A stretch of 64,000 bases of DNA, from the NCBI RefSeq assembly GCF_900005615.1, contig NZ_LN832559.1:2386837-2450836 (forward strand), written 5' to 3'. The position numbers and the translations under genes are program-made. Source of the DNA: Paracoccus aminovorans. Its GTDB lineage: Bacteria; Pseudomonadota; Alphaproteobacteria; Rhodobacterales; Rhodobacteraceae. How positions within the stretch are numbered: the stretch's first letter is position 1; every line of letters starts with the position of its first letter. The notes under the pieces are model-generated. The model was not told the DNA's origin and ran no database searches. It saw only the letters and a program-made list of their open reading frames with translations. Shown here piece after piece: positions 1-64,000 of the stretch.

Positions 1-1
1 C

Positions 2-226
2 GCTGTCGCCCCGCGCCCGCAACTGCTGATCCTCGATGAAACCCAGCGCGGCCTTGATCTGCGGCATCAGCGCCAGCTGGAACAGGCAATGACCGCGTTC
101 ACGCAAGCCGGTGGAACGGTGCTGTTCGTTTGCCACGACGAGGATTTCGTAAAGCGCAACGCCAGCCATCGGCTCGCGGTATCAGGTGGTTTGGTTGGGC
201 TTCACAGCGTCATGGAGAGTGAGTAG
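2..226 (+). CDS. ABC transporter ATPase, C-terminal part (ModF-like)
   Basis: Only the last 74 residues are inside the window. They contain a Walker B segment (LLILDE), a D-loop-like QRGLD, and an H-switch (FVCHDED), so this is the end of an ABC nucleotide-binding domain. Spacing and wording resemble the second domain of the ModF/PhrA type of soluble ABC ATPase, but other ABC families are possible. The residue after the Walker B glutamate is Thr rather than the usual Pro. The stop lies just before an IS66 remnant, so the natural C-terminus may be lost. Fold assignment is firm, subfamily is not. Confidence 0.6.
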   Translation, partial: AVAPRPQLLILDETQRGLDLRHQRQLEQAMTAFTQAGGTVLFVCHDEDFVKRNASHRLAVSGGLVGLHSVMESE

Positions 227-232
227 CCGCAA

Positions 233-498
233 GCTTCCTGGATGCCTTCGCGTCCCACAGGCCGTCGCTCGAACTCGGAGGCGACAGCATGCTCTTCCTT
301 CCAATCCGGAGCAAGCCGGCAGGTCACGCCCTGCGGGGCGACCCCCGCTTAGGGGCGCTGATCCCGCACATAGGCCCAGATCCGGCCCTTCTTCACGCCC
401 TTGCTCAGACCCTTGTCGCGAAGCGAACGATCCAGAACCCGGATCGATGTGTCATCCGCATGCAAAAGATCGCTGGCCATCACCACGGCGTCAACCCA
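233..498 (-). pseudogene. IS66-family transposase (TnpC) fragment
   Basis: The minus strand reads LLHADDTSIRVLDRS and then GRIWAYVRDQRP, the recognisable start of the IS66 TnpC catalytic region. A stop codon follows directly, and in a shifted frame there is more IS66-like text (RLAPDWKEEH). Only about 90 residues of a roughly 500-residue protein remain. One end abuts an ABC ATPase gene, and the other is fused directly to an IS3 fragment. It cannot be functional. Confidence 0.6.
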
Positions 499-869
499 CG
501 CGGGCTGACATTCATGATCCGACACAGTCGCTCGATGGGAAAGGCCCCAAGTTGCTCTTCGACGAACCTGAACCTCATGGCTTTTGGCTGGCGAAGAACT
601 GGTGGCTTTTTTAGAATGTCCCTCTCCTCCTTGAGGATGCGGTTCTCGCGCCGAAGCTGTTCGTTCTCCCGCGCAAGCTCGCGATCCTCGGGCGAGACCA
701 CATCCGTGTCGCGGTGCGCTGTCACCCACTTGTTCAGCGTCGAAAGCCCAACGCCCAAATCATCCGCAACCTGCCGGCGTGTCAGCCCGCTGGTCAGCGC
801 AATTCGCACTGCATCCTTGCGAAATTCATCCGTTCTTCCCGTGCCCATAGTTCGTCTCCCTTGCTGCAC
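489..869 (-). pseudogene. IS3-family transposase remnant (OrfA plus start of OrfB)
   Basis: OrfA is nearly complete. It has a helix-turn-helix (TRRQVADDLGVGLSTLNKWV), then a heptad-rich stretch (ELARENEQLRRENRILKEE) typical of the IS3 OrfA leucine zipper. The A-rich frameshift region follows, and about 30 residues of OrfB (MRFRFVEEQ...RIMNVSPRG) are read in the same frame. OrfB then stops where the sequence becomes IS66, so the DDE catalytic domain is missing. Starts at 869 or 848 are both possible. The outer IS3 end probably lies near 910. Confidence 0.75.
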
Positions 870-870
870 A

Positions 871-1262
871 TTATGCTATCAAAGGAGCGGCACCAAACCG
901 CGACAGGTCCAGACTGATCCGGCGCACGATGTTCGTCGTGCAGCGGTTGCGCAACGGGCAGTCAGCGCAGGCCGTGGTCCAGTAGCGGCGCATCTGCAAG
1001 CCCTGCTGCTCGACCGTGGACCGATAGCTCAACACCTCGCCGGCAGGGCAGCGATAGATGTACTTTCTCGGGATCATAGGCGAAGTCCGCCTTCACATAG
1101 CGCCCATGTACCCGGCTCCCGGACGTATCCGGCCGCGGCACCGTCGCCGTGATGTCCTGGTCGTGGCAGGCGAGAATCCCGCCACCACTGAAATAACCCT
1201 TGTCGGCCAGGATATGCAGATCGGCGCGCCGGGCAGCATCACGATGGGCGTGGAACTGGGTC
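871..1262 (-). pseudogene. IS1182-family transposase fragment, frameshifted
   Basis: Two minus-strand frames together give an IS1182-type transposase core. The first contains LHILADKGYFSGGGILAC and the second CPAGEVLSYRSTVEQQGLQM plus CADCPLRNRCTT, the cysteine-rich segment near the end of these proteins. The frame changes near 1075. Both N- and C-terminal parts are missing. The upstream end lies inside a hydrolase gene, and the downstream end meets the IS3 remnant at about 919. It is an inactive piece of an element that interrupted the neighbouring gene. Confidence 0.65.
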
Positions 1263-1523
1263 CTACGGGATCTGATAGAAGGCATAGAGATGATCGCCGT
1301 GGATGCTCTGCCCCTCGGCACTGGGCGCGTTGTTGTCGTAGGTGCCGCGTGTTCTGGCGACCGAGCCGCCCGCGAAGAAGCTGCCCTGCTCGCGGATCGC
1401 CAGCGGCTCGGTTTGTTGCGCCAGGGCACTGACGCCCGCCAGAACAGTGCCCGTCGCCGCCAACACCTTGAGGATGCTTGTCGAACGCCTCAATCGCCTG
1501 CCTCCTTCGGGATTGGTTCCCAT
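1263..1523 (-). pseudogene. Secreted alpha/beta-hydrolase, N-terminal 85 residues only
   Basis: The protein begins with a basic stretch, a hydrophobic core (ILKVLAATGTVLAGVSA) and an AQQ cleavage-like site, so it was probably exported. The following text (EQGSFFAGGSVARTRGTYDN, then GDHLYAFYQIP) matches the start of a family of periplasmic alpha/beta-hydrolases of about 330 residues. It is cut at YQIP by the IS1182 fragment. The nucleophile elbow and catalytic triad are absent. The hydrolase family is recognised by resemblance only. Confidence 0.5.
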
Positions 1524-1737
1524 CTCGGCAGGTTAGGCAATGACGCCGCTCGCGATAAGCTGGGGCAATTCGACAAGGGCTATAAGATGACCTAATGAAT
1601 AAGCCGGCGTTTGTTTCAACACGCACCATCGCGGCCCGTCGGGCAGGACCCGGCTTTTGCCGTCGCCGCCATTCCCTTTTCGGCGAACTTGGCCAGATGA
1701 TATTCCGAAAAGATGACATCCTTGGCCTATGCCCAAC

Positions 1738-2342
1738 CTACCCCTGACGCTCGCGCGTGTCGGGCAAAAGCACGGTCAGGATGCCGATCACCGGCAGGAC
1801 CGAGCACAGGTCGAACACGAAGGTGATGCCCTCCCAGTCAGCCAAGCCGCCGAGCATCGCCGCACCGATCCCTCCGATGAAGCCGAAGAACAGCCCCGAG
1901 ACCATGCCCACCCGCCCGGGCATCAGATCCTGGCCGTAGACCACGATGGCCGGAAAGGTCGAGGCGATGGTCACGCCAATGATCCCGCTCAGAATGATCG
2001 TCGTCGTCAGTCCGACATGCGGCAGGATCAGCGTGAAGGGCAAGACGCCGAGGATCGAGGCCCAGATGACCGGCTTGCGGCCGAACCTGTCACCGATGGG
2101 ACCGCCTGCGATCGTGTCAGCTGATAGACAAAGGTCAGAAACCCCACCTGGACAAAGGAGAGCGCGAAGTTGCCTTGCAGGATGGGATAGACGGCAGGCA
2201 GCAGCGCCTGCATCATGTCATTGAGGAAATGGCACAGACTGGCGGCGCCGAGGACGGAAAAGGCAGCCGTCCCGCCGGAGATTGATGCTGCTGTGGTGGT
2301 ATTGGACACTGGGCCGGCCTTGGTTGGGTTGGAGCGACCCAC
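1738..2342 (-). pseudogene. Fosmidomycin-resistance-like MFS exporter with internal deletion
   Basis: The upstream part (2342 to about 2110) reads LGAASLCHFLNDMMQALLPA and QVGFLTFVYQLT, the first helices of Fsr-type major facilitator exporters. The downstream part reads GGPIGDRFGRKPVIWASILG and GRVGMVSGLFFG, which belongs to the second half of the same family. About 200 residues between them are missing and the frame shifts, so no functional transporter is made. It is the last gene of the long minus-strand operon, 19 bp after the AbrB-like gene. Confidence 0.7.
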
Positions 2343-2361
2343 GCCTTGAGCGAGGGAACCA

Positions 2362-3411
2362 TCATCGCCGAAGGCGAAACAGACTTGTTGCTCCGAAATT
2401 CACCAACAATATGCGGATCAGTTGGCTGGAAACGACCAATGCGACATCGGCGTGTAGCGCCAGAGCGATCAATGACATCTCCGTCGTTCCGCCCGGGGCA
2501 AGCGTCAGGAAAACCACGCCGAAGCTTTGGCCGACCAACGGGCCGGCCACGGCCGCTGCCGACAGGCAGACGCCGCACAGGATCGGTACCAGCACAAGCC
2601 CGTGGCGCAAGGTCTGCCACAGGAGGCTCCATTTGGTATCGACGAAATTCGACCCCAGCGCCGAACCGATGACAACCTGCGCTACCACGATCAGCATATG
2701 GGGCGGACTGGCTTCGGTCCAGCCAAGCAGATGGACGCTGGCGCTCAACAGCAGCGGACCGATCATCGGCGCGTTAGGCATCTCCAGCCTGCGCGCCACC
2801 CCCCAGCCGACGACCGCCAGAGCGGTCAGCCACAGCCAGTCCGCGCCCGCGATGTCCCCGGCAGTCCGGGTCATCAGCGGCGTTTTCTGGGAATCGACGT
2901 GATAGATCAGCCCATAGAGCAACGGCACGAAGATCACCAGCAGCGACACCCGGCATGCATGGATCAGGGCGATGCGACGCTCATCGCCCCCCGCCTGTCC
3001 GCCTTGCAGCGCCATTTCCTGAAGTCCTGCGGGCATCGCGGCGAAATAGGCGGTGATCCGGTCGAATCCGGCGACACGGCGAAGATACTGATAGCCCGCA
3101 AGGCCGCAAAGCACCGTGGACGCCGTGATCGCGACCAACAGGACTGCCAGGCTCTGGCCCTGGGCAAAGACCGAAGGCTGGAAAGTCGCCCCCAGCGTCA
3201 CCCCGAGGATTGCGGCAAAGGGCGGGCGCATCGGTCGGGTCCGCGTCACCACCGGCAGTTCCAGCAGGGCGGCGAACATGGTCGCGCACATCGCGCCCAG
3301 CATCCAGGCAAGCGGGAGGTGCAGCATATGGAATACCCATCCTCCCGCCAGCGCCAATGCCAGAGTGGCCGGATGTCGCCAGGTCAGCTTCGGCAGAACA
3401 GCAATCTCCAT
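2362..3411 (-). CDS. AbrB-family inner-membrane protein
   Basis: This 349-residue protein is almost entirely hydrophobic and shows the internal duplication typical of the AbrB/AmoA membrane family (two halves of about 160 residues). Repeated features are PLAWMLGAM in the first half with PMIGPLLLSA as its counterpart, and LQEMALQGG with GGTTEMSLIA. Members are predicted transporters or membrane regulators, and some are called putative ammonia monooxygenase for historical reasons. It starts 12 bp after prpF and is co-transcribed with the catabolic genes, which suggests it moves the pathway's substrate or product. No transported compound can be deduced. Confidence 0.8.
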   Translation of the reverse strand: MEIAVLPKLTWRHPATLALALAGGWVFHMLHLPLAWMLGAMCATMFAALLELPVVTRTRPMRPPFAAILGVTLGATFQPSVFAQGQSLAVLLVAITASTVLCGLAGYQYLRRVAGFDRITAYFAAMPAGLQEMALQGGQAGGDERRIALIHACRVSLLVIFVPLLYGLIYHVDSQKTPLMTRTAGDIAGADWLWLTALAVVGWGVARRLEMPNAPMIGPLLLSASVHLLGWTEASPPHMLIVVAQVVIGSALGSNFVDTKWSLLWQTLRHGLVLVPILCGVCLSAAAVAGPLVGQSFGVVFLTLAPGGTTEMSLIALALHADVALVVSSQLIRILLVNFGATSLFRLRR

Positions 3412-3423
3412 CCTTTTACGCCC

Positions 3424-4512
3424 TCAAGGCCAGACCGAGGCGGGGATCATCACCTCGCCCCGCGCCAGCAGGCGCGCGGTGCGCATGATCCCGGCCGAGT
3501 GCAGCACCAGCGGCCTGTCCTGGTGGGCGACGGCATATTCGACCATGATGTCGATGCTGCCCGACGGATGCTCCAGCACCAGCAGCGCCGGGCTCGACGC
3601 CGCCTGCGCAAGCCCGTGGGTCACGCTGCCCGGCACCAGCAGGCTGGCTGCCAGACATTGGGCGCCGGTCACTGCCATGCTGGGATGACAGACCTGCGGC
3701 ATGAAATAGCGCGCGCTGGCCGCGCCGCCGTTTCGCCCCGGGGCCATGATGGCGAATTTCGGCGTCACCGAGGCCGAAACGTCACCCATGCCCATCAGCG
3801 CTCCGGCCTTGATGCGGATCGCCTCGCGCCGGGCGACGAAATCGGTATTTGCGTCCAGCTCCTCAAGGCTCTCGGTCCCGGTCAGGCCGAAGGATTCGGC
3901 GCGGGCGATGACCACGGGCATCGCCACGTCCAAACAGGTCACCGCGACCTCGTCGATCAGATCGCGGACCTGGCCGGTGGGCGTCAGCATGCCGGTGACG
4001 GATCCGACCGTTTCGCGGAAGTTCAGCTGGACCGGTGCGCTGGTGCCCGGCACGCCGTCGATGGCCAGATCGCCATCATAGGTCACGCGCCAATCCGGAG
4101 TCTGGATCACCGCATCCACCAACGCCCCGGTATTGACGGCGCGGATACGCACCCGCGTCATCGGCGCCTCGGCCCGAATCAGTCCCATTTCGATGGCGGC
4201 GGGGCCGACACCCGACAGGATATTGCCGCAGGTCGGTCGGAAATCCACGCGCTGCTCGGTCACCGAGACCTGGGCGAAGAAATAGTCGATATCGGCCTTG
4301 GGGTCCGCCGAGCGCGACAGCATCGCCACCTTGGTGGTGACCGCGACGCCGCCGCCAAGCCCGTCGATATTGTATCGATGGCCCGATCCGACGGCGGCGA
4401 TGAGCACCTGCGCCAGCCGGTCCCGGTTTTCCGGCAGGTCGGTGCGACCGAAATACAACCCGCGCGAGGTGCCGCCCCGCATCATCAGAAAAGGAATGGC
4501 TTTTTGCGACAT
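3424..4512 (-). CDS. PrpF/4-oxalomesaconate tautomerase-family isomerase
   Basis: The 362-residue protein opens with MMRGGTSRGLYF, the hallmark of the PrpF family, and has RPTCGNILSGVGPAAIEMG with the conserved active-site cysteine near residue 95. A second conserved cysteine region is PQVCHPSMAVTG. Family members isomerise double bonds in tricarboxylates, such as trans-aconitate/2-methylaconitate, or interconvert 4-oxalomesaconate tautomers (GalD). Having it in one operon with three PrpD-type proteins suggests sequential handling of an unsaturated or hydroxylated polycarboxylate. There is no prpB/prpC nearby, so an ordinary methylcitrate cycle is unlikely. Confidence 0.85.
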   Translation of the reverse strand: MSQKAIPFLMMRGGTSRGLYFGRTDLPENRDRLAQVLIAAVGSGHRYNIDGLGGGVAVTTKVAMLSRSADPKADIDYFFAQVSVTEQRVDFRPTCGNILSGVGPAAIEMGLIRAEAPMTRVRIRAVNTGALVDAVIQTPDWRVTYDGDLAIDGVPGTSAPVQLNFRETVGSVTGMLTPTGQVRDLIDEVAVTCLDVAMPVVIARAESFGLTGTESLEELDANTDFVARREAIRIKAGALMGMGDVSASVTPKFAIMAPGRNGGAASARYFMPQVCHPSMAVTGAQCLAASLLVPGSVTHGLAQAASSPALLVLEHPSGSIDIMVEYAVAHQDRPLVLHSAGIMRTARLLARGEVMIPASVWP

Positions 4513-4602
4513 GACATGACTCCCCCGCGGGGGTCGCGCGCTGCCGCGCCCCCTGAATGACGGATGATTGCGACGAGCCGTCCGCCGACGCGGGCGGCGG
4601 CC

Positions 4603-5199
4603 TCAGCTCAGACCCTGGATGTGGCGGACATAGCCAGGAAAGCCCGCCAGACGCCGGGCATAGGCCTCGAATTGCGGCAGCGCCGGCCGCTCGCCGTCCA
4701 GCAGGAACCAACGGTGGACCGCAGGCGCGGCGGTGATGTCGGCCAGCGACAACTCCGACCCGGCGATGAAGTCATGCCGCGCCAGTTGCTGGTCCAGCAG
4801 CGCAAAGCCGGTCACGATCGCGGGCAGATCGGCGTCGTCGCCCCGCCCGGCCGCGCGCGCCTTGCGCAGCCGCGTCAACGGCGGCGTCAGCGAGATCGAG
4901 GCCCAGTCCATCCAGCGGTCGATGCGGCTTTGACCGGCGGCATCCGAAGGCCAAAGCGCGGTGGCGTCGAACCGCTTGGCCAGATAGCGCAGCACCGCGT
5001 TGGATTCCCAGACGGTGACGTCTCCGTCCTGTACCACCGGCACCTTGCCAAACGGGTTCAGCGCCAGGAACTCGGGCGTGTCGGTGGGGCCGAAGCCCCG
5101 TCCGGCCGGAACCAGGTCATAATCCTGTCCGATCTGCTCCAGCAGCCAGAATACCTTGGCCGCGTTCGAGGAGTTGGGACGTCCGTAAACCTTCAGCAT
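4603..5199 (-). CDS. Glutathione S-transferase family protein
   Basis: This 198-residue protein has an N-terminal thioredoxin-like domain (MLKVYGRPNSSNAAKVFWLL) with the cis-proline motif GKVPVVQDGD and the ESNAVLRYLA glutathione-binding segment. A helical C-terminal domain follows, with ELSLADITAAP. The Ser-rich N-terminal motif suits a serine-type active site. It starts 3 bp after a PrpD gene, so translation is probably coupled. In this operon it could remove or add glutathione on a reactive intermediate, or reduce a thioether. The substrate is unknown. Confidence 0.85.
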   Translation of the reverse strand: MLKVYGRPNSSNAAKVFWLLEQIGQDYDLVPAGRGFGPTDTPEFLALNPFGKVPVVQDGDVTVWESNAVLRYLAKRFDATALWPSDAAGQSRIDRWMDWASISLTPPLTRLRKARAAGRGDDADLPAIVTGFALLDQQLARHDFIAGSELSLADITAAPAVHRWFLLDGERPALPQFEAYARRLAGFPGYVRHIQGLS

Positions 5200-5202
5200 C
5201 GC

Positions 5203-6567
5203 CTAGACTCCCTTGCCCGAGATCATGGCCAGAACCGCGTCCAGCCGGTCGTTGTCTGCCAGCGACAGGATCGCATCATAGGCCGCGCCCGCCTCTGCCT
5301 CGCCCAGTATGGGCGTCGCACAATCCGTGAACTTGTCGCGCAACTCGGCGTCCGACATCGGATTTTTCGGGCCGCGCCCGAAATTGGTCGAGGCGGCGTC
5401 CTCGAACACCCGGCCATCCTTCATCACCACGCGGACCCGGCCCAGATAGGCATCGGCCTCTTGATGCCCGGTCGAGGCGACGCGCGTCAGCAGCCCGGCC
5501 AAGTCCGGGGTCAGGAAGCTTGCGTCGTCGAAATCGGCCAAACGGATGCGCCCGGTCGTCAGCGCCTTGGCTGTCAGGAACTGAACGCTGAACTTGGCGT
5601 CCAGGCCCGAACGCGGCTCGGGCCGGCTGGTATGCGCCAGGCGGCGTTCATGGGTGCTGGTCTCGATGCGCTCGATGGCATCCGCCGCCAGCAACCCTTC
5701 GCGCGCGACGATGCGCAGCGCCGCGTCTATGGCGGAATGGGCCGAGCCGCAGCAGGGATGCTGCTTGATGGCGATGCCGGGGTCCAGCACCTCCATCGGG
5801 CCGTCCCAGCCGTCCAGGATCGAGTCGGCGTCAAAGGTGCCCGCGCCGTTGAACAGGTTGAAGAAACCGTAATTGTGTTCGAACGCCTCCGGGTTCGCGG
5901 TCATGCCGCGCTGGGTGACCAGCGCCGCCATGATCGCGTTATGCGCCGCCTGGCCCACATGCAGCGGCTTGACCGGTGTGCCGAAATTCGACTTCAGCCC
6001 CGAGGCCATGGACACAGTGACCGCCAGTGCGGTGGTCATCCGCTCTTCGTCGAAATCGAACATGCGCCCGGCGGCGGCGGCGGCACCGAACACGCCCAAG
6101 GTCGCGGTCGGGTGCCAGCCCTTTTCGTAGTGATGCGGCAGCAGCCCGCGGGCCAGCCGCGTCTCGACCTCGACCCCGGTCATCCAGGCCTCGATCACCT
6201 TGCCCGCCTTGGCGCCGGTCAGTTCGGCCAGCGCCAGCACCACCGGCACCACCGGTGCCGAAGGGTGGCCCCCCATCGTGGTCGAGCAGTCGTCGAAATC
6301 CAGCGCATGGGCGGCCGTGCCGTTGACCAGCGCGGCATGCAAGACCGAGGCTCGGCGGCCACCCCGCCCCCACAGCGTGGCCTGGCCGGGCGCGTTGTCA
6401 GTGTCCAGCACCGCCTCCAGCGCGTCCAGATAAGGGGCGTTCGCCCCCGCCAGCGCCACGCCGACCGTATCGGCAAGGGCGCGGCGGCCGATATGAGCGG
6501 CCTCGGCCGGCGCGGTCTTCAGCCTGATCGACAGCGCCCGGCGGGACAGTTCGCGTGCAAAACTCAT
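5203..6567 (-). CDS. MmgE/PrpD-family protein, copy 1
   Basis: The 454-residue protein belongs to the MmgE/PrpD superfamily. Family landmarks are ALDFDDCSTTMGGHPSAPVV near residue 85, KGWHPTATLGVFGAAAAAGR near residue 150, and GIAIKQHPCCGSAHSAIDAA near residue 270. Members dehydrate 2-methylcitrate or epimerise related dicarboxylic acids such as iminodisuccinate. Start 6567 gives the common opening SFARELSRRALSI. It is the third of three consecutive paralogs in transcription order and overlaps none of them. The three share motifs but differ clearly in sequence, so they are not a recent tandem duplication. Confidence 0.88.
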   Translation of the reverse strand: MSFARELSRRALSIRLKTAPAEAAHIGRRALADTVGVALAGANAPYLDALEAVLDTDNAPGQATLWGRGGRRASVLHAALVNGTAAHALDFDDCSTTMGGHPSAPVVPVVLALAELTGAKAGKVIEAWMTGVEVETRLARGLLPHHYEKGWHPTATLGVFGAAAAAGRMFDFDEERMTTALAVTVSMASGLKSNFGTPVKPLHVGQAAHNAIMAALVTQRGMTANPEAFEHNYGFFNLFNGAGTFDADSILDGWDGPMEVLDPGIAIKQHPCCGSAHSAIDAALRIVAREGLLAADAIERIETSTHERRLAHTSRPEPRSGLDAKFSVQFLTAKALTTGRIRLADFDDASFLTPDLAGLLTRVASTGHQEADAYLGRVRVVMKDGRVFEDAASTNFGRGPKNPMSDAELRDKFTDCATPILGEAEAGAAYDAILSLADNDRLDAVLAMISGKGV

Positions 6568-6586
6568 GTCGTAAGCTCCTTGGGAC

Positions 6587-7942
6587 TCAGCGCGTGGCGG
6601 CTTCGATGGCGTCGGTCAGGTCGGTCGCACGCGGCAGCGCGTCGAGCCGCATGAGCAGGGCAAAGATGGTGGCGGCACCGTCGTCGGTCAGCGTGCGGCG
6701 CGCGCAATCGGCGAACTTCGCTTCGAGCATCTCTTGCGGCAGCGGGGTTTCCGGGCCACGGCCCAGCGGTGCCGCAACCGACTGGCGCAGAAGGGTACCG
6801 TCCCGCAGCGTCACGACCACCTCGGCGCCATAGTCGTTGGCGTCGTCGTCATGCGGCTCCATGCGGATCAGGCCCATGACGCGGGTGACTTCCGGGTCGT
6901 TCAGCGCGGCGTCCTCGAAGTGCTCCAGCAACACCGCGCCGTTCACCAGCCCGCGCGACACCGAATAGGGCAGCGAGAACTTGGCGTTCAGCGCGCTGGT
7001 CGCGGGGTTGCGCACATGCGGCAGCAGGCGGCGCGGATGCATGCGCACCAGCACATCGGCCACGGCGGTGCTGTCTGCGACCGGGCCATCATGCAGTTGA
7101 ATCGCCGCGTCAATGGCGCCATGGACGCTGTAGACGCAGGGGTATTTCTTGATCGAGATGCCCGGCGCCAACAGGTCCAGCGGCTCGGCCCAGTTCACCA
7201 GCATGCGGTCGGCATCGTAATTGCCGGCGCCGTTGAAGACCTCGAGGAAGCCCTGCGGATGCTCCAGTGCGACGGGCGATCCGTTGACGCCCCTCGCCGC
7301 CATCAGCGCCGCGAACAGCCCGTTCCTCGCCGCGATCCCGGCGTGCAGCGGCTTGGTCGAGGTGCCGAAATTCGCCTTGATCCCCGAGGCGAGCGAGGCC
7401 GAGATCGAGATGGCGCTGGCGATCTGCGCCTCGTCCGACTTCAGCAGGACCGAGGCCGCGACCGCCGCGCCGAAGATCCCCAGCGTCGCCGTCGGATGCC
7501 AGCCCTTTTCGTAATGCTGGAAGTTGACGCCGCGCGCGAAACGCGTCGCGGCCTCGACCCCGATGATATAGGCGTCGGTCAGATCCTTGCCGGATGCGCC
7601 CGTCGCCTCGGCCAGGGCCAGTAGGCCGGGGATGATGATGACCGTCGGATGGCCCGACAGCGATTTCGAGGTGTCGTCGTAATCCAGCGCATGGCCGGCC
7701 GTGCCATTCACGAAGGCCGCGTCCAGCATGCCCAGCCGTTCCTTGCGGCCCAGAAGCAGGCAGGGGCCGGGGCCGTAGATCCCGGGCATCAGCGAGGCCT
7801 CGGCCGTCTCGGTCGGCGCGCCGAGCAGCGTGCAGCCGATCATGTCGGCGATGGCGTTGCGCGCCCATTTGACCGCCTCGGGGTCAAAGCGGGCCGGGTC
7901 CAGCGCGACGACGCGCTTCGCAAGTTCGCGTGACAGGGACAT
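6587..7942 (-). CDS. MmgE/PrpD-family protein, copy 2
   Basis: I place the start at 7942 (MSLSRELAKRVV) because a GGAAAGGTGA ribosome-binding site lies just upstream and the alignment with copy 1 begins there; the frame is open further upstream but without family similarity. The 451-residue protein has ALDYDDTSKSLSGHPTVIII, KGWHPTATLGIFGAAVAASV and GISIKKYPCVYSVHGAIDAA. The last motif lacks the CC pair seen in copies 1 and 3 (YPCVYS instead of HPCCGS or YPCCAF), which hints at a different substrate. It lies 19 bp before copy 1. Confidence 0.88.
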   Translation of the reverse strand: MSLSRELAKRVVALDPARFDPEAVKWARNAIADMIGCTLLGAPTETAEASLMPGIYGPGPCLLLGRKERLGMLDAAFVNGTAGHALDYDDTSKSLSGHPTVIIIPGLLALAEATGASGKDLTDAYIIGVEAATRFARGVNFQHYEKGWHPTATLGIFGAAVAASVLLKSDEAQIASAISISASLASGIKANFGTSTKPLHAGIAARNGLFAALMAARGVNGSPVALEHPQGFLEVFNGAGNYDADRMLVNWAEPLDLLAPGISIKKYPCVYSVHGAIDAAIQLHDGPVADSTAVADVLVRMHPRRLLPHVRNPATSALNAKFSLPYSVSRGLVNGAVLLEHFEDAALNDPEVTRVMGLIRMEPHDDDANDYGAEVVVTLRDGTLLRQSVAAPLGRGPETPLPQEMLEAKFADCARRTLTDDGAATIFALLMRLDALPRATDLTDAIEAATR

Positions 7943-7977
7943 CAGATCACCTTTCCTTGGCCGCGTCACTCGCGGCA

Positions 7978-9339
7978 TCATTCTGCGTAAAGGGGCGCGG
8001 CAGGCTGCATCAGCCGGCTCAGCCGCCGGATCGAGGCTTGCCGCGGCAGGTCCATCAGCGCAGCGAACAGCGAGGCGCCGGCATCGGGCGACAGGGTGCG
8101 GGCGACGCAATCGTCGAACTTGGCGCGGAACTGCGCGGGCGTCATCGGATTGGCCGGGCCGCGCCCCATGACGACGCTGGCCCGCGCCGACAGCACCCGT
8201 CCGTCCGCCAGCCCCACACCGACGCGGCCCAGCGACAGGTCGGCCTCGTCATGCGCGACCAGCCGGACCCTGGCCGCCAGCGCGCGGGTGGCGGGGTCGA
8301 AGACGCGCCCGGCCTCGAAATCGGCAAAGCCGACGCCCCCGGCCATCAGCGCCCGCGCGGTCAGGTATTGGGTCGAGAATTTCGCATCCAGCCCGTCCCT
8401 GGGGTCGGGGCGGTCGATGTTCTTCAGGCGCTTGCGATGCAGCACCACCTCGATGGTTTCGATCTGCGCGGGCGCGACCTGCGACTGCAATTGGGCCGCC
8501 GCGTCGATGGCGCAATGGATGAAAGCGCAGCAAGGGTATTGCTTGATGGCGATGCCCGGCGAGAGCAGCGCGAAATCCTGCCCCCAGCCATCCAGCGCCG
8601 CATCGACATCCTGAGGCACCGCGCCGTTGAAGGCGGCCATGAAGCCGAATTTATGCTCCAGCACCGCGGGATTGGCGGTAAAGCCGGCATGGGCCAGCAG
8701 CGCCGCCTGCAAGCCGTTGCGGTTGGCCTGGCCCGCGTGCAGCGGCTTGGTCATGGTGCCGGAATTGGCGCGCAGCCCCGCCGCGCAGGATGCGGCGATG
8801 CCCATCGCGACCGCCATGCGCTGCGGCGAAAGCCCCAGCAGGCGGCCGCAGGCCACGGCCGCGCCGATGACGCCGAAGGTCACGGTCGGATGCCATCCCC
8901 GCTCGGCATGGGCGGGGTTCGCGATGCGGGCGATGCGGATTTCGGCCTCGACCCCCGCGACATAGGCGGTCAGCAGGTCGGCGCCGGTGCTGTCCAGCCG
9001 GTCCGCCAGCGCCAGCAGCGCGGGCACGATGGAAACCGAAGGATGGCCGTCCATTTCCAGGTTGCAGTCGTCGAAATCCAGCGCATGGGCCGAGATGCCA
9101 TTGATTTGCGCGGCGTCCAGCTCGTGCAGCCGGCCCGGACGCCCCAGCAGCGCCGAGGCGCCGGGACCGGCGGTCAGGACCGAACCCGCCAGGCGGACCA
9201 CCTCTTCGCCGGCACCGGCGATGCCGCAGGCGAGGGTATCGGCAAGGGCGCGGATCGCCCAGTCGCGGGCGGGTTGGCTCAGATCGGCAAAGGTCAGCCC
9301 TGCGGCGCGGGCCGCAAGTCGGGGCGTCAGGGAGGTCAC
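7978..9339 (-). CDS. MmgE/PrpD-family protein, copy 3
   Basis: This 453-residue member is the first of the three paralogs in the direction of transcription. Landmarks are ALDFDDCNLEMDGHPSVSIV, RGWHPTVTFGVIGAAVACGR and GIAIKQYPCCAFIHCAIDAA. It starts 57 bp after the ABC ATPase gene aapP and ends 35 bp before copy 2, so all belong to one transcript. Three PrpD-type enzymes in one operon would fit a route with several hydration, dehydration or epimerisation steps, or several stereoisomeric substrates. That role is inferred only from context. Confidence 0.88.
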   Translation of the reverse strand: MTSLTPRLAARAAGLTFADLSQPARDWAIRALADTLACGIAGAGEEVVRLAGSVLTAGPGASALLGRPGRLHELDAAQINGISAHALDFDDCNLEMDGHPSVSIVPALLALADRLDSTGADLLTAYVAGVEAEIRIARIANPAHAERGWHPTVTFGVIGAAVACGRLLGLSPQRMAVAMGIAASCAAGLRANSGTMTKPLHAGQANRNGLQAALLAHAGFTANPAVLEHKFGFMAAFNGAVPQDVDAALDGWGQDFALLSPGIAIKQYPCCAFIHCAIDAAAQLQSQVAPAQIETIEVVLHRKRLKNIDRPDPRDGLDAKFSTQYLTARALMAGGVGFADFEAGRVFDPATRALAARVRLVAHDEADLSLGRVGVGLADGRVLSARASVVMGRGPANPMTPAQFRAKFDDCVARTLSPDAGASLFAALMDLPRQASIRRLSRLMQPAAPLYAE

Positions 9340-9396
9340 GGGATGCTCCTGTGTATCGGGTCCGGTCCGCGGCTCGTGGCGGGCCGGCGCGGCGGG

Positions 9397-10164
9397 TCAG
9401 TGCTTCAGGATCTGGTCGAGGAAGGCGCTGGTGCGCGGCTCGCGCGGGTTGGCGAAGAATTCCTGCGGCGGCCCGCTTTCGACGATGGCGCCGTCCGCCA
9501 TGAAGACCACGCTGTCGGCCACGGTGCGGGCAAAGCCCATCTCGTGAGTGACGACGATCATGGTCATGCCGCTTTCGGCAAGCTCGATCATGGTGTCCAG
9601 GACCTCCTTGATCATTTCGGGATCAAGGGCGCTGGTCGGCTCGTCGAACAGCATGATCTCGGGCTCCATGCACAGCGACCGCGCGATGGCGACGCGCTGC
9701 TGCTGGCCGCCCGACAGTTGCAGCGGGTATTTCCGCGCCTGATCCGGGATGCGGACCTTGCGCAGGAAATGCATGGCCAGCTCCTCGGCGTCGGTTTTCT
9801 TCATCTGGCGCGTCAGCATCGGGCCCAACGTCAGGTTTTCCAGCACGGTCAGATGCGGGAACAGGTTGAAGTTCTGGAACACCATGCCGATGTTGCGCCG
9901 GATCGCGTCGATGTTCTTGACATTGTCCGTCAGTTCCAGCCCCTTGACGACGATCTCGCCTTCCTGGTGCACCTCGAGCCGGTTGATGCAGCGGATCAGC
10001 GTCGATTTCCCCGAGCCGGAGGGGCCGCAGACGACGACCCGCTCGCCCTTGCCGACCTCCAGGCTGACGCCTTGCAGCACCTTGAAATTGCCGTACCATT
10101 TCGACACGTCTCGCATCGAGATGATGCTGTCGGCACCGACATTCGTCGTGGTTTGTCGTGTCAT
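9397..10164 (-). CDS. aapP: Polar amino-acid ABC transporter ATPase (AapP/GlnQ type)
   Basis: The 255-residue ATPase has Walker [11 protein letters not shown]-loop [12 protein letters not shown], signature LSGGQQQR, Walker [13 protein letters not shown] and switch histidine VTHEMGFA, all typical of the GlnQ/AapP group. The start at 10164 ([10 protein letters not shown]) fits a short N-terminal tail before the conserved MRDVSKWYG. It energises the AapQ/AapM permease encoded directly upstream, with a gap of 20 bp. The following gene is a PrpD protein, tying amino-acid uptake to the catabolic enzymes. Confidence 0.95.
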
Positions 10165-10184
10165 TTGCTTTCTCCCTGTGCCGT

Positions 10185-11288
10185 TCAGATCCGCCCCTCG
10201 GCGATCCATTTCTCGACCTGGCGCGCATAGCGTGACAGCGCGTAACCGAAGAACAGATAGACGCCCGCGACGAACAGATAGGCCTCGACATAGAACTGGC
10301 GCCACAGCGGGTCCTGCATCACGGCGGTGGTTGCGGTCAGGATATCGAAAAGGCCGATGATGATGACGAAGGACGTATTCTTCATCGCGGCGATGATGTG
10401 GTTGGTGATGGCGGGCAGGCAGATGCGCAGCGCCTGCGGCAGGATGATGCGGCGCGTGGTCTGCCAATAGCTGAGGCTGAGCGAGGCGGCGGCCTCGTAT
10501 TGCCCGCGCGGGATCGCTTGCAGGCCGCCCCGGATCACCTCGGCCTGGTAGCAGGCGAAGAAGATCGCGATGCCGATGGTGATGCGCAAGAGCTTGTTCA
10601 CCTCGACGCCCGCAGGCAGGAACAGCGGGAACACGTTCACGGCCACGAACAGGATAGTGATCAGCGGCACGCCGCGCAGCGCCTCGATGAAGACGACAGA
10701 AACGCCCCGCGCCACCGGCAGCGGTGCCCGGCGCCCCAGCGCCAAGAGCACCGCGATGGGCATGCCGATCAGCACGGTCCCGGTGAACAGCAGCATGGTC
10801 AGCGGCAGCCCGCCCCATTCCGAGGTCGGCACGTAGCGCAGCCCGAAGACGCCGCCGAACATCAGGATGCCGATGGCCAGCGCCGCGAAGATCCACAGCG
10901 GCACCAGGAAGCGCAGGTTCCAGAAGCGCGGCCAAAGCGAGATCACCACGGTCGCCAGGTAGACCGCCATCATGATCACCAGCCGCCAATGCTGGTCGTA
11001 GGGATAAAGCCCGAACAGCATCGGCCGGTGCTTCTCGACGATCACGGCCCAGCAGGCACCGCTGGCGGCGCGGCAGACATCGGGATCGGCCGTATACCAG
11101 ACCGCGTCGAACACGCCCCAGCTCAGGACGAACCACAGCACGCGCAGCAGGATGGCGGCGGTCGCGATGGTCAGCAGGCTTTGGCCGACCGACCCGAACA
11201 GGTTCCGTTTCAGCCAGTCGCCGGTCGCCATGCGCGCCGAAGGATCATAGGTCTTGGACGTGGTGGGGGACGGGGAAAGCGCAGCCAT
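10185..11288 (-). CDS. aapM: Amino-acid ABC transporter permease (AapM-like)
   Basis: The 367-residue inner-membrane protein has several N-terminal helices, then the His/Glu/Gln permease domain from about residue 160. The coupling-helix region reads [20 protein letters not shown] and is followed by [13 protein letters not shown]. Size and the extra N-terminal membrane segments match AapM rather than small GlnP-type permeases. It lies 3 bp after aapQ. The two permeases should form a heterodimeric channel with AapP. Aap systems have broad L-amino-acid specificity, and the true substrate here is unknown. Confidence 0.92.
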
Positions 11289-11291
11289 GAC

Positions 11292-12488
11292 CTACCGCTC
11301 CTTGATCGCCACGAGGCGGTTGTAGACGTTCATCAGGGTCGAGGTGACAAGGCTGATGATCAGGTAGACCAGCATCATCACGGCAATGGCCTCGACCGCC
11401 TGCCCGGTCTGGTTCATCACGGTGTTGCCGATGTTCACCAGGTCGGGATAGCCGACGACGACCGCGATAGAGCTGTTCTTGATCAGGCTGACATATTGGC
11501 TGGTCAGCGGCGGCACGATCACCCGCAGCGCCTGCGGCAACACGACATGGCGCAGGATGAAGCGCGGCCGCAGCGAGATCGAGCGTGCGGCCTCGACCTG
11601 GCCCTTGGGCGTGGCCTGGATGCCGGCGCGGACGATTTCCGCGATGAAGCCCGAGGAATAGAGCGAGATGCCCAGCATCAGCCCGACGAACTCGGGGCTG
11701 ATCGAGGCGCCGCCGGTGAAGCTAAAGCCCTTGCGTTCGGGGAAGCTGATGACATGGGGCGCACCCAGGGCCAGCCAGACCAGCAGCGGCAGGCCCAGGA
11801 TCAGGCCGATGCCGGGCCACAGCATGTCGACATATCTACCGGTGTTCTCGCGGTGTCGCCTAGCCATGCGGGCGCCGATCACGGTCAGCGCGATGCCCAG
11901 CGCCATGGCGGCCCCCATCCAGACATGCGCGGGATCGGCGGCCGGAACGGCGAAGGCCAGACCGCGGTTGCTGATGAAGCCCAGCCCGAACAGATCGACC
12001 GCCTGGCGCGGCGCCGGCAGGTTGCGGATCACCGCGGACCAGAAGATCACCTGCAGGATCACCGGGATGTTGCGCACGATCTCGACATAGGTCAGCGCGA
12101 TGCGTTGCAGCAGCCAGTTGCTGGACACCCGTGCGATGCCCACCGAAAAGCCGATGACGGTGGCGACGACGATGCCCGCGGCCGAGACGGTCAGCGTGTT
12201 CAGCAGCCCGACCAGCAGCGCCCGGCCATAGGTGTCGCGTGGGCTGTAGGCGATCAGCTTCTCGCCGATCTCGAACTGCGATACCTGGCCGAGGAAGCCG
12301 AAGCCGGTCGCAATGCTCTGGCGTTGCAGGTTCGCGACCACGTTCTGGTAGAGATAAAGGCCAAGAAGGGCGACGGCAGCGGCCAGCGCGACCTGATAGA
12401 TCACGGTGCGGAAGGCTTCGCTGTTCAGGATGTCCTTCACACCCCTGGCGGGACGCTTCCCGCCTCTGGTCGGAGTGGCATCAGTCAT
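11292..12488 (-). CDS. aapQ: Amino-acid ABC transporter permease (AapQ-like)
   Basis: This 398-residue permease has about eight hydrophobic segments and a C-terminal transport domain with EIVRAGIQATPKGQVEAARS followed by PQALRVIVPPLTSQY. The N-terminal portion with YDTYGRAL-like text (YSPRDTYGRALLVGLLNTL) and RVSSNWLLQRIALTYVEIVR is characteristic of AapQ. It is the second gene of the operon, 90 bp after the binding-protein gene. The gap contains no obvious strong terminator, so read-through is likely but with lower expression than aapJ. Confidence 0.92.
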   Translation of the reverse strand: MTDATPTRGGKRPARGVKDILNSEAFRTVIYQVALAAAVALLGLYLYQNVVANLQRQSIATGFGFLGQVSQFEIGEKLIAYSPRDTYGRALLVGLLNTLTVSAAGIVVATVIGFSVGIARVSSNWLLQRIALTYVEIVRNIPVILQVIFWSAVIRNLPAPRQAVDLFGLGFISNRGLAFAVPAADPAHVWMGAAMALGIALTVIGARMARRHRENTGRYVDMLWPGIGLILGLPLLVWLALGAPHVISFPERKGFSFTGGASISPEFVGLMLGISLYSSGFIAEIVRAGIQATPKGQVEAARSISLRPRFILRHVVLPQALRVIVPPLTSQYVSLIKNSSIAVVVGYPDLVNIGNTVMNQTGQAVEAIAVMMLVYLIISLVTSTLMNVYNRLVAIKER

Positions 12489-12578
12489 GTGTTGTCCCCG
12501 AAGGTCGTCGTGAGGCTTGCGTCGCCCGCGCCCGAACTTACTGGACGCGGGCGGTTCGACATTGGTTCCTGGCGGGCC

Positions 12579-13619
12579 TTACTGCATCGGTAAGCCGTAA
12601 AGCAGGCCACCCTCGGTCCACAGTTTGTTCTGGTCCCGGTCCAGCGCCACCGGCGTATCGGGGCCAAAGTGGCGCATGTAGATGTCCTTGTAGTTCCCGA
12701 CCTGCTTGACGATGTTGTAGGCCCAGGCATTGTCCACGCCCAGCTTGGTGCCATTGTCGCCGATCACGCCCAGCAGGGTCTGAATGTCGGGATCCTCGGA
12801 CGCTTTCATCTCATCGACATTGGCCTGGCTGACGCCCAGCTCCTCGGCATTGAAGGTCGCATAGGTCACCCATTTCACCAGGTCGTACCACTGGTCATCG
12901 CCCTGACGGACAGCCATCGCCAGCGGCTCCTTGGAATAGATGCCGGGCAGAAGGGCATGCGCCGAAGGGTCCTGCGTGTCGAAGGCGCGAACGCCCGGCA
13001 GGGCCGCCTTGTCCTTGGTCAGCGCGTCGCAGCGACCGGTCACATAAGCATCGACCAACTGCTTGTTGTTCTCGATCACCACCGGCGTATAGGTCATGCC
13101 GCGCGCGGCAAAGATCTGCGCCACGTTGCGCTCGGTGGTCGATCCGGGCGCCATGCAGATGGTGGCGCCGTCCAGATCCTCGATCTTGGCGATGCCATCG
13201 GCTTCGCGGACCAGAAAGCCCGTGCCGGTGTAGAAAATCGGAGGGGCGAAGTTCAGCCCCAGCGCGGTGTCGCGGCCGAGCGTGGCGCTGACGTTGCGGG
13301 CCAGGACATCCACCTCGCCCGACTGAATCGCCGGGAAGCGTTGTTGCGAGGACAGCGCGACGAAGCGCACCTTGTCCGCATCTCCGAAGATCGCGGAGGA
13401 CAGCGCGCGGCAGAAATCGACCTCGAAACCGCTCCATTTGCCCTGGCTGTCGGGGGCGGCGAAGCCGTGGCGTGCCGGATGCACGCCGCACAGCAGCTCG
13501 CCCCGCGCCTTGACCGAGGCCAGCGTATCGCCGGAACCCGCGACGGCCGCCGAAGCACCCGAGACCGCAATCGCAAGGCCCGTCACCACGGATAGGCCGA
13601 CAGCTTTTATCTTACTCAA
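12579..13619 (-). CDS. aapJ: Periplasmic amino-acid-binding protein (AapJ-like)
   Basis: The 346-residue protein starts with a clear Sec signal peptide (about 26 residues ending ASAAVAG). The mature part begins DTLASVKARGELLCGVHP, characteristic of AapJ/BztA solute-binding proteins. Further landmarks are GFEVDFCRALSSAIFGD, EVDVLARNVSATLGRD and CMAPGSTTERN. It captures the substrate in the periplasm for the AapQMP transporter. It is the first gene of the about 12-kb minus-strand operon. Its 131-bp upstream region, shared with a divergent C-S lyase gene, should contain the main promoter. Confidence 0.93.
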   Translation of the reverse strand: MSKIKAVGLSVVTGLAIAVSGASAAVAGSGDTLASVKARGELLCGVHPARHGFAAPDSQGKWSGFEVDFCRALSSAIFGDADKVRFVALSSQQRFPAIQSGEVDVLARNVSATLGRDTALGLNFAPPIFYTGTGFLVREADGIAKIEDLDGATICMAPGSTTERNVAQIFAARGMTYTPVVIENNKQLVDAYVTGRCDALTKDKAALPGVRAFDTQDPSAHALLPGIYSKEPLAMAVRQGDDQWYDLVKWVTYATFNAEELGVSQANVDEMKASEDPDIQTLLGVIGDNGTKLGVDNAWAYNIVKQVGNYKDIYMRHFGPDTPVALDRDQNKLWTEGGLLYGLPMQ

Positions 13620-13691
13620 CCCAATCTCCTCTCTCTGCTGAAGGGCTTGGCGGGCTTTCCACCCATCCTTCGATCAACGCCCATGACCCAT

Positions 13692-13699
13692 TGTATACA
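13692..13699. promoter_or_regulatory. TGTATACA palindrome, candidate GntR/FCD operator
   Basis: A perfect TGTATACA palindrome lies in the short divergent spacer between aapJ and the C-S lyase gene. A related half-motif (GTATGCAA) is about 14 bp away. FCD-type GntR regulators often bind TTGTATACAA-like sites, and two such regulators are encoded just downstream of the lyase. Operator function is inferred from position and sequence only. Confidence 0.4.
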
Positions 13700-13750
13700 T
13701 CTGCATTTCTTAGTATGCAACAGAGAACAAAGCTCCAAGGAAGTCATCCC

Positions 13751-14917
13751 ATGAAGAACAAGAATCTCGGTCTCGACACACGAGTGACCCACAGCGGCCG
13801 GGCGCCGGAACAGCACTTCGGCATGGTGAACACGCCGGTGTATCGGGCCTCGACGATTCTGTTTCCGAATCTGACGGCGCTGCAGGCCAAGGAAGGCGCC
13901 AAGCTGCGCTATGGCCGTCGCGGCACCCCCACGACGCATGCGCTGGAGGACGCGATCTGCGCGCTGGAAGGCGCCGAGCGCGCATTGGTCGCGCCCTCGG
14001 GCGTCAGCGCCCTCAGCACCGTGCTGATGAGCCATGCCGAGCCGGGCGCGCATTTCCTCGTCACCGACAACTCCTATGGCCCGACGCGCAAGTTCTGCGA
14101 GTTCACCCTGCGCAAGTTCGGCATCGAGACGACCTATTACGACCCGGCCATCGGCGCCGGGATCGAGGCGCTGATTCGCCCCGAGACCCGGCTCATCTGG
14201 ATGGAATCGCCCGGCTCGCAGACCTTCGAAGTGCAGGACGTCGCCGCCATCGCGCAAGTCGCGCGCCGGCACGGCATCACCACCGCCATCGACAACACCT
14301 GGAGCGGCGGCTATTTCTTCCAGCCGATCGCGCATGGCGTCGATATCTCGCTGCAGGCCGGGACCAAGTATATCTCGGGTCATTCGGACCTGATGCTGGG
14401 CACCATCGCCTGCAGCGCCGCGGTCTATGACCGTCTGCGCGAAACCTATCTGCGCTTCGGGGTCTGCATCGGTTCGGACGACGCCTATCTGGCGCTGCGC
14501 GGGCTGCGCACTCTGGGCGTGCGCATGAACCACCACCATGCCAGCGGGCTTCAGGTCGCGAACTGGCTGCTGCAACAGCCCGAGGTGCTGCGCGTCATGC
14601 ACCCGGGCCTGCCGCAGGACCCCGGCCACGCACTGTGGCGCAAGTATTTCACCGGCGCGTCGGGTCTGTTCGGCTTTGTCATGCGAACCGTCGACAATGA
14701 CGCGCTGGCGCGAATGTTCGACGGCTTCTCGTTGTTCGGCATGGGATCCAGCTGGGGCGGATATGAAAGCCTGATCGTGCCCAGCAATCCCTCGGTCTAT
14801 CGCAGCGCAACGGAATGGAACCCCGGCGGGCAGACCGTTCGCATCCATGTCGGGCTGGAAGATCCGGCCGATCTGATCGACGAGCTTCGCGCGGGCCTTG
14901 ATCGGCTGCACGCATGA
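13751..14917 (+). CDS. Cystathionine beta-lyase-type PLP enzyme (C-S lyase)
   Basis: This 388-residue protein belongs to the Cys/Met-metabolism PLP family. It shows the substrate-side motif RYGRRGTPTTHALEDAICAL, the cofactor region APSGVSALSTVL, TAIDNTWSGGYFFQP and the Schiff-base lysine K206 in QAGTKYISGHSDLMLG. The start at 13751 is chosen because AAGGAAG sits 7-13 bp upstream; the longer open frame from 13691 lacks a site. GYFFQP and the GSDDAYLALRGLRTLGVRM region are typical of MetC-like beta-lyases. It is transcribed away from the aap-prpD operon. It may cleave the imported compound to a keto acid, ammonia and a thiol; that substrate link is inferred. Confidence 0.9.
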   Translation: MKNKNLGLDTRVTHSGRAPEQHFGMVNTPVYRASTILFPNLTALQAKEGAKLRYGRRGTPTTHALEDAICALEGAERALVAPSGVSALSTVLMSHAEPGAHFLVTDNSYGPTRKFCEFTLRKFGIETTYYDPAIGAGIEALIRPETRLIWMESPGSQTFEVQDVAAIAQVARRHGITTAIDNTWSGGYFFQPIAHGVDISLQAGTKYISGHSDLMLGTIACSAAVYDRLRETYLRFGVCIGSDDAYLALRGLRTLGVRMNHHHASGLQVANWLLQQPEVLRVMHPGLPQDPGHALWRKYFTGASGLFGFVMRTVDNDALARMFDGFSLFGMGSSWGGYESLIVPSNPSVYRSATEWNPGGQTVRIHVGLEDPADLIDELRAGLDRLHA

Positions 14918-14954
14918 TCCGTCACCGCCCGTTCCCGAGCCGGAGCCGCCCACG

Positions 14955-15614
14955 ATGACAGGCGAATCTCAGGACCAGAAACTGGTCGAAGGACGGCGCA
15001 GCCCGTTCGAACATCTGCTGAACCTCATCGAAAAGGGTGAACTCCGCCCCGGACGCAGGCTGCTGGAAACCGAACTGGCCGAACGTCTCGGCATCAGCCG
15101 CACCCCGGTGCGCGAAGCGCTGCACCGGTTGCGCGCGATGGGCCTTGCTGAGCCCGGGCCGCAGCGCGGGCTGATCATCGCGCATATGAGCTATGACCAG
15201 CTTCGCCAGCTCTTCGCGGTGCGCGAAGGGCTGGAAGGTATGGCGACACGTCTTGCGGCCTCCCATGCGTCCCTCGCCGAAATCGCGCTGTTGCGCGAGA
15301 TGGTGGCCGAGGACCGGCGCACCACCGACCGCGAACGCCTGGTGCAACGCAACAAGCTGCTGCACCGCCAGATCGTTCAGGCCTCGCATAACGCCTATAT
15401 GGTCGAGGCGCTGAACAATCTCAGCGTCCACATCGGCCTGCTGCCCAGCTCGACCTATGCCACGCCGGGCCGCATTGAGGCGGCGCAGGCCGAGCATGAA
15501 GAGATCGTCGCCGCCATCGCCGAACGTGACGGCGAGCGCGCCGAACGCGCGGCCCGCAAACATATCGCCGGGGGCTTCGCCATCCGCCTGAGAATGCTGG
15601 CAGAGGCACGCTGA
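14955..15614 (+). CDS. GntR-family regulator with FCD domain (first)
   Basis: The start at 14955 (MTGESQDQKL) follows a GGAG-like site; the open frame extends to 14898 without family similarity. Residues 15-80 form a winged helix-turn-helix (RRLLETELAERLGISRTPVREALHRL), and the rest is an all-helical FCD effector-binding domain with conserved R and H positions (HRQIVQASHNAYM, HEEIVAAIAERD). The total is 219 residues. It lies 37 bp after the C-S lyase gene, so it is probably cotranscribed and regulates this locus in response to an organic acid or amino acid. Confidence 0.88.
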   Translation: MTGESQDQKLVEGRRSPFEHLLNLIEKGELRPGRRLLETELAERLGISRTPVREALHRLRAMGLAEPGPQRGLIIAHMSYDQLRQLFAVREGLEGMATRLAASHASLAEIALLREMVAEDRRTTDRERLVQRNKLLHRQIVQASHNAYMVEALNNLSVHIGLLPSSTYATPGRIEAAQAEHEEIVAAIAERDGERAERAARKHIAGGFAIRLRMLAEAR

Positions 15615-15630
15615 GGCGAATTGCGCCGCG

Positions 15631-15638
15631 TTGTACAA
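15631..15638. promoter_or_regulatory. TTGTACAA palindrome upstream of second gntR
   Basis: A perfect TTGTACAA palindrome is followed by TTGTTGTAAGA, in the 98-bp gap between the two gntR genes. It resembles the TGTATACA element in the aapJ promoter and could be an autoregulatory site. No binding data can be inferred from sequence alone. Confidence 0.3.
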
Positions 15639-15712
15639 ATTGTTGTAAGACCAGCAGATCTGCTCCTATAGAGAAGAACCGCCCATTATTTCAATTTAGA
15701 GATCAAGCCCGC

Positions 15713-16417
15713 ATGCCCCGTGAGAAAGCCGAGACCGCTTCCCGTCCCCGACAGCGCGCGGCCTATGCCTCGGGGGATCTGGTGTCCGATATCTATGAGA
15801 TGGTGCGCAAGGAAATCGCCGCCGGCGCCCTGCGCGTGGGCGATCGCGTGACCGAAGTCGATCTTGCCGAGCGGTTCGGCGTCTCGCGCACCCCTGTCCG
15901 CGACGCGATTTCCAGGCTTGAGGCCGACGGCTTGCTGACGAATGAACCGCGCCGCGGGCTGGTGGTAACCGTCCTCAGCCATCAGCAGGTGGTCGAGCTG
16001 TATTTCATGCGCGAGATCCTGGAAGGCGCCTCGGCCCGGCTGGCAGCGCAAAGCGCCAGCGACATCGAACTGTCGATGCTGGAGGAGCTGAGCAATAAGG
16101 AAATGGCCTCGCTGGACGACATCGATGCGCTTTTGGACATCAACCGCAACTTTCACCGCCTGATGATGCTGGCGGCCCATAACCGCTACCTGTTGCGCAG
16201 CCTGTCGCAACTGACGCTGACCATGTCGCTGCTGCCCAGCTTGCTCGATAGCGGCAACCGGGCCCGCGCCGCCGCCGAAGAACACCGCGCCATCGTGAAA
16301 GCCCTGCTTGCCCGCAACCGCGAGGATGCCGAGGAAGCGGCGCGACAGCACATCCGTTCTTCGCAGCAGCACCGCATGTTGTTCAGCTTGCAAACCGGTG
16401 TCGAGGATAATCGGTAA
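15713..16417 (+). CDS. GntR-family regulator with FCD domain (second)
   Basis: This 234-residue regulator has a winged helix-turn-helix around residues 30-90 (DRVTEVDLAERFGVSRTPVR, DAISRLEADGLLTNEPRRG). The FCD domain follows, with FHRLMMLAAHNRYLLRSLSQ and EEHRAIVKALLARNRED as metal- or ligand-binding helices. It is clearly related to, but distinct from, the preceding GntR protein, so the pair may respond to different ligands or act as an ancient duplication. It has its own spacer with a candidate operator. Confidence 0.88.
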   Translation: MPREKAETASRPRQRAAYASGDLVSDIYEMVRKEIAAGALRVGDRVTEVDLAERFGVSRTPVRDAISRLEADGLLTNEPRRGLVVTVLSHQQVVELYFMREILEGASARLAAQSASDIELSMLEELSNKEMASLDDIDALLDINRNFHRLMMLAAHNRYLLRSLSQLTLTMSLLPSLLDSGNRARAAAEEHRAIVKALLARNREDAEEAARQHIRSSQQHRMLFSLQTGVEDNR

Positions 16418-16456
16418 AACGGCACACAACGACTTCCCCACCCCAGCAGCATCTGC

Positions 16457-16699
16457 TTATGCCATCAAATGACGGGTGTTCGCCGCACCCGCGGCGCCAG
16501 CACGGACTGCTGCAAGCGAGATCATCGGGGCAATCCTCTTCCGATGCCGCAGAGCAGCTTCCCGCCATCGTCGCCCATTCTTGCGGGTCGCCACGCCCGG
16601 ACCGCAACCAATCTCCAGCACCCGCTGGCCCCGCGCCGGTGGCAGGGCGGCGGCGAAACGCGCGACCCGGTTCGATATCCGCCCCACCACGGGGTTCAA
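16457..16699 (-). pseudogene. Class I SAM-methyltransferase N-terminal remnant
   Basis: A TTG codon at 16699 overlaps the stop of the VOC gene (GGTTGA), which would allow coupled translation. The first residues read NPVVGRISNRVARFAAALPP and then RVLEIGCGPGVA, the SAM-binding motif I of a class I methyltransferase. After that the 80-residue frame loses recognisable similarity and stops, so most of the Rossmann fold is missing. I read it as a truncated gene, although an unusual small protein cannot be fully excluded. Confidence 0.5.
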
Positions 16700-17106
16700 C
16701 CCTTGTCGGTCACCATCGGCCACCAGGTGCCGAAGCACCACAGGTTGCCCTCGGGGTCGCGGCAGACGAATTCGCGGCTGCCATAGTCGCGGTCGTTCAG
16801 CCCTTGCTCGATCTCCGCGCCGGCGGCTTCGGCCCGGGCGAACATCGCGTCGACATCGTCCACGGCGACATAGAGCGACTTTCCGCCCTGCCCCGTGGGC
16901 CGGCCCACCATCTCGCCATAGGCGTCGTCCCTGTCGTCGCCGCACATGATCATCGACGAGCCAAAGGCCAGTTCGGCATGGGCTACCCTATCGCCATCCA
17001 TGTATTTCGCATGGGTGGTGAAGCCGAAGGCCGTTTCCAGCCAGTCGATCATCGCCGCCGCGTCGCGGAAGCGGAAGGTCGGGTAGATGCGAGGAGCTTC
17101 CATCAT
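16696..17106 (-). CDS. VOC/glyoxalase-like protein
   Basis: The 136-residue protein has the beta-alpha-beta-beta-beta layout of vicinal-oxygen-chelate proteins. It contains YPTFRFRDAAAMIDWLETAF, AHAELAFGSSMIM, and the closing motif CRDPEGNLWCFGTWWP with the usual metal-binding glutamate-type position. A strong AAAGGAGG site precedes the tandem ATGs at 17106/17103. Such PhnB-like proteins act in bleomycin-type resistance, detoxification or unknown small-molecule binding. It lies 61 bp after an AraC gene on the same strand, which may regulate it. Confidence 0.85.
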   Translation of the reverse strand: MMEAPRIYPTFRFRDAAAMIDWLETAFGFTTHAKYMDGDRVAHAELAFGSSMIMCGDDRDDAYGEMVGRPTGQGGKSLYVAVDDVDAMFARAEAAGAEIEQGLNDRDYGSREFVCRDPEGNLWCFGTWWPMVTDKG

Positions 17107-17166
17107 GCGTTCCTCCTTTGACGGCTTAGGGTGCCGTGCTGCCATCGCCGCCGTCTTGAAGAAATG

Positions 17167-17982
17167 TTACCGGGCGGCGCGCCAGCCCGCCGGGGTGGTT
17201 CCGCCGAATTCCCGGAACTCGCGGCTGAAATGAGCCTGGTCGGCATAGCCGGCCTCGGCAGCGATCTGGGCCAGCGGCAGCGTGCCATCTGCCGCAAGTG
17301 CCAGCGCATGGTTGAAGCGGGCCATCCGGGCAGCGGTCTTGGGCGAGATGCCGAATTCATCGGTGAAGCGGGTCCGCAGGTGCTTGCGGCTCCAGCCGAT
17401 CCGCTCGGACAGTGCCGCGATGCGGATGCCGCCGCCGCTGCGCAGCAGGGCGTTCCAGGCGAAGGAGATTTCCGGCGCGTCGGCAAGGCGGCGGCGGATG
17501 AAGGCCTCCGCCAGCGACAGGCGGCTTTCCCAGTCGCGGATTCCGGCAAGCCGGTCGCGCAATGCGTCGATCCCCTTATCCGCGATCTCGTCCAGCGCGA
17601 CTATGCGCGCAGCGATCTCCGCCGCCGGAAAGCCGAAGAAGCGCAACGCGCCAGGTGGGGTGAAATCCACCTGGATGCAGCGCGACCGGCCGCTGGAATT
17701 GATCACCACGGGACCGGGGTAGAGGCCCGAGGTGAAGCTGCCCCAGATCTCGTCAGGGTGCGGGGTACGGCCAAGTCCGATCTGAAATTCCTCGCCGAAG
17801 CTGAGCGGCACGACCAGCGGCGCCATCTCGACCGAGCCCGACAGCCCCGCGCCGTTTTCGCGATAGCCGGTGATCTGCACGACCCATGGCGCAAGATCAG
17901 GCGCGACCGCCCGGCGGAACAGGATCAGCCCGTCGGCTTCTGCCTCGATCGGGCGGTGCTTGGGCGGCGCCTGCTCCATCAC
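17167..17982 (-). CDS. AraC-family transcriptional regulator
   Basis: This 271-residue regulator has an N-terminal sensor region (WVVQITGYRENGAGLSGSVE) and a C-terminal AraC DNA-binding domain. The first helix-turn-helix is IAALSERIGWSRKHLRTRFT and the second includes AEAGYADQAHFSREFREFGG followed by TTPAGWR. The sensor resembles that of AraC proteins placed next to glyoxalase-like genes, as here. It reads toward the VOC gene on the same strand, with a 60-bp gap. Confidence 0.88.
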   Translation of the reverse strand: MMEQAPPKHRPIEAEADGLILFRRAVAPDLAPWVVQITGYRENGAGLSGSVEMAPLVVPLSFGEEFQIGLGRTPHPDEIWGSFTSGLYPGPVVINSSGRSRCIQVDFTPPGALRFFGFPAAEIAARIVALDEIADKGIDALRDRLAGIRDWESRLSLAEAFIRRRLADAPEISFAWNALLRSGGGIRIAALSERIGWSRKHLRTRFTDEFGISPKTAARMARFNHALALAADGTLPLAQIAAEAGYADQAHFSREFREFGGTTPAGWRAAR

Positions 17983-18022
17983 CCGATCATAGCGGAAAAC
18001 CGGGCTGTCGTCAGCGTGCCAC

Positions 18023-18469
18023 TTATTTGTAGAAGCCCTCTCGCAGGTTGATGCCGTGTTCCAGCCACATCTTCATGGCGCAGATCATCCCGGTCCAGCC
18101 CTCGCAATTGCCCAGGCAGCCCTTTAGCCCCGCCTCGGTCTCGGGCCAGCCGTATTCGCTGATCCGCACCAGCGTGCGCCCGTCCTCGAGCGGCTGGAAG
18201 GTCATGGTCACGGTAGTCCAGATGCGCGGCTCGCTGTCGGCCTCCCATTGCAGGGTGATGCGTTCGTTCGGCACGACCTCCTGCACCAGCACCGGAAAGG
18301 CGCCGGGGAAATCGTGGAAATCCCAGGTCACCTCGCTGCCCGCCTCCAGCCGCCCGCGGGCGCCGCCGGTGGTGAAGAACTTCGACAGCCGGTCGGGGTT
18401 CACCACGGTTTCGAACACCTCCTCGACCGGCTTCGCGATCCGGCCGCCGACGGTGAATTTCAGTTCCAT
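18023..18469 (-). CDS. SRPBCC/AHSA1-domain protein
   Basis: The 148-residue protein has a START-like SRPBCC fold. Key text is VGGRIAKPVEEVFETVVNPD, GRLEAGSEVTWDFHDF and the C-terminal helix GWTGMICAMKMWLEHGINLR. The start at 18469 (MELKFTV) follows GAGGATCG; the upstream Met at 18493 is less suitable. It is divergent from an ArsR-type regulator with a shared operator over the regulator's start codon. SRPBCC/ArsR pairs are common, and the regulator usually represses both genes. The ligand is unknown. Confidence 0.88.
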   Translation of the reverse strand: MELKFTVGGRIAKPVEEVFETVVNPDRLSKFFTTGGARGRLEAGSEVTWDFHDFPGAFPVLVQEVVPNERITLQWEADSEPRIWTTVTMTFQPLEDGRTLVRISEYGWPETEAGLKGCLGNCEGWTGMICAMKMWLEHGINLREGFYK

Positions 18470-18499
18470 GTCGCGATCCTCCTTGTGCTGCACCCCATT

Positions 18500-18519
18500 A
18501 TGTTATATATTTATAACAT
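18500..18519. promoter_or_regulatory. Perfect 8-bp inverted repeat, likely ArsR operator
   Basis: ATGTTATA and TATAACAT flank a 4-nt TATT spacer, giving a 20-bp AT-rich palindrome in otherwise GC-rich DNA. Its right arm overlaps the ArsR start codon at 18518. It lies between the divergent SRPBCC and ArsR genes, exactly where an ArsR-type repressor would block both promoters. Confidence 0.65.
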
Positions 18520-18877
18520 GTCAATCGACGATCAGGACGACGCACTGTTCAAGGCGCTGGGGCACCGGGCACGCCGGCAATTGCTGGACCTGCTGAAGGA
18601 GGGCCCGAAGACCACCGGCGCGCTGTGCGAGGTGCTGCCGCAACTGAACCGCTGCACCGTCATGCAGCACCTGCGGGTGCTGGAAGATGCCGGGCTGGTC
18701 GTGGTCGAGCGGCGGGGCCGCGAAAGATGGAACCATCTGGACGCCCTGCCCATCCACGCGCTGCATGAGCGCTGGATCGGTCCCTATGCCACCTATGCGG
18801 TGAACATGCTGGGCGCGTTGAAGCAAGCGGCGGAAGGCGGCCAGCCCGCAAGGCTTGACGAAACCCTGCCGGAATAG
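18518..18877 (+). CDS. ArsR-family winged-helix regulator
   Basis: This 119-residue protein has the ArsR fold. It opens DDALFKALGHRARRQLLDLL, then has the recognition region LNRCTVMQHLRVLEDAGLVV, wing VERRGRERWNHL, and a C-terminal dimerisation helix. It lacks the ELCVCDL metal-binding motif, so it is of the non-metal, SRPBCC-associated group. The ATG lies within an inverted repeat, so autoregulation is likely. Confidence 0.88.
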   Translation: MSIDDQDDALFKALGHRARRQLLDLLKEGPKTTGALCEVLPQLNRCTVMQHLRVLEDAGLVVVERRGRERWNHLDALPIHALHERWIGPYATYAVNMLGALKQAAEGGQPARLDETLPE

Positions 18878-18925
18878 CTGCCCGAGGCACCTGATCCCTT
18901 TCCAGCCGCGACGGGATGACGCGCG

Positions 18926-19521
18926 CTATGCCTCGACACGATGCATCTCGCCATAGGTTCCGGGCGTAATGCCGAAGCGCCTCTGGAACAGGCGCGAGAA
19001 CCTTGCGGTCGGGAACAGCCCCACCTGCGCGGAAACCTGCTTCAGGGACAAACCGCGCGACAGCAGCATCCGCGCCGCATCCAGCCGCAGGGCCTCGACG
19101 AAATGGGCCGGGCTCTGGCCGGTGGCGGCGGTGAACTTGCGGTGGAAGCTGCGCTCGGTCAGTCCGGCGCGGGCGGCCAGGGCCGGGACATCCAGGGGGG
19201 CGTGCAGGTTGGCCTGGATCCAGCCGATCAGGTCCGCGAAGGGGCTGTCGCCCCTGGCCTGCGCCGACAGCACCGGGCTGAACTGCGACTGATGGCCCGG
19301 CCGGCGCGCATAAAGCACCAGCCGCTCCGCCACCTCGGCCGCGATGCCGGCGTCCAGGTCGCAGGCGACCGTGGCCAGAACGGCATCTTCCCGGCCTGTC
19401 CCAGGGCGCGGTTGGCGCCGTTGAAGACCGATGCGGGTCCGGCCATGTCCAAGAGCTCGAACCCCGGATAGAGGATGAAGACGACCTGGTGCATTGGCGG
19501 AGATTGCACGCTTTTTGTCAT
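18926..19521 (-). pseudogene. GlxA-type (DJ-1/AraC) regulator with deletion and frameshift
   Basis: The upstream 30 residues (VVFILYPGFELLDMAGPASV) are the start of the DJ-1/PfpI domain found in GlxA-like regulators. Near 19390 the frame changes and about 130 residues of that domain are missing. The second part reads GIAAEVAERLVLYARRPGHQ and then a complete AraC DNA-binding domain (VPALAARAGLTERSFHRKFT ... AARMLLSRGLSLKQVSAQVG). The DNA-binding half could still be translated from an internal start (19333), but ligand sensing is destroyed. Confidence 0.75.
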
Positions 19522-19616
19522 GTCTGCCAGCGGCTCCGCCGGCTAATCTGAACCGACAGATGTTTCCCTGCCGGTTCGACGAGGCTGAAAATGGACATGA
19601 ATGGTGAAACGGCCCG

Positions 19617-19934
19617 CGAGATCCTCGAAAGGTCGGCGGCCATCACCGCATGTCCTTTCGCAACTTCACCACAGGCCACAGCCATGCCTTCGGCGGCACC
19701 TATCTGGAATTGGTCCCGGGCAAGCGCCTGGTCTATACCGACCGCTTCGACGACCCCAACATGCCGGGCGAGATGACGGTCACGGTGGACCTGAAGCAGG
19801 TCTCGGTCGGCACCGAGATCGCCATCGAACAGCAGGGCGTGCCGGACATGATCCCAGCCGAGGCCTGCTATCTCGGCTGGCAGGATTCGCTGCACAAGCT
19901 GGCGAAACTGGTCCAGCCCGAGATCAAACAATAG
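19617..19934 (+). pseudogene. SRPBCC-domain protein lacking its N-terminal third
   Basis: The frame reads KVGGHHRMSFRNFTTGHSHA, LELVPGKRLVYTDRFDDPNM and AEACYLGWQDSLHKLAKLVQ, the last two thirds of an AHSA1-like SRPBCC protein. Family members have about 55 more residues before KVGG, and these are absent or out of frame. A Met at 19650 could start a 94-residue product, but the first strand and helices of the fold would be missing. It lies 16 bp before the downstream GST gene. Confidence 0.6.
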
Positions 19935-19950
19935 GCGCAGGAGCCGTCCA

Positions 19951-20598
19951 ATGACCCCCACTATCACCGCCTTCGCGCAATCCCCCGACCGCGGCCAGGG
20001 ACAGGCGCGCGACATGCGCGTCCGTTGGGCGCTGGAAGAGGTTGGCCAGCCCTACGATGTCCGCCTGGTGAGTTTCGACGAGATGAAGCAGCCCCCGCAT
20101 CTGGCGCTGCACCCTTTCGGGCAGATCCCGACCTATGAGAAGGGCGATCTTGCCCTGTTCGAGTCGGGCGCCATCGTGCTGCATGTCGCGCAAAGCCATC
20201 CGGGCCTGCTGCCCGAGGACGCGAATGCGCAGGCGCGGGCGGTCATGTGGATCTTCGCCGCGCTCAACACCGTCGAGCCGCCCATCGTCGAGTGGGAACA
20301 GGCCCGCTACCATGAGCCCGACAGGCCCTGGCACCAGGCGCGCCTTTCCCTGCTGGAGAAGCGCATCTGTGTCCGGCCGGAGCAGCTTTCCCGCCGGCTC
20401 GGCGCTGCCGACTGGCTCGACGGCACTTTCAGCGCCGGCGACCTGCTGATGGTGACGGTGCTGCGCAGGCTGGAGGGCAGCGGCATGGTGGAGGAACATC
20501 CGAACCTGGCCCGCTACGTCGCTCGCGGCAAGGGGCGTCCCGCCTATCAGCACGCTTTCGCCGCGCAACTGGCGGTATTCACGGCGTCGCAGGGTTAA
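19951..20598 (+). CDS. Glutathione S-transferase family protein
   Basis: This 215-residue protein has an N-terminal thioredoxin fold (RDMRVRWALEEVGQPYDVRL), the cis-Pro/ligand region HPFGQIPTYEKGDLALFESG and a C-terminal helical domain with FSAGDLLMVTVLRRL. It follows the broken SRPBCC gene by 16 bp and precedes a broken RibD-like gene. It seems intact. The substrate cannot be told from sequence. Confidence 0.85.
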   Translation: MTPTITAFAQSPDRGQGQARDMRVRWALEEVGQPYDVRLVSFDEMKQPPHLALHPFGQIPTYEKGDLALFESGAIVLHVAQSHPGLLPEDANAQARAVMWIFAALNTVEPPIVEWEQARYHEPDRPWHQARLSLLEKRICVRPEQLSRRLGAADWLDGTFSAGDLLMVTVLRRLEGSGMVEEHPNLARYVARGKGRPAYQHAFAAQLAVFTASQG

Positions 20599-20656
20599 GC
20601 GGGTTTTTGCAGAAGATCATGGCAGACTGAAGCAACGGGAAGGGAGACCTCGCAGC

Positions 20657-21033
20657 ATGGCGACATTCGTCTTCGGAATGAACCTGTCGCTGGACGGCTA
20701 TGTCGATCACGACGCTTTCGCGCCCGACCCGGTGCTGTTCCAGCACTGGACCCGGCAGGTGCGCGGCTTGGCCGGCAGCCTCTACGGGCGCCGCATCTAC
20801 GAGATCATGCGCTACTGGGACGAGGACCGTCCCGAATGGTCCCCGGCGGAGCGCGATTTTGCCGAAGCCTGGCGGCGGCAGCCGAAATGGGTGGTCTCGC
20901 GCTCGCTGGCATCGGTCGACCCAACGCCACGCTTGTTTCCGACGACATCGAGGCGACGATACACGGCCTCAAGGCACGGCATGACGGCGAGATCGACATC
21001 GCCGGCCCGCACCTGGCGCAGAGCCTGACCGAC
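20657..21033 (+). pseudogene. RibD C-terminal/dihydrofolate reductase-like protein, frameshifted and truncated
   Basis: The start reads MATFVFGMNLSLDGYVDHDA and LYGRRIYEIMRYWD, typical of the small RibD-C/DHFR-like proteins of about 190 residues. Near 20918 one base appears lost; a neighbouring frame continues PNATLVSDDIEATIHGLKAR and IDIAGPHLAQSL. Similarity ends at about 21033, where a hydrolase gene on the other strand begins to be readable. The final 60 residues are missing. Confidence 0.75.
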
Positions 21034-21034
21034 T

Positions 21035-21309
21035 CCGGCGATCTGGGGCAGGTCGTCCCAGATATTATAAGTGGCATGGGGCGAACGATGGCCGCTCCGG
21101 CCCTGACCGCTGAGGTCCAGCGCGACGACATGGCATCCGGCAAGCCGGGGCGCCAGCTCCTGGAAGCTGGCGGCGTGGTCCATCCAGCCGTGCAAGGCCA
21201 GCACGGGAATGCCGCCCTCATGCCCCCATGCCAGCCCGCCAAGCTGCAACCCGTCCACGTCCCATCGACAGTCTCGCGGGGGTGCCGCATCAGGCCCGTT
21301 CATCTGCAT
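21035..21309 (-). pseudogene. Alpha/beta-hydrolase, N-terminal fragment
   Basis: The minus strand reads GLAWGHEGGIPVLALHGWMD, AASFQELAPRLAGCHVVALD and LSGQGRSGHRSP, which is the oxyanion-hole strand and following loop of an alpha/beta-hydrolase. It ends at YNIWDDLPQ, before the nucleophile serine, where the reductase remnant starts on the opposite strand. About 90 of the usual 280 residues remain. Confidence 0.65.
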
Positions 21310-21442
21310 GCCCTGCTATTGGTTCTGCCCGGTCCGGGCATATCCCGCCTTATCCGCGAATTGAAGCGCCACGGCTGCCTTGCGGGCTGGACCTGAAAAG
21401 CGACGGCGCGGCGAGGCGGGGAAGGCGGCGGCCACCCGGCCT

Positions 21443-21570
21443 TCAGCAATAACGCCCGGCAACCGCGATCCGCAGTATCCACACGAAAGTCCCGGCCGCC
21501 TCCCGAAGCTGGTCAGGAGCAACCCCGCCAAAGCCCAGTATGAGGCCCGATCGGCGCGCAGCACCGCCAT
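21443..21570 (-). pseudogene. MocR/PdxR-type GntR regulator, C-terminal scrap
   Basis: A short minus-strand frame ends GLILGFGGVAPDQLREAAGT followed by a stop. This matches the last part of the aminotransferase-like domain in MocR regulators (normally GLILGFAGV...). Nothing upstream continues the domain. It is a relic of about 40 residues. Confidence 0.45.
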
Positions 21571-21660
21571 ACATGGGCGAGATCGGTCGCATCCGGCACC
21601 GGCCCGCTGTCATTCGGCGCGATGGTGTCGTAATGATGGCAAAACGATTCAGGTCAGATC

Positions 21661-21939
21661 ATGCGAACTCATTTTGCTGCTCTTCTCGCTCTCATGATCG
21701 CCAGTGGCTGCGCGGTCGGTTCCGGCGCCGTGGTCAAGGGCGCCGGGCCGGACGACCTCCTGAAGCTGCGCGAAGGCCCCGGGCTCAACCACAAGATCAT
21801 CATCGGCCTGCCCGACGGAACGCGCCTCACCCGTCAGAGCTGCGTCACGAATAGCGGCAAGGTCTGGTGCAGAGTCACGCTCACCGACAGGCCGGGGATC
21901 TCGGGTTACGTCTCGGCAGAATATCTCGCGCATCGGTGA
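21661..21939 (+). CDS. SH3-domain lipoprotein
   Basis: The 92-residue protein begins with a lipoprotein signal (LLALMIASGC, lipobox ASGC at residues 14-17). A small bacterial SH3 domain follows (LKLREGPGLNHKIIIGLPDG, CRVTLTDRPGISGYVSAEYL). It is probably anchored in the membrane facing the periplasm and binds peptidoglycan or a protein partner. It has its own upstream spacer and no operon partners. Confidence 0.8.
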   Translation: MRTHFAALLALMIASGCAVGSGAVVKGAGPDDLLKLREGPGLNHKIIIGLPDGTRLTRQSCVTNSGKVWCRVTLTDRPGISGYVSAEYLAHR

Positions 21940-22068
21940 AAGGTCCGGTCCATTGCGGCCGGCTGGGACAAATGGTGTATTGCGACGCGGCACTCGAAAC
22001 CGGCCATTCGTGCCTGTCGCGGCATCCCATCCTGATCCGCGTCTCGTCAACTTGCCCCTTCCTCTGCC

Positions 22069-22842
22069 TTACACCACCCCACGCAGCAGCATCTCCGCTC
22101 CCAGCAGGGCGAGCATGATCAGGAACCAGCGCCGGAAGGTGGCGGGGCTGAGGGCGCGGCGCAGGATCTGCCCCGCCCACATGCCGATCAGCGCCGGAAC
22201 AACGGCCAGCACGGAAAGCGCAAGCTGGTCGAATTGCCAAGCCTGGTGCGAGGCCAGGCCGAGCGCCAGGGCGATGGTCGAGGTCGTGAAGGCTAGGCCG
22301 AGCGCCTGGACTAGGTCGTCCTTCTCCAGCCCGAGCGCCTGCATGTAGGGAACCGCAGGAATGACGAACACGCCGGTCGCCCCCGCAATCACCCCGGTGG
22401 TCAGCCCGACCAGCGGCGAGAACCACCGCTCTTGGACAGCTGCGACCCGGAACGGCGAAGCGAGAAGGGTATAAAGCGCATAGGCCACCAGCGTGGCGCC
22501 GAGGACCGCTGTCGTCGCCCCGCCATTCCCGCCGGCCAGCAGCGGGGCGGCGGTCAATGTCCTCGCCATGCTTGCAGCCGTCATCGGCCAAAGCCGCCGC
22601 GCCAGGGCGCCGATGCGCGGACCGGCCAGAAGCTGCCACAGATTGGTGACCATGGACGGCACGATCAGCAGGCTCGCGGCAACCAAGGGCGACAGCAGTG
22701 CGCCCAGGACGCCCATGGCGAGCGTGGGCAGGCCCATGCCGGTGACGCCCTTGACAATGCCGGCGGCAAGGAAGGTCACGGCGACCAGAGGAATGGTGAA
22801 ACGTTCATGGTCCCTGCATAGCGGCGGGGCGGCAGCCGGCAA
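22069..22842 (-). CDS. TauE/SafE-family membrane permease
   Basis: The 257-residue protein has about eight hydrophobic segments and the family's duplicated motif. The first copy is AAGIVKGVTGMGLPTLAMGV and the second GLTTGVIAGATGVFVIPAVP. Members export sulfite, sulfoacetate or other organic anions. The N-terminal start is uncertain because no good ribosome-binding site is seen. It is divergent from a LysR gene with a 62-bp spacer, the usual layout for a LysR-controlled exporter, but that LysR gene has a nonsense codon. Confidence 0.82.
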   Translation of the reverse strand: MPAAAPPLCRDHERFTIPLVAVTFLAAGIVKGVTGMGLPTLAMGVLGALLSPLVAASLLIVPSMVTNLWQLLAGPRIGALARRLWPMTAASMARTLTAAPLLAGGNGGATTAVLGATLVAYALYTLLASPFRVAAVQERWFSPLVGLTTGVIAGATGVFVIPAVPYMQALGLEKDDLVQALGLAFTTSTIALALGLASHQAWQFDQLALSVLAVVPALIGMWAGQILRRALSPATFRRWFLIMLALLGAEMLLRGVV

Positions 22843-22904
22843 TGCGGATCTGCCGCATCCAGGCTTCGGCTGGTCCGAAGGCTGATTCCGCGTTATGTTG
22901 GCAT

Positions 22905-23903
22905 ATGCGCTTCGATCCGACCGACCTTCGCCTGTTCCTTGCCGTGGCCGACGCCGGCAGCATCACCCATGGCGCCGCCGATGCCGGGCTTTCGCTGCCC
23001 GCCGCCAGCGAGCGGCTGGGGGACATGGAACTGTCCGGCGGCGTCAGGCTGCTGGACCGCGGGCGGCGCGGCGTGGCGCTGACCGAGGCCGGCGAGGCGC
23101 TGGCCCATCATGCGCGGCTGATCAGCCGCCAGATGGCGATGATGCGCGGGGAACTGGGCGAATATGCCACGGGGCTGCGCTCGACCCTGCGGGTTCTGGC
23201 CAACACCGCCGCCATGGCCGAACTGATGCCGCAGCGGCTTGCGGGGTGGATGGGTGCCAATCCGCGCGTGGACCTCGACCTGAAGTAGCGCCAGAGCATC
23301 GAGATCGCGCGCAGCGTGGCGGCGGGCTTTGCCGACCTCGGCATTCTCTCGGCGGCGGCGGCACTGGACGGGTTGGTGCTGCGCCCCTTTGCCGAGGACC
23401 GGCTGGTCGTCGTCGCGGCGCGTCAGGACGACATGGCCCAGATGCGGCAGATCCGCCTGGCCGACCTCGCCGGGCGCTATTTCATCGGCCTGTCCGGCAG
23501 CGCGCTTCAGGATCACATCGCTGCGCAAGCCGCGGCGATGGGGATGGCGTTGCGCTATCGCGTCAGGCTGCGGAGCTTCGAGGCGATCTGCCACGTGGCC
23601 GGAGCGGGCGCCGGGATCGGCATCGTGCCGGAAACTGCCGCCCGGCGCATGAAGCGGACCTCGGGCATCGCGATCATCCGGCTCGCCGACGGTTGGGCAC
23701 GGCAGCGCCTCGCGGTCTGCATCCGGGCCGGCACCGAGCTTTCCGTTCCGGCGCAGAGCCTGTTTCGCCATCTGACCGAGGCCCGCCCGCAGCGTGACTG
23801 GGCGCGGGGGCTCCCGCCCCACCGCCAAAGCGGCGCTCGCGTCAGAGCCCTGGCTGCGACTGTCGTGGAACAGGGGGAAATGACCGACGGCCTGCACCTG
23901 TAA
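22905..23903 (+). pseudogene. LysR-family regulator interrupted by an in-frame TAG
   Basis: The N-terminal helix-turn-helix is clear (LRLFLAVADAGSITHGAADA, LSLPAASERLGDME). The effector domain continues in the same frame (GFADLGILSAAAAL, FIGLSGSALQDHIAAQAAAM, AGAGAGIGIVPETAARRM). A TAG codon at 23286-23288 separates the two at DLK*RQS, where the family usually has a glutamate, so a single GAG to TAG change explains it. No shift or deletion is visible. Translation would give a 127-residue DNA-binding fragment unless the stop is suppressed. Confidence 0.85.
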
Positions 23904-24386
23904 TCGGCAGAAGACAGGAGCGCGACCGTGCACTCTGCGGCTTCTCCAGGCGGCGCTGCTGTCTTTGGCGGGACCGGACTTATCGCCAGAATCTGTGGAC
24001 GGATCTGGGGAGGCTTCTCCGCGCCCACAGGCTCGGAGCCTACCTCACCCGAATTTTGGGCAGAGCGGATGCCCCAGAGCTTCTCAGCGAAGAGGCGCGC
24101 TTACGCGCCGGCAACAGATCATTGGGGAGATTCGTCATTGGTCGGAGAGGAAGGCTCCGAAGTGACTTGGGCCGGAGGGAAAATCGGAAACACAACACAC
24201 ACCTCTTCCGGCCATACGTGGTATTTACGCCCGCTTGACGTGCGCGGCAACTTGACTCTTTGGATAGGCCGAGAGCTCCTTCTTCAGCGTGTGGAACTTC
24301 TCGGAGCCTATGTTCTCCGCCGTCGAAGATGTTCGCCATCGGCACAGGCCAGGGACAAGGGTCGGTGAAAGCCGGGGGCGATCCGT
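23904..24386. other. Gap of about 480 bp with no recognisable gene
   Basis: Both strands have only short frames without family similarity or good start sites. Base composition is somewhat lower in GC than the flanks near 24150-24250. No terminal repeat or RNA gene is evident. Confidence 0.5.
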
Positions 24387-25529
24387 TCAGCTGGCCGGAC
24401 CGGCCGACCGCTCGTCCTGCGCATCGGGAACGGCGCGGGTCAGGCTGGCCCTTTTCCGCGCAGACAGGATGTGACGCAGAAAAAAGCGGATCATCTCGCG
24501 CGAGGCGTCCGGGCCTTTCGGGTCGGTGAAGCGACCCCGGGACGAGCCGCCGGACCAGGCATGGCCCGATTCCGCGACGCTCCAATGCTCGACCAGCGGA
24601 CGGCCCGCGCCGAGGCGATAGACGGTCCGCCGATAGGCGCGGCCATTCGGCACCTGGCCGGCGGTCTCGGTGCCGCGCAGCGCGGGGTAAGGCTCGCGGG
24701 CACGCAAGACCACCAACCGTCCGTTGCGGGGATTGACCACGCGGTCATGGCTGCCGTGAAAGACGATCGTCGGCATCGGCAGCATCAGGCGCAAGCCGGG
24801 ATCGCCGCGCTGCATCGCCACAAGCGCCGAGGCCTGGTCGCGGGCCGCGCCCGCCGGCAGGCCGGAATGCACGCCCACGGCCGCGAACAGCTCGGGATAG
24901 GCGCGGGCCAGCGCCAGCGCCATCGAGGCGCCTGCGGACAGGCCGGCGACATAGACCCGGGCCGGATCGGCGCCGTGCTTCCTGACTAGGTCGCGCGTCA
25001 GGCTGGCGAGGAGGGCTGCCTCGCCCGCGCCCCGGCGGTTGTCCTCGGGCCGGAACCAGTTCCAGCAGCGGGTCGGATGTGCCTCGCGCGGCTGTGCGGG
25101 ATAGACCACGATCAGGCCGAAGGTCTTGGCCAAGGCATTCATGCCGGTTCCCTTGGCGAAGTCGGCCGGGGTCTGGCCGCAGCCGTGCAGCATGACCAGC
25201 AGCGGTGGCGCGGCCGTCGTCATGCCCGGCTTGAAGATCCTGTAGTGGCGCGCGCCATGTTCGCATCGATGCAGGCCGGCGCGGTCGCTCGCGGCCGGCA
25301 TCGACCGGGTCGGGACCGGGGGTTTTTCCGGCGCGGCGGCCCTGGCACGCGCCTTGCGCGGCGGCTTGGGCTTCGGGGCCGCGACACGCGGCACAACCGC
25401 CTTCAGCGCCGCCGCAGCGAGCGAGGCGGCCAGATCGACCGCCAGCTTCAGCCCGCCCTTCATCGGCGAAGCCGCCTTCCAAGGTCGACGCTTGCCGGCC
25501 CGGGTTCCGCGTTTTTTGCTGCGGGTCAT
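24387..25529 (-). CDS. PHB-depolymerase-family esterase (LpqC-like)
   Basis: This 380-residue protein has a long basic, Ala/Pro-rich N-terminal region of about 85 residues, then an esterase domain. The oxyanion region is LLVMLHGCGQTPADFA, the nucleophile elbow is GLSAGASMA (serine near residue 195), an acid lies in VFHGSHDRVV, and the histidine in GHAWSGG. These are the landmarks of the PHB-depolymerase/feruloyl-esterase family. The basic N-terminus (RSKKRGTRAGKRR) suggests a cytoplasmic enzyme that may bind polyester granules or nucleic acid; no classical signal peptide is present. Confidence 0.85.
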   Translation of the reverse strand: MTRSKKRGTRAGKRRPWKAASPMKGGLKLAVDLAASLAAAALKAVVPRVAAPKPKPPRKARARAAAPEKPPVPTRSMPAASDRAGLHRCEHGARHYRIFKPGMTTAAPPLLVMLHGCGQTPADFAKGTGMNALAKTFGLIVVYPAQPREAHPTRCWNWFRPEDNRRGAGEAALLASLTRDLVRKHGADPARVYVAGLSAGASMALALARAYPELFAAVGVHSGLPAGAARDQASALVAMQRGDPGLRLMLPMPTIVFHGSHDRVVNPRNGRLVVLRAREPYPALRGTETAGQVPNGRAYRRTVYRLGAGRPLVEHWSVAESGHAWSGGSSRGRFTDPKGPDASREMIRFFLRHILSARKRASLTRAVPDAQDERSAGPAS

Positions 25530-25578
25530 CGGATCCCCCGAATCATGCCTGTTCTCCGGCCGGCACGCCGCTTGCAGC

Positions 25579-26676
25579 TCATTTCTTCCTCGCGCCCCGC
25601 CCCGTCATCCGGCTTGCGGCGCGCAGGGCCAGCGCCGAAGCCAGCAGCAGCTCGCGGCCCGGGGAAACCTCCTCGCGCACAGCGGGGGCGACGCGGCCCT
25701 CGGTGCCCGGCCGGTCCATGCCCGGCGGCGGCGTGTCCGCCTTGACCGCGCCGCGCCGGCCCATGGGCTTCGGCGCGCCGGTCGTGGTGTCGCGGGCGGT
25801 CTGCTGCTCGATCTCGGCATTAAGTTCGGCCCCGGCCAGGACAACATAGGCCGACAGCCACAGCCAGGTCAGCAGCACGACCACGCCGGCCAGGGTGCCA
25901 TACGTCTCGGTATAGCTGGCGAAATTGCTGACATAGAGCGAAAATGCCAGCGAGGCGGCGATCCAGACGCAGACCGCCAGCGCCGCGCCCAGGCTGAGCC
26001 AACGCCATTTCGCCGCCCTGCGCGACGGGCCGAAGCGATAGACCACCGACAGCCCCAGCACCGCGAAGCCCGCCAGAATCGGCCAGGTGATCCACGAGAT
26101 CGCCGCCTGCACCCCATCGCCCAGGCGCAGAAGCCCGGCGGCCAGGGGCAGCACCACGATCAGCCCGATGGCGAGGATCAGCCCGACCACCAGCCCCAGC
26201 GTCAGCGCGAAGCCGGTCAGGTAAAGCCGCAGATAGCCGCGAGTCTCCTCTTCGTCATAGGCGATGTTCAGCCCCTCGATCAGCGTCATCACCCCCCTGG
26301 TCGCGCCGTAAAGGGCGATCGCCAGGCCTGAAGCCGCAACCAGCCCGGTTCCGGTTCCGCTATCGGTCACCTTCAGAAGCTGGTCGCGGATGATCCCGGC
26401 GGCGTCGGGCGGCAGCATCGTGAAGATCCGCTCCATGGTGCTGCCCAGGTCGGCGGGATTCAGGACCAGCCCCGAAATCGCCACCAGCGCCGCGATGGCG
26501 GGGAACACGGCGATCAGGCCGTAGAAGGCGATGCCGGCGGCGACGACGCCGACATGATCCTCGCCGATCTGGGCCCGGACCCGGCGGAGGATCTGTTTCC
26601 AGCCCGAGAAGGGGATGCGGGTGGGCGTCTCGGCGCCGTGGCCCAGATCGTCGGCAAGGGGGGAGGCTGTCGGCAT
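25579..26676 (-). CDS. YihY/virulence factor BrkB family membrane protein
   Basis: The start at 26676 (MPTASPLADDLG) is preferred over an upstream frame that lacks similarity. The 365-residue protein has six membrane segments with family landmarks: AAGIAFYGLIAVFPAIAALV, GLNIAYDEEETRGY and the final YGTLAGVVVLLTWLWLSAYV. Members were once misnamed ribonuclease BN; the transported substrate or role is unknown. A polar C-terminal tail of about 80 residues follows the membrane domain. Confidence 0.88.
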   Translation of the reverse strand: MPTASPLADDLGHGAETPTRIPFSGWKQILRRVRAQIGEDHVGVVAAGIAFYGLIAVFPAIAALVAISGLVLNPADLGSTMERIFTMLPPDAAGIIRDQLLKVTDSGTGTGLVAASGLAIALYGATRGVMTLIEGLNIAYDEEETRGYLRLYLTGFALTLGLVVGLILAIGLIVVLPLAAGLLRLGDGVQAAISWITWPILAGFAVLGLSVVYRFGPSRRAAKWRWLSLGAALAVCVWIAASLAFSLYVSNFASYTETYGTLAGVVVLLTWLWLSAYVVLAGAELNAEIEQQTARDTTTGAPKPMGRRGAVKADTPPPGMDRPGTEGRVAPAVREEVSPGRELLLASALALRAASRMTGRGARKK

Positions 26677-26799
26677 GGGGATCCTCGTCCGGTTCGCGGT
26701 GACGCAGGCGGAACGCGGCAGGGGGCGGCTTGGGTCCGGGCAGAGATCCTCGCGGTCACATGCTGGCTCTCCGCGCGCCATTGGGGACAACTCTGTCCG

Positions 26800-27174
26800 C
26801 CGTCGCGGCGTGCCGGAGGAGCCGGTCGACTACAATACCGATTTGGTGAAAGCTGTCCGCGAACTCGACACCATCACCGCAAGCGCGGATGCTGTCGGCG
26901 GAGCCGCTTCGGTTGCCGCGACGCGCGCCCTGCTGCCTGCCGGCCGGCGCGTGGTGACGAACACGCGCACGCTGCGGGCATTCCATGGGTTCGCCATCCC
27001 GAGGATGAGCTTCAGCAGGTTGCCATGCTCGCCGCGCGAGGTCTACTGAGGGTTCGGATCGCCGAAATCCCTCCGCTCTCCGAGGCAGCCGTGGCGCTAC
27101 GCGCATCAAAACAGGGCACAGTCCGGGGAAGATCCTCCTGCGTCCCTGAACTTTCAGCCGATCCCCGACGTTGA
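26800..27174 (+). pseudogene. Zinc-type alcohol dehydrogenase/quinone oxidoreductase remnant
   Basis: The first part reads VDYNTDLVKAVRELDTI, DAVGGAASVAATRALLPAGR and RVVT, resembling the cofactor-domain end of quinone oxidoreductases. After a frame change near 27005 a second frame gives QQVAMLAARGLLRVRIAEIP and SEAAVALRASKQGTVRG, the normal closing segment of that family. The N-terminal 200 residues are missing. The identification rests on weak but ordered similarity. Confidence 0.45.
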
Positions 27175-27220
27175 AAGGAGAGACGGCCAGGCTCAAAGAG
27201 CCAAGCCGCAAGAGTTTTTG

Positions 27221-28891
27221 TCAGTTGTTGCACGCCGCGCTCAGCACCGCCTTGATCGAAGCTGTGGCAACGTCGTCGTCGATCCCGACGCCGAAGATTT
27301 TGCGGCCGTCACGGTTACGGCATTCAAGATAGGCAACGGCCTGGGAGTCTGTGCCGCGCTTCAAAGCGTGTTCCTGATAGTCGACAACTTCCAGCGAAAG
27401 CCCGAAACTCTCTTCGAGAGCGGCGACAGCACTGGAGATCAACCCGTTACCGCGACCGGTAATGGAGACTTCACGGCCCTCGTGGCGAATGCGCCCGACA
27501 AAGACGCGGGAATTACCAGCTTTGCTGTGATTACGATCCCGGTAGCTTATGAGTTCAAATTGCTGAGGGCCGGTCAGGTGATAGGCATCTTGAAAGATCG
27601 ACCAGATCATCTCGGCGGTGATTTCCTTGCTGCTCCCGTCAGCAAACTCCTGCACCCGGCGGCTGAGATCGACCTGTAGCTGTCGCGGCAGTTTCAGGCC
27701 CTTGTCCTGTTCGATGACCCAGGCAACGCCACCCTTGCCGGACTGGCTGTTGACACGGATCACCGCCTCATAGGTTTCACCGATATCTGCCGGGTCGACT
27801 GGCAGGTAGGGCATTTCCCAGACGCCATCATTGCGCTGTCGATGAGCGGCGAAGCCTTTCTTGATCGCGTCCTGATGCGAGCCGGAAAACGCTGTATGCA
27901 CCAGCGCCCCAGCATAGGGATGACGGGGATGGACCGGCAATCCATTGCAATGTTCCACCGTTTTCACGACATCGCGGACTGCCGGAAAATAAAGCTTCGG
28001 ATCGATTCCCTGCGTGTAGAAGTTCAACGCCAATGTCACCAGATCGACATTTCCGGTTCTCTCGCCATTGCCGAACAGGCAGCCTTCGATACGCTCCGCT
28101 CCTGCGAGCAACGCCTGCTCGGCCGCCGCTACCGCCGTTCCGCGATCATTGTGCGGATGCACGCTGATGACGACAGCATCGCGACGCGAGATGTTACGGC
28201 AAAACCATTCGATCTGGTCGGCGTATACATTGGGAGTCGCCACCTCGACGGTTGCCGGCAGGTTGAGGATCACCGGCCGTTCGGGCGTAGGCTGCCACAC
28301 GTCAAGCACGCGTTCACAAATCTCCAGTGCAAAGTCAGGCTCGGTGAAGCAGAACGTTTCCGGCGAATACTCGAAGGTCCAGTCCGTCTCCGGCCGCTTC
28401 AGGCTTTCCTCAAGCATCGCGGTGACGCCGGTGACGGCCAGATCAATGATCTGGTGACGCTCCATTCCAAAGACGACGCGACGGAACAGCGGCGCCGTCG
28501 CGTTGTAGAGATGGACAATCGCCTGCTTTGCACCATCAAGAGACTCAAACGTGCGAGCGATCAGGTCCACGCGGGATTGCGTCAACACCTGAATCGTAAC
28601 ATCGTCGGGAACACGGTTCCCTTCGATCAGTGCCCGCACAAAGTCGAACTCCGTCTGTGATGCAGAGGGAAAGGCAACTTCGATCTCCTTGAAGCCGACG
28701 CCCAGCAGCATGTCGTAGAAGCGCATTTTGCGCTCGACATCCATCGGGTCGGCCAGCGCCTGATTGCCGTCACGCAGATCGGTTGACAGCCAACGAGGCG
28801 CTTGCGTGAGTTTATTCGATGGCCATTTCCGCTCAGGCAGTTCGACGGGAGATTGAAAAGGACGGTATTTGGTTTCAGGGTTCTTCAGCAT
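27221..28891 (-). CDS. leuA: 2-isopropylmalate synthase
   Basis: The 556-residue enzyme condenses acetyl-CoA with 2-oxoisovalerate in the first committed step of leucine synthesis. It has the catalytic-barrel start LSTDLRDGNQALADPMDVER, the metal-binding HxH motif SVHPHNDRGTAVAA, the GNGERTGNVDLVTLALN loop, and a C-terminal allosteric LeuA-dimer domain (GRGNGLISSAVAALEESFGL). This is the longer, yeast-like LeuA type. The start at 28891 (MLKNPETKYRPF) suits that type. It has a candidate attenuator upstream and is not next to leuBCD. Confidence 0.93.
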   Translation of the reverse strand: MLKNPETKYRPFQSPVELPERKWPSNKLTQAPRWLSTDLRDGNQALADPMDVERKMRFYDMLLGVGFKEIEVAFPSASQTEFDFVRALIEGNRVPDDVTIQVLTQSRVDLIARTFESLDGAKQAIVHLYNATAPLFRRVVFGMERHQIIDLAVTGVTAMLEESLKRPETDWTFEYSPETFCFTEPDFALEICERVLDVWQPTPERPVILNLPATVEVATPNVYADQIEWFCRNISRRDAVVISVHPHNDRGTAVAAAEQALLAGAERIEGCLFGNGERTGNVDLVTLALNFYTQGIDPKLYFPAVRDVVKTVEHCNGLPVHPRHPYAGALVHTAFSGSHQDAIKKGFAAHRQRNDGVWEMPYLPVDPADIGETYEAVIRVNSQSGKGGVAWVIEQDKGLKLPRQLQVDLSRRVQEFADGSSKEITAEMIWSIFQDAYHLTGPQQFELISYRDRNHSKAGNSRVFVGRIRHEGREVSITGRGNGLISSAVAALEESFGLSLEVVDYQEHALKRGTDSQAVAYLECRNRDGRKIFGVGIDDDVATASIKAVLSAACNN

Positions 28892-28937
28892 GACAGTTCC
28901 GATTGTGCGGATGGTTTGGTGTTGGCACGACAAAATA

Positions 28938-28970
28938 CGGCCGCCGGGAGGCCTTCAGTCCCGACGACCG
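28938..28970 (-). terminator. Attenuator-like terminator hairpin before leuA
   Basis: On the minus strand, CGGTCGTCGGGA pairs over all 12 positions with TCCCGGCGGCCG (two or three G-U pairs), with a 9-nt loop, and TATTTTG follows. It lies 46 bp before the leuA start and so would stop transcription before the gene. The stop codon of a small Leu/Val-rich frame falls inside the loop. Confidence 0.6.
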
Positions 28971-29038
28971 CCGATAAGTCGTAGTGCAACCCAAAGAACC
29001 GGGCACAAAATCGTGGAGCCGAGGGCAGCCGCCAACAC
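28955..29038 (-). CDS. Candidate leucine leader peptide of leuA
   Basis: A 27-residue frame starting with GTG contains six leucines and several valines, including ILCPVLWVALRLIGGRRD, and stops inside the loop of the leuA terminator hairpin. That geometry fits ribosome-mediated attenuation by leucyl-tRNA supply. Against it are the GTG start, a poor ribosome-binding site and no run of adjacent Leu codons. The assignment is an inference from position. Confidence 0.35.
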   Translation of the reverse strand: MLAAALGSTILCPVLWVALRLIGGRRD

Positions 29039-29121
29039 GACCGGGTCTGCCGCCGCGAAGCGCGGCGTTACGGACTGGTCAAAAGGGCGGGATGAGGCGA
29101 ACACCTGGCTGATAGATCCTG

Positions 29122-29955
29122 TTGTTTGAACAGTCCTACCATGCCAGCCTGAAGCGTGATAATCTTGCGCGCGAAGATCATTTTTCGTCGCGAAAGGATC
29201 AATCCTTGCAAGCCGCACAAGAAGTGACGGATAGTGTCGCTGTCGTCTCTCACGACGGGCAGCGATATTCGAGCCCAAGGCACACCCATCCTCGGGCACA
29301 ATTGCTCTACGCCATCAAGGGTGTCATCTCCGTCACCACCGACAACGGAACCTGGGTCGTTCCGCCGAGTCGGGCGGTCTGGCTTCCGGCCAATACCGAG
29401 CATGAAACCTCCAGCCGGTCCAGCGTACAGTTTCGCTGCCTGATGATCGACACCGGGAACATTCCTAACTTGCCTGACGAGTGTATGGTCGTTGATGTTA
29501 CCCCTCTTCTGCGGGAACTCATACTGAAGCTTGCAGAGTTGGCGGCGCACCGGGAAGAAAACCGAAAAATGGCCGATGCCGTGGTCCGTTTGCTTCTGCT
29601 GGAGCTATCCTTCTCGCCGGTGCGGGCGCTCAATTTGCCCATGCCTCAGCATCATGAGCTTGCACAGCTTTGTGAGAGCGCCCGCAATGATTTGCCGAAC
29701 AGGATTTCCATCGACACCGCTGCGTCTGCGCTTCATATGAGCCGGGCCACGTTCATGCGGCTGTTCCAGCGCGAAACCGGAATGAGTTTCGGCAGATGGT
29801 ATCAGCAAGCACGAATGCTGAATGCGCTATCTCTGTTAGCGGAGGGACGCGGTATCCTGGATGTCGCGTTCGAATGCGGCTACGATAGCCCAAGCGCATT
29901 TTCTGCGATGTTCCGTCGTTCTCTCGGCTGCGCACCAAGCACATACTTCGAGTAA
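29122..29955 (+). CDS. AraC-family regulator with cupin-type sensor
   Basis: The C-terminal half is a standard AraC domain (ISIDTAASALHMSRATFMRL, FGRWYQQARMLNALSLLAEG, DVAFECGYDSPSAFSAMFRR). The N-terminal half is a cupin-like barrel (HTHPRAQLLYAIKGVISVTT, PPSRAVWLPANTEHE), as in the NimR/YdeO-type branch. No ATG lies before the sensor domain, so a TTG at 29122 is the best start, giving 277 residues, but this is uncertain. It is divergent from leuA with about 80 bp beyond the leader region, and its targets are unknown. Confidence 0.82.
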   Translation: MFEQSYHASLKRDNLAREDHFSSRKDQSLQAAQEVTDSVAVVSHDGQRYSSPRHTHPRAQLLYAIKGVISVTTDNGTWVVPPSRAVWLPANTEHETSSRSSVQFRCLMIDTGNIPNLPDECMVVDVTPLLRELILKLAELAAHREENRKMADAVVRLLLLELSFSPVRALNLPMPQHHELAQLCESARNDLPNRISIDTAASALHMSRATFMRLFQRETGMSFGRWYQQARMLNALSLLAEGRGILDVAFECGYDSPSAFSAMFRRSLGCAPSTYFE

Positions 29956-29963
29956 CGTGGGGT

Positions 29964-30515
29964 TCAAAGCAATCGCTCGCACCGCAGGCGACCCATCTTG
30001 GCCGCAAGCGCGAGCATATTGCGCAGCGTGGCGTTGCGGTTGCACGGCGACCAGACGGCCGAGAACGGGATCGGCTCCGGTTCGTCGATGAACGGCAGGA
30101 AGACGATGCCGGTTGTCGGCAGCATCGACGTGGCCGCGCCGACGATGGTAATGCCGAAGCCCTGCCCGACCATCGTGCCGCGCCCCACATCGAGGCGCAT
30201 GATCGACGGCGCGGGCCAGCGCCCGGCGAGGCGCAGCACGATATGGTCATGGACATGCCGGCGGGTGCCGCCCTGCCGCACAAGGAATGTCTCGCCCGCC
30301 AGGTCGGCCCAGGTAATGGCCGGTTGCGTTGCGAGCGGGTGCCCGAGCGCCTCCACCGCGGTGGGATCGTCGATGCCGCGCTTGCGCACGCCTTCCATGA
30401 TCAACCCCTTTGCATCGCGGGCATAGGCGTCGCCGAGCACCTGGAAGCTCGCGAGGTCGGCCTTGACGACGGAAAGTTCCGGCATTGCGACCTCGCTGTC
30501 GAAAATAATAGACCT
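29964..30515 (-). pseudogene. LysR regulator, effector domain only
   Basis: The frame reads IIFDSEVAMPELSVV, AITWADLAGETFLVRQGG and VGQGFGITIVGAATSMLPTT, which is the second half of a LysR effector-binding domain. Similarity stops near 30515 and no DNA-binding domain is found upstream. A Met at 30485 could begin a 173-residue product, but it could not act as a regulator. It ends 9 bp from the AraC gene, converging tail to tail. Confidence 0.7.
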
Positions 30516-30704
30516 GATGTTCTACGGCATATGGGGTGGGATGGCCGATCCGACCGAAGGCGCCAAGGTCACCAAATAGGCGGCAACCAGGGCGCGCCGG
30601 CCGCATTGGCCCGGCGCTTTGCCAGCATAGCGACCGCGGATTGAGACCGAGGGCAAGCCCGGGTCGGAGCCATATCGTCATCTCCCCGATTTCACCGCTC
30701 ACCC

Positions 30705-31322
30705 TTAAGGAGAAGCAACCATGAAGGCCGCATGGCCCTCGCATGCCTGCGCGACGCTGCCGATCCGGGCAAGGCCGTCCAGCGGCACCCTCCACCGTCG
30801 CGCATTGTAGATCTGCGGGATCAGCGCGCAATCGGCATAACCCGGCGTATCGCCATGGCAGAAGCGGCCCGTGAAGCCCGGATGATCCAGCAACGCTTCA
30901 ACGGCCGCCAGACCTTCGGCGATGTTGCGACGGTTCCATTCGGCGCGCGCCTCGGCCCCGGCAAGTTCCTCGACCCGTGCCAGCACCTTCAGGTTCGACA
31001 CGGGATGGATGTCGCAGGCCACCGCCAGCGCGATTGCCCGCACCCGCGCGCGATCCGCAGGCGCCTCGGGCAGCAGCGCGGGCTGGGGCCGGGTGTCCTC
31101 CAGATAGTCCATGATCGCCAGCGACTGCGTCAGCACCAGCCCGTCGATCTCCAGCACCGGCACCAGCCCCTGCGGGTTCAGCGCCAGATGCTCGTGATCG
31201 CGTTGCGCGCCCGCGACCAGATCGACCGCGATCTCGTCATAGGCAATCCCCTTCAGCCCCAGCGCGATCCGCACCCGATAGGATGCGGAGGAACGCCAGT
31301 AATCATGCAGGACAATCCTCAT
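30705..31322 (-). CDS. maiA: Maleylacetoacetate isomerase
   Basis: The 205-residue zeta-class GST-like enzyme converts maleylacetoacetate to fumarylacetoacetate. It begins MRIVLHDYWRSSASYRVRIA, containing the SSxSxRVRIAL motif where glutathione is bound, and has LNPQGLVPVLEIDGLVLTQS and DIHPVSNLKVL, all typical of MaiA. The start at 31322 overlaps the fahA stop by 4 bp (ATGA), so the two are translationally coupled. It is the last gene of the homogentisate operon. Confidence 0.93.
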   Translation of the reverse strand: MRIVLHDYWRSSASYRVRIALGLKGIAYDEIAVDLVAGAQRDHEHLALNPQGLVPVLEIDGLVLTQSLAIMDYLEDTRPQPALLPEAPADRARVRAIALAVACDIHPVSNLKVLARVEELAGAEARAEWNRRNIAEGLAAVEALLDHPGFTGRFCHGDTPGYADCALIPQIYNARRWRVPLDGLARIGSVAQACEGHAAFMVASP

Positions 31323-32524
31323 GGCTTGGCCGGCAGAATGGTGCCGGTGCAAGGGCCGAAGCCGATGCGGTAGCCGTCGCCCTGCGCGTTGGCGAACAAT
31401 GCGACCTCATCCCCATCCTCGATGAAGGTGCGAGGCTGGCCGTTCACCATGACCGCGACCTTGCCGTTCCGGGTCATCTCCAGCAGCGCCCCGGTCTGGT
31501 CCGGGCTGGGCCCCGAGATGGTCCCCGACCCCAGCAAATCGCCCACCCGCATCGGGCAGCCCGACTCGGTATGATGGGCCAGTTGCTGCGCGCTGGAGAA
31601 ATACATCACGTTGTAATTAGTACGGCCCATGACCTGACCATTCATGGCCCAGCCGATTTCCAGATCATAAAAGCCGGGGCGCTCCTCGGCCAGGTAAGGC
31701 AGCAGCGGGTTCACGCGCGGCGCCCCTTCGCACCGAAACGGCTCCAGCGCGGCCTGGGTCACGACCCAGGGGCCGATGGTGGTGCCAAGCGCCTTCGACT
31801 GGAACGGGCCAAGCGGCTGGTATTCCCAAGCCTGCACATCGCGCGCCGACCAGTCGTTCAGCAGCACATAGCCGAAGATCATCGCCTCGGCGTCCTCGAC
31901 GCTCAGACGCTCGCCCATGGTGCTGTCCGCGCCGACGACGGCGCCCAGTTCCAGTTCCAGATCCAGACGGCGGCAGGCGGCCCATTCGGGACCGTTCTCG
32001 CCCCGGACCTGCCCCATCGGCCGCCGGATCGGCGTGCCCGAGACCACGACCGATGAGGCCCGCCCGTTATAGCCGATGGGCATATGCGTCCATTGCGGCG
32101 GCAGCGCATTTTCCGGGCCGCGAAACAGCACGCCGACATTGAAGGCATGGTTCTTCGAGGCATAGAAATCGGTATATTCCGTGACTCGGATCGGCAGGTG
32201 CAGAGCCGCCTCCGCCATCGCGACCAACGGCAGATCACCCGTCGCGCGCTCTGCCAGAAGCTCGATCAGGCGCGCGCGCATCCGGTCCCATTCGCCCCGG
32301 CCCCGCGCCATGAAGCCGTTCAACTGCGACTGCGCAAAGGTGCCCCCAGCGTCCAGCAGCCCCTGCCTCTCGCATGCCGCCAGATCCAGGATCATGTCGC
32401 CAATGGCCACGCCGCAACGCGGGGCATCGCCAGGAAGGGAAAACACACCATAGGGCAGGTTGTTCAGGGGAAAGGGGCAATCGGGTTGATTGGCGCTCTC
32501 GATCCTTGACCGCAGCAAAGACAT
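31319..32524 (-). CDS. fahA: Fumarylacetoacetase
   Basis: This enzyme hydrolyses fumarylacetoacetate to fumarate and acetoacetate, ending tyrosine catabolism. Landmarks are YTDFYASKNHAFNVGVLFRG, the metal-binding acidic run RRLDLELELGAVVG, and LNDWSARDVQAWEYQPLGPF. The start at 32524 (MSLLRSRIES) has AAAGGA at a good distance; a Met three codons earlier is less likely. Length is 401 residues, close to the family norm. It lies 75 bp after hmgA and overlaps maiA. Confidence 0.95.
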   Translation of the reverse strand: MSLLRSRIESANQPDCPFPLNNLPYGVFSLPGDAPRCGVAIGDMILDLAACERQGLLDAGGTFAQSQLNGFMARGRGEWDRMRARLIELLAERATGDLPLVAMAEAALHLPIRVTEYTDFYASKNHAFNVGVLFRGPENALPPQWTHMPIGYNGRASSVVVSGTPIRRPMGQVRGENGPEWAACRRLDLELELGAVVGADSTMGERLSVEDAEAMIFGYVLLNDWSARDVQAWEYQPLGPFQSKALGTTIGPWVVTQAALEPFRCEGAPRVNPLLPYLAEERPGFYDLEIGWAMNGQVMGRTNYNVMYFSSAQQLAHHTESGCPMRVGDLLGSGTISGPSPDQTGALLEMTRNGKVAVMVNGQPRTFIEDGDEVALFANAQGDGYRIGFGPCTGTILPAKP

Positions 32525-32599
32525 GCTCAGCATCCTTTTTTCCGTTTTTCAAATACCCACAGGGGATCCGGGGGCTGACAGCCCCCGGCCCGGGGCAGA

Positions 32600-33961
32600 T
32601 CACTTGACGCCGGACGTGCCGTCGAACTTCTTTTCCAGCTTCTGCCAGACCTCCATGTATTCCTCCTGCATCGGTGCCTCCTTGGCGGCATAATGCGTCA
32701 GATGCTGGGGAAAGCGGGTCTCGAACATGAAGCTCATGGTTTCGTCCAGCTTTTCGGGCTTCAACTCGCCATTGCTGGCATGTTCGAAGGCGTCGCGGTC
32801 CGGCCCATGCGGCAGCATGCAGTTGTGCAGGCTGATGCCGCCCGGCGCAAAGCCCTGGGGCTTGGCGTCATAGACGCCATAGATGTTGCCCATCAGCTCG
32901 GACATGATGTTCTTGTGATACCATGGCGGGCGGAAGGAATGCTCGGCCACCATCCAGCGTTCGCGGAACAGCACAAAGTCGATATTCGCCGTCCCCTCCT
33001 GCCCGGAAGGCGCCGTCAGGACCGTGAAGATCGAGGGATCTGGATGGTCGAACAGGATCGCGCCGACCGGGGAATAGGTGCGCAGGTCGTATTTGTAGGC
33101 GCAGTAATTGCCGTGCCAGGCCACGATATCCAGCGGAGAATGGTCGATCCATGTTTCATGGAATTGCCCGCACCACTTGATCACCACGCGCGACCGGACC
33201 TCGCGGTCCTCGAAAGCCGCGACTGGGCATTTGAAGTCGCGGGTGTTCGCCATGCAGTTCGCGCCGATCGGGCCGCGGCCCGGCAGGTCGAATTTCTGCC
33301 CGTAATTCTCGCAGACGAAACCGCGGCAGGGGCCTTCCAGCACTTCGACGCGATAGACCAGACCGCGCGGCAAGATGGCGATTTCCTTCGGCTCCAGGTC
33401 GATCACGCCCAGTTCGGTGCAGAAGCGCAACTTACCCTCCTGCGGGACGACCAGCAATTCGCTGTCGGCGGAAAAGAAATACTCGTCCTTCATCGATTGC
33501 GTGATCAGATAGACATGGCTTGCCATGCCGACCTGCGTGTTCACATCGCCCGCCGTGGTGATGGTGCGCATCCCAGTGATCCAGGTCAGATCCTGATCCG
33601 GCACCGGGATCGGGTCCCAGCGATATTGGCCAAGGCTGACGATGTCGTGGCAGATGTTCGGGGCACTCCGCCAATAGGGCACGTCGATGGGTGAGAAGCG
33701 CCCGGTGTGATGGACCGAGGGGCGAATGCGATAGCACCAAGTCCGCTCGTTCTGGCCGCGCGGCGCGGTGAAGGCGGTGCCGGAAAGCTGCTCGGCATAA
33801 AGGCCGTATTCGCATTTCTGCGGGCTGTTCTGGCCCTGCGGCAGCGCGCCGGGCAGTGCCTCGGTTTCGAAATCATTGCCGAAGCCGGGCATATAACCCT
33901 CATGCGTGCCGGTCGTCACCGTCGCGCGGATCATCCCCAAAGGCATGTCATGCTGCGCCAT
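32600..33961 (-). CDS. hmgA: Homogentisate 1,2-dioxygenase
   Basis: The 453-residue iron-dependent dioxygenase opens the homogentisate ring to maleylacetoacetate. It contains [37 protein letters not shown] and [20 protein letters not shown], the last two bearing the iron-ligand glutamate and histidine region. The start at 33961 has a GGGGAGGA site immediately upstream; the frame stays open far beyond but without similarity. It heads the hmgA-fahA-maiA operon and has two MarR-type operators before it. Confidence 0.95.
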
Positions 33962-33980
33962 CTTTCCTCCCCCCAAAGAT

Positions 33981-34019
33981 CGTTGCATCTGCAATAAATA
34001 TATCGTTGCTTCTGCAACG
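33981..34019. promoter_or_regulatory. Paired operators in the hmgA promoter
   Basis: CGTTGCATCTGCAATA (33981-33996) and CGTTGCTTCTGCAACG (34004-34019) are two copies of GTTGC-N4-GCAAC, the second perfect. Their centres are 23 bp apart, about two helical turns. They lie directly before hmgA and are divergent from a marR gene, so MarR repression relieved by a pathway intermediate is likely. Confidence 0.7.
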
Positions 34020-34051
34020 ATGTCAATGCCGCCCTGACACCATCGCTTTCC

Positions 34052-34067
34052 CGTTGCGATTACAACG
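34052..34067. promoter_or_regulatory. Third operator-like site near the marR start
   Basis: CGTTGCGATTACAACG matches the hmgA operator pattern with one altered position in the right arm. It lies 35 bp before the marR start at 34103, suited to autoregulation. Confidence 0.5.
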
Positions 34068-34102
34068 TTTCCTTGCTGTCCTTGGCGGAAATGGAGGCAT
34101 GC

Positions 34103-34537
34103 ATGACATTCGATCTCGACAGTTTCCTGCCCTATCGGCTGGCCGTGGCCGCGGCCCAGGTCAGTGACCGATTCTCGCACCTCTATGCGGCCGAGGCGGG
34201 GCTGACGATCCCCGAATGGCGGGTACTCGCGCATCTGCATGGGCAGGAGGGTGTCAGCGTGCGCGATATCACCCGGCGGGTGAATCTTGAGAAATCCGTG
34301 GTCAGCCGCGCCGCCAGCCGGCTGGAGCGCGACGGGCTGCTTGAGAAAACCGACAACAAGGACGACCGGCGGCTGGTCGCTCTGCGGCTGACCAGCCAGG
34401 GGCGTGCCCTGATGGACCGGTTGGGCCGCCTGGCCCTGTCCTTTCAGAAGCAACTGCTTCAGGAACTGGGCGCGGATGCCGAGACATTCTCGCGCGTGCT
34501 GGACCGGTTGTCCGCGCCGGTCGATGTCAGTCGCTGA
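34103..34537 (+). CDS. MarR-family regulator, probable HmgR-type
   Basis: The start at 34103 ([14 protein letters not shown]) has GGAGG at the right distance. The 144-residue protein is a MarR winged helix with [20 protein letters not shown], recognition helix [20 protein letters not shown] and wing [16 protein letters not shown]. It is divergent from hmgA with three operator-like repeats between. Its 3' end overlaps the opposing marR2 by 11 bp. Confidence 0.9.
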
Positions 34538-34970
34538 TCGCCGCCCGCTGCCGCACGGCCTGGTGCAGGGCGCGGATGCCCTGCTCCAGCGCGCTGCGAT
34601 CCTCGGGCGACATCAAGCACAGGATTTCGTCGGCCCGGCCCGAAACCTCGTCGAAGACCTGCCGGAACAGCGCCTGGCCCGCCTCGGTCGCGCCATAGCT
34701 GCGCAACCTGCGGTCCGATCCCAGGATCGCGCGGTCGATCAGGCCCTTGTCCTCAAGGCGGCTGGCGGCACGGCTGACCTGGACCTTGTCCAGCGAGGTC
34801 CGCTGCGCTAGTTGCACCGAATCAATAGTGCCCGCATCCGCCAGCAGGAACAAAAGCCGCCATTCCTCACGCGTGAGACCGTATTTCTGGCCATAGACGG
34901 CGAAAAGCTGGCGTGAGAAAGCCTCGGCCCCCACAGCCAGGCGATAAGGCAGAAAATTTTCCATGCTCAT
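34527..34970 (-). CDS. Second MarR-family regulator
   Basis: This 147-residue MarR protein starts at 34970 after GGAG. It opens [20 protein letters not shown], closely parallel to the first MarR, and has [20 protein letters not shown] as the recognition helix. The two are ancient paralogs arranged tail to tail with overlapping stops. It is divergent from the MHS transporter gene, with further GTTGC-type sites between, so it probably controls that gene. Confidence 0.9.
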
Positions 34971-35067
34971 CGCAACGCTCCGCAAATTCGTTTCATTTGA
35001 AATAGTTTCATGGATTCGCGCGGGGAATTCAACCCCGCAGGGCAGCCGGATTTCGTCCCTTCTGCAA

Positions 35068-35083
35068 CGTTGCGTTTGCAACA
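35068..35083. promoter_or_regulatory. GTTGC-N4-GCAAC operator before the MHS transporter
   Basis: CGTTGCGTTTGCAACA repeats the operator found in the hmgA promoter. Half-matching copies flank it (GCAACG at 35064-35069 and TGTTGC at 35094-35099). It lies about 80 bp before the transporter start and about 100 bp before marR2. Confidence 0.6.
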
Positions 35084-35159
35084 ATATTGACATTGTTGCA
35101 AATGATACGATTATGACCCCAGGTTCACGGCAATCGACATGTCCAGAGGGAGGAGACAT

Positions 35160-36473
35160 ATGGGCTTGGCATCATCCGGCAGCGCGCCTGTCGCGCAACA
35201 ACAGAAATCATCCATCCGGCTGCTTTTCGCGGCCAGCATGGGCACGGTTATCGAATGGTATGACTTCGCCATCTTCGCGTTCTGCGCAGCCTTGGTTTTC
35301 AACTCGGCGTTCTTCCCCGAGGTCGATCCTGTCACCGGCGTCATCGCCGCCCTGTCCGCGCAGGCAGTGGGCTTCGTGGCGCGTCCTGTGGGCGGGTGGT
35401 TCTTCGGTGTGCTGGGCGATCGCATCGGGCGCAAGAAGGCGCTGGTTCTGAGCCTTTACCTGATGGGCGGCGCGACGGTCGCCATGGGCCTGCTTCCGAC
35501 CTACGCCCAGATCGGCATCCTCGCGCCGCTGCTGCTGCTGGTGCTGCGCCTGCTGCAGGGCTTTGCCATCGGCGGCGAATCCACCGGCGCGCTGGTGCTG
35601 ATCGCCGAAAGCCTGCCCGCGAAGCAGCGCGGGCTGTGGACCGGCTTTCCGATGGTGGGCGGCCCGGCCGGGAACGTGCTGGCGACCGGCGTCATCGGCG
35701 CGGTCATCGGCTATTTCGGCTCGGACGGATTCACCGAATGGGGCTGGCGCATTCCGTTCCTGATGTCCGCCCTGCTGATCCTGCTGGGCATCTGGGTCCG
35801 CCGCAAGGTCGAGGAATCTCCCGCCTTCATCAACCTGCAGGAAAACAAGGCCGAGGTCGTCAAGGCTCCCCTGCGCGAAGCGTTGTCCACCCAGGGACAC
35901 AACATGCTGCGCGTCCTGCTGGTGAAATCGGGCGAAAGCGCGCTGTTCTACCTGTTCTCGACCTTCTTCATCGTACTGGCAACGGTTTTTCTGAAATCTC
36001 CGCGTGAAGACGCGCTGAACGCGCTGTTCACAGCTTCCATCGTCGAGGTCTTGGTCATCCTGGCGGCGGGCGCGACCGCCGACCGCATCGGCCGCCGCAC
36101 GGTGACGCTTGTGGGCCTGATCGGCGGCATCTTGGCGGGCTTCTGGCTGTTCAGCCTGGAACCGGGCGCCAGCGGCGCGGACCTGACCCGCGCGACCATC
36201 CTGACGCTGACCTTCCACGGCATCATCGTCGGCGGCATGTCGGCCTATTTCACCGAGTTGTTCCCCGCCCGCGTGCGCTATACCGCCATGTCCACCTCAT
36301 ATTCGGCGGCGACCGTGCTGGGTGGGGCGCTGGCTCCGATCATCGGCACCTGGCTGCTGAACAGCTTCGGCACCCCCTTTGCGGTGGCGGTCTATGCCGC
36401 GATGATGGCGATCCCGGCGATCATCGTGATGTTCACCACGCCCGAAACACGCGGCCGCGATCTGGTCCAATAG
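35160..36473 (+). CDS. MHS-family MFS transporter
   Basis: The start at 35160 follows GGGAGGAGAC. The 437-residue protein has 12 predicted membrane segments and MHS landmarks: MGTVIEWYDFAIFAF in helix 1, GDRIGRKKAL in the helix 2-3 loop, FAIGGESTGALVLI and a repeat of the loop as ADRIGRRTVTL. MHS members import aromatic or dicarboxylic acids with protons. Shared operators with hmgA suggest that it imports homogentisate, a phenylacetate-type precursor or a related acid. Confidence 0.9.
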   Translation: MGLASSGSAPVAQQQKSSIRLLFAASMGTVIEWYDFAIFAFCAALVFNSAFFPEVDPVTGVIAALSAQAVGFVARPVGGWFFGVLGDRIGRKKALVLSLYLMGGATVAMGLLPTYAQIGILAPLLLLVLRLLQGFAIGGESTGALVLIAESLPAKQRGLWTGFPMVGGPAGNVLATGVIGAVIGYFGSDGFTEWGWRIPFLMSALLILLGIWVRRKVEESPAFINLQENKAEVVKAPLREALSTQGHNMLRVLLVKSGESALFYLFSTFFIVLATVFLKSPREDALNALFTASIVEVLVILAAGATADRIGRRTVTLVGLIGGILAGFWLFSLEPGASGADLTRATILTLTFHGIIVGGMSAYFTELFPARVRYTAMSTSYSAATVLGGALAPIIGTWLLNSFGTPFAVAVYAAMMAIPAIIVMFTTPETRGRDLVQ

Positions 36474-36490
36474 CAGGCAGGCAGACTGAC

Positions 36491-36525
36491 CATCAGCCGC
36501 CTCTTCGGGGCGGCTGATGGCTTTT
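36491..36525 (+). terminator. Intrinsic terminator after the MHS transporter gene
   Basis: CATCAGCCGCC and GGCGGCTGATG form a perfect 11-bp stem with a 7-nt loop, followed by GCTTTT-type sequence. It lies 18 bp after the transporter stop. Confidence 0.8.
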
Positions 36526-36618
36526 GACAAGCTGCGCATCTGCAAGCGCGCGAGGGGGCAGGTCAGCGGCAATGCGCCGACCGGCAGCATGGGGGGACAA
36601 GGTTACTTCGGACGAGAC

Positions 36619-37670
36619 GGGCACTGTTGCACAAATCCTGTCATGGATTCATCTGATAAAACCCGTACGGTAGCTGGTCTGCATGAGCCGACCCGCATCC
36701 CCGACATACAGAACCCGGAACTGGCCAGCCTACAATGAAGCGCTCAAGCGCCGGGGTTCGCTGACGATCTGGTTCGACCCCGAGATGAGCTGGGATGCCG
36801 CGCCGACAGGCAGGCGTGGCCGCCAGCAGACCTACAGCGATGCCGCCATTCAGACGTGTCTTTCGATGAAGGTGCTCTTCGGCATGGCGCTCAGGCAGAC
36901 GACTGGTTTCGTCGAGAGCCTGCTGCAGTTGGTTGGTCTCGACTGGACGGTGCCTGACTTCAGCACCCTGTCCCGTCGCCAGAAGACCCTGGCTGTGAAC
37001 ATACCGTATCGCGGGTCCAAGGGGCCGCTGCACCTGCTGATCGACAGCACTGGCATCAAGGTCGAGGGCGAAGGCGAGTGGCACGCCCGCAAGCATGGCG
37101 GCCCGAAACGGCGCGTCTGGCGCAAGATCCATCTGGGGATTGATGAGGAAACGCTGGAGGTTCGGGCGGTGGAGATCACAGGGAGCCACATCGGCGATGC
37201 GCCGGTGTTACCCGACCTGCTCAAACAGATCCCGGCGCACGAGCAGATCGGCCGCGTCACAGCAGACGGCGCCTACGACACCCGCAAATGCCACGATGCC
37301 ATCGCTGACCGCGGCGCCGACGCTGTCATTCCGCCCCGCAAGAACGCCAAACCCTGGAAGACAGTCGCCGCCGGCGCGGGCGCACGAAACGAGGCTCTGC
37401 GGGCATCGAAATACCTCGGTCGTGCCCTCTGGCGACGATGGAGTGGATACCACCCCCGAAGCCGCGTCGAGACGAAGATGCACTGTGTGAAACTGCTGGG
37501 TCAGCGCCTCATGGCACGGGACTTTGACCGACAGGTCGCCGAGCTTCAGGTCCGTATCGCTATTCTGAACCGTTACACCGCGCTTGGCACCCCCGTCACA
37601 GAGGCCGTGGGATAGATCTGTCCGGGGAAAGGGGAAATCCGGCCATCAACTCTTTGGTGCAACAGAGTCC
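36619..37670 (+). mobile_element. IS5-family insertion sequence, apparently complete
   Basis: The left end starts GGGCACTGTTGCACAAA and the right end, read on the minus strand, starts GGACTCTGTTGCACCAAA. These are imperfect inverted repeats typical of the IS5/IS903 type. The 1,052-bp unit encloses one full transposase gene. Flanking 9-bp direct repeats are not evident, so adjacent DNA may have rearranged after insertion. Confidence 0.75.
36683..37615 (+). CDS. IS5-family transposase
   Basis: The 310-residue DDE transposase has the first Asp in LHLLIDSTGIKVEGEGEW, the second in VTADGAYDTRKCHDAI, and the glutamate in SRVETKMHCVKLLGQRLM. KHGGPKRRVWRKIHLGIDEE between them is typical of the IS903 subgroup. 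The frame is intact, so the element may be active. It separates the aromatic-catabolism block from the thiolase genes. Confidence 0.93.
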   Translation: MSRPASPTYRTRNWPAYNEALKRRGSLTIWFDPEMSWDAAPTGRRGRQQTYSDAAIQTCLSMKVLFGMALRQTTGFVESLLQLVGLDWTVPDFSTLSRRQKTLAVNIPYRGSKGPLHLLIDSTGIKVEGEGEWHARKHGGPKRRVWRKIHLGIDEETLEVRAVEITGSHIGDAPVLPDLLKQIPAHEQIGRVTADGAYDTRKCHDAIADRGADAVIPPRKNAKPWKTVAAGAGARNEALRASKYLGRALWRRWSGYHPRSRVETKMHCVKLLGQRLMARDFDRQVAELQVRIAILNRYTALGTPVTEAVG

Positions 37671-37744
37671 TATCATGTCCATATCAAAACTTTCGAAGCA
37701 CGTTACAAAACCCAATGCATAGCACTTCTTCATGCCTATTGCTT

Positions 37745-38065
37745 TCAGAGATCCTTGCGCGACAGCGGCGATCTTGGATATGAATTTTCAAGCCGCAAGT
37801 CCGCAAGTTGCTCCAGTCTTTTAAAAAGCAGCGAAGTAATGCCTGCCTTCTGCGGAAAAAAAGAGATGTAGAGGCGGAACTGTCCGGATGACAATGTCTC
37901 AAAGTTAAACTGGGAGAAATCAACGTCGAGGCGGCGGGCAATGTCCAATACGCGACCCGCTGTGATCATAGGCTCATGGCAGACGAAGTGTCCCGATATC
38001 AGCGTGTCCTCCTGCAGGTTGGCGGTAGTTTCGCGGACCTGTTCAGAACGTCCTGCCGGCATCAT
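37745..38065 (-). CDS. Unknown 106-residue protein coupled to the thiolase
   Basis: Its start overlaps the thiolase stop as ATGA, so it is very likely translated. The middle, [20 protein letters not shown] through [20 protein letters not shown] and [13 protein letters not shown], has a beta-alpha-beta pattern resembling an ACT-type regulatory domain as in acetolactate-synthase small subunits. That resemblance is weak. The coding region is lower in GC at its 3' end, near the IS5 element, and the last residues may be IS-flank sequence. Confidence 0.55.
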
Positions 38066-39243
38066 TTCATCCTTTCGATGGCAACCGCCGTCGCCTCGCC
38101 GCCGCCGATGCAGAGCGACGCGATGCCGCGGTCCAGCCCCCGCGCCTCCAGCGCCGCCAGCAGCGTGACCAGCACCCGCGCGCCCGAGGCGCCGATCGGA
38201 TGTCCCAACGCGCAGGCGCCGCCGTTCACGTTCACCACCTCATGCGACAGGCCAAGGTCGCGCATCGCCGCCATGGCGACCACGGCGAAGGCCTCGTTGA
38301 TCTCGAAAAGGTCGTAATCGCCAAGTTCCGTCCCGGTCCGGTCCAGCAGGCGCCGCACCGCGCCGATGGGCGCCGTCGGGAACAGAGCCGGCCGGTCGGC
38401 GAAGGTCGCATGGCCGAGGATGCGCGCCCGCGGCGCAAGCCCGCGCCGCTCGGCCTCGGATGCGCGCATCAGCAGCAGCGCCGCCGCCCCGTCCGAGATC
38501 GACGAGGCATTCGCCGCCGTCACCGTGCCGCCGGGCCGGAAGGCCGGCTTCAGCGTCGGGATCTTGTCGAGCCGCGCCTTGCCGGGCTGCTCGTCGGTAT
38601 CGACCACCCGCGCGCCGCCGCGGTCCTGCACCGTGACCGGCGCAATCTCGGCGGCGAAGTCCCCCTCGGCGATGGCGCGCTGCGCCCGGGTCAGCGAGGC
38701 GATGGCGAAAGCGTCCTGCGCCTCGCGCGTGAAGCCATAGGCCTGGGCGCAATCCTCGGCGAAGCTGCCCATCAGCCGGCCCTTGTCATAGGCGTCCTCC
38801 AGCCCGTCCAGGAACATGTGGTCCAGCACCTGGCCGTGGCCCATGCGATAGCCCGCCCGCGCCTTGGGCAGCAGATAGGGCGCGTTCGACATGCTTTCCA
38901 TGCCGCCGGCCACCACCACCCGGGCCGAGCCGGCCAGGATCAGGTCGTGCCCCAGCATCGCCGCCTTCATGCCCGAGCCGCACATCTTGTTCACCGTCGT
39001 CGCCCCCGCCGCCGCCGGCAGCCCCGCCGCCAGCGCCGCCTGCCGGGCCGGGGCCTGGCCCTGGCCGGCGGCCAGCACGCAGCCCATGAAGATCTCGTCC
39101 ACCGCCCCGGGGTCGAGCCCGCCGAACGCGGCCCGAATCGCGGTCGCGCCAAGCTGCGCCGCCGGGACGCTAGCGAAATCGCCCTGAAAGCCGCCCATGG
39201 GCGTGCGGGCCGCGCCCGCAATGACGATCGGATCCTTGTCCAT
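38062..39243 (-). CDS. Acetyl-CoA C-acyltransferase (thiolase)
   Basis: The 393-residue thiolase has the nucleophilic cysteine in [14 protein letters not shown] (near residue 88), the [12 protein letters not shown] loop, the histidine in [20 protein letters not shown], and the second cysteine in [24 protein letters not shown] precedes the ATG. It follows a dehydrogenase gene (now truncated) and could serve short-chain beta-oxidation, acetoacetyl-CoA turnover or branched-chain catabolism. It sits 28 bp after that gene's stop. Confidence 0.92.
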
Positions 39244-39271
39244 GATCTCTCCCTCCTGTTTCGGGGACGCG

Positions 39272-39431
39272 CTATTTCGGTGCCAGGCGCAGCGCGCCGT
39301 CCAGCCGGATGACCTCGCCGTTCAGCATCGGGTTCTCGACGACATGGCGCACCAGCGCCGCATATTCCTCGGGTCGGCCCAACCGCGGCGGAAAGGGCAC
39401 GGTGCCGGCCAGGCTGTCCTGCACCTCCGCC
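39272..39431 (-). pseudogene. 3-hydroxyacyl-CoA dehydrogenase (SDR), last 52 residues
   Basis: The frame reads [40 protein letters not shown] and GALRLAPK, the normal C-terminus of type-2 3-hydroxyacyl-CoA dehydrogenases. It is cut at 39432 by the IS21 left end. The N-terminal 200 residues are not on the other side of the element, so the gene was lost rather than just split. Confidence 0.85.
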
Positions 39432-39549
39432 TGTTGAACGGCTTGCAATAAGGACCCCGCTTCTGGGGTGATCGGCGTCCAAAATGGACCCCACCGACCG
39501 GGGGTTGGGTCCATTGTGCCTTCGATGATTATCGGAGGCCGAGCACGGG

Positions 39550-41049
39550 ATGCTGATCGTGGAGACAATCGCAAAAATCAGGCGGCTACATTTCACCGAG
39601 GGCAAGGGGATCAAGACGATCTGCCGTGACCTGAAGCTGTCGAAGAAGGTGGTGCGGAAGGTGATCCGCACCGGGATTACCGAGTTCACCTATACCCGGA
39701 CGGTGCAGCCGCGCCCGAAGCTGGGTGCCTGGCTGGGGGAACTCAACCGGCTGCTGGAGGTCAACGCCGCGCGGTCCAGCCGGGAACGTCAGTCTCTGAT
39801 ACAGATCTACGAAGAACTGAGCGGTCTCGGTTATGAAGGTGGGTATGACGCGGTGCGCCGCTACGCCTCGAACTGGGCACGCACTCAGAGTTCAGGCGCT
39901 TCTGCCGCCTTCGTGCCCCTGAGCTTTGCGCCCGGTGAAGCCTATCAGTTCGACTGGAGCCACGAGGTTGTGGTGATCGATGGGGCGACCACCACCATCA
40001 AAGTGGCCCATGTTCGCCTGTGCCACAGCCGGATGTTCTTTGTGCGGGCCTATCCGCGCGAGACGCAGGAGATGGTGTTCGATGCCCACGACAGGGCTTT
40101 CGCCTTCTTCAAGGGCACCTGCACCCGCGGGATCTACGACAACATGAAGACGGCGGTGGAGACCATCTTCACCGGCAAGGAACGCCTCTACAATCGTCGG
40201 TTCCTGCAGATGGCCAGCCATTATCTGGTCGAACCCGTTGCCTGCACCCCTGCTGCGGGTTGGGAGAAAGGCCAGGTGGAGAGCCAGGTCGGCACTGTCC
40301 GTCAGCGGTTTTTCGCGCCCCGCGTCAGGGTCAAGAGCTACGAGGAACTGAATGCCTGGCTGCTGGACAAGTGCATCGCCTCGGCCAGAACCAGCAAGCA
40401 TCCGGAGCTGACGGACAAAACCGTCTGGCAGGTCTTCCAGGAAGAGCGCCCGCACCTTGTCCCCTATGCCGGGCGCTTCGACGGATTCCATTCACTGCCT
40501 GCGGCGGTGTCAAAGACCTGTCTCGTGCGCTTCGACAACAACAAATACTCCGTCGCGGCAACGGCTGTCGGGCGGCAGGTCGAGATCAGGGCCTATGCTG
40601 AGCGGATCGAGATCCGGCAGGAGGGCCGACTGGTCGGAGACCACCCGCGTCACTTCGGCCGGGACCGAACGGTTTACAATCCCTGGCATTATGTGCCTGT
40701 TCTGCTTCGCAAACCCGGGGCGCTGCGTAACGGCGCACCGTTCAAGGACTGGGTTCTTCCCGGAGCTCTTGAACAGATCCGCCGCAAGCTGCAGGGCTCC
40801 TCAGATGGCGACCGCCAGATGGTGAAGGTCCTCGGCGCTGTGCTGACGGAAGGGATGCCTGTGGTTCAAAAGGCATGTGCCGAAGCTCTCTCGCAAGGCG
40901 TCCATTCTGCCGATGTAATCCTCAATATTCTATCCCGCAGGCGAGATCCGGAACCACCACCGCTTCTGCTGACCTCTCCGGCCTTGCAGTTGACCCATGA
41001 GCCTGTGGCGGACTGCGCCCGTTATGATCTGCTGCGGAGGGCCTGCTGA
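39550..41049 (+). CDS. istA: IS21 transposase IstA
   Basis: The 499-residue IstA has an N-terminal helix-turn-helix ([20 protein letters not shown]) and an integrase-type core starting [20 protein letters not shown], with [15 protein letters not shown] and [19 protein letters not shown], the latter carrying the catalytic glutamate region. The C-terminal part includes KNKYS-like beta-barrel text ([15 protein letters not shown]). The stop overlaps the istB start by one base. Confidence 0.95.
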
Positions 41050-41777
41050 TGGATCGTGCTGACATCATGGCTGCAATGGGCGAGTTGAAGCTCTACGGGA
41101 TGCGCGCCGCTTATGACGAACTCATGGCGGTGGCTGTGCGCCGCCAGCACGAACCCCGCCAGATCGTTGGAGATCTTCTGGCCGCCGAGATCAACGAGAA
41201 GAAAGCGCGGTCGGTCAAATACCAGATCACCACCGCCAAGCTGCCCTATGCCCGGGAGATCGAGGAGTTCACCTTCGATGACACCCCAATCAACGAGACC
41301 CTGGTGCGAGATCTGGCCAGCGGGGAGTTCCTCAGCCAACAGCGCAATGTCGTGCTGGTTGGCGGCACCGGGACCGGCAAGACCCATATCTCTGTGGCCA
41401 TAGCGCGCGCGGTCATCCGCAATGGTGCCCGGGGCAGGTTCTTCAATGTCGTCGATCTGGTGAACAGGCTGGAGGCCGAGGCCCGTGCCGGACGGGCAGG
41501 CCGGCTTGCAGAACATCTGATGCGGCTCGACTTCGTCATCCTCGATGAACTCGGATACCTGCCATTCGCGCAGTCCGGCGGCCAGCTGCTGTTCCATCTG
41601 ATCAGCAAGCTCTATGAGCAGACTTCCGTCATCGTCACCACCAACCTCGCATTCGGGGAGTGGCCGACCGTCTTCGGAGACGCAAAGATGACCACCGCGC
41701 TGCTCGACCGGCTCACCCACCACTGCGACATCGTCGAGACCGGCAACGACAGCTGGCGCATCAAAACCCGAGCCTGA
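41049..41777 (+). CDS. istB: IS21 helper ATPase IstB
   Basis: The 242-residue AAA+ helper has Walker [19 protein letters not shown], Walker [16 protein letters not shown] and [20 protein letters not shown] with the sensor arginine region. It directs IstA to target DNA. Translation is coupled to istA through TGATG. Confidence 0.95.
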
Positions 41778-41880
41778 ACACCCTCCAAAACGCAGGCCCG
41801 CGTCGGCTGCGCCAGCTGGAAAGCTACGCCGCCACGGGCCTGCTCACCCGCGCGCCAAAGGGGTCACTTTTGGACGCCGA

Positions 41881-43014
41881 TCAGGGGGCCCGTTTGAATG
41901 CCGATTGACAGACAGATCCCTTGCGCGCGCCTTCGAGCTGGTCAGCCTTGCCCATTTCGGTCTGCACATAGTTGGTCACGGCCTCATACAAGGCCGCTTC
42001 GATCTGCGAGAGTTCGTAGTTGACCGTGTATGCCTTGCGCTCTGGGAAGAGCGGCGTGCCGTCGAACTTGACCAGTTCCTCCTTGACCATGCGGCGCATG
42101 AGGTCGGAGGCATCGACCTTGTGAACGCCGTCGCGGAACTTGCCGTAGAAGCGGTCGGAATCGAGCAATGAAAGGAAAAGCTGGAAGTCCTCTTCCTTGC
42201 CGTTGTGCGGCGTCGCCGTCATTAACAGCAGGTGCCGGACATGCGCGCCCAGCTTCTCGGCGAAGCGGAAACGGCCCGTCTTTTCCAGCTTGGAACCGAA
42301 ATAGTGCGCGGAGAGTTTGTGCGCTTCGTCGAAGACGACCAAATCCCAGCCCGGCGCGCAAAGCTTGTCCTGAAGCTCCTCGTTGCGAGAGAGCTGATCG
42401 AGCCGGACGATAAGGCGGGGATAGTCGTCGAACGGGTTTCCGCTCGGTGAGGTCTGCTCCAGAAGCGGCGAATAGACGTGAAACTCCAGACCGAATTTCT
42501 CGTAAAGCTCGTCTCGCCATTGCTCGACAAGGCTACCGGGCGCGACGATCAGGATACGGTGTGAATCCGCGCGCATGATGAGTTCGCGGATATAGAGGCC
42601 CGCCATGATCGTCTTGCCGGCACCGGGATCGTCCGCGAGGACGAACCGCAAAGGCTGCCGGGGCAAAAGCGATTCATAGACAGCGGTGATCTGGTGCGGC
42701 AACGGTTCCACATTTGAGCTATGGACGGCCATCATCGGGTCGAACAGGAAGGCGAGGTCGATCCGCTTGGCCTCGCAAGCAAGCTGAAACGCCGCGCCAT
42801 CGCCGTCGAAGGAAAACGGGCGCTCCACCGTGGCAATCTCAACCGAAGGCTCGTCGCCCCTGTTGAGAAGCCGTTCCTTCATGCCACCGTCAGGGGTCCG
42901 ATAGATAAGCTGGACGGACCCTTCGCTGAGAGGGACGACGGCAACGACCGTCACTACCTGAGACGGCTCAATCCCAGATAGACTCTGACCAGACTTGATT
43001 TCTTCGAGCTTCAT
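41881..43014 (-). pseudogene. SNF2-family helicase of defence-locus type, 3' end lost
   Basis: The start at 43014 ([14 protein letters not shown]) begins a helicase found in DISARM-like and DUF1156/DUF499 defence loci. Present are Walker [25 protein letters not shown]-box [15 protein letters not shown] and motif [19 protein letters not shown]. The frame enters the IS21 terminal repeat at 41910, adds ten foreign residues and stops. About 368 native residues of roughly 1,000 remain, so the second RecA domain is missing and helicase function is lost. Confidence 0.8.
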
Positions 43015-43078
43015 GTGGTGGACGGCTTTCTTTTGAGTGCGCGAGCCTATGCCCTGGAGTTTGCTGAGAATAAACGGG

Positions 43079-43399
43079 TCATGACGGGAGATTTCGCTGC
43101 GGTGGCTTACCCGAATAGGGTGCGACGTTGACCGCCTCTGCCTTCTTCCGCGCCTCCGCGATGTCAAAGCTGTTTTGCATACGCATGAGGGTTTCCATCG
43201 ACACGCCGAACGCCTTCTCGATGCGGATTGCCATTTCCGGCGACAGGTCGGCCCGCTCGTTGAGGAGGGCGGATAGAGCGGCGCGAGTGACGCCGAGAAC
43301 ATCGGCGGCAGCCGTGACCGACAGGCCGAGAGGTTCGATCACCTCGGTCTTTACGAAGCCGCCCGGATGGGCGGGAGCCTTCATTCGGATACCGTTCAT
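43079..43399 (-). CDS. higA: HigA-family antitoxin
   Basis: The 106-residue protein opens [20 protein letters not shown], the standard HigA start, and has the helix-turn-helix [20 protein letters not shown] followed by [20 protein letters not shown]. It neutralises the HigB RNase encoded 18 bp upstream and should repress the operon. Toxin-first order is normal for higBA. Confidence 0.92.
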
Positions 43400-43417
43400 T
43401 GCGCTTGCGCCCTCGTT

Positions 43418-43708
43418 TCAGCCGTTTCCTTCGTAGTCGAGGTTCGTGATCGCGTCGTCCTGTGCGTCGATCCCGAACGTGATTGCACCGACCGGCGCGG
43501 CCTGAAGCTCCCATCGTCCCCGCCCGGCACCGGACGGCGGTTGAACCATCCAGCCGGCGACGCAGCGAAGCTCCGATGCCCCGGCCATGTCCTGAAGGAA
43601 CGACAGGATGCGCTGCAACCTCGAAACGTCGATGTCTCGCGGGCTGGCCGGTTCGTCCTCTGCAATGAGAGAGCGCAAGCCCGGATGGACCACGTTCCGA
43701 ATCTTCAT
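43418..43708 (-). CDS. higB: HigB/RelE-family toxin
   Basis: The 96-residue protein begins MKIRNVVHPGLRSLIAEDEP, matching the HigB start (a small RelE-fold mRNA interferase), with the helix SRLQRILSFLQDM. The C-terminal half (GRGRWELQAAPVGAITFGID) has only part of the usual WSV...NWRI...F pattern, so it is a divergent member. The start at 43708 is chosen as the first ATG. Confidence 0.8.
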   Translation of the reverse strand: MKIRNVVHPGLRSLIAEDEPASPRDIDVSRLQRILSFLQDMAGASELRCVAGWMVQPPSGAGRGRWELQAAPVGAITFGIDAQDDAITNLDYEGNG

Positions 43709-43899
43709 GCCGCACACTATCTTGGAGGCTGGATAGCGTCAAGCGACACTTTACATACAGCCAAGAGCCCACTTCCCGTTGATCGCCGCCGTCAAGCAGC
43801 ACACAGCCCCGGCGCTTTCGCGTCCGGGGCTGTGCGTGGCTCGCCGATTTCGGTGTAAGCTGTTGCTACACTTCGATTTCGAGTGTTTTATGACAGAAG

Positions 43900-43944
43900 T
43901 GGTTGCGGGGGCAGGATTTGAACCTGCGGCCTTCAGGTTATGAG
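43900..43944 (-). other. Initiator-tRNA-Met 3' fragment, probable att site
   Basis: The minus strand carries the 45-nt 3' part of an initiator tRNA: CTCATAACC (anticodon CAT), T-arm GGTTCAAATCC, acceptor CCCCCGCA and CCA. The 5' half is absent, since identity ends at 43944 right at the anticodon loop. It sits 179 bp before an integrase gene. Tyrosine integrases commonly use tRNA 3' ends as attachment sites, so this is the att copy left at one end of an integrated element. Confidence 0.85.
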
Positions 43945-44122
43945 TTTGTTCACACCACTTTTCGCCCCACTATCCCGCTCTGCGAAATTGCCGCAGAATA
44001 CCGCATAAATAACTGTTCCTATTGACTTATTTTACCAAAAACCCTACCTTATTTTGCGAAGGGGAACGCATCCATACGCTCCCAAATGATTCCGATTTGA
44101 TTCCGGCAGGAGGGAGCAGGAG

Positions 44123-45310
44123 ATGGCCAAGATCACCAAACGTTCCGTCGATGCTGCGGCACCGACAGACAAGGAATTTTTCCTTTGGGACGACGAACTC
44201 AAAGGCTTCGGCCTGCGCGTCTATCCATCGGGCAGGAAGATGTACCTTGCCCAATTCCGGAGCGGCGGGCGCCTGCGCCGCGTCAACATCGGATTGCACG
44301 GAGCGGTGACGCCCGACCTCGCCCGCACCGAAGCCATGAAGCATCTCTCGCAAGTTCGCCTTGGCGCCGACCCGGCGGGCGAACGGGACCGCCGAAAGGC
44401 CTCCCCCACAATGAAGGAGTTCGGCAAACGCTTTCTCGAAGAGCACGTCGCCTCTCATTGCAAGCCATCCACCCAAGCGGAATACAAAAGGTCGGTCGAG
44501 CTTTTCATCAACCCGAAACTGGGTTCGCACCGCATCATCGACATTACCCGCGCCGATATCGTTGAGGTGCATCAGTCCATGAAGGCGACCCCCTATCAAG
44601 CCAACCGGACCCTCGGCGTACTCTCAATCATGTTCACCGTCGCCCACACGTGGGGCGTGCGCACCGATGGAGTGAACCCCTGCTGGAAGGTCAAGCGCTA
44701 CAAGGAAATCAAGCGTGAGCGCTACCTCACGCCCGACGAACTTGCCAGACTCGGCAAAGTTCTGCGTGAAAGCAATGCCGAACGCGAAGCTGCTTTCTGC
44801 ATCCAGCTCCTGCTTCTCACCGGCTGCCGCCTCAGCGAAATCCAGAAACTGAAATGGGAGTATGTCGACCTTGACGCGGGCCTCTTGCGCCTCCCTGATT
44901 CCAAGAGCGGAGCGAAGCTGGTCGCGATTGGGCAGGCCGTCGTGGAGGTTTTCAAGGCGATCCCCAAGGTGAAGGACAATCCTTACGTCATCACCGGCAC
45001 GATCGAAGGTCAGCATCTGACCGACATGCAAAAGCCTTGGAGACGCTTGCGCAAACGCGCCGGGCTGGACGATCTCCGCATACACGACCTGCGCCACTCC
45101 TTCGCCTCGGACGCCCTCCAGCTTGGCGAGGACCTCACGATGATCGGTCGGCTGCTTGGCCACACCCAGGTTCAAACAACCGCCCGTTATGCCCACCTCA
45201 AGACCGATCCTATCCGAGCGGCTGCTAACAAGGTCTCCGACGCCATCGCGCTTGCCCTCTCCCTCCCTGCCCGAGAAAAGGTGGAGGAAGACCTGGATAT
45301 TGCGGCCTAA
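44123..45310 (+). CDS. int: Tyrosine recombinase/integrase
   Basis: The 395-residue integrase has an N-terminal DUF4102-like arm-binding domain (KEFFLWDDELKGFGLRVYPS), a SAM-like core-binding domain, and a catalytic domain. Catalytic residues are R in LLTGCRLSEIQKLKWEYVD, HxxR in RIHDLRHSFASDAL, H in LLGHTQVQTT and the tyrosine in ARYAHLKTD. This P4-like type integrates at tRNA genes, in agreement with the adjacent tRNA fragment. Confidence 0.95.
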   Translation: MAKITKRSVDAAAPTDKEFFLWDDELKGFGLRVYPSGRKMYLAQFRSGGRLRRVNIGLHGAVTPDLARTEAMKHLSQVRLGADPAGERDRRKASPTMKEFGKRFLEEHVASHCKPSTQAEYKRSVELFINPKLGSHRIIDITRADIVEVHQSMKATPYQANRTLGVLSIMFTVAHTWGVRTDGVNPCWKVKRYKEIKRERYLTPDELARLGKVLRESNAEREAAFCIQLLLLTGCRLSEIQKLKWEYVDLDAGLLRLPDSKSGAKLVAIGQAVVEVFKAIPKVKDNPYVITGTIEGQHLTDMQKPWRRLRKRAGLDDLRIHDLRHSFASDALQLGEDLTMIGRLLGHTQVQTTARYAHLKTDPIRAAANKVSDAIALALSLPAREKVEEDLDIAA

Positions 45311-45418
45311 CCTGCCTGCCCTGGTCCGGCGCGGAAGCGCCTGACTGGGCCGGGATTGAAATTCGAGGCCGCCTGATATATATTCCGACCGATCGGAAGA
45401 TTTAATCAGGAGGCCCAC

Positions 45419-46072
45419 ATGACCGCAGTGACGGAAATGCTGAAGGCGACCGAGGCCGCTGTGGTCTCGCGCGTGAGCCTACGTGACATCAATCGCGTCA
45501 TTGATGAGCGAATCCTGCCAGATGCCTTCGTGTCGCTCGACAACGGGCGCCACGTTCTCGCTGGCGCATGCTCCTTCATCGCGTTCTACTTCGAAAGCGC
45601 CAAACGCCTCACCTCCGAAGAACGGCTTTTCGCCATCAAGACCGCAGGTCCTCGGCTGACGCGTTCCCGTGCTCTCGCCTGGGCAGCACTGCTGCGCGAA
45701 GACTGGACCGTCCGCGACGAGTTCCTGACCATTGATTTGTTGCCCTTTGTGAAGGGCACGAGCGAACGGCTGGACGACCTGGGCGCAGCACGCGAAATCG
45801 TATGCACCTCCGACGATATTCTCGGCGGCACGCCGGTCATTAGAGGCACTCGCGTTCCAGTCTACGATGTCGCCGCGGCAGTCGCGGCCGAATATCCGAT
45901 CGGGCGCATCCTTGACGCTTGGCCGAGCCTCGACGCCGAGAAAGTTCGCCTTGCGGCGATCTACGCGGAAGCCAACCCCCTCCGGGGGCGACCGCGCGTC
46001 TCCAGCGACATCCCGGAAGGCTCGACCATCGTCACCGACCGCCGCGTACCTCGTCGTAGGAAGGCGGGATGA
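45419..46072 (+). CDS. DUF433-domain antitoxin-like protein
   Basis: The C-terminal domain (TSDDILGGTPVIRGTRVPVY, IGRILDAWPSLDAEKVRLAA) is a DUF433 winged helix, the usual partner of PIN-like toxins. The N-terminal 120 residues contain a second helical, possibly DNA-binding region (VVSRVSLRDINRVIDERILP). Length is 217 residues. Its stop overlaps the next start by 4 bp (ATGA), giving a coupled toxin-antitoxin pair. Confidence 0.82.
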   Translation: MTAVTEMLKATEAAVVSRVSLRDINRVIDERILPDAFVSLDNGRHVLAGACSFIAFYFESAKRLTSEERLFAIKTAGPRLTRSRALAWAALLREDWTVRDEFLTIDLLPFVKGTSERLDDLGAAREIVCTSDDILGGTPVIRGTRVPVYDVAAAVAAEYPIGRILDAWPSLDAEKVRLAAIYAEANPLRGRPRVSSDIPEGSTIVTDRRVPRRRKAG

Positions 46073-46488
46073 AATTTTTAATCGACGAATGTCTGAGCCC
46101 AGAGCTTGCAAAGATCGCAATCGACAAAGACCACGGCGAAACCAGCCATATCGTTTGGCTGGGTCTCGCCGGACATAAAGACTGGGAGCTGACGCCGATC
46201 ATCCTGGACGGCGACTGGACATTCGTCACCAAGAACTCGGTCGACTTCCGGGGGCCAAAGGACAAGCCCGGAACGAAGGGGCAGTATGCCGATGTGGCGA
46301 TCCATGCCGGCCTGATCTGCCTCAACGGCCCGCCCGGCATGGATCTGGATATGCAGATCGAACTCTTCGAGCAGGCTCTGCTCGAACTCGACGCTGACCC
46401 TGATCTGGTGAACCAGGTGCTCGAAATCACGCTCGACGATGATGATTTACGCGTGCTCCGCTACGCGCTTCCTGCCGAAGAAAGCTGA
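46069..46488 (+). CDS. DUF5615-type PIN-like toxin
   Basis: The 139-residue protein starts MKFLIDECLSPELAKIAIDK, with the first acidic active-site residues of the PIN fold, and has WTFVTKNSVDFRGP, the family's second acidic region. It probably cleaves RNA. Translation is coupled to the DUF433 gene. The middle differs from the shortest family members by an insert around GTKGQYADVAI. Confidence 0.82.
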   Translation: MKFLIDECLSPELAKIAIDKDHGETSHIVWLGLAGHKDWELTPIILDGDWTFVTKNSVDFRGPKDKPGTKGQYADVAIHAGLICLNGPPGMDLDMQIELFEQALLELDADPDLVNQVLEITLDDDDLRVLRYALPAEES

Positions 46489-46497
46489 GGAGGCAGC

Positions 46498-47331
46498 ATG
46501 GCCCTGACAATGCCCACAGCTTGGCGTTATGGCTCCCCCGGTGCGATGCCCCCGGCTGCGGTAAATGCCTTTAATTCCCTCGTTCACTCCATCGCCAGCC
46601 AATCAGAATCGTCTTGGTCGATCTTTGAGATGTTCAAGGCAAAATTTAATGGTGGCCAATCCTGGAGCTCCAGCGAAAGTTGGGCGCTCAGCGACCTCCA
46701 TGGCGCAATGATGTCCGCCGGAAACAATGCCCCAGTGTTTATCAGCGCCTTCTGGGATGGATGCGCACAGATACAATCTGCGCATCCAGAAATCGGCCTT
46801 CCAGACGAAGATATCGTCAACCAGATCCTCTATGAGCATGAAGTGCCCTTCGAAGTAAGGCCCCCAGCCCTGCTGGCACGCCATCCGCAAACCCCCATCG
46901 TCGTCCAGGCGCCGCAGAAATCACTCGGTCAGCGTGCGCATGAGCTTATTCACACCTCACTCGATCAGGCAGACCGCCTTCTTCTCGAACAGCGGCCGCG
47001 ACAGGCGGTGCAGGAAATTCTGTGGCTCCTTGAAACGGTGTCGACGGCATTTCAGGGGCAGGAAAGCGGATCGGGAACGGTCGAAGGAAAATACTTCAAC
47101 GAAATCATCCGCGCCTTGCGCAAAAATAATGGCGGCAGCGCGCTGGCCGAAGCGCTCGGTTGGATGACCAAGATGCACGGGTTCCTCTCTTCGCCCGGCG
47201 GCGGCGGCGTCCGCCATGGCACACAACTCGCGGCCGACGTGTCGCCGTCGCTCAGGGAAGCGCATCTCTACTGCAACCTGACACGAAGCTATATCAGCTA
47301 TCTTCTCGCGGAGTTGGCAGAGCAATCTTGA
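46498..47331 (+). CDS. Abortive-infection Abi-C C-terminal-domain protein
   Basis: The 277-residue protein ends in an Abi-C-like domain: GTVEGKYFNEIIRALRKNNG, then LGWMTKMHGFLSSPGGGGVR and HG. The conserved RK and G-x-RHG positions match that HEPN-type family of abortive-infection proteins. The first 150 residues are variable and may sense the phage. It follows the PIN toxin by 9 bp, so it is probably in the same transcript. Confidence 0.7.
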   Translation: MALTMPTAWRYGSPGAMPPAAVNAFNSLVHSIASQSESSWSIFEMFKAKFNGGQSWSSSESWALSDLHGAMMSAGNNAPVFISAFWDGCAQIQSAHPEIGLPDEDIVNQILYEHEVPFEVRPPALLARHPQTPIVVQAPQKSLGQRAHELIHTSLDQADRLLLEQRPRQAVQEILWLLETVSTAFQGQESGSGTVEGKYFNEIIRALRKNNGGSALAEALGWMTKMHGFLSSPGGGGVRHGTQLAADVSPSLREAHLYCNLTRSYISYLLAELAEQS

Positions 47332-47403
47332 TCGCGCCCCTACACAACGCAGGCAAGTAAAGTTCGAAACAGGAAGCAAAATAACGAGGAACTGAGGGCG
47401 ACC

Positions 47404-48345
47404 ATGGCCGAAGCGAACAAACTACCCCGACGGCTCTACAAATATCGGGGTTTCAGCCACCGCCTGCTGGATATGCTGGTCGCGGACGAGCTTTACTATT
47501 CAGACCCCGGTGACTTCAACGACCCCCTCGACTGCCGCCCAACTCTCGATGCTAACCTCCCCAACGATCAGCTTGAACAGGTTCTAAGCCGTCTGCGCGA
47601 GCAGCGTATCCTCGCCGAGATGCAGGCTGCGGCAAAATCCCTCAAATATCGTGGCCCCAAAACCATCGATCATATCGCGCGGCATAGCCAGAAGGATGCC
47701 GCTCGGCTGCTTGACGAAATCCGCTATCACGCAACCGATCCCAGCTACGAGATCGCTGATCCCCTGCAATCGCTGTTGCGTCAGTATCTCGAAGACGAAT
47801 TGCTTCGCCGCTACGACCGTGGCATCGTTTCGTTCGGAGTCCGCGCCACATGCCCGTTGATGTGGAGCCACTATGGCGATCAGCATAACGGGATTTGTGC
47901 TGGCTACTCTGTTCCGGCCGAAGCGGAAGCCGACCTCAACAAGATCCGCTATGGAGGCAGTCGCAAGGTGATGGCCAGCGATGTGGCCATGATGGAGAAC
48001 GACAGCGCCGCACGACAGCGTGTCGACGAAGCCGTCCTGCTCCGCAAGGCTGCGAGTTGGCGTTATGAGAGGGAATGGCGTCTGATCGGCAAACGCGGCG
48101 CACAGGATTCGCCGCTGGAACTCGAAGAAGTCGTCTTCGGCATTCGCTGCAAATCCTCCGTCAAATTTACAGTCGTTCAGGCCCTGGCAAACCGGGGCCG
48201 CCCCGTGCGCTTTTTCGAGATGCGTGAAGTACCCGGCACGTTTCACCTCCGAAAGTACGCGCTCGACACGGATGAACTTGGAGCGTCCCTGCCCCGGCGA
48301 TCGCGGGCAATTTTTGAGGCTTTTGAAAATCTCGACGAAGAATAA
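47404..48345 (+). CDS. DUF2971-domain protein
   Basis: The 313-residue protein shows the ordered DUF2971 landmarks: PRRLYKYRGFS at the start, YYSDPGDFNDPLDCRP, CPLMWSHYGDQHNGICAGYS in the middle and ASWRYEREWRLIGKRG. The function is unknown, but the family is common in defence islands. It lies between Abi-C and TrlF genes on the same strand. Confidence 0.82.
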   Translation: MAEANKLPRRLYKYRGFSHRLLDMLVADELYYSDPGDFNDPLDCRPTLDANLPNDQLEQVLSRLREQRILAEMQAAAKSLKYRGPKTIDHIARHSQKDAARLLDEIRYHATDPSYEIADPLQSLLRQYLEDELLRRYDRGIVSFGVRATCPLMWSHYGDQHNGICAGYSVPAEAEADLNKIRYGGSRKVMASDVAMMENDSAARQRVDEAVLLRKAASWRYEREWRLIGKRGAQDSPLELEEVVFGIRCKSSVKFTVVQALANRGRPVRFFEMREVPGTFHLRKYALDTDELGASLPRRSRAIFEAFENLDEE

Positions 48346-48465
48346 CGTCAAGCTTGATAGAAAGAATTGTTATAAAACAACTTGTGGATGCTAAGCATCT
48401 CATGAATCACATGAATTCGGACAGAGCATAGGCCATCTATTTCTGCCGATACACGCGGAGGGGCA

Positions 48466-51438
48466 ATGATCGGCAGAGGTTCGCAGTGGCGGCGTTGGGA
48501 GCCGCATATCCATGCACCGGGGACAATCCTGAACAATCAGTTCGGTGGTGGCGATCCCTGGGAGGCCTATCTGACATCTCTGGAACGCTGCTCACCCGCA
48601 ATCGGTGCCATAGCTGTTACCGACTACTATGTCACAGACACCTATGAGGAAGTGTTGCGGCGCAAGCAGGCGGGGCGCTTGCCCAACGTCCAGCTCATCT
48701 TTCCAAATGTCGAACTGCGGCTCGACATCGCCGCCAAGACCGGCTTCGTCAACATGCACCTGCTGGTCAGTCCGGAAGATCCCAATCATTTGGCCGAACT
48801 GCATCGCATTCTCCAGCGATTGCAGTTCCAGGCGCATGGGGACACCTACAACTGCACGCGCAACGATCTGATTGCTCTTGGCAAACGCGCCGACACCGCC
48901 ATCATCGACGATGGCGCGGCTCTGCGCCACGGTGCCACGCAGTTCAAGGTCAACTTCGCTCAACTGCGCCAGGTGCTACGAGACAGCGACTGGGCCAAGA
49001 CAAACATTTTGGTCGCGGTGGCCGGCGCAGCGGGAGATGGAACGTCGGGGTTGCGGCAGGCGGCCGAGGCGACGATGCGCCAGGAGATCGAGCGGTTTGC
49101 TCACATCATCTTCTCAAGCAGCCCCGCGCAACGTGAATTCTGGTTCGGCAAAAGGGGCGTCAACGTTGAGAAACTGCGCGAGGACTATGATGGGTGTAAG
49201 CCATGTCTGCATGGCAGCGACGCACATGACCAGAAAACCGTCGGGCAGCCAGTGGAGGAGCGCTTTTCATGGATCAAGGGTGGTCTCGAGTTCGATGCCC
49301 TGCGCCAAGCCTGCATTGATCCGGAAGGACGCGCTTACGTCGGAACCGAACCGCCGCGAACCGCTATGCCCTCGCAAGTCATTTCGCACATCTCCATTGC
49401 TGATGCAGATTGGGCCGCGACTCCCGAAATCCCTCTCAACCCCGGCCTGGTAGCGATCATCGGGGCTCGTGGTTCCGGAAAAACGGCACTCGCCGATATG
49501 ATAGCTGCTGGATGCGATGCCATCACGCCATCTGGATGGAGCGCCAGCGAGAATGCTAGTCCCTCCTTCCTTGTCCGCGCCCGCGAGCTGGTCGGCAACG
49601 CGACGGCCACGTTGACCTGGGGCGGTGGCGCCACCACAACGCGCGCGCTCGATGGTCGGGACGCCAACAATCATCTGTCCTTTCCGCGCGCCCGATATTT
49701 GTCGCAGCAATTCGTGGAAGAGCTCTGCTCTTCCGGCGGCTTCTCGGACGGTCTCATCGCCGAGATCGAACGGGTGATTTTCGAATCCCACTCCGACGAT
49801 CAGCGGGACGGTGCGATCGACTTCGCCGAGTTGCGCAGCCACAGGACAAGTCGCTTCCAGCAAGCCCGTGAGCGAGAAGCCGAAGCTATTGCCGAGATTT
49901 CCGATCGCATCGCCACAGAACTGGAAAAGGAAAGTTCTGTCCCGACTCTGAATGCGCAGGTGACCCAGAAAGCCGGCCTGATCAAAAGCTACAATGAAGA
50001 TCTCGCCAAACTCGTCGTCAAGGGCACCGAAGCTCAGGCACAACGGCACACACAACTCAGTCAGGCCGTGCAGGCGGTACGCGGCAAGATCCAGGGATTC
50101 GGCAATCAGCGGCGGACCTTCCTCGCCCTGCAGGATGAGGTGAAAAGCACCCGAGCTACCAAGGCGCCCGAATTGTTGCGGCAGGCCAGGGAACGCCATC
50201 AGCAGGGCCATATGAACGATCAACAGTGGGACGAATTCCTGCTGGTGTACAAAGGCGATGTCGACAAGAGTCTGGCGGGCTACGTCACATGGGCCGATCA
50301 GCAGATTGCTGCTCTCAATGGTCCTCCCCTGCCATCGGGCATTCCCACGCCCCCCATAGCCGACAGCGCCGATCTTTCCACGCTCACCCTCAACGTCCTT
50401 CAAGCCGAGATGACGCGGCTCGAAGCCTTGGTCAGCGCGGACAAGCTGGTCCGGGACCAGTATTCAGCGCTTTCACTCCGCATTGGGCAGGAAAACACCG
50501 CCCTTCAGAACCTGCAAGCCCGTCTCACCGATGCCCAGGGCGCCGCGACCCGCAAGAAAGACCTGCAAACCGAACGTGATGCGGCCTATGGCCGTGTGTT
50601 TGAAGCTATCATCAATGAACAGACGGCGCTCGCCAGTCTCTACGCACCGCTCATGAGCCGTCTGGCAGCCTCATCGGGAACTTTGCAAAAACTCGGCTTT
50701 TCCGTGCGCCGTATCGTTGATGTCGAAGCCTGGGGAACGATTGCGGAAGAGAAACTTCTCGACCGCAGAAAGGCCGGTCCCTTCAATGGCCGTGGATCGC
50801 TGATCCAATTGGCCAATAGTGCGCTCAAGCCGGCCTGGGAGAATGGGACGGCAGCGGACGTGCAAGCCGCAATGGCCGCGTTCATCTCAACGTACCTGCG
50901 AGACTTGATCGGACACGCGCCCATTGCTCAAGCGCAACAGGCTGAGTTTCGGGCCTGGCTCAAAGAGTTTGCCCACTGGCTGTTTGCGACTGACCATATC
51001 TCCGTACGCTATGAGATTGTCTATGACGGCATCGATATCCGTAAACTCTCGCCTGGGACGAGAGGGATTGTGCTTTTGCTTCTGTATCTCGCACTGGACG
51101 ACGCAGACGACCGACCACTCATCATCGACCAGCCAGAGGAAAATCTCGATCCTAAGTCCGTCTTCGATGAACTCGTCTCGCTGTTCATCGCGGCCAAATC
51201 CAAACGGCAGGTCATCATGGTCACCCACAACGCGAACCTTGTGATCAACACCGACGCGGATCAGATCATTGTCGCAGAGGTTGGCCCGCATCAGATCGGC
51301 GGCTTGCCGCCCATCACTTACAAGGCAGGCGGCCTGGAAAACGCAGATATCCGCAAAGCCGTGTGCGATATTCTTGAAGGCGGTGAAGAAGCATTTCGAG
51401 AGCGTGCTCGCCGACTTCGTGTCAGGCTGGAGCGATGA
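48466..51438 (+). CDS. TrlF-type PHP-ATPase, candidate defence effector
   Basis: The 990-residue protein joins two domains. Residues 1-300 form a PHP-type phosphoesterase with HIHAPG near residue 14, an IAVTDYYV strand and HGSDAHD near 249, which are metal ligands. From about 325 an SMC/ABC-like ATPase follows: Walker A GARGSGKTALAD near 332-343, a coiled-coil middle (about 440-720), signature-like LSPGTRGIVLLLLYLAL, Walker B PLIIDQPEENLD near 883 and switch VTHNANLV. This matches the TrlF family of PHP-ATPases seen in defence islands. Nuclease activity triggered by ATPase sensing is an inference. Confidence 0.8.
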   Translation: MIGRGSQWRRWEPHIHAPGTILNNQFGGGDPWEAYLTSLERCSPAIGAIAVTDYYVTDTYEEVLRRKQAGRLPNVQLIFPNVELRLDIAAKTGFVNMHLLVSPEDPNHLAELHRILQRLQFQAHGDTYNCTRNDLIALGKRADTAIIDDGAALRHGATQFKVNFAQLRQVLRDSDWAKTNILVAVAGAAGDGTSGLRQAAEATMRQEIERFAHIIFSSSPAQREFWFGKRGVNVEKLREDYDGCKPCLHGSDAHDQKTVGQPVEERFSWIKGGLEFDALRQACIDPEGRAYVGTEPPRTAMPSQVISHISIADADWAATPEIPLNPGLVAIIGARGSGKTALADMIAAGCDAITPSGWSASENASPSFLVRARELVGNATATLTWGGGATTTRALDGRDANNHLSFPRARYLSQQFVEELCSSGGFSDGLIAEIERVIFESHSDDQRDGAIDFAELRSHRTSRFQQAREREAEAIAEISDRIATELEKESSVPTLNAQVTQKAGLIKSYNEDLAKLVVKGTEAQAQRHTQLSQAVQAVRGKIQGFGNQRRTFLALQDEVKSTRATKAPELLRQARERHQQGHMNDQQWDEFLLVYKGDVDKSLAGYVTWADQQIAALNGPPLPSGIPTPPIADSADLSTLTLNVLQAEMTRLEALVSADKLVRDQYSALSLRIGQENTALQNLQARLTDAQGAATRKKDLQTERDAAYGRVFEAIINEQTALASLYAPLMSRLAASSGTLQKLGFSVRRIVDVEAWGTIAEEKLLDRRKAGPFNGRGSLIQLANSALKPAWENGTAADVQAAMAAFISTYLRDLIGHAPIAQAQQAEFRAWLKEFAHWLFATDHISVRYEIVYDGIDIRKLSPGTRGIVLLLLYLALDDADDRPLIIDQPEENLDPKSVFDELVSLFIAAKSKRQVIMVTHNANLVINTDADQIIVAEVGPHQIGGLPPITYKAGGLENADIRKAVCDILEGGEEAFRERARRLRVRLER

Positions 51439-51590
51439 CAATTTTGCGGGCGGCCTAATGGCCGCCCATTCCCAGAGCAGCAGGCGCACGGCTTCCTGGG
51501 GCCTGATATCGTTCTGATCGCTATCGACAAAAGCAAGCGTCCCGCACCATGACTTACATCGCTATGATATGGAGCCAACTCTCCACGCTT

Positions 51591-52085
51591 TCAGATTGGC
51601 AAATCTTCCCAGCGGATACGGAGATAGCGGCCTGATCGTTTCGGCAACTGCTTTCGCTCAATCATTCGGCCCGAGACCTGAAATTCCGCATTAATCTTGA
51701 CCACGAGCAGCTTGTTGAAATGGCGTGACGTATCAACCATGACGACATCCTTGCTCTTGAATGGCGTAATGGTCTTGATCTCGACATGGTCATTGCCGAG
51801 CCGTCCGTCAGAACCCTGCGCATAGGTGCGGTTCAGCTTGATCCCATAGGTGATAGCCCCGAAGAGCTCACCGATATCGCCGTAGACGGAAAGATGCAGC
51901 CCCGTTTCCAGATGGTAGCTCTCGGCGAGCGAGGTCAGATCCTCAAAATAGGGTATCATCGAACGGATGGCGTTCGGATATTTGGCACCCCATTCCTTGT
52001 GCCGCAGTTGCTCATCAATCTCTGACCAGGTTACCCATTCCCCGTCATCATAAAACGCGCGATCAGACCAGTTGATCTCTTCCAT
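51591..52085 (-). CDS. PD-(D/E)XK-like protein of unknown function
   Basis: The 164-residue protein has YGDIGELFGAITYGIKLNRT, then GSDGRLGNDHVEIKTITPF. This is the alpha-helix Glu followed by D...ExK of a PD-(D/E)XK nuclease core. KLLVVKINAEF supplies the next strand. It lacks any DNA-recognition domain, so it may be a restriction-enzyme-like partner or effector. It converges on the trlF gene with a 152-bp gap. Confidence 0.6.
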   Translation of the reverse strand: MEEINWSDRAFYDDGEWVTWSEIDEQLRHKEWGAKYPNAIRSMIPYFEDLTSLAESYHLETGLHLSVYGDIGELFGAITYGIKLNRTYAQGSDGRLGNDHVEIKTITPFKSKDVVMVDTSRHFNKLLVVKINAEFQVSGRMIERKQLPKRSGRYLRIRWEDLPI

Positions 52086-52224
52086 TTACATTATCCAGAA
52101 ATGCTGACGTGAATATCGCCCAACAACCATCATTCAAACTACTACCTCTTTCTTAACAACCAACGGAATACCCTTCGCCTGACACAAGGCCCGGACGGGC
52201 GGAAGCAATATTTATGGAGATGTT

Positions 52225-52254
52225 GGGGGAAAGCCTTCCCATAAGCGCTAACTT
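52225..52254 (+). repeat. 30-bp terminal inverted repeat, left copy
   Basis: It begins GGGGGAAAGC and ends GCGCTAACTT, and matches the right copy at 56302-56331 in inverted orientation with 28 of 30 positions identical. A GGGG start and this length resemble the ends of Tn3-family elements. No 5-bp target duplication is seen (ATGTT left, TGGTC right). Confidence 0.7.
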
Positions 52255-52286
52255 TGGGGTGGACGGCAGGAATCGGTCTGTGATTC

Positions 52287-53603
52287 ATGAGGAGGATGGA
52301 CTCCGATACCCATCCCCATTTCGACATCGCGTGGCGTGAGCTGCTGTCCCGTTTGCCGGACAATCTGGATCTTGACAAAAGCGCGCGTGAGCATGGCGCG
52401 GTAAAACGTAGAAGGGTAGTGCGGGATGGCGCGACCATGTTGCGGTTGGCGCTAGCCTATGGACCAGGCAGGATGAGCCTACGGTCTGCTGCTGCGTGGG
52501 CGGCTGGATGCGATATCGCACATTTGTCCGATGTCGCGCTGTTGAAGCGCCTCAAAGGGGCAGAAGACTGGTTGAGCTATATCGCCGCATCCTTGCTTAA
52601 CGACGATATCCGCAGCCGGAATGGCGAGCGACGGCTGCGAATAGTAGATGGCAGCGTGATCCGCTCGTCGGGCAAGGGCGGCACGGACTGGCGCCTGCAC
52701 GCAACATATGATCCGGCACGAGGGAGGTTCAGCCAGCTTGAGATCAGCGATACGCATGGCGGGGAGAGCTTATCGCGCCATGAATTCGAGAAGGGCGATC
52801 TCGTGCTTGGAGACCGAGGATATGCTCGGACACCCGGACTGCTGCATGTGCGCGAAATGGGAGCGGACTTCATTATGCGGATCGGATGGTCGACGATCCG
52901 GTTGCTGACACCGAACGGCGCACGCCTGGACTGGAACGCGGTCTACGCTGGTATGCAACCCGGCGACATCGCCGAACACGAGGTATTGGTTGATCATTCC
53001 GGCCGCAAACGCGAGTTGAGTGGCGCCTCGACATTCCGCGCCCGTTTAATCATTCGGCGCAAGGACGTGGCTTCGTCAGAACGGGCGCGCAAGGCGATAT
53101 TGTTTGACCACCGAAGGAAACAGCGGGTGGCCGCACACCCCAACCCTTTGACAGTCGCTTCGGCGGATTTCCTACTATTACTGACTTCGGCTTCCGTAGA
53201 GGAAATTTCTGCGGACAATGCGATCGCGACCTATCGCCTACGGTGGCAGATCGAACTGGCGTTCAAACGGCTCAAGAGCGGACTCGGGATCGATGCGCTT
53301 CCGGCGCGTGACAGCCAACTCGCTCGCTCATGGCTCGCGGCATACCTAATTGTTGGATTGCTGATCGACGAGGCTGTCGCCGACAGCCTCGCTTTTCCCC
53401 CCGCGTCGTCGGCGCAAACAGGCGCACACCTGTCGCTGTGGCGAATGCAGAAATTTATAAGGAACGCGCTCTTGGTCGCGATCTTTGGAGAGCCTCGGCT
53501 CTCCCGGGTCGGTCAAAGCCTCGCAGGCGCCGCCAGAACGCTCTTCGAGCCACCCCGACGAAGGTTATCGCAGTTCAGTCAGCTGCGCGCTCTGCCCATT
53601 TGA
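52287..53603 (+). CDS. IS4-family transposase
   Basis: The 438-residue transposase has DDE-type residues in LRIVDGSVIRSSGKGGTDWR, GDLVLGDRGYARTPG and RLRWQIELAFKRLKSGLG (the YREK-like motif). The frame is intact. It lies 32 bp inside the left 30-bp repeat; no second terminal repeat specific to the IS could be located with confidence. It may have brought, or inserted into, the repeat-bounded unit. Confidence 0.9.
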   Translation: MRRMDSDTHPHFDIAWRELLSRLPDNLDLDKSAREHGAVKRRRVVRDGATMLRLALAYGPGRMSLRSAAAWAAGCDIAHLSDVALLKRLKGAEDWLSYIAASLLNDDIRSRNGERRLRIVDGSVIRSSGKGGTDWRLHATYDPARGRFSQLEISDTHGGESLSRHEFEKGDLVLGDRGYARTPGLLHVREMGADFIMRIGWSTIRLLTPNGARLDWNAVYAGMQPGDIAEHEVLVDHSGRKRELSGASTFRARLIIRRKDVASSERARKAILFDHRRKQRVAAHPNPLTVASADFLLLLTSASVEEISADNAIATYRLRWQIELAFKRLKSGLGIDALPARDSQLARSWLAAYLIVGLLIDEAVADSLAFPPASSAQTGAHLSLWRMQKFIRNALLVAIFGEPRLSRVGQSLAGAARTLFEPPRRRLSQFSQLRALPI

Positions 53604-53778
53604 GCGGCGTGCGACAGGGCGTTGCGATAACTGACATCGATAGTCAGGGGTCAGGCAGGTTCCAAGCGGCGGACCAAGACTAGTGACCCTTTGTTGCTGC
53701 CCCAAAAACGACCGAGATACCGGAAAGCCAACCTCTTCCCGAAACTCGTCTGACCACGATTTGGGAAGATCGAATCAC

Positions 53779-54672
53779 TTACGCAGCAGTGGTCATCTGA
53801 GCTCGCGCCTGTCGAACATCTCGGGCGGGTGGGAGGCCAAACATGCGGCCATATTCACGCGTGAACTGCGGAACGCTCTCGTATCCCACGCCGTAGGCGG
53901 CATCGCTGATCGCCTCGCCCAGTGAGAGCATTCGGCGCCGCGCCTCGATGAGCCGAAGCTGCTTTTGAAACTGTAGCGGCGACAAAGACGTGATGCTGCG
54001 GAAATGGACGTGGAAGGCGGACAGGCTCATCCCGGCCACCTCGGCCAGCGCTTCGACCTTCACCAGCTCGGCATAATGCGCGCGGAGCATGGCGACGGCG
54101 CGCGCGATCCGCTGGGCGTGGCTGTCGGTAACGCCAAGCGCCCGGATCGCGCCGCCATGCCGGCCGCTGAGCAGCCAGTAATGTAGCTCGCGCTTGAGCT
54201 GCGGTCCCAACACCGCCAGCGTTGCGGGGCGGTCGAGCAGGCGTAGCAGTCGCAAGGCCGCGTCCGCGACTTCCGTCTCGGTCGGATCGACCCTGACCGG
54301 GCGATCTGCCTCGAACGGCGCCGCGCCGATCTCGTCTACCAAGCCCGCGATAATGGCAGGATCGAGTTCGAGAACGAGGGAATAATAAGGCAAGACGCGG
54401 GTCGCCGTCGTGATCTGGCTGACGGTCGGCACGTCGGTGGTGACAAGCAGGGAATCGCCCGCGCCGAAGTCGAAGGTGGCGCTGCCCATCGTCACACGTT
54501 TGCTACCTTGCAGTACCAGCGCCACCAAAGGCTTCGACACCGCATATTGCAGCATCGTCGGCGCCGTCTCACGCAGGATCACCAGCCCTTCCACCGGTGT
54601 CGTCGCGACGCCGGCATGGTCGGCATGGGCGTCGGCAAAGCGCCGTGCATAGTCGAGGAGCGGACCTGTCAT
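53779..54672 (-). CDS. AraC-family regulator (AraC_N type)
   Basis: The 297-residue protein has the AraC-type N-terminal sensor (LVALVLQGSKRVTMGSATFD, SLLVTTDVPTVSQITTATRV) and a C-terminal DNA-binding domain (EALAEVAGMSLSAFHVHFRS, SPLQFQKQLRLIEARRRM, GYESVPQFTREYGRMFG). It is divergent from an SDR gene with a 131-bp spacer; regulators of this type commonly activate adjacent SDR or oxidoreductase genes. Confidence 0.92.
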   Translation of the reverse strand: MTGPLLDYARRFADAHADHAGVATTPVEGLVILRETAPTMLQYAVSKPLVALVLQGSKRVTMGSATFDFGAGDSLLVTTDVPTVSQITTATRVLPYYSLVLELDPAIIAGLVDEIGAAPFEADRPVRVDPTETEVADAALRLLRLLDRPATLAVLGPQLKRELHYWLLSGRHGGAIRALGVTDSHAQRIARAVAMLRAHYAELVKVEALAEVAGMSLSAFHVHFRSITSLSPLQFQKQLRLIEARRRMLSLGEAISDAAYGVGYESVPQFTREYGRMFGLPPARDVRQARAQMTTAA

Positions 54673-54803
54673 GGTCGACTAAATACGGCACGCGACCGGA
54701 TGCGGCAACCGATCTGGACGATCAGGCAATTTTTCCGGCCGATCGCGCAACAGCGGCGTGGCGGTGGGATGCATAAGGCTGGCAACACCAACCGGAGGCT
54801 TGC

Positions 54804-55559
54804 ATGACCACCATTTCCCTCGTTACCGGCGGCAGCCGTGGCCTCGGCCGCAATACCGCCATCAGCATTGCTCGCCATGGCGGCGACGTGATCCTCACCT
54901 ATAATAGCGGCAAGGACAACGCCGATGCGGTCGTTGCCGAGATCGAGGCGCTGGGCCGCAAGGCGGTCGCGTTGCAGCTCGACACCGGCAGCGTCTCGAC
55001 CTTCCCGTCCTTCATTGAGAAGCTGCGCGGGGCGCTGACCACCACCTTCGGGCGCGAGCGCGTCGACCACCTCGTCAACAACGCCGGCCACGGCGAGATG
55101 GCGGACTTCGCCGCCACCACGGAGGAGCAGTTCGACAAGCTGTTCTCGGTCCACGTCAAGGGCGTATTCTTTCTGACGCAGGCGCTGCTTCCCGTGCTGG
55201 CCGATGGCGGGCGGATCGTGAACTTCTCGTCCGGCCTGACCCGTGTGTCGTTCCCCGGCTTCTCGGCCTACTCGGCCGCCAAGGGGGCGATCGAGGTGTT
55301 GACCGTCTACATGGCAAAGGAGTTGGGCGCACGCGGCATCACCGCCAACACGGTCGCCCCCGGCGCGATCGAGACCGACTTCCTGGGCGGCGCGGTGCGG
55401 GACATTCCCGACTACAACACCGCCTTCGCCGGCATGACCGCGCTCGGCCGCGTCGGCCTGCCCGACGATGTCGGGCCGATGGTTGCGAGCCTGCTCGGCC
55501 CCGACAACCGCTGGGTCAACGGCCAGCGCATCGAGGTGTCGGGCGGCCAGACGATCTGA
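54804..55559 (+). CDS. Short-chain dehydrogenase/reductase
   Basis: The 251-residue classical SDR has the cofactor motif TGGSRGLGRNTAI, the NNAGHGE strand, the catalytic Ser in NFSSG and the YxxxK in YSAAKGAIEVL. The C-terminal part (GRVGLPDDVGPMVASLLGPD) is typical of the 3-oxoacyl-ACP reductase-like group. It is divergent from the AraC regulator and 54 bp before a tautomerase gene. The substrate is unknown. Confidence 0.93.
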   Translation: MTTISLVTGGSRGLGRNTAISIARHGGDVILTYNSGKDNADAVVAEIEALGRKAVALQLDTGSVSTFPSFIEKLRGALTTTFGRERVDHLVNNAGHGEMADFAATTEEQFDKLFSVHVKGVFFLTQALLPVLADGGRIVNFSSGLTRVSFPGFSAYSAAKGAIEVLTVYMAKELGARGITANTVAPGAIETDFLGGAVRDIPDYNTAFAGMTALGRVGLPDDVGPMVASLLGPDNRWVNGQRIEVSGGQTI

Positions 55560-55613
55560 GGCCCACCAGCGGATGCCGCTCGGCGGCATCCGCTCCATAC
55601 CGGAGGCGCTACC

Positions 55614-56042
55614 ATGCCGAAGCTCATCATCCACTCGCCTGTCGGCACCTTCAATGCGGCCGATCGCCAGCGTGTCGCTGGCAACCTCGCAACCCTGGGC
55701 CTGGACTGCGAGGCGCTTCAGCCCTCGCCGATGGTGCGTAGCACCGTGTGGACGTACTTCGCCGATTACGCGGCGGATGCCGTGTTCATGGGCGACGAAC
55801 CCGCGCGCCTGCCCGTCGTGACACTCCAGATATATGTGCTGGCCGGTGGACTGGATGCTGCCGGCAAGCGCCGGCTCATTGATGGCGCAACCGCCATCCT
55901 TGATCGGCGGCCGGACGGCACAGCGGTCGCCCCGGTGTACGTCGTCATTCACGAGGTTGCGGAGCAAAATTGGGGCATCTTCGGAAAACAAGCCGACCTT
56001 ACCGCGCTGCGGGCGAGCCCACCGGATGCGCCGGCGATCTGA
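55614..56042 (+). CDS. Tautomerase-family protein
   Basis: The 142-residue protein has Pro at position 2 (MPKLIIHSPVGTF), the catalytic residue of tautomerases after removal of Met, and a second half with LQIYVLAGGLDAAGKRRLID and VYVVIHEVAEQNWGIFGKQ. It is longer than 4-oxalocrotonate tautomerase (62 residues), like the cis-3-chloroacrylic acid dehalogenase/MIF-like members. It follows the SDR gene and is probably cotranscribed. Confidence 0.85.
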   Translation: MPKLIIHSPVGTFNAADRQRVAGNLATLGLDCEALQPSPMVRSTVWTYFADYAADAVFMGDEPARLPVVTLQIYVLAGGLDAAGKRRLIDGATAILDRRPDGTAVAPVYVVIHEVAEQNWGIFGKQADLTALRASPPDAPAI

Positions 56043-56390
56043 CGTTCAAGCGTTCCCTCAAAAGAAGGTTGATCGAGAACGACGGCGTGAGCGTACCCAC
56101 GCTGCTACCGCCCCATACGCATCAGTTTTCCAAAACCTGTTCCCGATAGCCTTTTCCCGAAACCGGCTGATGGAGATGGAGAAACGGGACTACCGAGTGC
56201 GTTCCGAGCAACCGATTTCGGGATGACAGGGCGGGCGCCGGAGCGTCTTGGCTGAGAGGCAGCTGTGACGGCGGTCTGCGCCGCCGCCGTGCCTGCGCTT
56301 TAAGTTAGCGCTTATGGGAAAGCCTTCCCCCTGGTCGGCACTGGCGTTGCCGACGCACCCCCATCAGCGGGGAGACCCCGCAACGCCCCC
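56043..56390. other. Non-coding stretch holding the right repeat
   Basis: No gene is visible in this stretch of about 350 bp. It contains the right 30-bp inverted repeat (56302-56331). Beyond it lies a GC-rich hairpin-prone segment (CAGCGGGGAGACCCCG). Confidence 0.5.
56302..56331 (-). repeat. 30-bp terminal inverted repeat, right copy
   Basis: Read on the minus strand it begins GGGGGAAGGC and ends GCGCTAACTT, mirroring the left copy at 52225-52254 with two mismatches. The enclosed 4,107-bp unit includes the IS4 transposase, AraC, SDR and tautomerase genes. Confidence 0.7.
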
Positions 56391-56476
56391 TTGAGAGTGA
56401 GAGTGCGGACGGGTTTTCCGTGACGGGTTGAGGGCTGGAAGAGAGGCTTCCGGCGCCCGTCGCGGAGATCATCCCG
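56391..56476 (+). ncRNA. Structured leader motif, copy A (before ardC)
   Basis: The stretch begins TTGAGAGTGAGAG, then has an outer stem GACGGG/CCCGTC (56422-56427 with 56456-56461) enclosing an inner stem GCTGGAA/TTCCGGC (56434-56440 with 56448-56454) and a loop GAGAGGC. It ends immediately before the ardC ATG. Two further copies precede the parB-like gene and the gene at 61606, and base changes in the stems are compensated. It may be a 5' UTR regulatory RNA or a protein-binding site. Confidence 0.6.
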
Positions 56477-57439
56477 ATGGCCAGACAGGATCGCAGCCCC
56501 GCTGACGGTGGCGCGCGCAGCAACCTTTACGACGACATCACCAACAAGATCATCGCCGAGCTGGAGCAAGGCCGGCTCCCCTGGGTCCAGCCATGGGGCG
56601 CGTCGCCGGATACCGCCCCGCTGGGCCTGCCGAAAAATGTTTCAACCGGCCGGTCATATTCAGGCATCAATATTCTCATTCTCTGGGGTGCTGTCATCCA
56701 GCACGGTTTCCCCGGTCAGGCGTGGCTGACTTTCCGACAGGCGCTTTCGCTGGGCGGCAATGTCAGGAAGGGCGAGCGCGGCACCACCGTCGTTTATGCC
56801 GACCGTTTTACCCCAGAGGACGAAAAACGCCGTGCCCGCGAGACGGGTGAGGATGCGCATGCCATTCCGTTTCTGAAGCGGTTCACGGTCTTTAACGCCG
56901 CGCAATGCGATGGCCTGCCCGATGAGATCACGGCAGTCGCGCCGCCACCGCCGCCGGGGCTGATCGAACCTCGGGTCGAGGCGCTGATCCGGGCCACCGG
57001 CATCGACTTCCGTATCGGTGGCAATCGCGCCTTCTATATGCCGTCGCTCGACTATGTGCAGGTGCCGCCTCCGCAAGCCTATTTCGAGCCGATCAACTGG
57101 CACAGGACGGCCCTGCACGAGCTGGGCCACGCCAGCGGCCATCATAGCCGTCTCAACCGCGATCTGACCGGCTCGTTCGGTTCGAAGAAATACGCCTTCG
57201 AGGAAATGCTTGCCGAACAGACCGCAGCTTTCAGCTGTGCCGCGCTCGGGATCGTGCCGACGGTGCGCCATGCCGATTACATCGGGTCGTGGCTGGAGGT
57301 CATGCGCGAGGATTCCCGCGCCATTGTCCGCGCAGCCTCGCAGGCCAGCAAGGCGGCGGACTGGCTGCTGTCGCATCTGCCTGCCGAAGACACCGGGGAG
57401 CCGGATGCCAGCGTAACCGACCGGAGGGCTGCGGCATGA
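56477..57439 (+). CDS. ardC: ArdC-family antirestriction protein
   Basis: The 320-residue protein has the N-terminal ssDNA-binding DUF1738 domain (YDDITNKIIAELEQGRLPWV, GLPKNVSTGRSYSGINILIL, LGGNVRKGERGTTVVYADRF). A C-terminal metallopeptidase-like domain follows, with HELGHASGHHSRLNRD (HExxH type) and FEEMLAEQTAAF. ArdC protects incoming conjugative DNA from restriction. The stop overlaps the next start (ATGA). Confidence 0.92.
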   Translation: MARQDRSPADGGARSNLYDDITNKIIAELEQGRLPWVQPWGASPDTAPLGLPKNVSTGRSYSGINILILWGAVIQHGFPGQAWLTFRQALSLGGNVRKGERGTTVVYADRFTPEDEKRRARETGEDAHAIPFLKRFTVFNAAQCDGLPDEITAVAPPPPPGLIEPRVEALIRATGIDFRIGGNRAFYMPSLDYVQVPPPQAYFEPINWHRTALHELGHASGHHSRLNRDLTGSFGSKKYAFEEMLAEQTAAFSCAALGIVPTVRHADYIGSWLEVMREDSRAIVRAASQASKAADWLLSHLPAEDTGEPDASVTDRRAAA

Positions 57440-57831
57440 TGCTCCTGACCGGCACACAGCGCGACCACCTGCTGGCGAATGGTCGCCAGCGCGATCAGGA
57501 TCACATCCCGGTCGTGAAGTTCTTCAACCCCCTCGGCGAGGGCGTCTGGCTCGCCACCGAACTGGGTGAGGATGGCGACATCATGTTTGGCCTGGCCGAT
57601 CTCGGCTATCCAGAACTCGGGTCGTGGAGCCTTGGCGAGATGCAGTCAGTCCGGCTGCCCTTCGGCATGGGCATCGAGCGCGATCTGCTGTTCACCGGGG
57701 ATTTCCCGATCTCGGTCTGGGCCGAGGCCGCCCGTGAGACCGACAGCATCCGCGCCGCAGAGCGTCTGCTCTACCGCGTCGGCGCGAGCTTTTCTCGTAC
57801 ATCCGCCGATACAGAAAACCGGAGTGCCTGA
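57436..57831 (+). CDS. DUF2958-domain protein
   Basis: The 131-residue protein reads MMLLTGTQRDHLLANGRQRD, VVKFFNPLGEGVWLATEL and DLGYPELGSWSLGEM, the DUF2958 signature. Family members sit next to ardC and other conjugative-element genes, and their function is unknown. The start overlaps the ardC stop by 4 bp. Confidence 0.88.
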   Translation: MMLLTGTQRDHLLANGRQRDQDHIPVVKFFNPLGEGVWLATELGEDGDIMFGLADLGYPELGSWSLGEMQSVRLPFGMGIERDLLFTGDFPISVWAEAARETDSIRAAERLLYRVGASFSRTSADTENRSA

Positions 57832-57869
57832 TTTCCGGGTTTCAGGTTCTGCGGCTGGCGTCGCTCTCT

Positions 57870-57955
57870 TCAGAGGAAGAGGGCGGCGCTTCGCTTCGTG
57901 ACGGGCTGATAGCCGGAGAGAGAGGCTCACCGGCGTCCGTCATGGAGTAACTGAC
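57870..57955 (+). ncRNA. Structured leader motif, copy B (before parB-like gene)
   Basis: The outer stem is GACGGG/TCCGTC (57900-57905 with 57936-57941, one G-U pair). The inner stem is GCCGG/CCGGC (57912-57916 with 57930-57934), and the loop holds AGAGAGAGGCTCA. It then reads CATGGAGTAA and reaches the ATG 14 nt later. Same layout as copies A and C, with changed paired bases. Confidence 0.6.
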
Positions 57956-60094
57956 ATGGCCACTGCCGTTCAGAAGATCACCCTGTCGTCTTCGCGCGAC
58001 ATTCCCTTCAACAAGCTGGTGCTCAGCCAGTCCAACGTCCGGCGCGTCAAGGCCGGGATCTCGGTCGAGGAACTGGCCGAGTCCATCGCCCGTCGCGGCC
58101 TGATCCAGTCCCTGCATGTCCGCCCGGTAGTGGATGCCGAGGGCAAGGAAACCGGCATGTTCGAGGTGCCCGCCGGCGGTCGCCGCTTCCGGGCGCTGGA
58201 ACTGCTGGTCAAGCAGAAGCGCCTCGCTAAGGTCGCGCCGGTCCCCTGCGTCATGTCGGAGGCCAGTGCCGATGTGCTGATCGACGAGGTATCGCTCGCC
58301 GAGAACATCGAGCGCGCACCGCTGCATCCGCTCGATCAGTTCCGCGCCTTCCAGGCCATGCGCGAAAAGGGAATGACCGAGGAAGCCATCGCCGCCGCCT
58401 TCTTCGTGGATGCCAAGGTGGTGAAGCAGCGCCTGCGTCTGGTCTCCGTCTCGCCGGCATTGCTCGACGTCTATGCCGAAGACGGCATGACGCTGGAACA
58501 GCTCATGGCCTTCAGCGTCAGTTCTGACCATGCCCGGCAGGAGCAGGTCTGGGAGGCAATCAAGGATGGCTGGCAGAAAGAACCCTACCACATCCGTCGC
58601 CTGCTGACCGAAACCACGGTCCGCGCCGCCGACAAGCGGGCAGTGTTTGTCGGAATTGCCGCCTATGAGGAGGCTGGCGGCTGCGTCTTGCGCGATCTCT
58701 TCCAGCAGGACGATGGCGGCTGGCTGCAAGATCCGGTGTTGCTCGACCGGCTGGTGGGCGAAAAGCTGAAGGCCGAGGCCGAAGCCATCGCCGCAGAGGG
58801 CTGGAAGTGGATCGAGGTCGCCATCACCTTTCCCTACGGTCACGATCATGGCCTTCGTCAGATTGTCGGCACTACGGTCGATCTGAGCGAAGAGGAACGC
58901 GCCACCCGCGAGGCATTGCGCGACGAATATGACCGGCTTGAAGCAGAATATGGAGAGGCTGACGAACTGCCTGACGAGATCGACGCCCGCCTCGGTGAGA
59001 TCGAACAGGCACTGGAAACCTTCGAGCGCCGTCCGATGACCTTCGACCCCGATCAAATCGGCATGGCGGGTGTCTTCATCAGCATCGACGCCGACGGCGC
59101 ATTGCTGGTTGAGCGCGGCTATGTTCGCGCCGAGGATGAAACGCCTGCGGAACCGGAGGCGGAGATCGTTGACCCGGAAACCGGCGAGGTGATCCAGCGG
59201 GCAGAACCGGAGGCAAGCCGCATGCGTGCGGTTATCACGCTGGGCGGCCAGCCGGTCGAAATGGAGGAGGAAGACGAGGCCGACACCATCAAGCCGCTGC
59301 CCGATCGTCTGGTCAGCGAGCTGACCGCACACCGCACGCTGGCGCTGCGGGATGCGGTGGCGGTGAACCCGCATGTCGCCATGACCGCATTGCTGCACCG
59401 GCTGGTCATGGATTGCTTCATGCCGCATTCCAGCAAAGGATGCCTCGAAGCACAGGTTCGTGAGGTCCATCTGCCCGCACAGGCCGAAGATCTGCGTGAT
59501 AGCTTGTCCGCCAAGGCCATTGCAGACCGACACGAACGCTGGGGCGATCATGTCCCGGCAGACGATGCCGCCCTTTGGGACTGGCTGACCGATCTGGACG
59601 ATGGTTCGCGCATGGATCTGCTCGCCCATTGCGTCAGCTTCGGTGTCAACGCGCTCTATGAAAAGCCCAACCCCTATAGCGGCACGGGCGTCAGTCAGCA
59701 CGGGCTGGACATCCGCCTCTCGCAGGCTGACCGGCTGGCCCGTTCGACCGGCCTCGACATGGTGGCCGTGGGCTGGCGACCGACCGTTGGCAATTATCTC
59801 GGCCGCGTGACCAAGCCGCGTATCCTTGAAGCCGTGCGCGAAGGGGCCGGAGACCGGGCTGCCGATCTGATCGGGCACCTCAAGAAAGGCGACATGGCTA
59901 AGGAAGCCGAACGCCTGCTGGCCGAGACCGGCTGGCTGCCTGAGCCGCTGCGCATGGTGGACGAAGGCATCGAAGTCGAGCCGGCATCGGGCGCTGCGGC
60001 TGAAGCCGACGATCTGCCCGATTTCCTCTCCGGCGATGGCGAGGACGATCCGGCCGACGACGAGGATGAACAGCATATGGTCGCTGCTGAATAG
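57956..60094 (+). CDS. ParB/RepB/Spo0J-like protein, extended form
   Basis: The 712-residue protein has an N-terminal ParB domain: NVRRVKAGISVEELAESIAR, box I PAGGRRFRALELL, box II SLAENIERAPLHPLDQFRAF. A KorB-like helix-turn-helix follows (EEAIAAAFFVDAKVVKQRLR). The remaining about 500 residues are far longer than in chromosomal ParB and include acidic stretches near residues 315-440 and at the C-terminus. Long ParB-like proteins like this are typical of plasmids and integrative elements, where they act in stability or transfer regulation. No parA is adjacent. Confidence 0.88.
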   Translation: MATAVQKITLSSSRDIPFNKLVLSQSNVRRVKAGISVEELAESIARRGLIQSLHVRPVVDAEGKETGMFEVPAGGRRFRALELLVKQKRLAKVAPVPCVMSEASADVLIDEVSLAENIERAPLHPLDQFRAFQAMREKGMTEEAIAAAFFVDAKVVKQRLRLVSVSPALLDVYAEDGMTLEQLMAFSVSSDHARQEQVWEAIKDGWQKEPYHIRRLLTETTVRAADKRAVFVGIAAYEEAGGCVLRDLFQQDDGGWLQDPVLLDRLVGEKLKAEAEAIAAEGWKWIEVAITFPYGHDHGLRQIVGTTVDLSEEERATREALRDEYDRLEAEYGEADELPDEIDARLGEIEQALETFERRPMTFDPDQIGMAGVFISIDADGALLVERGYVRAEDETPAEPEAEIVDPETGEVIQRAEPEASRMRAVITLGGQPVEMEEEDEADTIKPLPDRLVSELTAHRTLALRDAVAVNPHVAMTALLHRLVMDCFMPHSSKGCLEAQVREVHLPAQAEDLRDSLSAKAIADRHERWGDHVPADDAALWDWLTDLDDGSRMDLLAHCVSFGVNALYEKPNPYSGTGVSQHGLDIRLSQADRLARSTGLDMVAVGWRPTVGNYLGRVTKPRILEAVREGAGDRAADLIGHLKKGDMAKEAERLLAETGWLPEPLRMVDEGIEVEPASGAAAEADDLPDFLSGDGEDDPADDEDEQHMVAAE

Positions 60095-60101
60095 CACTCA
60101 T

Positions 60102-60175
60102 GCGGGGCGGCTTCGGTCGCCCCGCCCTCTTTCCCCTTCCACCGCATAGCCCGGCACTCCGCCGGGCCATTTTTG
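60102..60175 (+). terminator. Two tandem terminator hairpins after the parB-like gene
   Basis: The first stem is GCGGGGCG/CGCCCCGC (60102-60109 with 60118-60125), followed by a pyrimidine-rich tail. The second is GCCCGGC/GCCGGGC (60149-60155 with 60161-60167) with a CATTTTTG tail, a good intrinsic terminator. Together they isolate the parB-like gene from the next operon. Confidence 0.75.
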
Positions 60176-60192
60176 TTTAAGGAGACAAAATC

Positions 60193-60531
60193 ATGCCGCA
60201 CAACGCCAAGGCTCCAAACGACCAGGGCAGCCCGAAGTCGGTTCATGTCGCCATCTACGATCATCCGCACGGCACGGATGTCCGTGTTTTTCTCGCCAGG
60301 GATCGAGCTTTGAACTGGCGTACAGACATTGCCAGGGAATGGTGGAGCAATGCCTATGACGACGATCCCCCGCCGGACGAGGAGATCGGGGAGAAGTATT
60401 TCGACCGAATGCTGGATCGCGGCGAGGAGTTTTTCTCGATACAGCTCTGTGACGTAGAAGTCGGCGATCACGTTGCTACCGATCCGACCGTTCTCGCTCC
60501 GCGCAGCGCCAGCGGAGGTGCATCATGCTGA
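60193..60531 (+). CDS. Conserved unknown protein of the mobile element
   Basis: This 112-residue acidic protein has KSVHVAIYDHPHGTDVRVFL, EWWSNAYDDDPPPDEEIGEK and EEFFSIQLCDVEV. I do not recognise a domain. AAGGAG lies 6 bp before the ATG. Its 3' end overlaps the next start by 7 bp, so the two are coupled. Confidence 0.7.
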   Translation: MPHNAKAPNDQGSPKSVHVAIYDHPHGTDVRVFLARDRALNWRTDIAREWWSNAYDDDPPPDEEIGEKYFDRMLDRGEEFFSIQLCDVEVGDHVATDPTVLAPRSASGGASC

Positions 60532-60821
60532 CCGTCGATGAGATCTTTGCCCAAGATCGGGAAAACCGTCCGATGGAGCGCACGCTGCCCTGGGAGGAAA
60601 CCCGCGACGGCATCACTGTCGTCGTGGAACCCAAACCCCATTGGGCCGAAGACATGCGCGTGTTCCGCCTCGATGCACGCGAGCATTGCCGCTACGCAGA
60701 ATGGACTGCCCATGGCGGCCGCGGGCGCTTCTATGGTCACATCGACACTTCGGGCGATGATCTGATGATGAAGGCGCGCGCGATGATCGCCCGAGAAATT
60801 GCCGATGGGCTTTGGAGCTGA
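60525..60821 (+). CDS. Conserved unknown protein of the mobile element
   Basis: The 98-residue protein reads MLTVDEIFAQDRENRPMERT, then HWAEDMRVFRLDAREHCRYA and GRGRFYGHIDTSGDDLMMKA. No domain is recognised. It shares a transcript with the preceding gene through the 7-bp overlap. Confidence 0.7.
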   Translation: MLTVDEIFAQDRENRPMERTLPWEETRDGITVVVEPKPHWAEDMRVFRLDAREHCRYAEWTAHGGRGRFYGHIDTSGDDLMMKARAMIAREIADGLWS

Positions 60822-61243
60822 GGGCTCGATCGGGGATGTCGCGCTCGGGCCGTGAGGATGGGAGGTCTACACCGGACGGGTCCAATCCGGCTGCACCATG
60901 CCATCTGCCGTCCCATTCAGGACAAGCGGCAGCCATCTCTGGCCTGAAGGGAACACGATCCTGATGCCAGCATGGTGGCAAGGCTGGCGCGGCAGAGCAT
61001 CTGCAACGGGTATCCGGCATCCTGTCAGAGGCAAAGCACCACCCCCGCTTCCATTCGCAAACCTTGGTCCGATCCGTCTCTTTGACAATCAACCCGTGAA
61101 GGGTCGGCTTACGCGAGCGTGCCGCCCTCGGGGATTCGGAAAAAGTCCGAACGCCCTCGGGTGATTGCAGATCCGGTCAGACACTTCGGGCGCCTGTCGC
61201 GCGGGGGATGGTCCCCCGCCTCCAAAGACAGGAGCCGGAACCC
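60822..61243 (+). other. Non-coding stretch with two strong hairpins
   Basis: No gene is visible in these 422 bp. TTCGGA/TCCGAA with loop AAAAG lies at 61135-61151, flanked by repeated CCCTCGGG. A perfect GCGGGGGA/TCCCCCGC stem with a 3-nt loop lies at 61201-61219. Both are close to the start of the small gene at 61244 and could form a leader RNA. Confidence 0.5.
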
Positions 61244-61408
61244 ATGTCCTATGCAGATGCCACCGCCTTCGCCGCCAGCCTTGCCGCCACGCTGATGGTT
61301 TCGATCGTTGTGTTCCAGGCCGGAGACGGCACCCACGCCGCTTGCCCCGCCGCCGAGTTCGACGGCGATGACGACATGGTGAAGCTGGAGTTGGACCCGT
61401 GGGAGTAA
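61244..61408 (+). CDS. Small 54-residue membrane-anchored protein
   Basis: ACAGGAG lies a suitable distance before the ATG at 61244. The product has one hydrophobic segment (FAASLAATLMVSIVVFQAG) and a short acidic tail (EFDGDDDMVKLELDPWE). No family is recognised. The good ribosome-binding site and hairpin-rich leader favour a real gene. Confidence 0.55.
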   Translation: MSYADATAFAASLAATLMVSIVVFQAGDGTHAACPAAEFDGDDDMVKLELDPWE

Positions 61409-61518
61409 GGCGCGAAAGCGCCTCATCCCCGACGGCCCGAGCGCGGCAGCCCGCGCTTCGGGCCTTCAGCCTTGCGATGATCCCCATCGCCGGCAGCGGA
61501 ACCGGGAACAAGCCCGGT

Positions 61519-61605
61519 CAGAGAGGAAGAGTGCGGGCCGTTCGGCCGTGACGGGTTGAGGGTCGGAGAGAGAGGCTCACCGGCGCCCGTCATGGAGTAA
61601 TCCCA
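61519..61605 (+). ncRNA. Structured leader motif, copy C
   Basis: A short hairpin GGCC/GGCC comes first, then the outer stem GACGGG/CCCGTC (61550-61555 with 61586-61591) and the inner stem GTCGG/CCGGC (61562-61566 with 61580-61584). The same AGAGAGAGGCTCA loop and CATGGAGTAA exit as copy B follow, then the ATG at 61606. Confidence 0.6.
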
Positions 61606-62154
61606 ATGACCTTTGCCCGTTCCGAAACCTTCCGTTCCATCGGTCATATTCTGGCTGCCGATGTTCTGCCCGCGCTTTATCGGTCGCAAAAGCTGCCGCT
61701 GCGCATCTCGTGCCTCGGCGTGGCCAACTATGACGCCAGTGACGCGGCGAACAGTTTTGACCGCGTGATCCCGCTTGGGGAATGCCCGTCACCGGAAGAG
61801 GCCATCCAGGCCGCAGCCTTGCGCCTGTCGCGCGGTGATATTTGCACGGGGCCGGACAGCTTCCCGTATTTTCAGCCGCGCATCATGCTCATTCAGGACC
61901 GCGATCAGCGCCTGGTCCTCGCCGGCGAAATCCGCGCCGGCATTATCCTCTGGCAACAGCCGGTCGCATGCGATGCCGAGGCACGCAGGATCCTGACCGA
62001 GGCCAGCCGCCTGCGCGGTATGGCATTCCGGGCCTCGGACCCCGGTGATGCGAGACGGCTGCGTTACCGCGCCGCTGCACTGGAGGTCCGGCTGGTCGAT
62101 CCCTTCTGGCGCGAGACCGCAGCCGATCTGCTCCGCCTGCCACAGGCCGCCTGA
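61606..62154 (+). CDS. Conserved unknown protein of the mobile element
   Basis: The 182-residue protein reads SIGHILAADVLPALYRSQKL, SRGDICTGPDSFPYFQPRIM and a helical C-terminal part (EARRILTEASRLRG, ARRLRYRAAALEVRLVDPFW). I do not recognise a domain. It is preceded by leader motif copy C and starts a run of small same-strand genes. Confidence 0.72.
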   Translation: MTFARSETFRSIGHILAADVLPALYRSQKLPLRISCLGVANYDASDAANSFDRVIPLGECPSPEEAIQAAALRLSRGDICTGPDSFPYFQPRIMLIQDRDQRLVLAGEIRAGIILWQQPVACDAEARRILTEASRLRGMAFRASDPGDARRLRYRAAALEVRLVDPFWRETAADLLRLPQAA

Positions 62155-62219
62155 GCTTCACCCTTCCCATCCCATTCGGCTCGGTTTCACGCCGGGCCAT
62201 GTCATGCCTGGAGACCGTC

Positions 62220-62636
62220 ATGGCCGACTATTTCACGCACTTTTCCTGCCTGCTCGATGTGGGCACCCCCGAAAATGCCGCCCGCGCGCTCGAGCTCTAT
62301 AACGCTCTGACTGCTGAAAATGCTTCCGAAGACCCGCCCTCGGACGGCTTCCTGCTCTCCATCCAGCCAGAACATGGTGGCACACAGCTCTGGATGCGTG
62401 ATGACGTCACCGGCGATCCCGAGCATGTCATCCAGTTCGTCAAACGCTGCGCCACCGAGTTCCGCCTGACGGGCTTATGGGGCCTTCAATACGCAAACAG
62501 CTGTTCCAGGCCGAGAATCGACGGCTTCGGCGGTGGCGCGCATGTCCTCGATCTTGCCACCGGAGAAACAGTGGACTGGATCTATACCGATGGCTGGCTT
62601 TCCTCGGTGCTCGAAGGGAGAGATCCCTATGAGTGA
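62220..62636 (+). CDS. Conserved unknown protein of the mobile element
   Basis: I place the start at 62220 (MADYFTHFSCLLDVGTPENA) after GGAGAC; the frame is open from 62199. The 138-residue protein includes SDGFLLSIQPEHGGTQLWMR, VIQFVKRCATEFRLTGLWGL and GFGGGAHVLDLATGETVDWI. No function is known. It overlaps the next gene by 8 bp. Confidence 0.72.
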   Translation: MADYFTHFSCLLDVGTPENAARALELYNALTAENASEDPPSDGFLLSIQPEHGGTQLWMRDDVTGDPEHVIQFVKRCATEFRLTGLWGLQYANSCSRPRIDGFGGGAHVLDLATGETVDWIYTDGWLSSVLEGRDPYE

Positions 62637-63273
62637 GATCATCGAAACCATCGTCTATCGCCTCAACGAACTGTCCGATGCGGCGAAGGACAAGGCCCGC
62701 GCCTGGTATCGTGAGGGCGGCTTCGACTATGACTGGTACGATGCCGTCTATGAGGATTTCCAGCGCATCGCGGAAATCCTCGGGCTGAACCTCAAGACCC
62801 GCACCGTCCGGTTGATGGGCGGGGGCACACGGCAAGACCCCTGCATCTGGTTCCGGGGCTTTTCTTCGCAGGGGGACGGTGCGTGCTTTGAATCCCGGTA
62901 TTCCTACCGCAAACATGCACCGCGCCTGATCCGGGAATACGCCCCACAGGACACCGAACTGCACCGCATCGCCGACGCCCTTCAGGCGATCCAGCGCCGC
63001 AACTTCTATCAGCTTCGCGCCGATGCCAGCCATCGGGGCCATTATTATCACGAATACTGCATGGCGATCTCGGTCGAGCGCGACAGCCCGACCTGGCAGG
63101 ACATGACCGCCGATGCCGAGGAGACGATCATCGAGGCGCTGCGCGATCTGGCCCGCTGGCTCTACCGCCAGCTTGAGCGCGAATATGATTATCTATCCTC
63201 CGACGAGGCGGTCGATGAAACCATCGCCGCCAATGAATACACCTTCACCGAGGGCGGTCGCCGCTTCGGATGA
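62629..63273 (+). CDS. Conserved protein resembling an antitoxin-like plasmid family
   Basis: The start at 62629 (MSEIIETIVYRLNELSDAAK) gives 214 residues. The opening YRLNELSDAAKDKARAWYRE, then DWYDAVYEDFQRIAEILGL, resembles a plasmid- and phage-borne family sometimes annotated as an antitoxin of a stability system. I cannot confirm such a role, and no toxin gene is evident beside it. A terminator follows 19 bp after the stop. Confidence 0.72.
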   Translation: MSEIIETIVYRLNELSDAAKDKARAWYREGGFDYDWYDAVYEDFQRIAEILGLNLKTRTVRLMGGGTRQDPCIWFRGFSSQGDGACFESRYSYRKHAPRLIREYAPQDTELHRIADALQAIQRRNFYQLRADASHRGHYYHEYCMAISVERDSPTWQDMTADAEETIIEALRDLARWLYRQLEREYDYLSSDEAVDETIAANEYTFTEGGRRFG

Positions 63274-63291
63274 TCCTGAGATGACACTGAC

Positions 63292-63324
63292 AAGCGCCCC
63301 GCCGTCCGGTCGGGGCGCTTTTTT
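63292..63324 (+). terminator. Intrinsic terminator
   Basis: AAGCGCCCCG and CGGGGCGCTT form a perfect 10-bp stem with a 9-nt loop, and six consecutive Ts follow. It ends the operon of small unknown genes. Confidence 0.9.
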
Positions 63325-63432
63325 CATGCTGCGGTTTGAGAGTGAGAGGCTGGCCGGAAAGGGTCAGGTCCGGGTGGTCGATAGAGAGCGCTGTCCGGGC
63401 TTGTCCCTTCCCGCTCTCCTGAGGTTCCCGAC

Positions 63433-64000
63433 ATGAACATGGTTTTCCCCGTGGCCGATCCGGTCACGCCGCTGGTGGCTGCGCCCGCGATCCTGGCTGC
63501 GGCCAATCTTTTGCTCCCCCATCTCGAACGCGGTCAGCGCGTCGATGCCGCCACCTTGCGCGGTGCGATGGAAACGGCCTTCGGCGCGTCCGACGCTACT
63601 GGCGTCTGGGACTGGAAGCTGGCCTATGAGGCTTGCGAAGTCACCACCGTTCTCTTCTTGCGCAAATACGGAAAGGCGCTTTTCCGTAAAGCCGCGTCTC
63701 CGGCTGCACGGATTTCCGTGCTGGCAAAGATCGTGGCGCTGTTGCCCACGCAGACCCGGCGTTCCGAGGAAAGCCAGACCTTCCAGCAGTTCAGCACGCC
63801 TCTGCCATTGGGCCTTGCCGCTCTGACAGCCGCTGCGATCACACCTGATGACAGGGTTCTGGAACCATCGGCTGGCACCGGTCTTCTGGCGATCCTGGCG
63901 CAGACCATCGGCGGTTCGCTGATCCTCAACGAACTCGCCGAGACCCGCGCCGATCTGCTGGCCCAGCTCTTTCCGGCCTTCGCCGTCACCCGGTTCGACG
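63433..64000 (+). CDS. Strawberry-notch-like protein, N-terminal part
   Basis: The 189 visible residues start MNMVFPVADPVTPLVAAPAI and contain FQQFSTPLPLGLAALTAAAI followed by EPSAGTGLLAILAQTIGG. The latter is a class I methyltransferase SAM-binding motif, as at the start of the very large strawberry-notch helicase proteins of mobile elements. The gene runs off the window end. The upstream spacer begins TTTGAGAGTGAGAG, like leader copy A, without the full structure. Confidence 0.75.
   Translation, partial: MNMVFPVADPVTPLVAAPAILAAANLLLPHLERGQRVDAATLRGAMETAFGASDATGVWDWKLAYEACEVTTVLFLRKYGKALFRKAASPAARISVLAKIVALLPTQTRRSEESQTFQQFSTPLPLGLAALTAAAITPDDRVLEPSAGTGLLAILAQTIGGSLILNELAETRADLLAQLFPAFAVTRFD

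What the first reader, a model, noticed from the sequence alone, without database searches (positions are those of the whole stretch)
56391..61605. Repeated structured leader with compensated stems before three mobile-element genes
About 86-nt leaders before ardC, the parB-like gene and the unknown gene at 61606 share the same order: purine-rich GAGAG box, short variable hairpin, outer stem GACGGG/CCCGTC, inner stem, and a loop with GAGAGGC, ending 0-15 nt before the ATG. The inner stem is GCTGGAA/TTCCGGC, GCCGG/CCGGC and GTCGG/CCGGC, so pairing is kept while bases change. The gene products are unrelated, so a common cis-regulatory RNA or protein-binding site for coordinated expression is likely. 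I cannot name a known family for it.
Basis: partly seen in the sequence, partly recalled or inferred. Interest (0 to 1): 0.82.

Follow-up and report, generated by a model that had tools for sequence, protein, structure and literature searches.

The report
Shared RNA switch before anti-restriction genes
Plasmids and integrative elements of alphaproteobacteria carry a repeated, structure-conserved RNA segment directly before the start of several unrelated genes, where it partly hides the ribosome-binding site and probably sets when these genes are translated.

Summary
The three leaders share one RNA fold: a purine box GAGAGNNAGAG, an outer stem P1, a UUG-type internal loop, an inner stem P2 and an AGAGG loop. 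The own genome holds six strong copies, three in each of two element-like gene sets. Searches gave 267 distinct copies; 262 have an ATG, in 260 of them 7-9 nt after GGAG. P2 shows strong compensatory change, and G-U pairs far outnumber A-C pairs, so the structure is kept in the mRNA strand. Downstream genes are mostly a ParB-like protein, ArdC, a DUF932-like protein and an unknown 182-aa protein. Hits with a shown taxonomy are alphaproteobacterial. No Rfam 15 match and no paper was found. Best reading: a new cis-regulatory RNA that holds the Shine-Dalgarno in a tuned, breakable helix, with one common trans factor reading the loop and box. Structure and tie to translation starts are well supported; factor, sign and signal are unknown.

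The parts
56393..56403 (+). leader 1 (ardC): purine box GAGAGTGAGAG
   Evidence: conservation over the four main families begins at this box
56418..56465 (+). leader 1: outer stem P1, CCGTGACGGG (56418-56427) with CCCGTCGCGG (56456-56465), the last GG being the start of the Shine-Dalgarno
56434..56454 (+). leader 1: inner stem P2 GCTGGAAG/CTTCCGGC with loop AGAGG (56442-56446)
56464..56467 (+). Shine-Dalgarno GGAG of ardC; ATG at 56477
56477..57439 (+). ardC: ArdC N-domain plus zincin-like metallopeptidase
   Evidence: PF08401, PF18818
57872..57881 (+). leader 2 (parB-like): purine box AGAGGAAGAG
57896..57945 (+). leader 2: P1, TCGTGACGGG (57896-57905) with TCCGTCATGG (57936-57945)
57912..57934 (+). 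leader 2: P2 GCCGG-A-GAG/CTC-A-CCGGC with loop AGAGG (57921-57925)
57944..57947 (+). Shine-Dalgarno GGAG of the parB-like gene; ATG at 57956
57956..60094 (+). ParB-like protein, 712 aa (ParB N-terminal domain; HTH_ParB below its cut-off)
61521..61531 (+). leader 3 (unknown gene): purine box GAGAGGAAGAG
61536..61547 (+). leader 3: small upstream hairpin GGCC-GTTC-GGCC whose 3' strand is also the strand that would pair with the Shine-Dalgarno (mutually exclusive)
   Evidence: only mildly enriched over 240 copies
61546..61595 (+). leader 3: P1, CCGTGACGGG (61546-61555) with CCCGTCATGG (61586-61595)
   Evidence: in the single-sequence fold the CC strand sits in the upstream hairpin instead
61562..61584 (+). 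leader 3: P2 GTCGG-A-GAG/CTC-A-CCGGC with loop AGAGG (61571-61575)
61594..61597 (+). Shine-Dalgarno GGAG of the unknown gene; ATG at 61606
61606..62154 (+). unknown protein, 182 aa, with many relatives, no Pfam family over cut-off, no fold match

Best explanation
Each leader is a cis-acting RNA at the 5' side of a translation start. Shown by comparison: the transcript strand can fold into P1 (10 bp, reaching into the Shine-Dalgarno GGAG), a 5-6 nt one-sided internal loop that mostly begins UUG, and P2 with an AGAGG loop, preceded by a purine box GAGAGNNAGAG. Inferred: in the default fold the first two G of the Shine-Dalgarno are held in a helix and translation is low. The 2-nt hinge between the conserved stem and the Shine-Dalgarno is kept imperfect (one or two G-U pairs), so the helix can be opened. 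One common trans factor, more likely a protein than an antisense RNA of the element, reads the AGAGG loop and/or the box and sets translation of ArdC, the ParB-like protein, DUF932-like and other proteins together. The functional logic would be that of an RNA regulon for genes used when the element enters or settles in a cell; sign, signal and factor are open.
For: Position: 262 of 267 distinct copies have an ATG, at 7-9 nt after GGAG in 260 of the 262. In a second, partly overlapping set 65 of 68 matches have an ATG at 7-10 nt. Structure: on 85 distinct rows 97.5% of cells paired, 13 of 18 pairs with changes on both sides, 0 of 500 shuffles reach it, and sliding by 1-3 columns drops pairing to 35-52% (alignment fitted to the model). 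Anchoring without the model on 240 unique copies: P2 pairs 2, 3, 5, 6 and 7 are 95-99.6% paired against 76-90% shuffled, with swaps such as A-U/G-C and C-G/G-C. RNA strand: 331 G-U against 46 A-C cells in 132 copies under 85% identity; the sense strand is the more stable in 238 of 240. Shine-Dalgarno: the two G unpaired with mean probability 0.05-0.06 in 239 copies; GGAG less free than in 58 control genes, 0.19 against 0.30, p=0.0006. Hinge: fully Watson-Crick AC seen 8 times against 46 expected among the 225 copies with A/G then C/T, in the same direction in each of four gene families. Specificity: 6 strong copies in the own genome, the next match at 20.4 bits; leader before 21 of 21 ParB-like genes of at least 49% identity found by protein search and before 1 of 9 below that (next ORF checked). 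Several unrelated families share it. Three 8-mers complementary to the loop gave 6 hits outside the leaders, each in only one of three elements.
Against: No transcript, translation or binding data. The alternative fold that would free the Shine-Dalgarno is only mildly supported. The third and fourth Shine-Dalgarno bases pair in only 58% and 78% of copies, so hiding is partial; in the single-sequence fold of leader 3 the Shine-Dalgarno is not in P1 at all. Control genes in these GC-rich elements also have partly paired Shine-Dalgarno sites. Loop variants do not agree between leaders of one element (p=0.71); whole leaders are slightly more alike within an element for two pairs of families (p=0.022 and 0.028; 28 and 25 pairs) but not for the third (p=0.33; 7 pairs), so co-evolution with an element-coded factor is weak. 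9 of 50 ardC/DUF932 leaders have no ParB-like gene in the fetched stretch.
Confidence: 0.62

Rival explanations
1. The hairpin is a constitutive part of the translation start (mRNA stabiliser or ribosome standby site): the purine box and AGAGG loop dock the 30S subunit, which then opens the weak helix. No regulator.
For: The loop AGAGG, which holds GAGG, a core Shine-Dalgarno word, is found in 197 of 240 copies; strict distance to GGAG and ATG; no regulator found.
Against: The box holds no GAGG in the common ardC form; loop variants such as AGAGU exist (17 of 240); why only a handful of gene families carry it is unexplained.
Confidence: 0.2
2. Translational operator for a protein of the element, best candidate the ParB-like protein, which would control itself and its neighbours.
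For: The leader precedes 21 of 21 close ParB-like genes; a ParB-like gene is in the locus for 41 of 50 ardC/DUF932 leaders with at least 3.5 kb downstream.
Against: 9 of 50 without it in the fetched stretch; its recognisable domains are those of DNA-binding ParB/KorB proteins; the model of the long C-terminal part is poor.
Confidence: 0.15
3. Hfq-dependent host small RNA opens or closes the leader, as at rpoS.
For: Purine box resembles ARN repeats (recalled); Hfq is encoded in the own genome.
Against: No partner RNA known; the host genome was not scanned for one.
Confidence: 0.12
4. Single-stranded DNA promoter (Frpo-like) that acts on the entering T-strand.
For: Anti-defence genes of leading regions can use such promoters (PMC11541004, passages).
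Against: With DNA parameters the complementary strand folds worse in 235 of 240 copies and better in 2; the leader is 67% GC and only 4 of 480 strands come within one mismatch of TATAAT; the hairpin abuts the Shine-Dalgarno. The oriT and T-strand of these elements were not determined.
Confidence: 0.03
5. RNA thermometer.
For: Shine-Dalgarno in a helix with G-U pairs.
Against: Predicted pairing of the two G hardly changes from 20 to 65 C in 80 of the 240 copies; the last G rises from 0.26 to 0.38 unpaired. Conserved loop and box not explained.
Confidence: 0.03

Closest known systems
radC RNA motif (Rfam RF01754)
   Same: Structured RNA of Proteobacteria before genes that handle DNA on mobile elements (gene association recalled; only the table entry seen, PMC2864571, passages)
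   Different: 149-position model; no match over its cut-off in 61 genomes; 12 of 61 have sub-cut-off matches, none at a leader place listed and none in the own genome
STAXI motif (Rfam RF01728)
   Same: Repeated structure near single-strand-binding, anti-restriction and integrase genes (PMC2864571, passages)
   Different: Tandem pseudoknots of Enterobacteriales; here one two-helix element per gene, tied to the translation start; no Rfam hit
RP4 KorA/KorB control of klcA, ssb and kor genes (zygotic induction)
   Same: One regulator set ties an anti-restriction gene and a ParB-type gene together (PMC7314908, passages)
   Different: RP4 uses DNA operators; here the shared site is an RNA structure
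Frpo/ssi single-stranded DNA promoters
   Same: Folded site before leading-region genes (PMC11541004, passages)
   Different: Folding belongs to the mRNA strand; no -10 element found
rpoS-type leader (Shine-Dalgarno in a stem, upstream purine element for Hfq; recalled)
   Same: Order of parts
   Different: No small RNA known; short compact fold

Membership tests
radC RNA motif RF01754 | Score above the Rfam gathering cut-off | tested here: not met
   also absent at E<=5 and E<=10
STAXI RF01728 | Tandem pseudoknots and an Rfam match | tested here: not met
   no match; nested stems
Any Rfam 15 family | Match at gathering score | tested here: not met
   0 in the window, 0 in 15 further loci; at E<=10 only four low-scoring hits for leader 3
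CsrA/RsmA-controlled leader | CsrA encoded by the cell | tested here: not met
   no PF02599 match over cut-off in the own genome
Hfq/sRNA-controlled leader | Hfq encoded by the cell | tested here: met
Hfq/sRNA-controlled leader | a pairing RNA | tested here: inconclusive
   no recurrent complement of the loop in three elements; host genome not scanned
Frpo-type ssDNA promoter | T-strand hairpin with -10/-35 elements | tested here: not met
   (fold of both strands and -10 word; -35 not scanned)
RNA thermometer | Shine-Dalgarno freed by modest warming | tested here: not met
   prediction only, 80 of 240 copies
Cis-regulatory RNA acting on translation | Covarying structure at fixed distance from the Shine-Dalgarno and start codon | tested here: met
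Cis-regulatory RNA acting on translation | Change of protein output through the leader | not testable with these tools
   needs reporter fusions

The most novel reading that the evidence does not exclude
A post-transcriptional form of zygotic induction: in a settled host a trans factor keeps the leaders closed, and when the element enters a new cell that lacks the factor, ArdC, the ParB-like, DUF932-like and other establishment proteins are made together in a burst, through one RNA element instead of DNA operators.
Probability: 0.15. Interest if true: 0.85.

Novelty: new variant of a known kind. Interest (0 to 1): 0.66.

Why it matters
In the papers seen here, control of anti-restriction and establishment genes on plasmids rests on DNA operators (RP4) and single-stranded promoters (F type). 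A widespread RNA element that marks such genes in alphaproteobacterial integrative elements and plasmids would give a handle on their expression during transfer, a sequence tag to find further establishment genes of unknown function, and a new RNA-recognition system to identify.

Tried and rejected
Rfam at gathering and at permissive thresholds: no family. radC RNA: no. Thermometer and single-stranded promoter: not supported. Antisense RNA in the element: none recurrent; the host genome was not scanned. CsrA: no match over cut-off. A universal upstream hairpin as an anti-anti-Shine-Dalgarno: only weak enrichment, so not claimed. Co-evolution of loops within an element: no for loops, slight for whole leaders in two of three tests. 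De novo clustering of neighbouring ORFs for a shared small regulator: swamped by shadow frames of the GC-rich DNA, no result. Structure of the 182-aa protein (mean pLDDT 67) and PDB search: no match at E<=0.001. ParB-like model: pTM 0.36, not used. Literature searches that listed no paper describing the motif: (listings only); no preprints are held and the 2017 list of 224 candidate RNAs is not held.

Rows dropped and biases: only the 52 strongest of 77 matches were used (the rest were below 20 bits). Of one match (L069) was left out by oversight and four beyond the stored 150 were added by hand. 292 rows collapsed to 267. 262 of these had a start codon; 253 of the 262 had at least 30 residues in the locus and were sorted into families; 261 had a parsable 5' anchor, giving 240 unique; 234 of the 240 entered the box analysis. 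The start search took ATG, GTG or TTG 3-19 nt after GGAG. The pattern fixes TGACGGG, GAGAGGC and CGTCNNGGAG, so their conservation at those places, including the loop and the pair that closes it, is by construction; P2 pairs 2-8, the hinge, the anti-Shine-Dalgarno strand and the ATG are not fixed. The second set overlaps the first. Shuffle controls do not remove relatedness.

Full report
What is there. The window lies in one contig of a 4.0-Mb genome. Three leaders precede ardC (56477), a ParB-like gene (57956) and an unknown gene (61606). Each reads: GAGAG-type purine box; a G-rich stretch of about 14 nt; YC-GU-GACGGG; UUG-type loop (CUG in leader 2); P2 with loop AGAGG; YCCGUC-RY-GGAG; 8-9 nt; AUG. 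Folding gave -42.3, -39.4 and -33.9 kcal/mol, z -3.4, -2.7 and -1.5; the single-sequence signal is thus moderate for leader 3, whose own best fold uses the competing upstream hairpin, and comparison carries the case.

More copies. The own genome has six strong copies, three in this gene set and three in a second one at C1:33128-40252; the next match has 20.4 bits. By DNA similarity 22 of 101 genomes, the own included, have copies. With the covariance model R1, 26 of 385 genomes of the class have copies; with R2, 25 of 299 genomes of a phylum sample, all of the same class, though the list does not show how many other classes were sampled. PLSDB has 53 matching records, all with genus names that I know as alphaproteobacterial; 24 are typed conjugative, 28 non-mobilizable and 1 mobilizable.

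Tie to translation starts. 262 of 267 distinct copies have an ATG; the distance from GGAG is 7, 8 or 9 nt in 260. In a second, partly overlapping set 65 of 68 matches have an ATG at 7-10 nt: 30, 25 and 9 at 7, 8 and 9, and 1 at 10. Two of the three others are cut by the locus end and one has no GGAG.

Genes. Of 253 copies with at least 30 residues of the next frame: ParB-like 100, ArdC 74, DUF932-like 44, the unknown 182-aa family 26, a fifth family 3, two short frames that begin like ArdC, and four singletons including one AlpA-type protein. In a repABC plasmid (L222) leaders stand before the ParB-like gene, DUF932 and a further hypothetical gene. The DUF932 label rests on a sub-threshold Pfam match and on the record's own annotation. 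Starting from the protein instead of the RNA, the leader stands before 22 of 30 ParB-like genes: 21 of 21 of at least 49% identity and 1 of 9 more distant ones; 30 of 32 matches had a locus, and the next frame was checked to be ParB-like in all 22.

Structure. Two analyses agree. The alignment fitted to R1 (85 distinct rows) has 97.5% of cells paired, 13 of 18 pairs changed on both sides, and 0 of 500 shuffles as good. Anchoring without the model, at the loop and at GTGAC/GGAG, on 240 unique copies gives P2 pairs at 78-99.6% against 51-95% in shuffles, the low value being the fourth pair, which is a mismatch in part of the copies. P1's central pairs hardly vary and so say little; in RNAalifold on the first 19 copies no pair had changes on both sides, which I put down to the sequence alignment misplacing P2. 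The extension into the Shine-Dalgarno pairs in 94% and 98% of copies at the two G, 58% at A and 78% at the last G. Because GGAG itself does not vary there, this extension rests on conservation of the pyrimidines and on energy, not on covariation.

Which strand and which molecule. Among 132 copies under 85% identity there are 331 G-U and 46 A-C cells. G-U on this strand is A-C on the other, so pairing is kept on the mRNA strand. The sense strand is the more stable in 238 of 240 copies with RNA parameters and in 235 of 240 with DNA parameters.

Tuning. The 2-nt hinge before GGAG pairs with GU. GC (129), AT (68) and GT (20) each leave at least one G-U pair. AC, which would pair fully, occurs 8 times against 46 expected from the single-base frequencies among these 225 of 240 copies, and 7 against 25 among 121 of the 132 less-redundant copies. 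Each of four gene families leans the same way. I read this as selection for a helix that can be opened; shared ancestry may contribute.

Boundary. Upstream of the purine box no position is conserved over the four main families (234 of 240 copies), so the element seems to start there. In ardC and DUF932 leaders a palindrome of the form GCGGGG-AGA-CCCCGC often lies just upstream, most often 11-14 nt from the model start (33 of 73 and 15 of 43, against 2 of 100 before parB and 0 of 26 before the unknown gene).

Mechanism. Shown: covarying RNA at the translation start, Shine-Dalgarno partly paired by prediction, shared by unrelated genes of mobile elements. Inferred: translation control by a common factor that reads the AGAGG loop (197 of 240 copies by the anchored reading; 189 by folding; partly fixed by the search pattern) and the box. 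Not shown: the factor, its sign and its signal. Hfq is encoded in this genome; CsrA has no match over cut-off.

Known systems. No Rfam family matches; radC RNA was tested directly. RP4 ties an anti-restriction gene and korB together by DNA operators with zygotic induction (PMC7314908, passages). ArdC-N is proposed to bind single-stranded DNA of the entering element (PMC5512222, passages). A comparison of Mesorhizobium integrative elements has no mention of ardC, ParB or DUF932 in its main text (PMC8627217, term search).

Noticed in passing
56367-56381: Palindrome GCGGGG-AGA-CCCCGC upstream of the ardC leader; similar palindromes recur before many ardC and DUF932-like leaders (33 of 73 and 15 of 43) but hardly before parB-like (2 of 100) and not before the unknown gene (0 of 26). 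It may be an operator or terminator at the head of the operon.
   Followed up: partly
own genome C1:33128-40252: A second gene set with the same three leaders about 2.4 Mb from the window; its ardC leader has an AGUGG loop while its parB-like leader has AGAGG.
   Followed up: partly
61606-62154: 182-aa protein family, 409 relatives at E<=0.001 (120 listed), no Pfam domain over cut-off, no fold match; seen here only through its leader.
   Followed up: partly
61244-61408: 54-aa protein with an equally long hypothetical protein at the matching place of three annotated plasmids (L035, L036, L222), function unknown.
   Followed up: no
44123-55991: Stretch between a phage-type integrase gene (44123) and ardC with an ATPase matching AbiEii/SMC models, a DUF2971 protein, a transposase and an AraC-type regulator: possibly the variable cargo of the element.
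   Followed up: no
L193, L194, L195: Three contigs filed as viral in IMG/VR carry the leaders, in L193 before DUF932-like and ParB-like genes; they may be plasmids, integrative elements or phage-plasmids.
   Followed up: no
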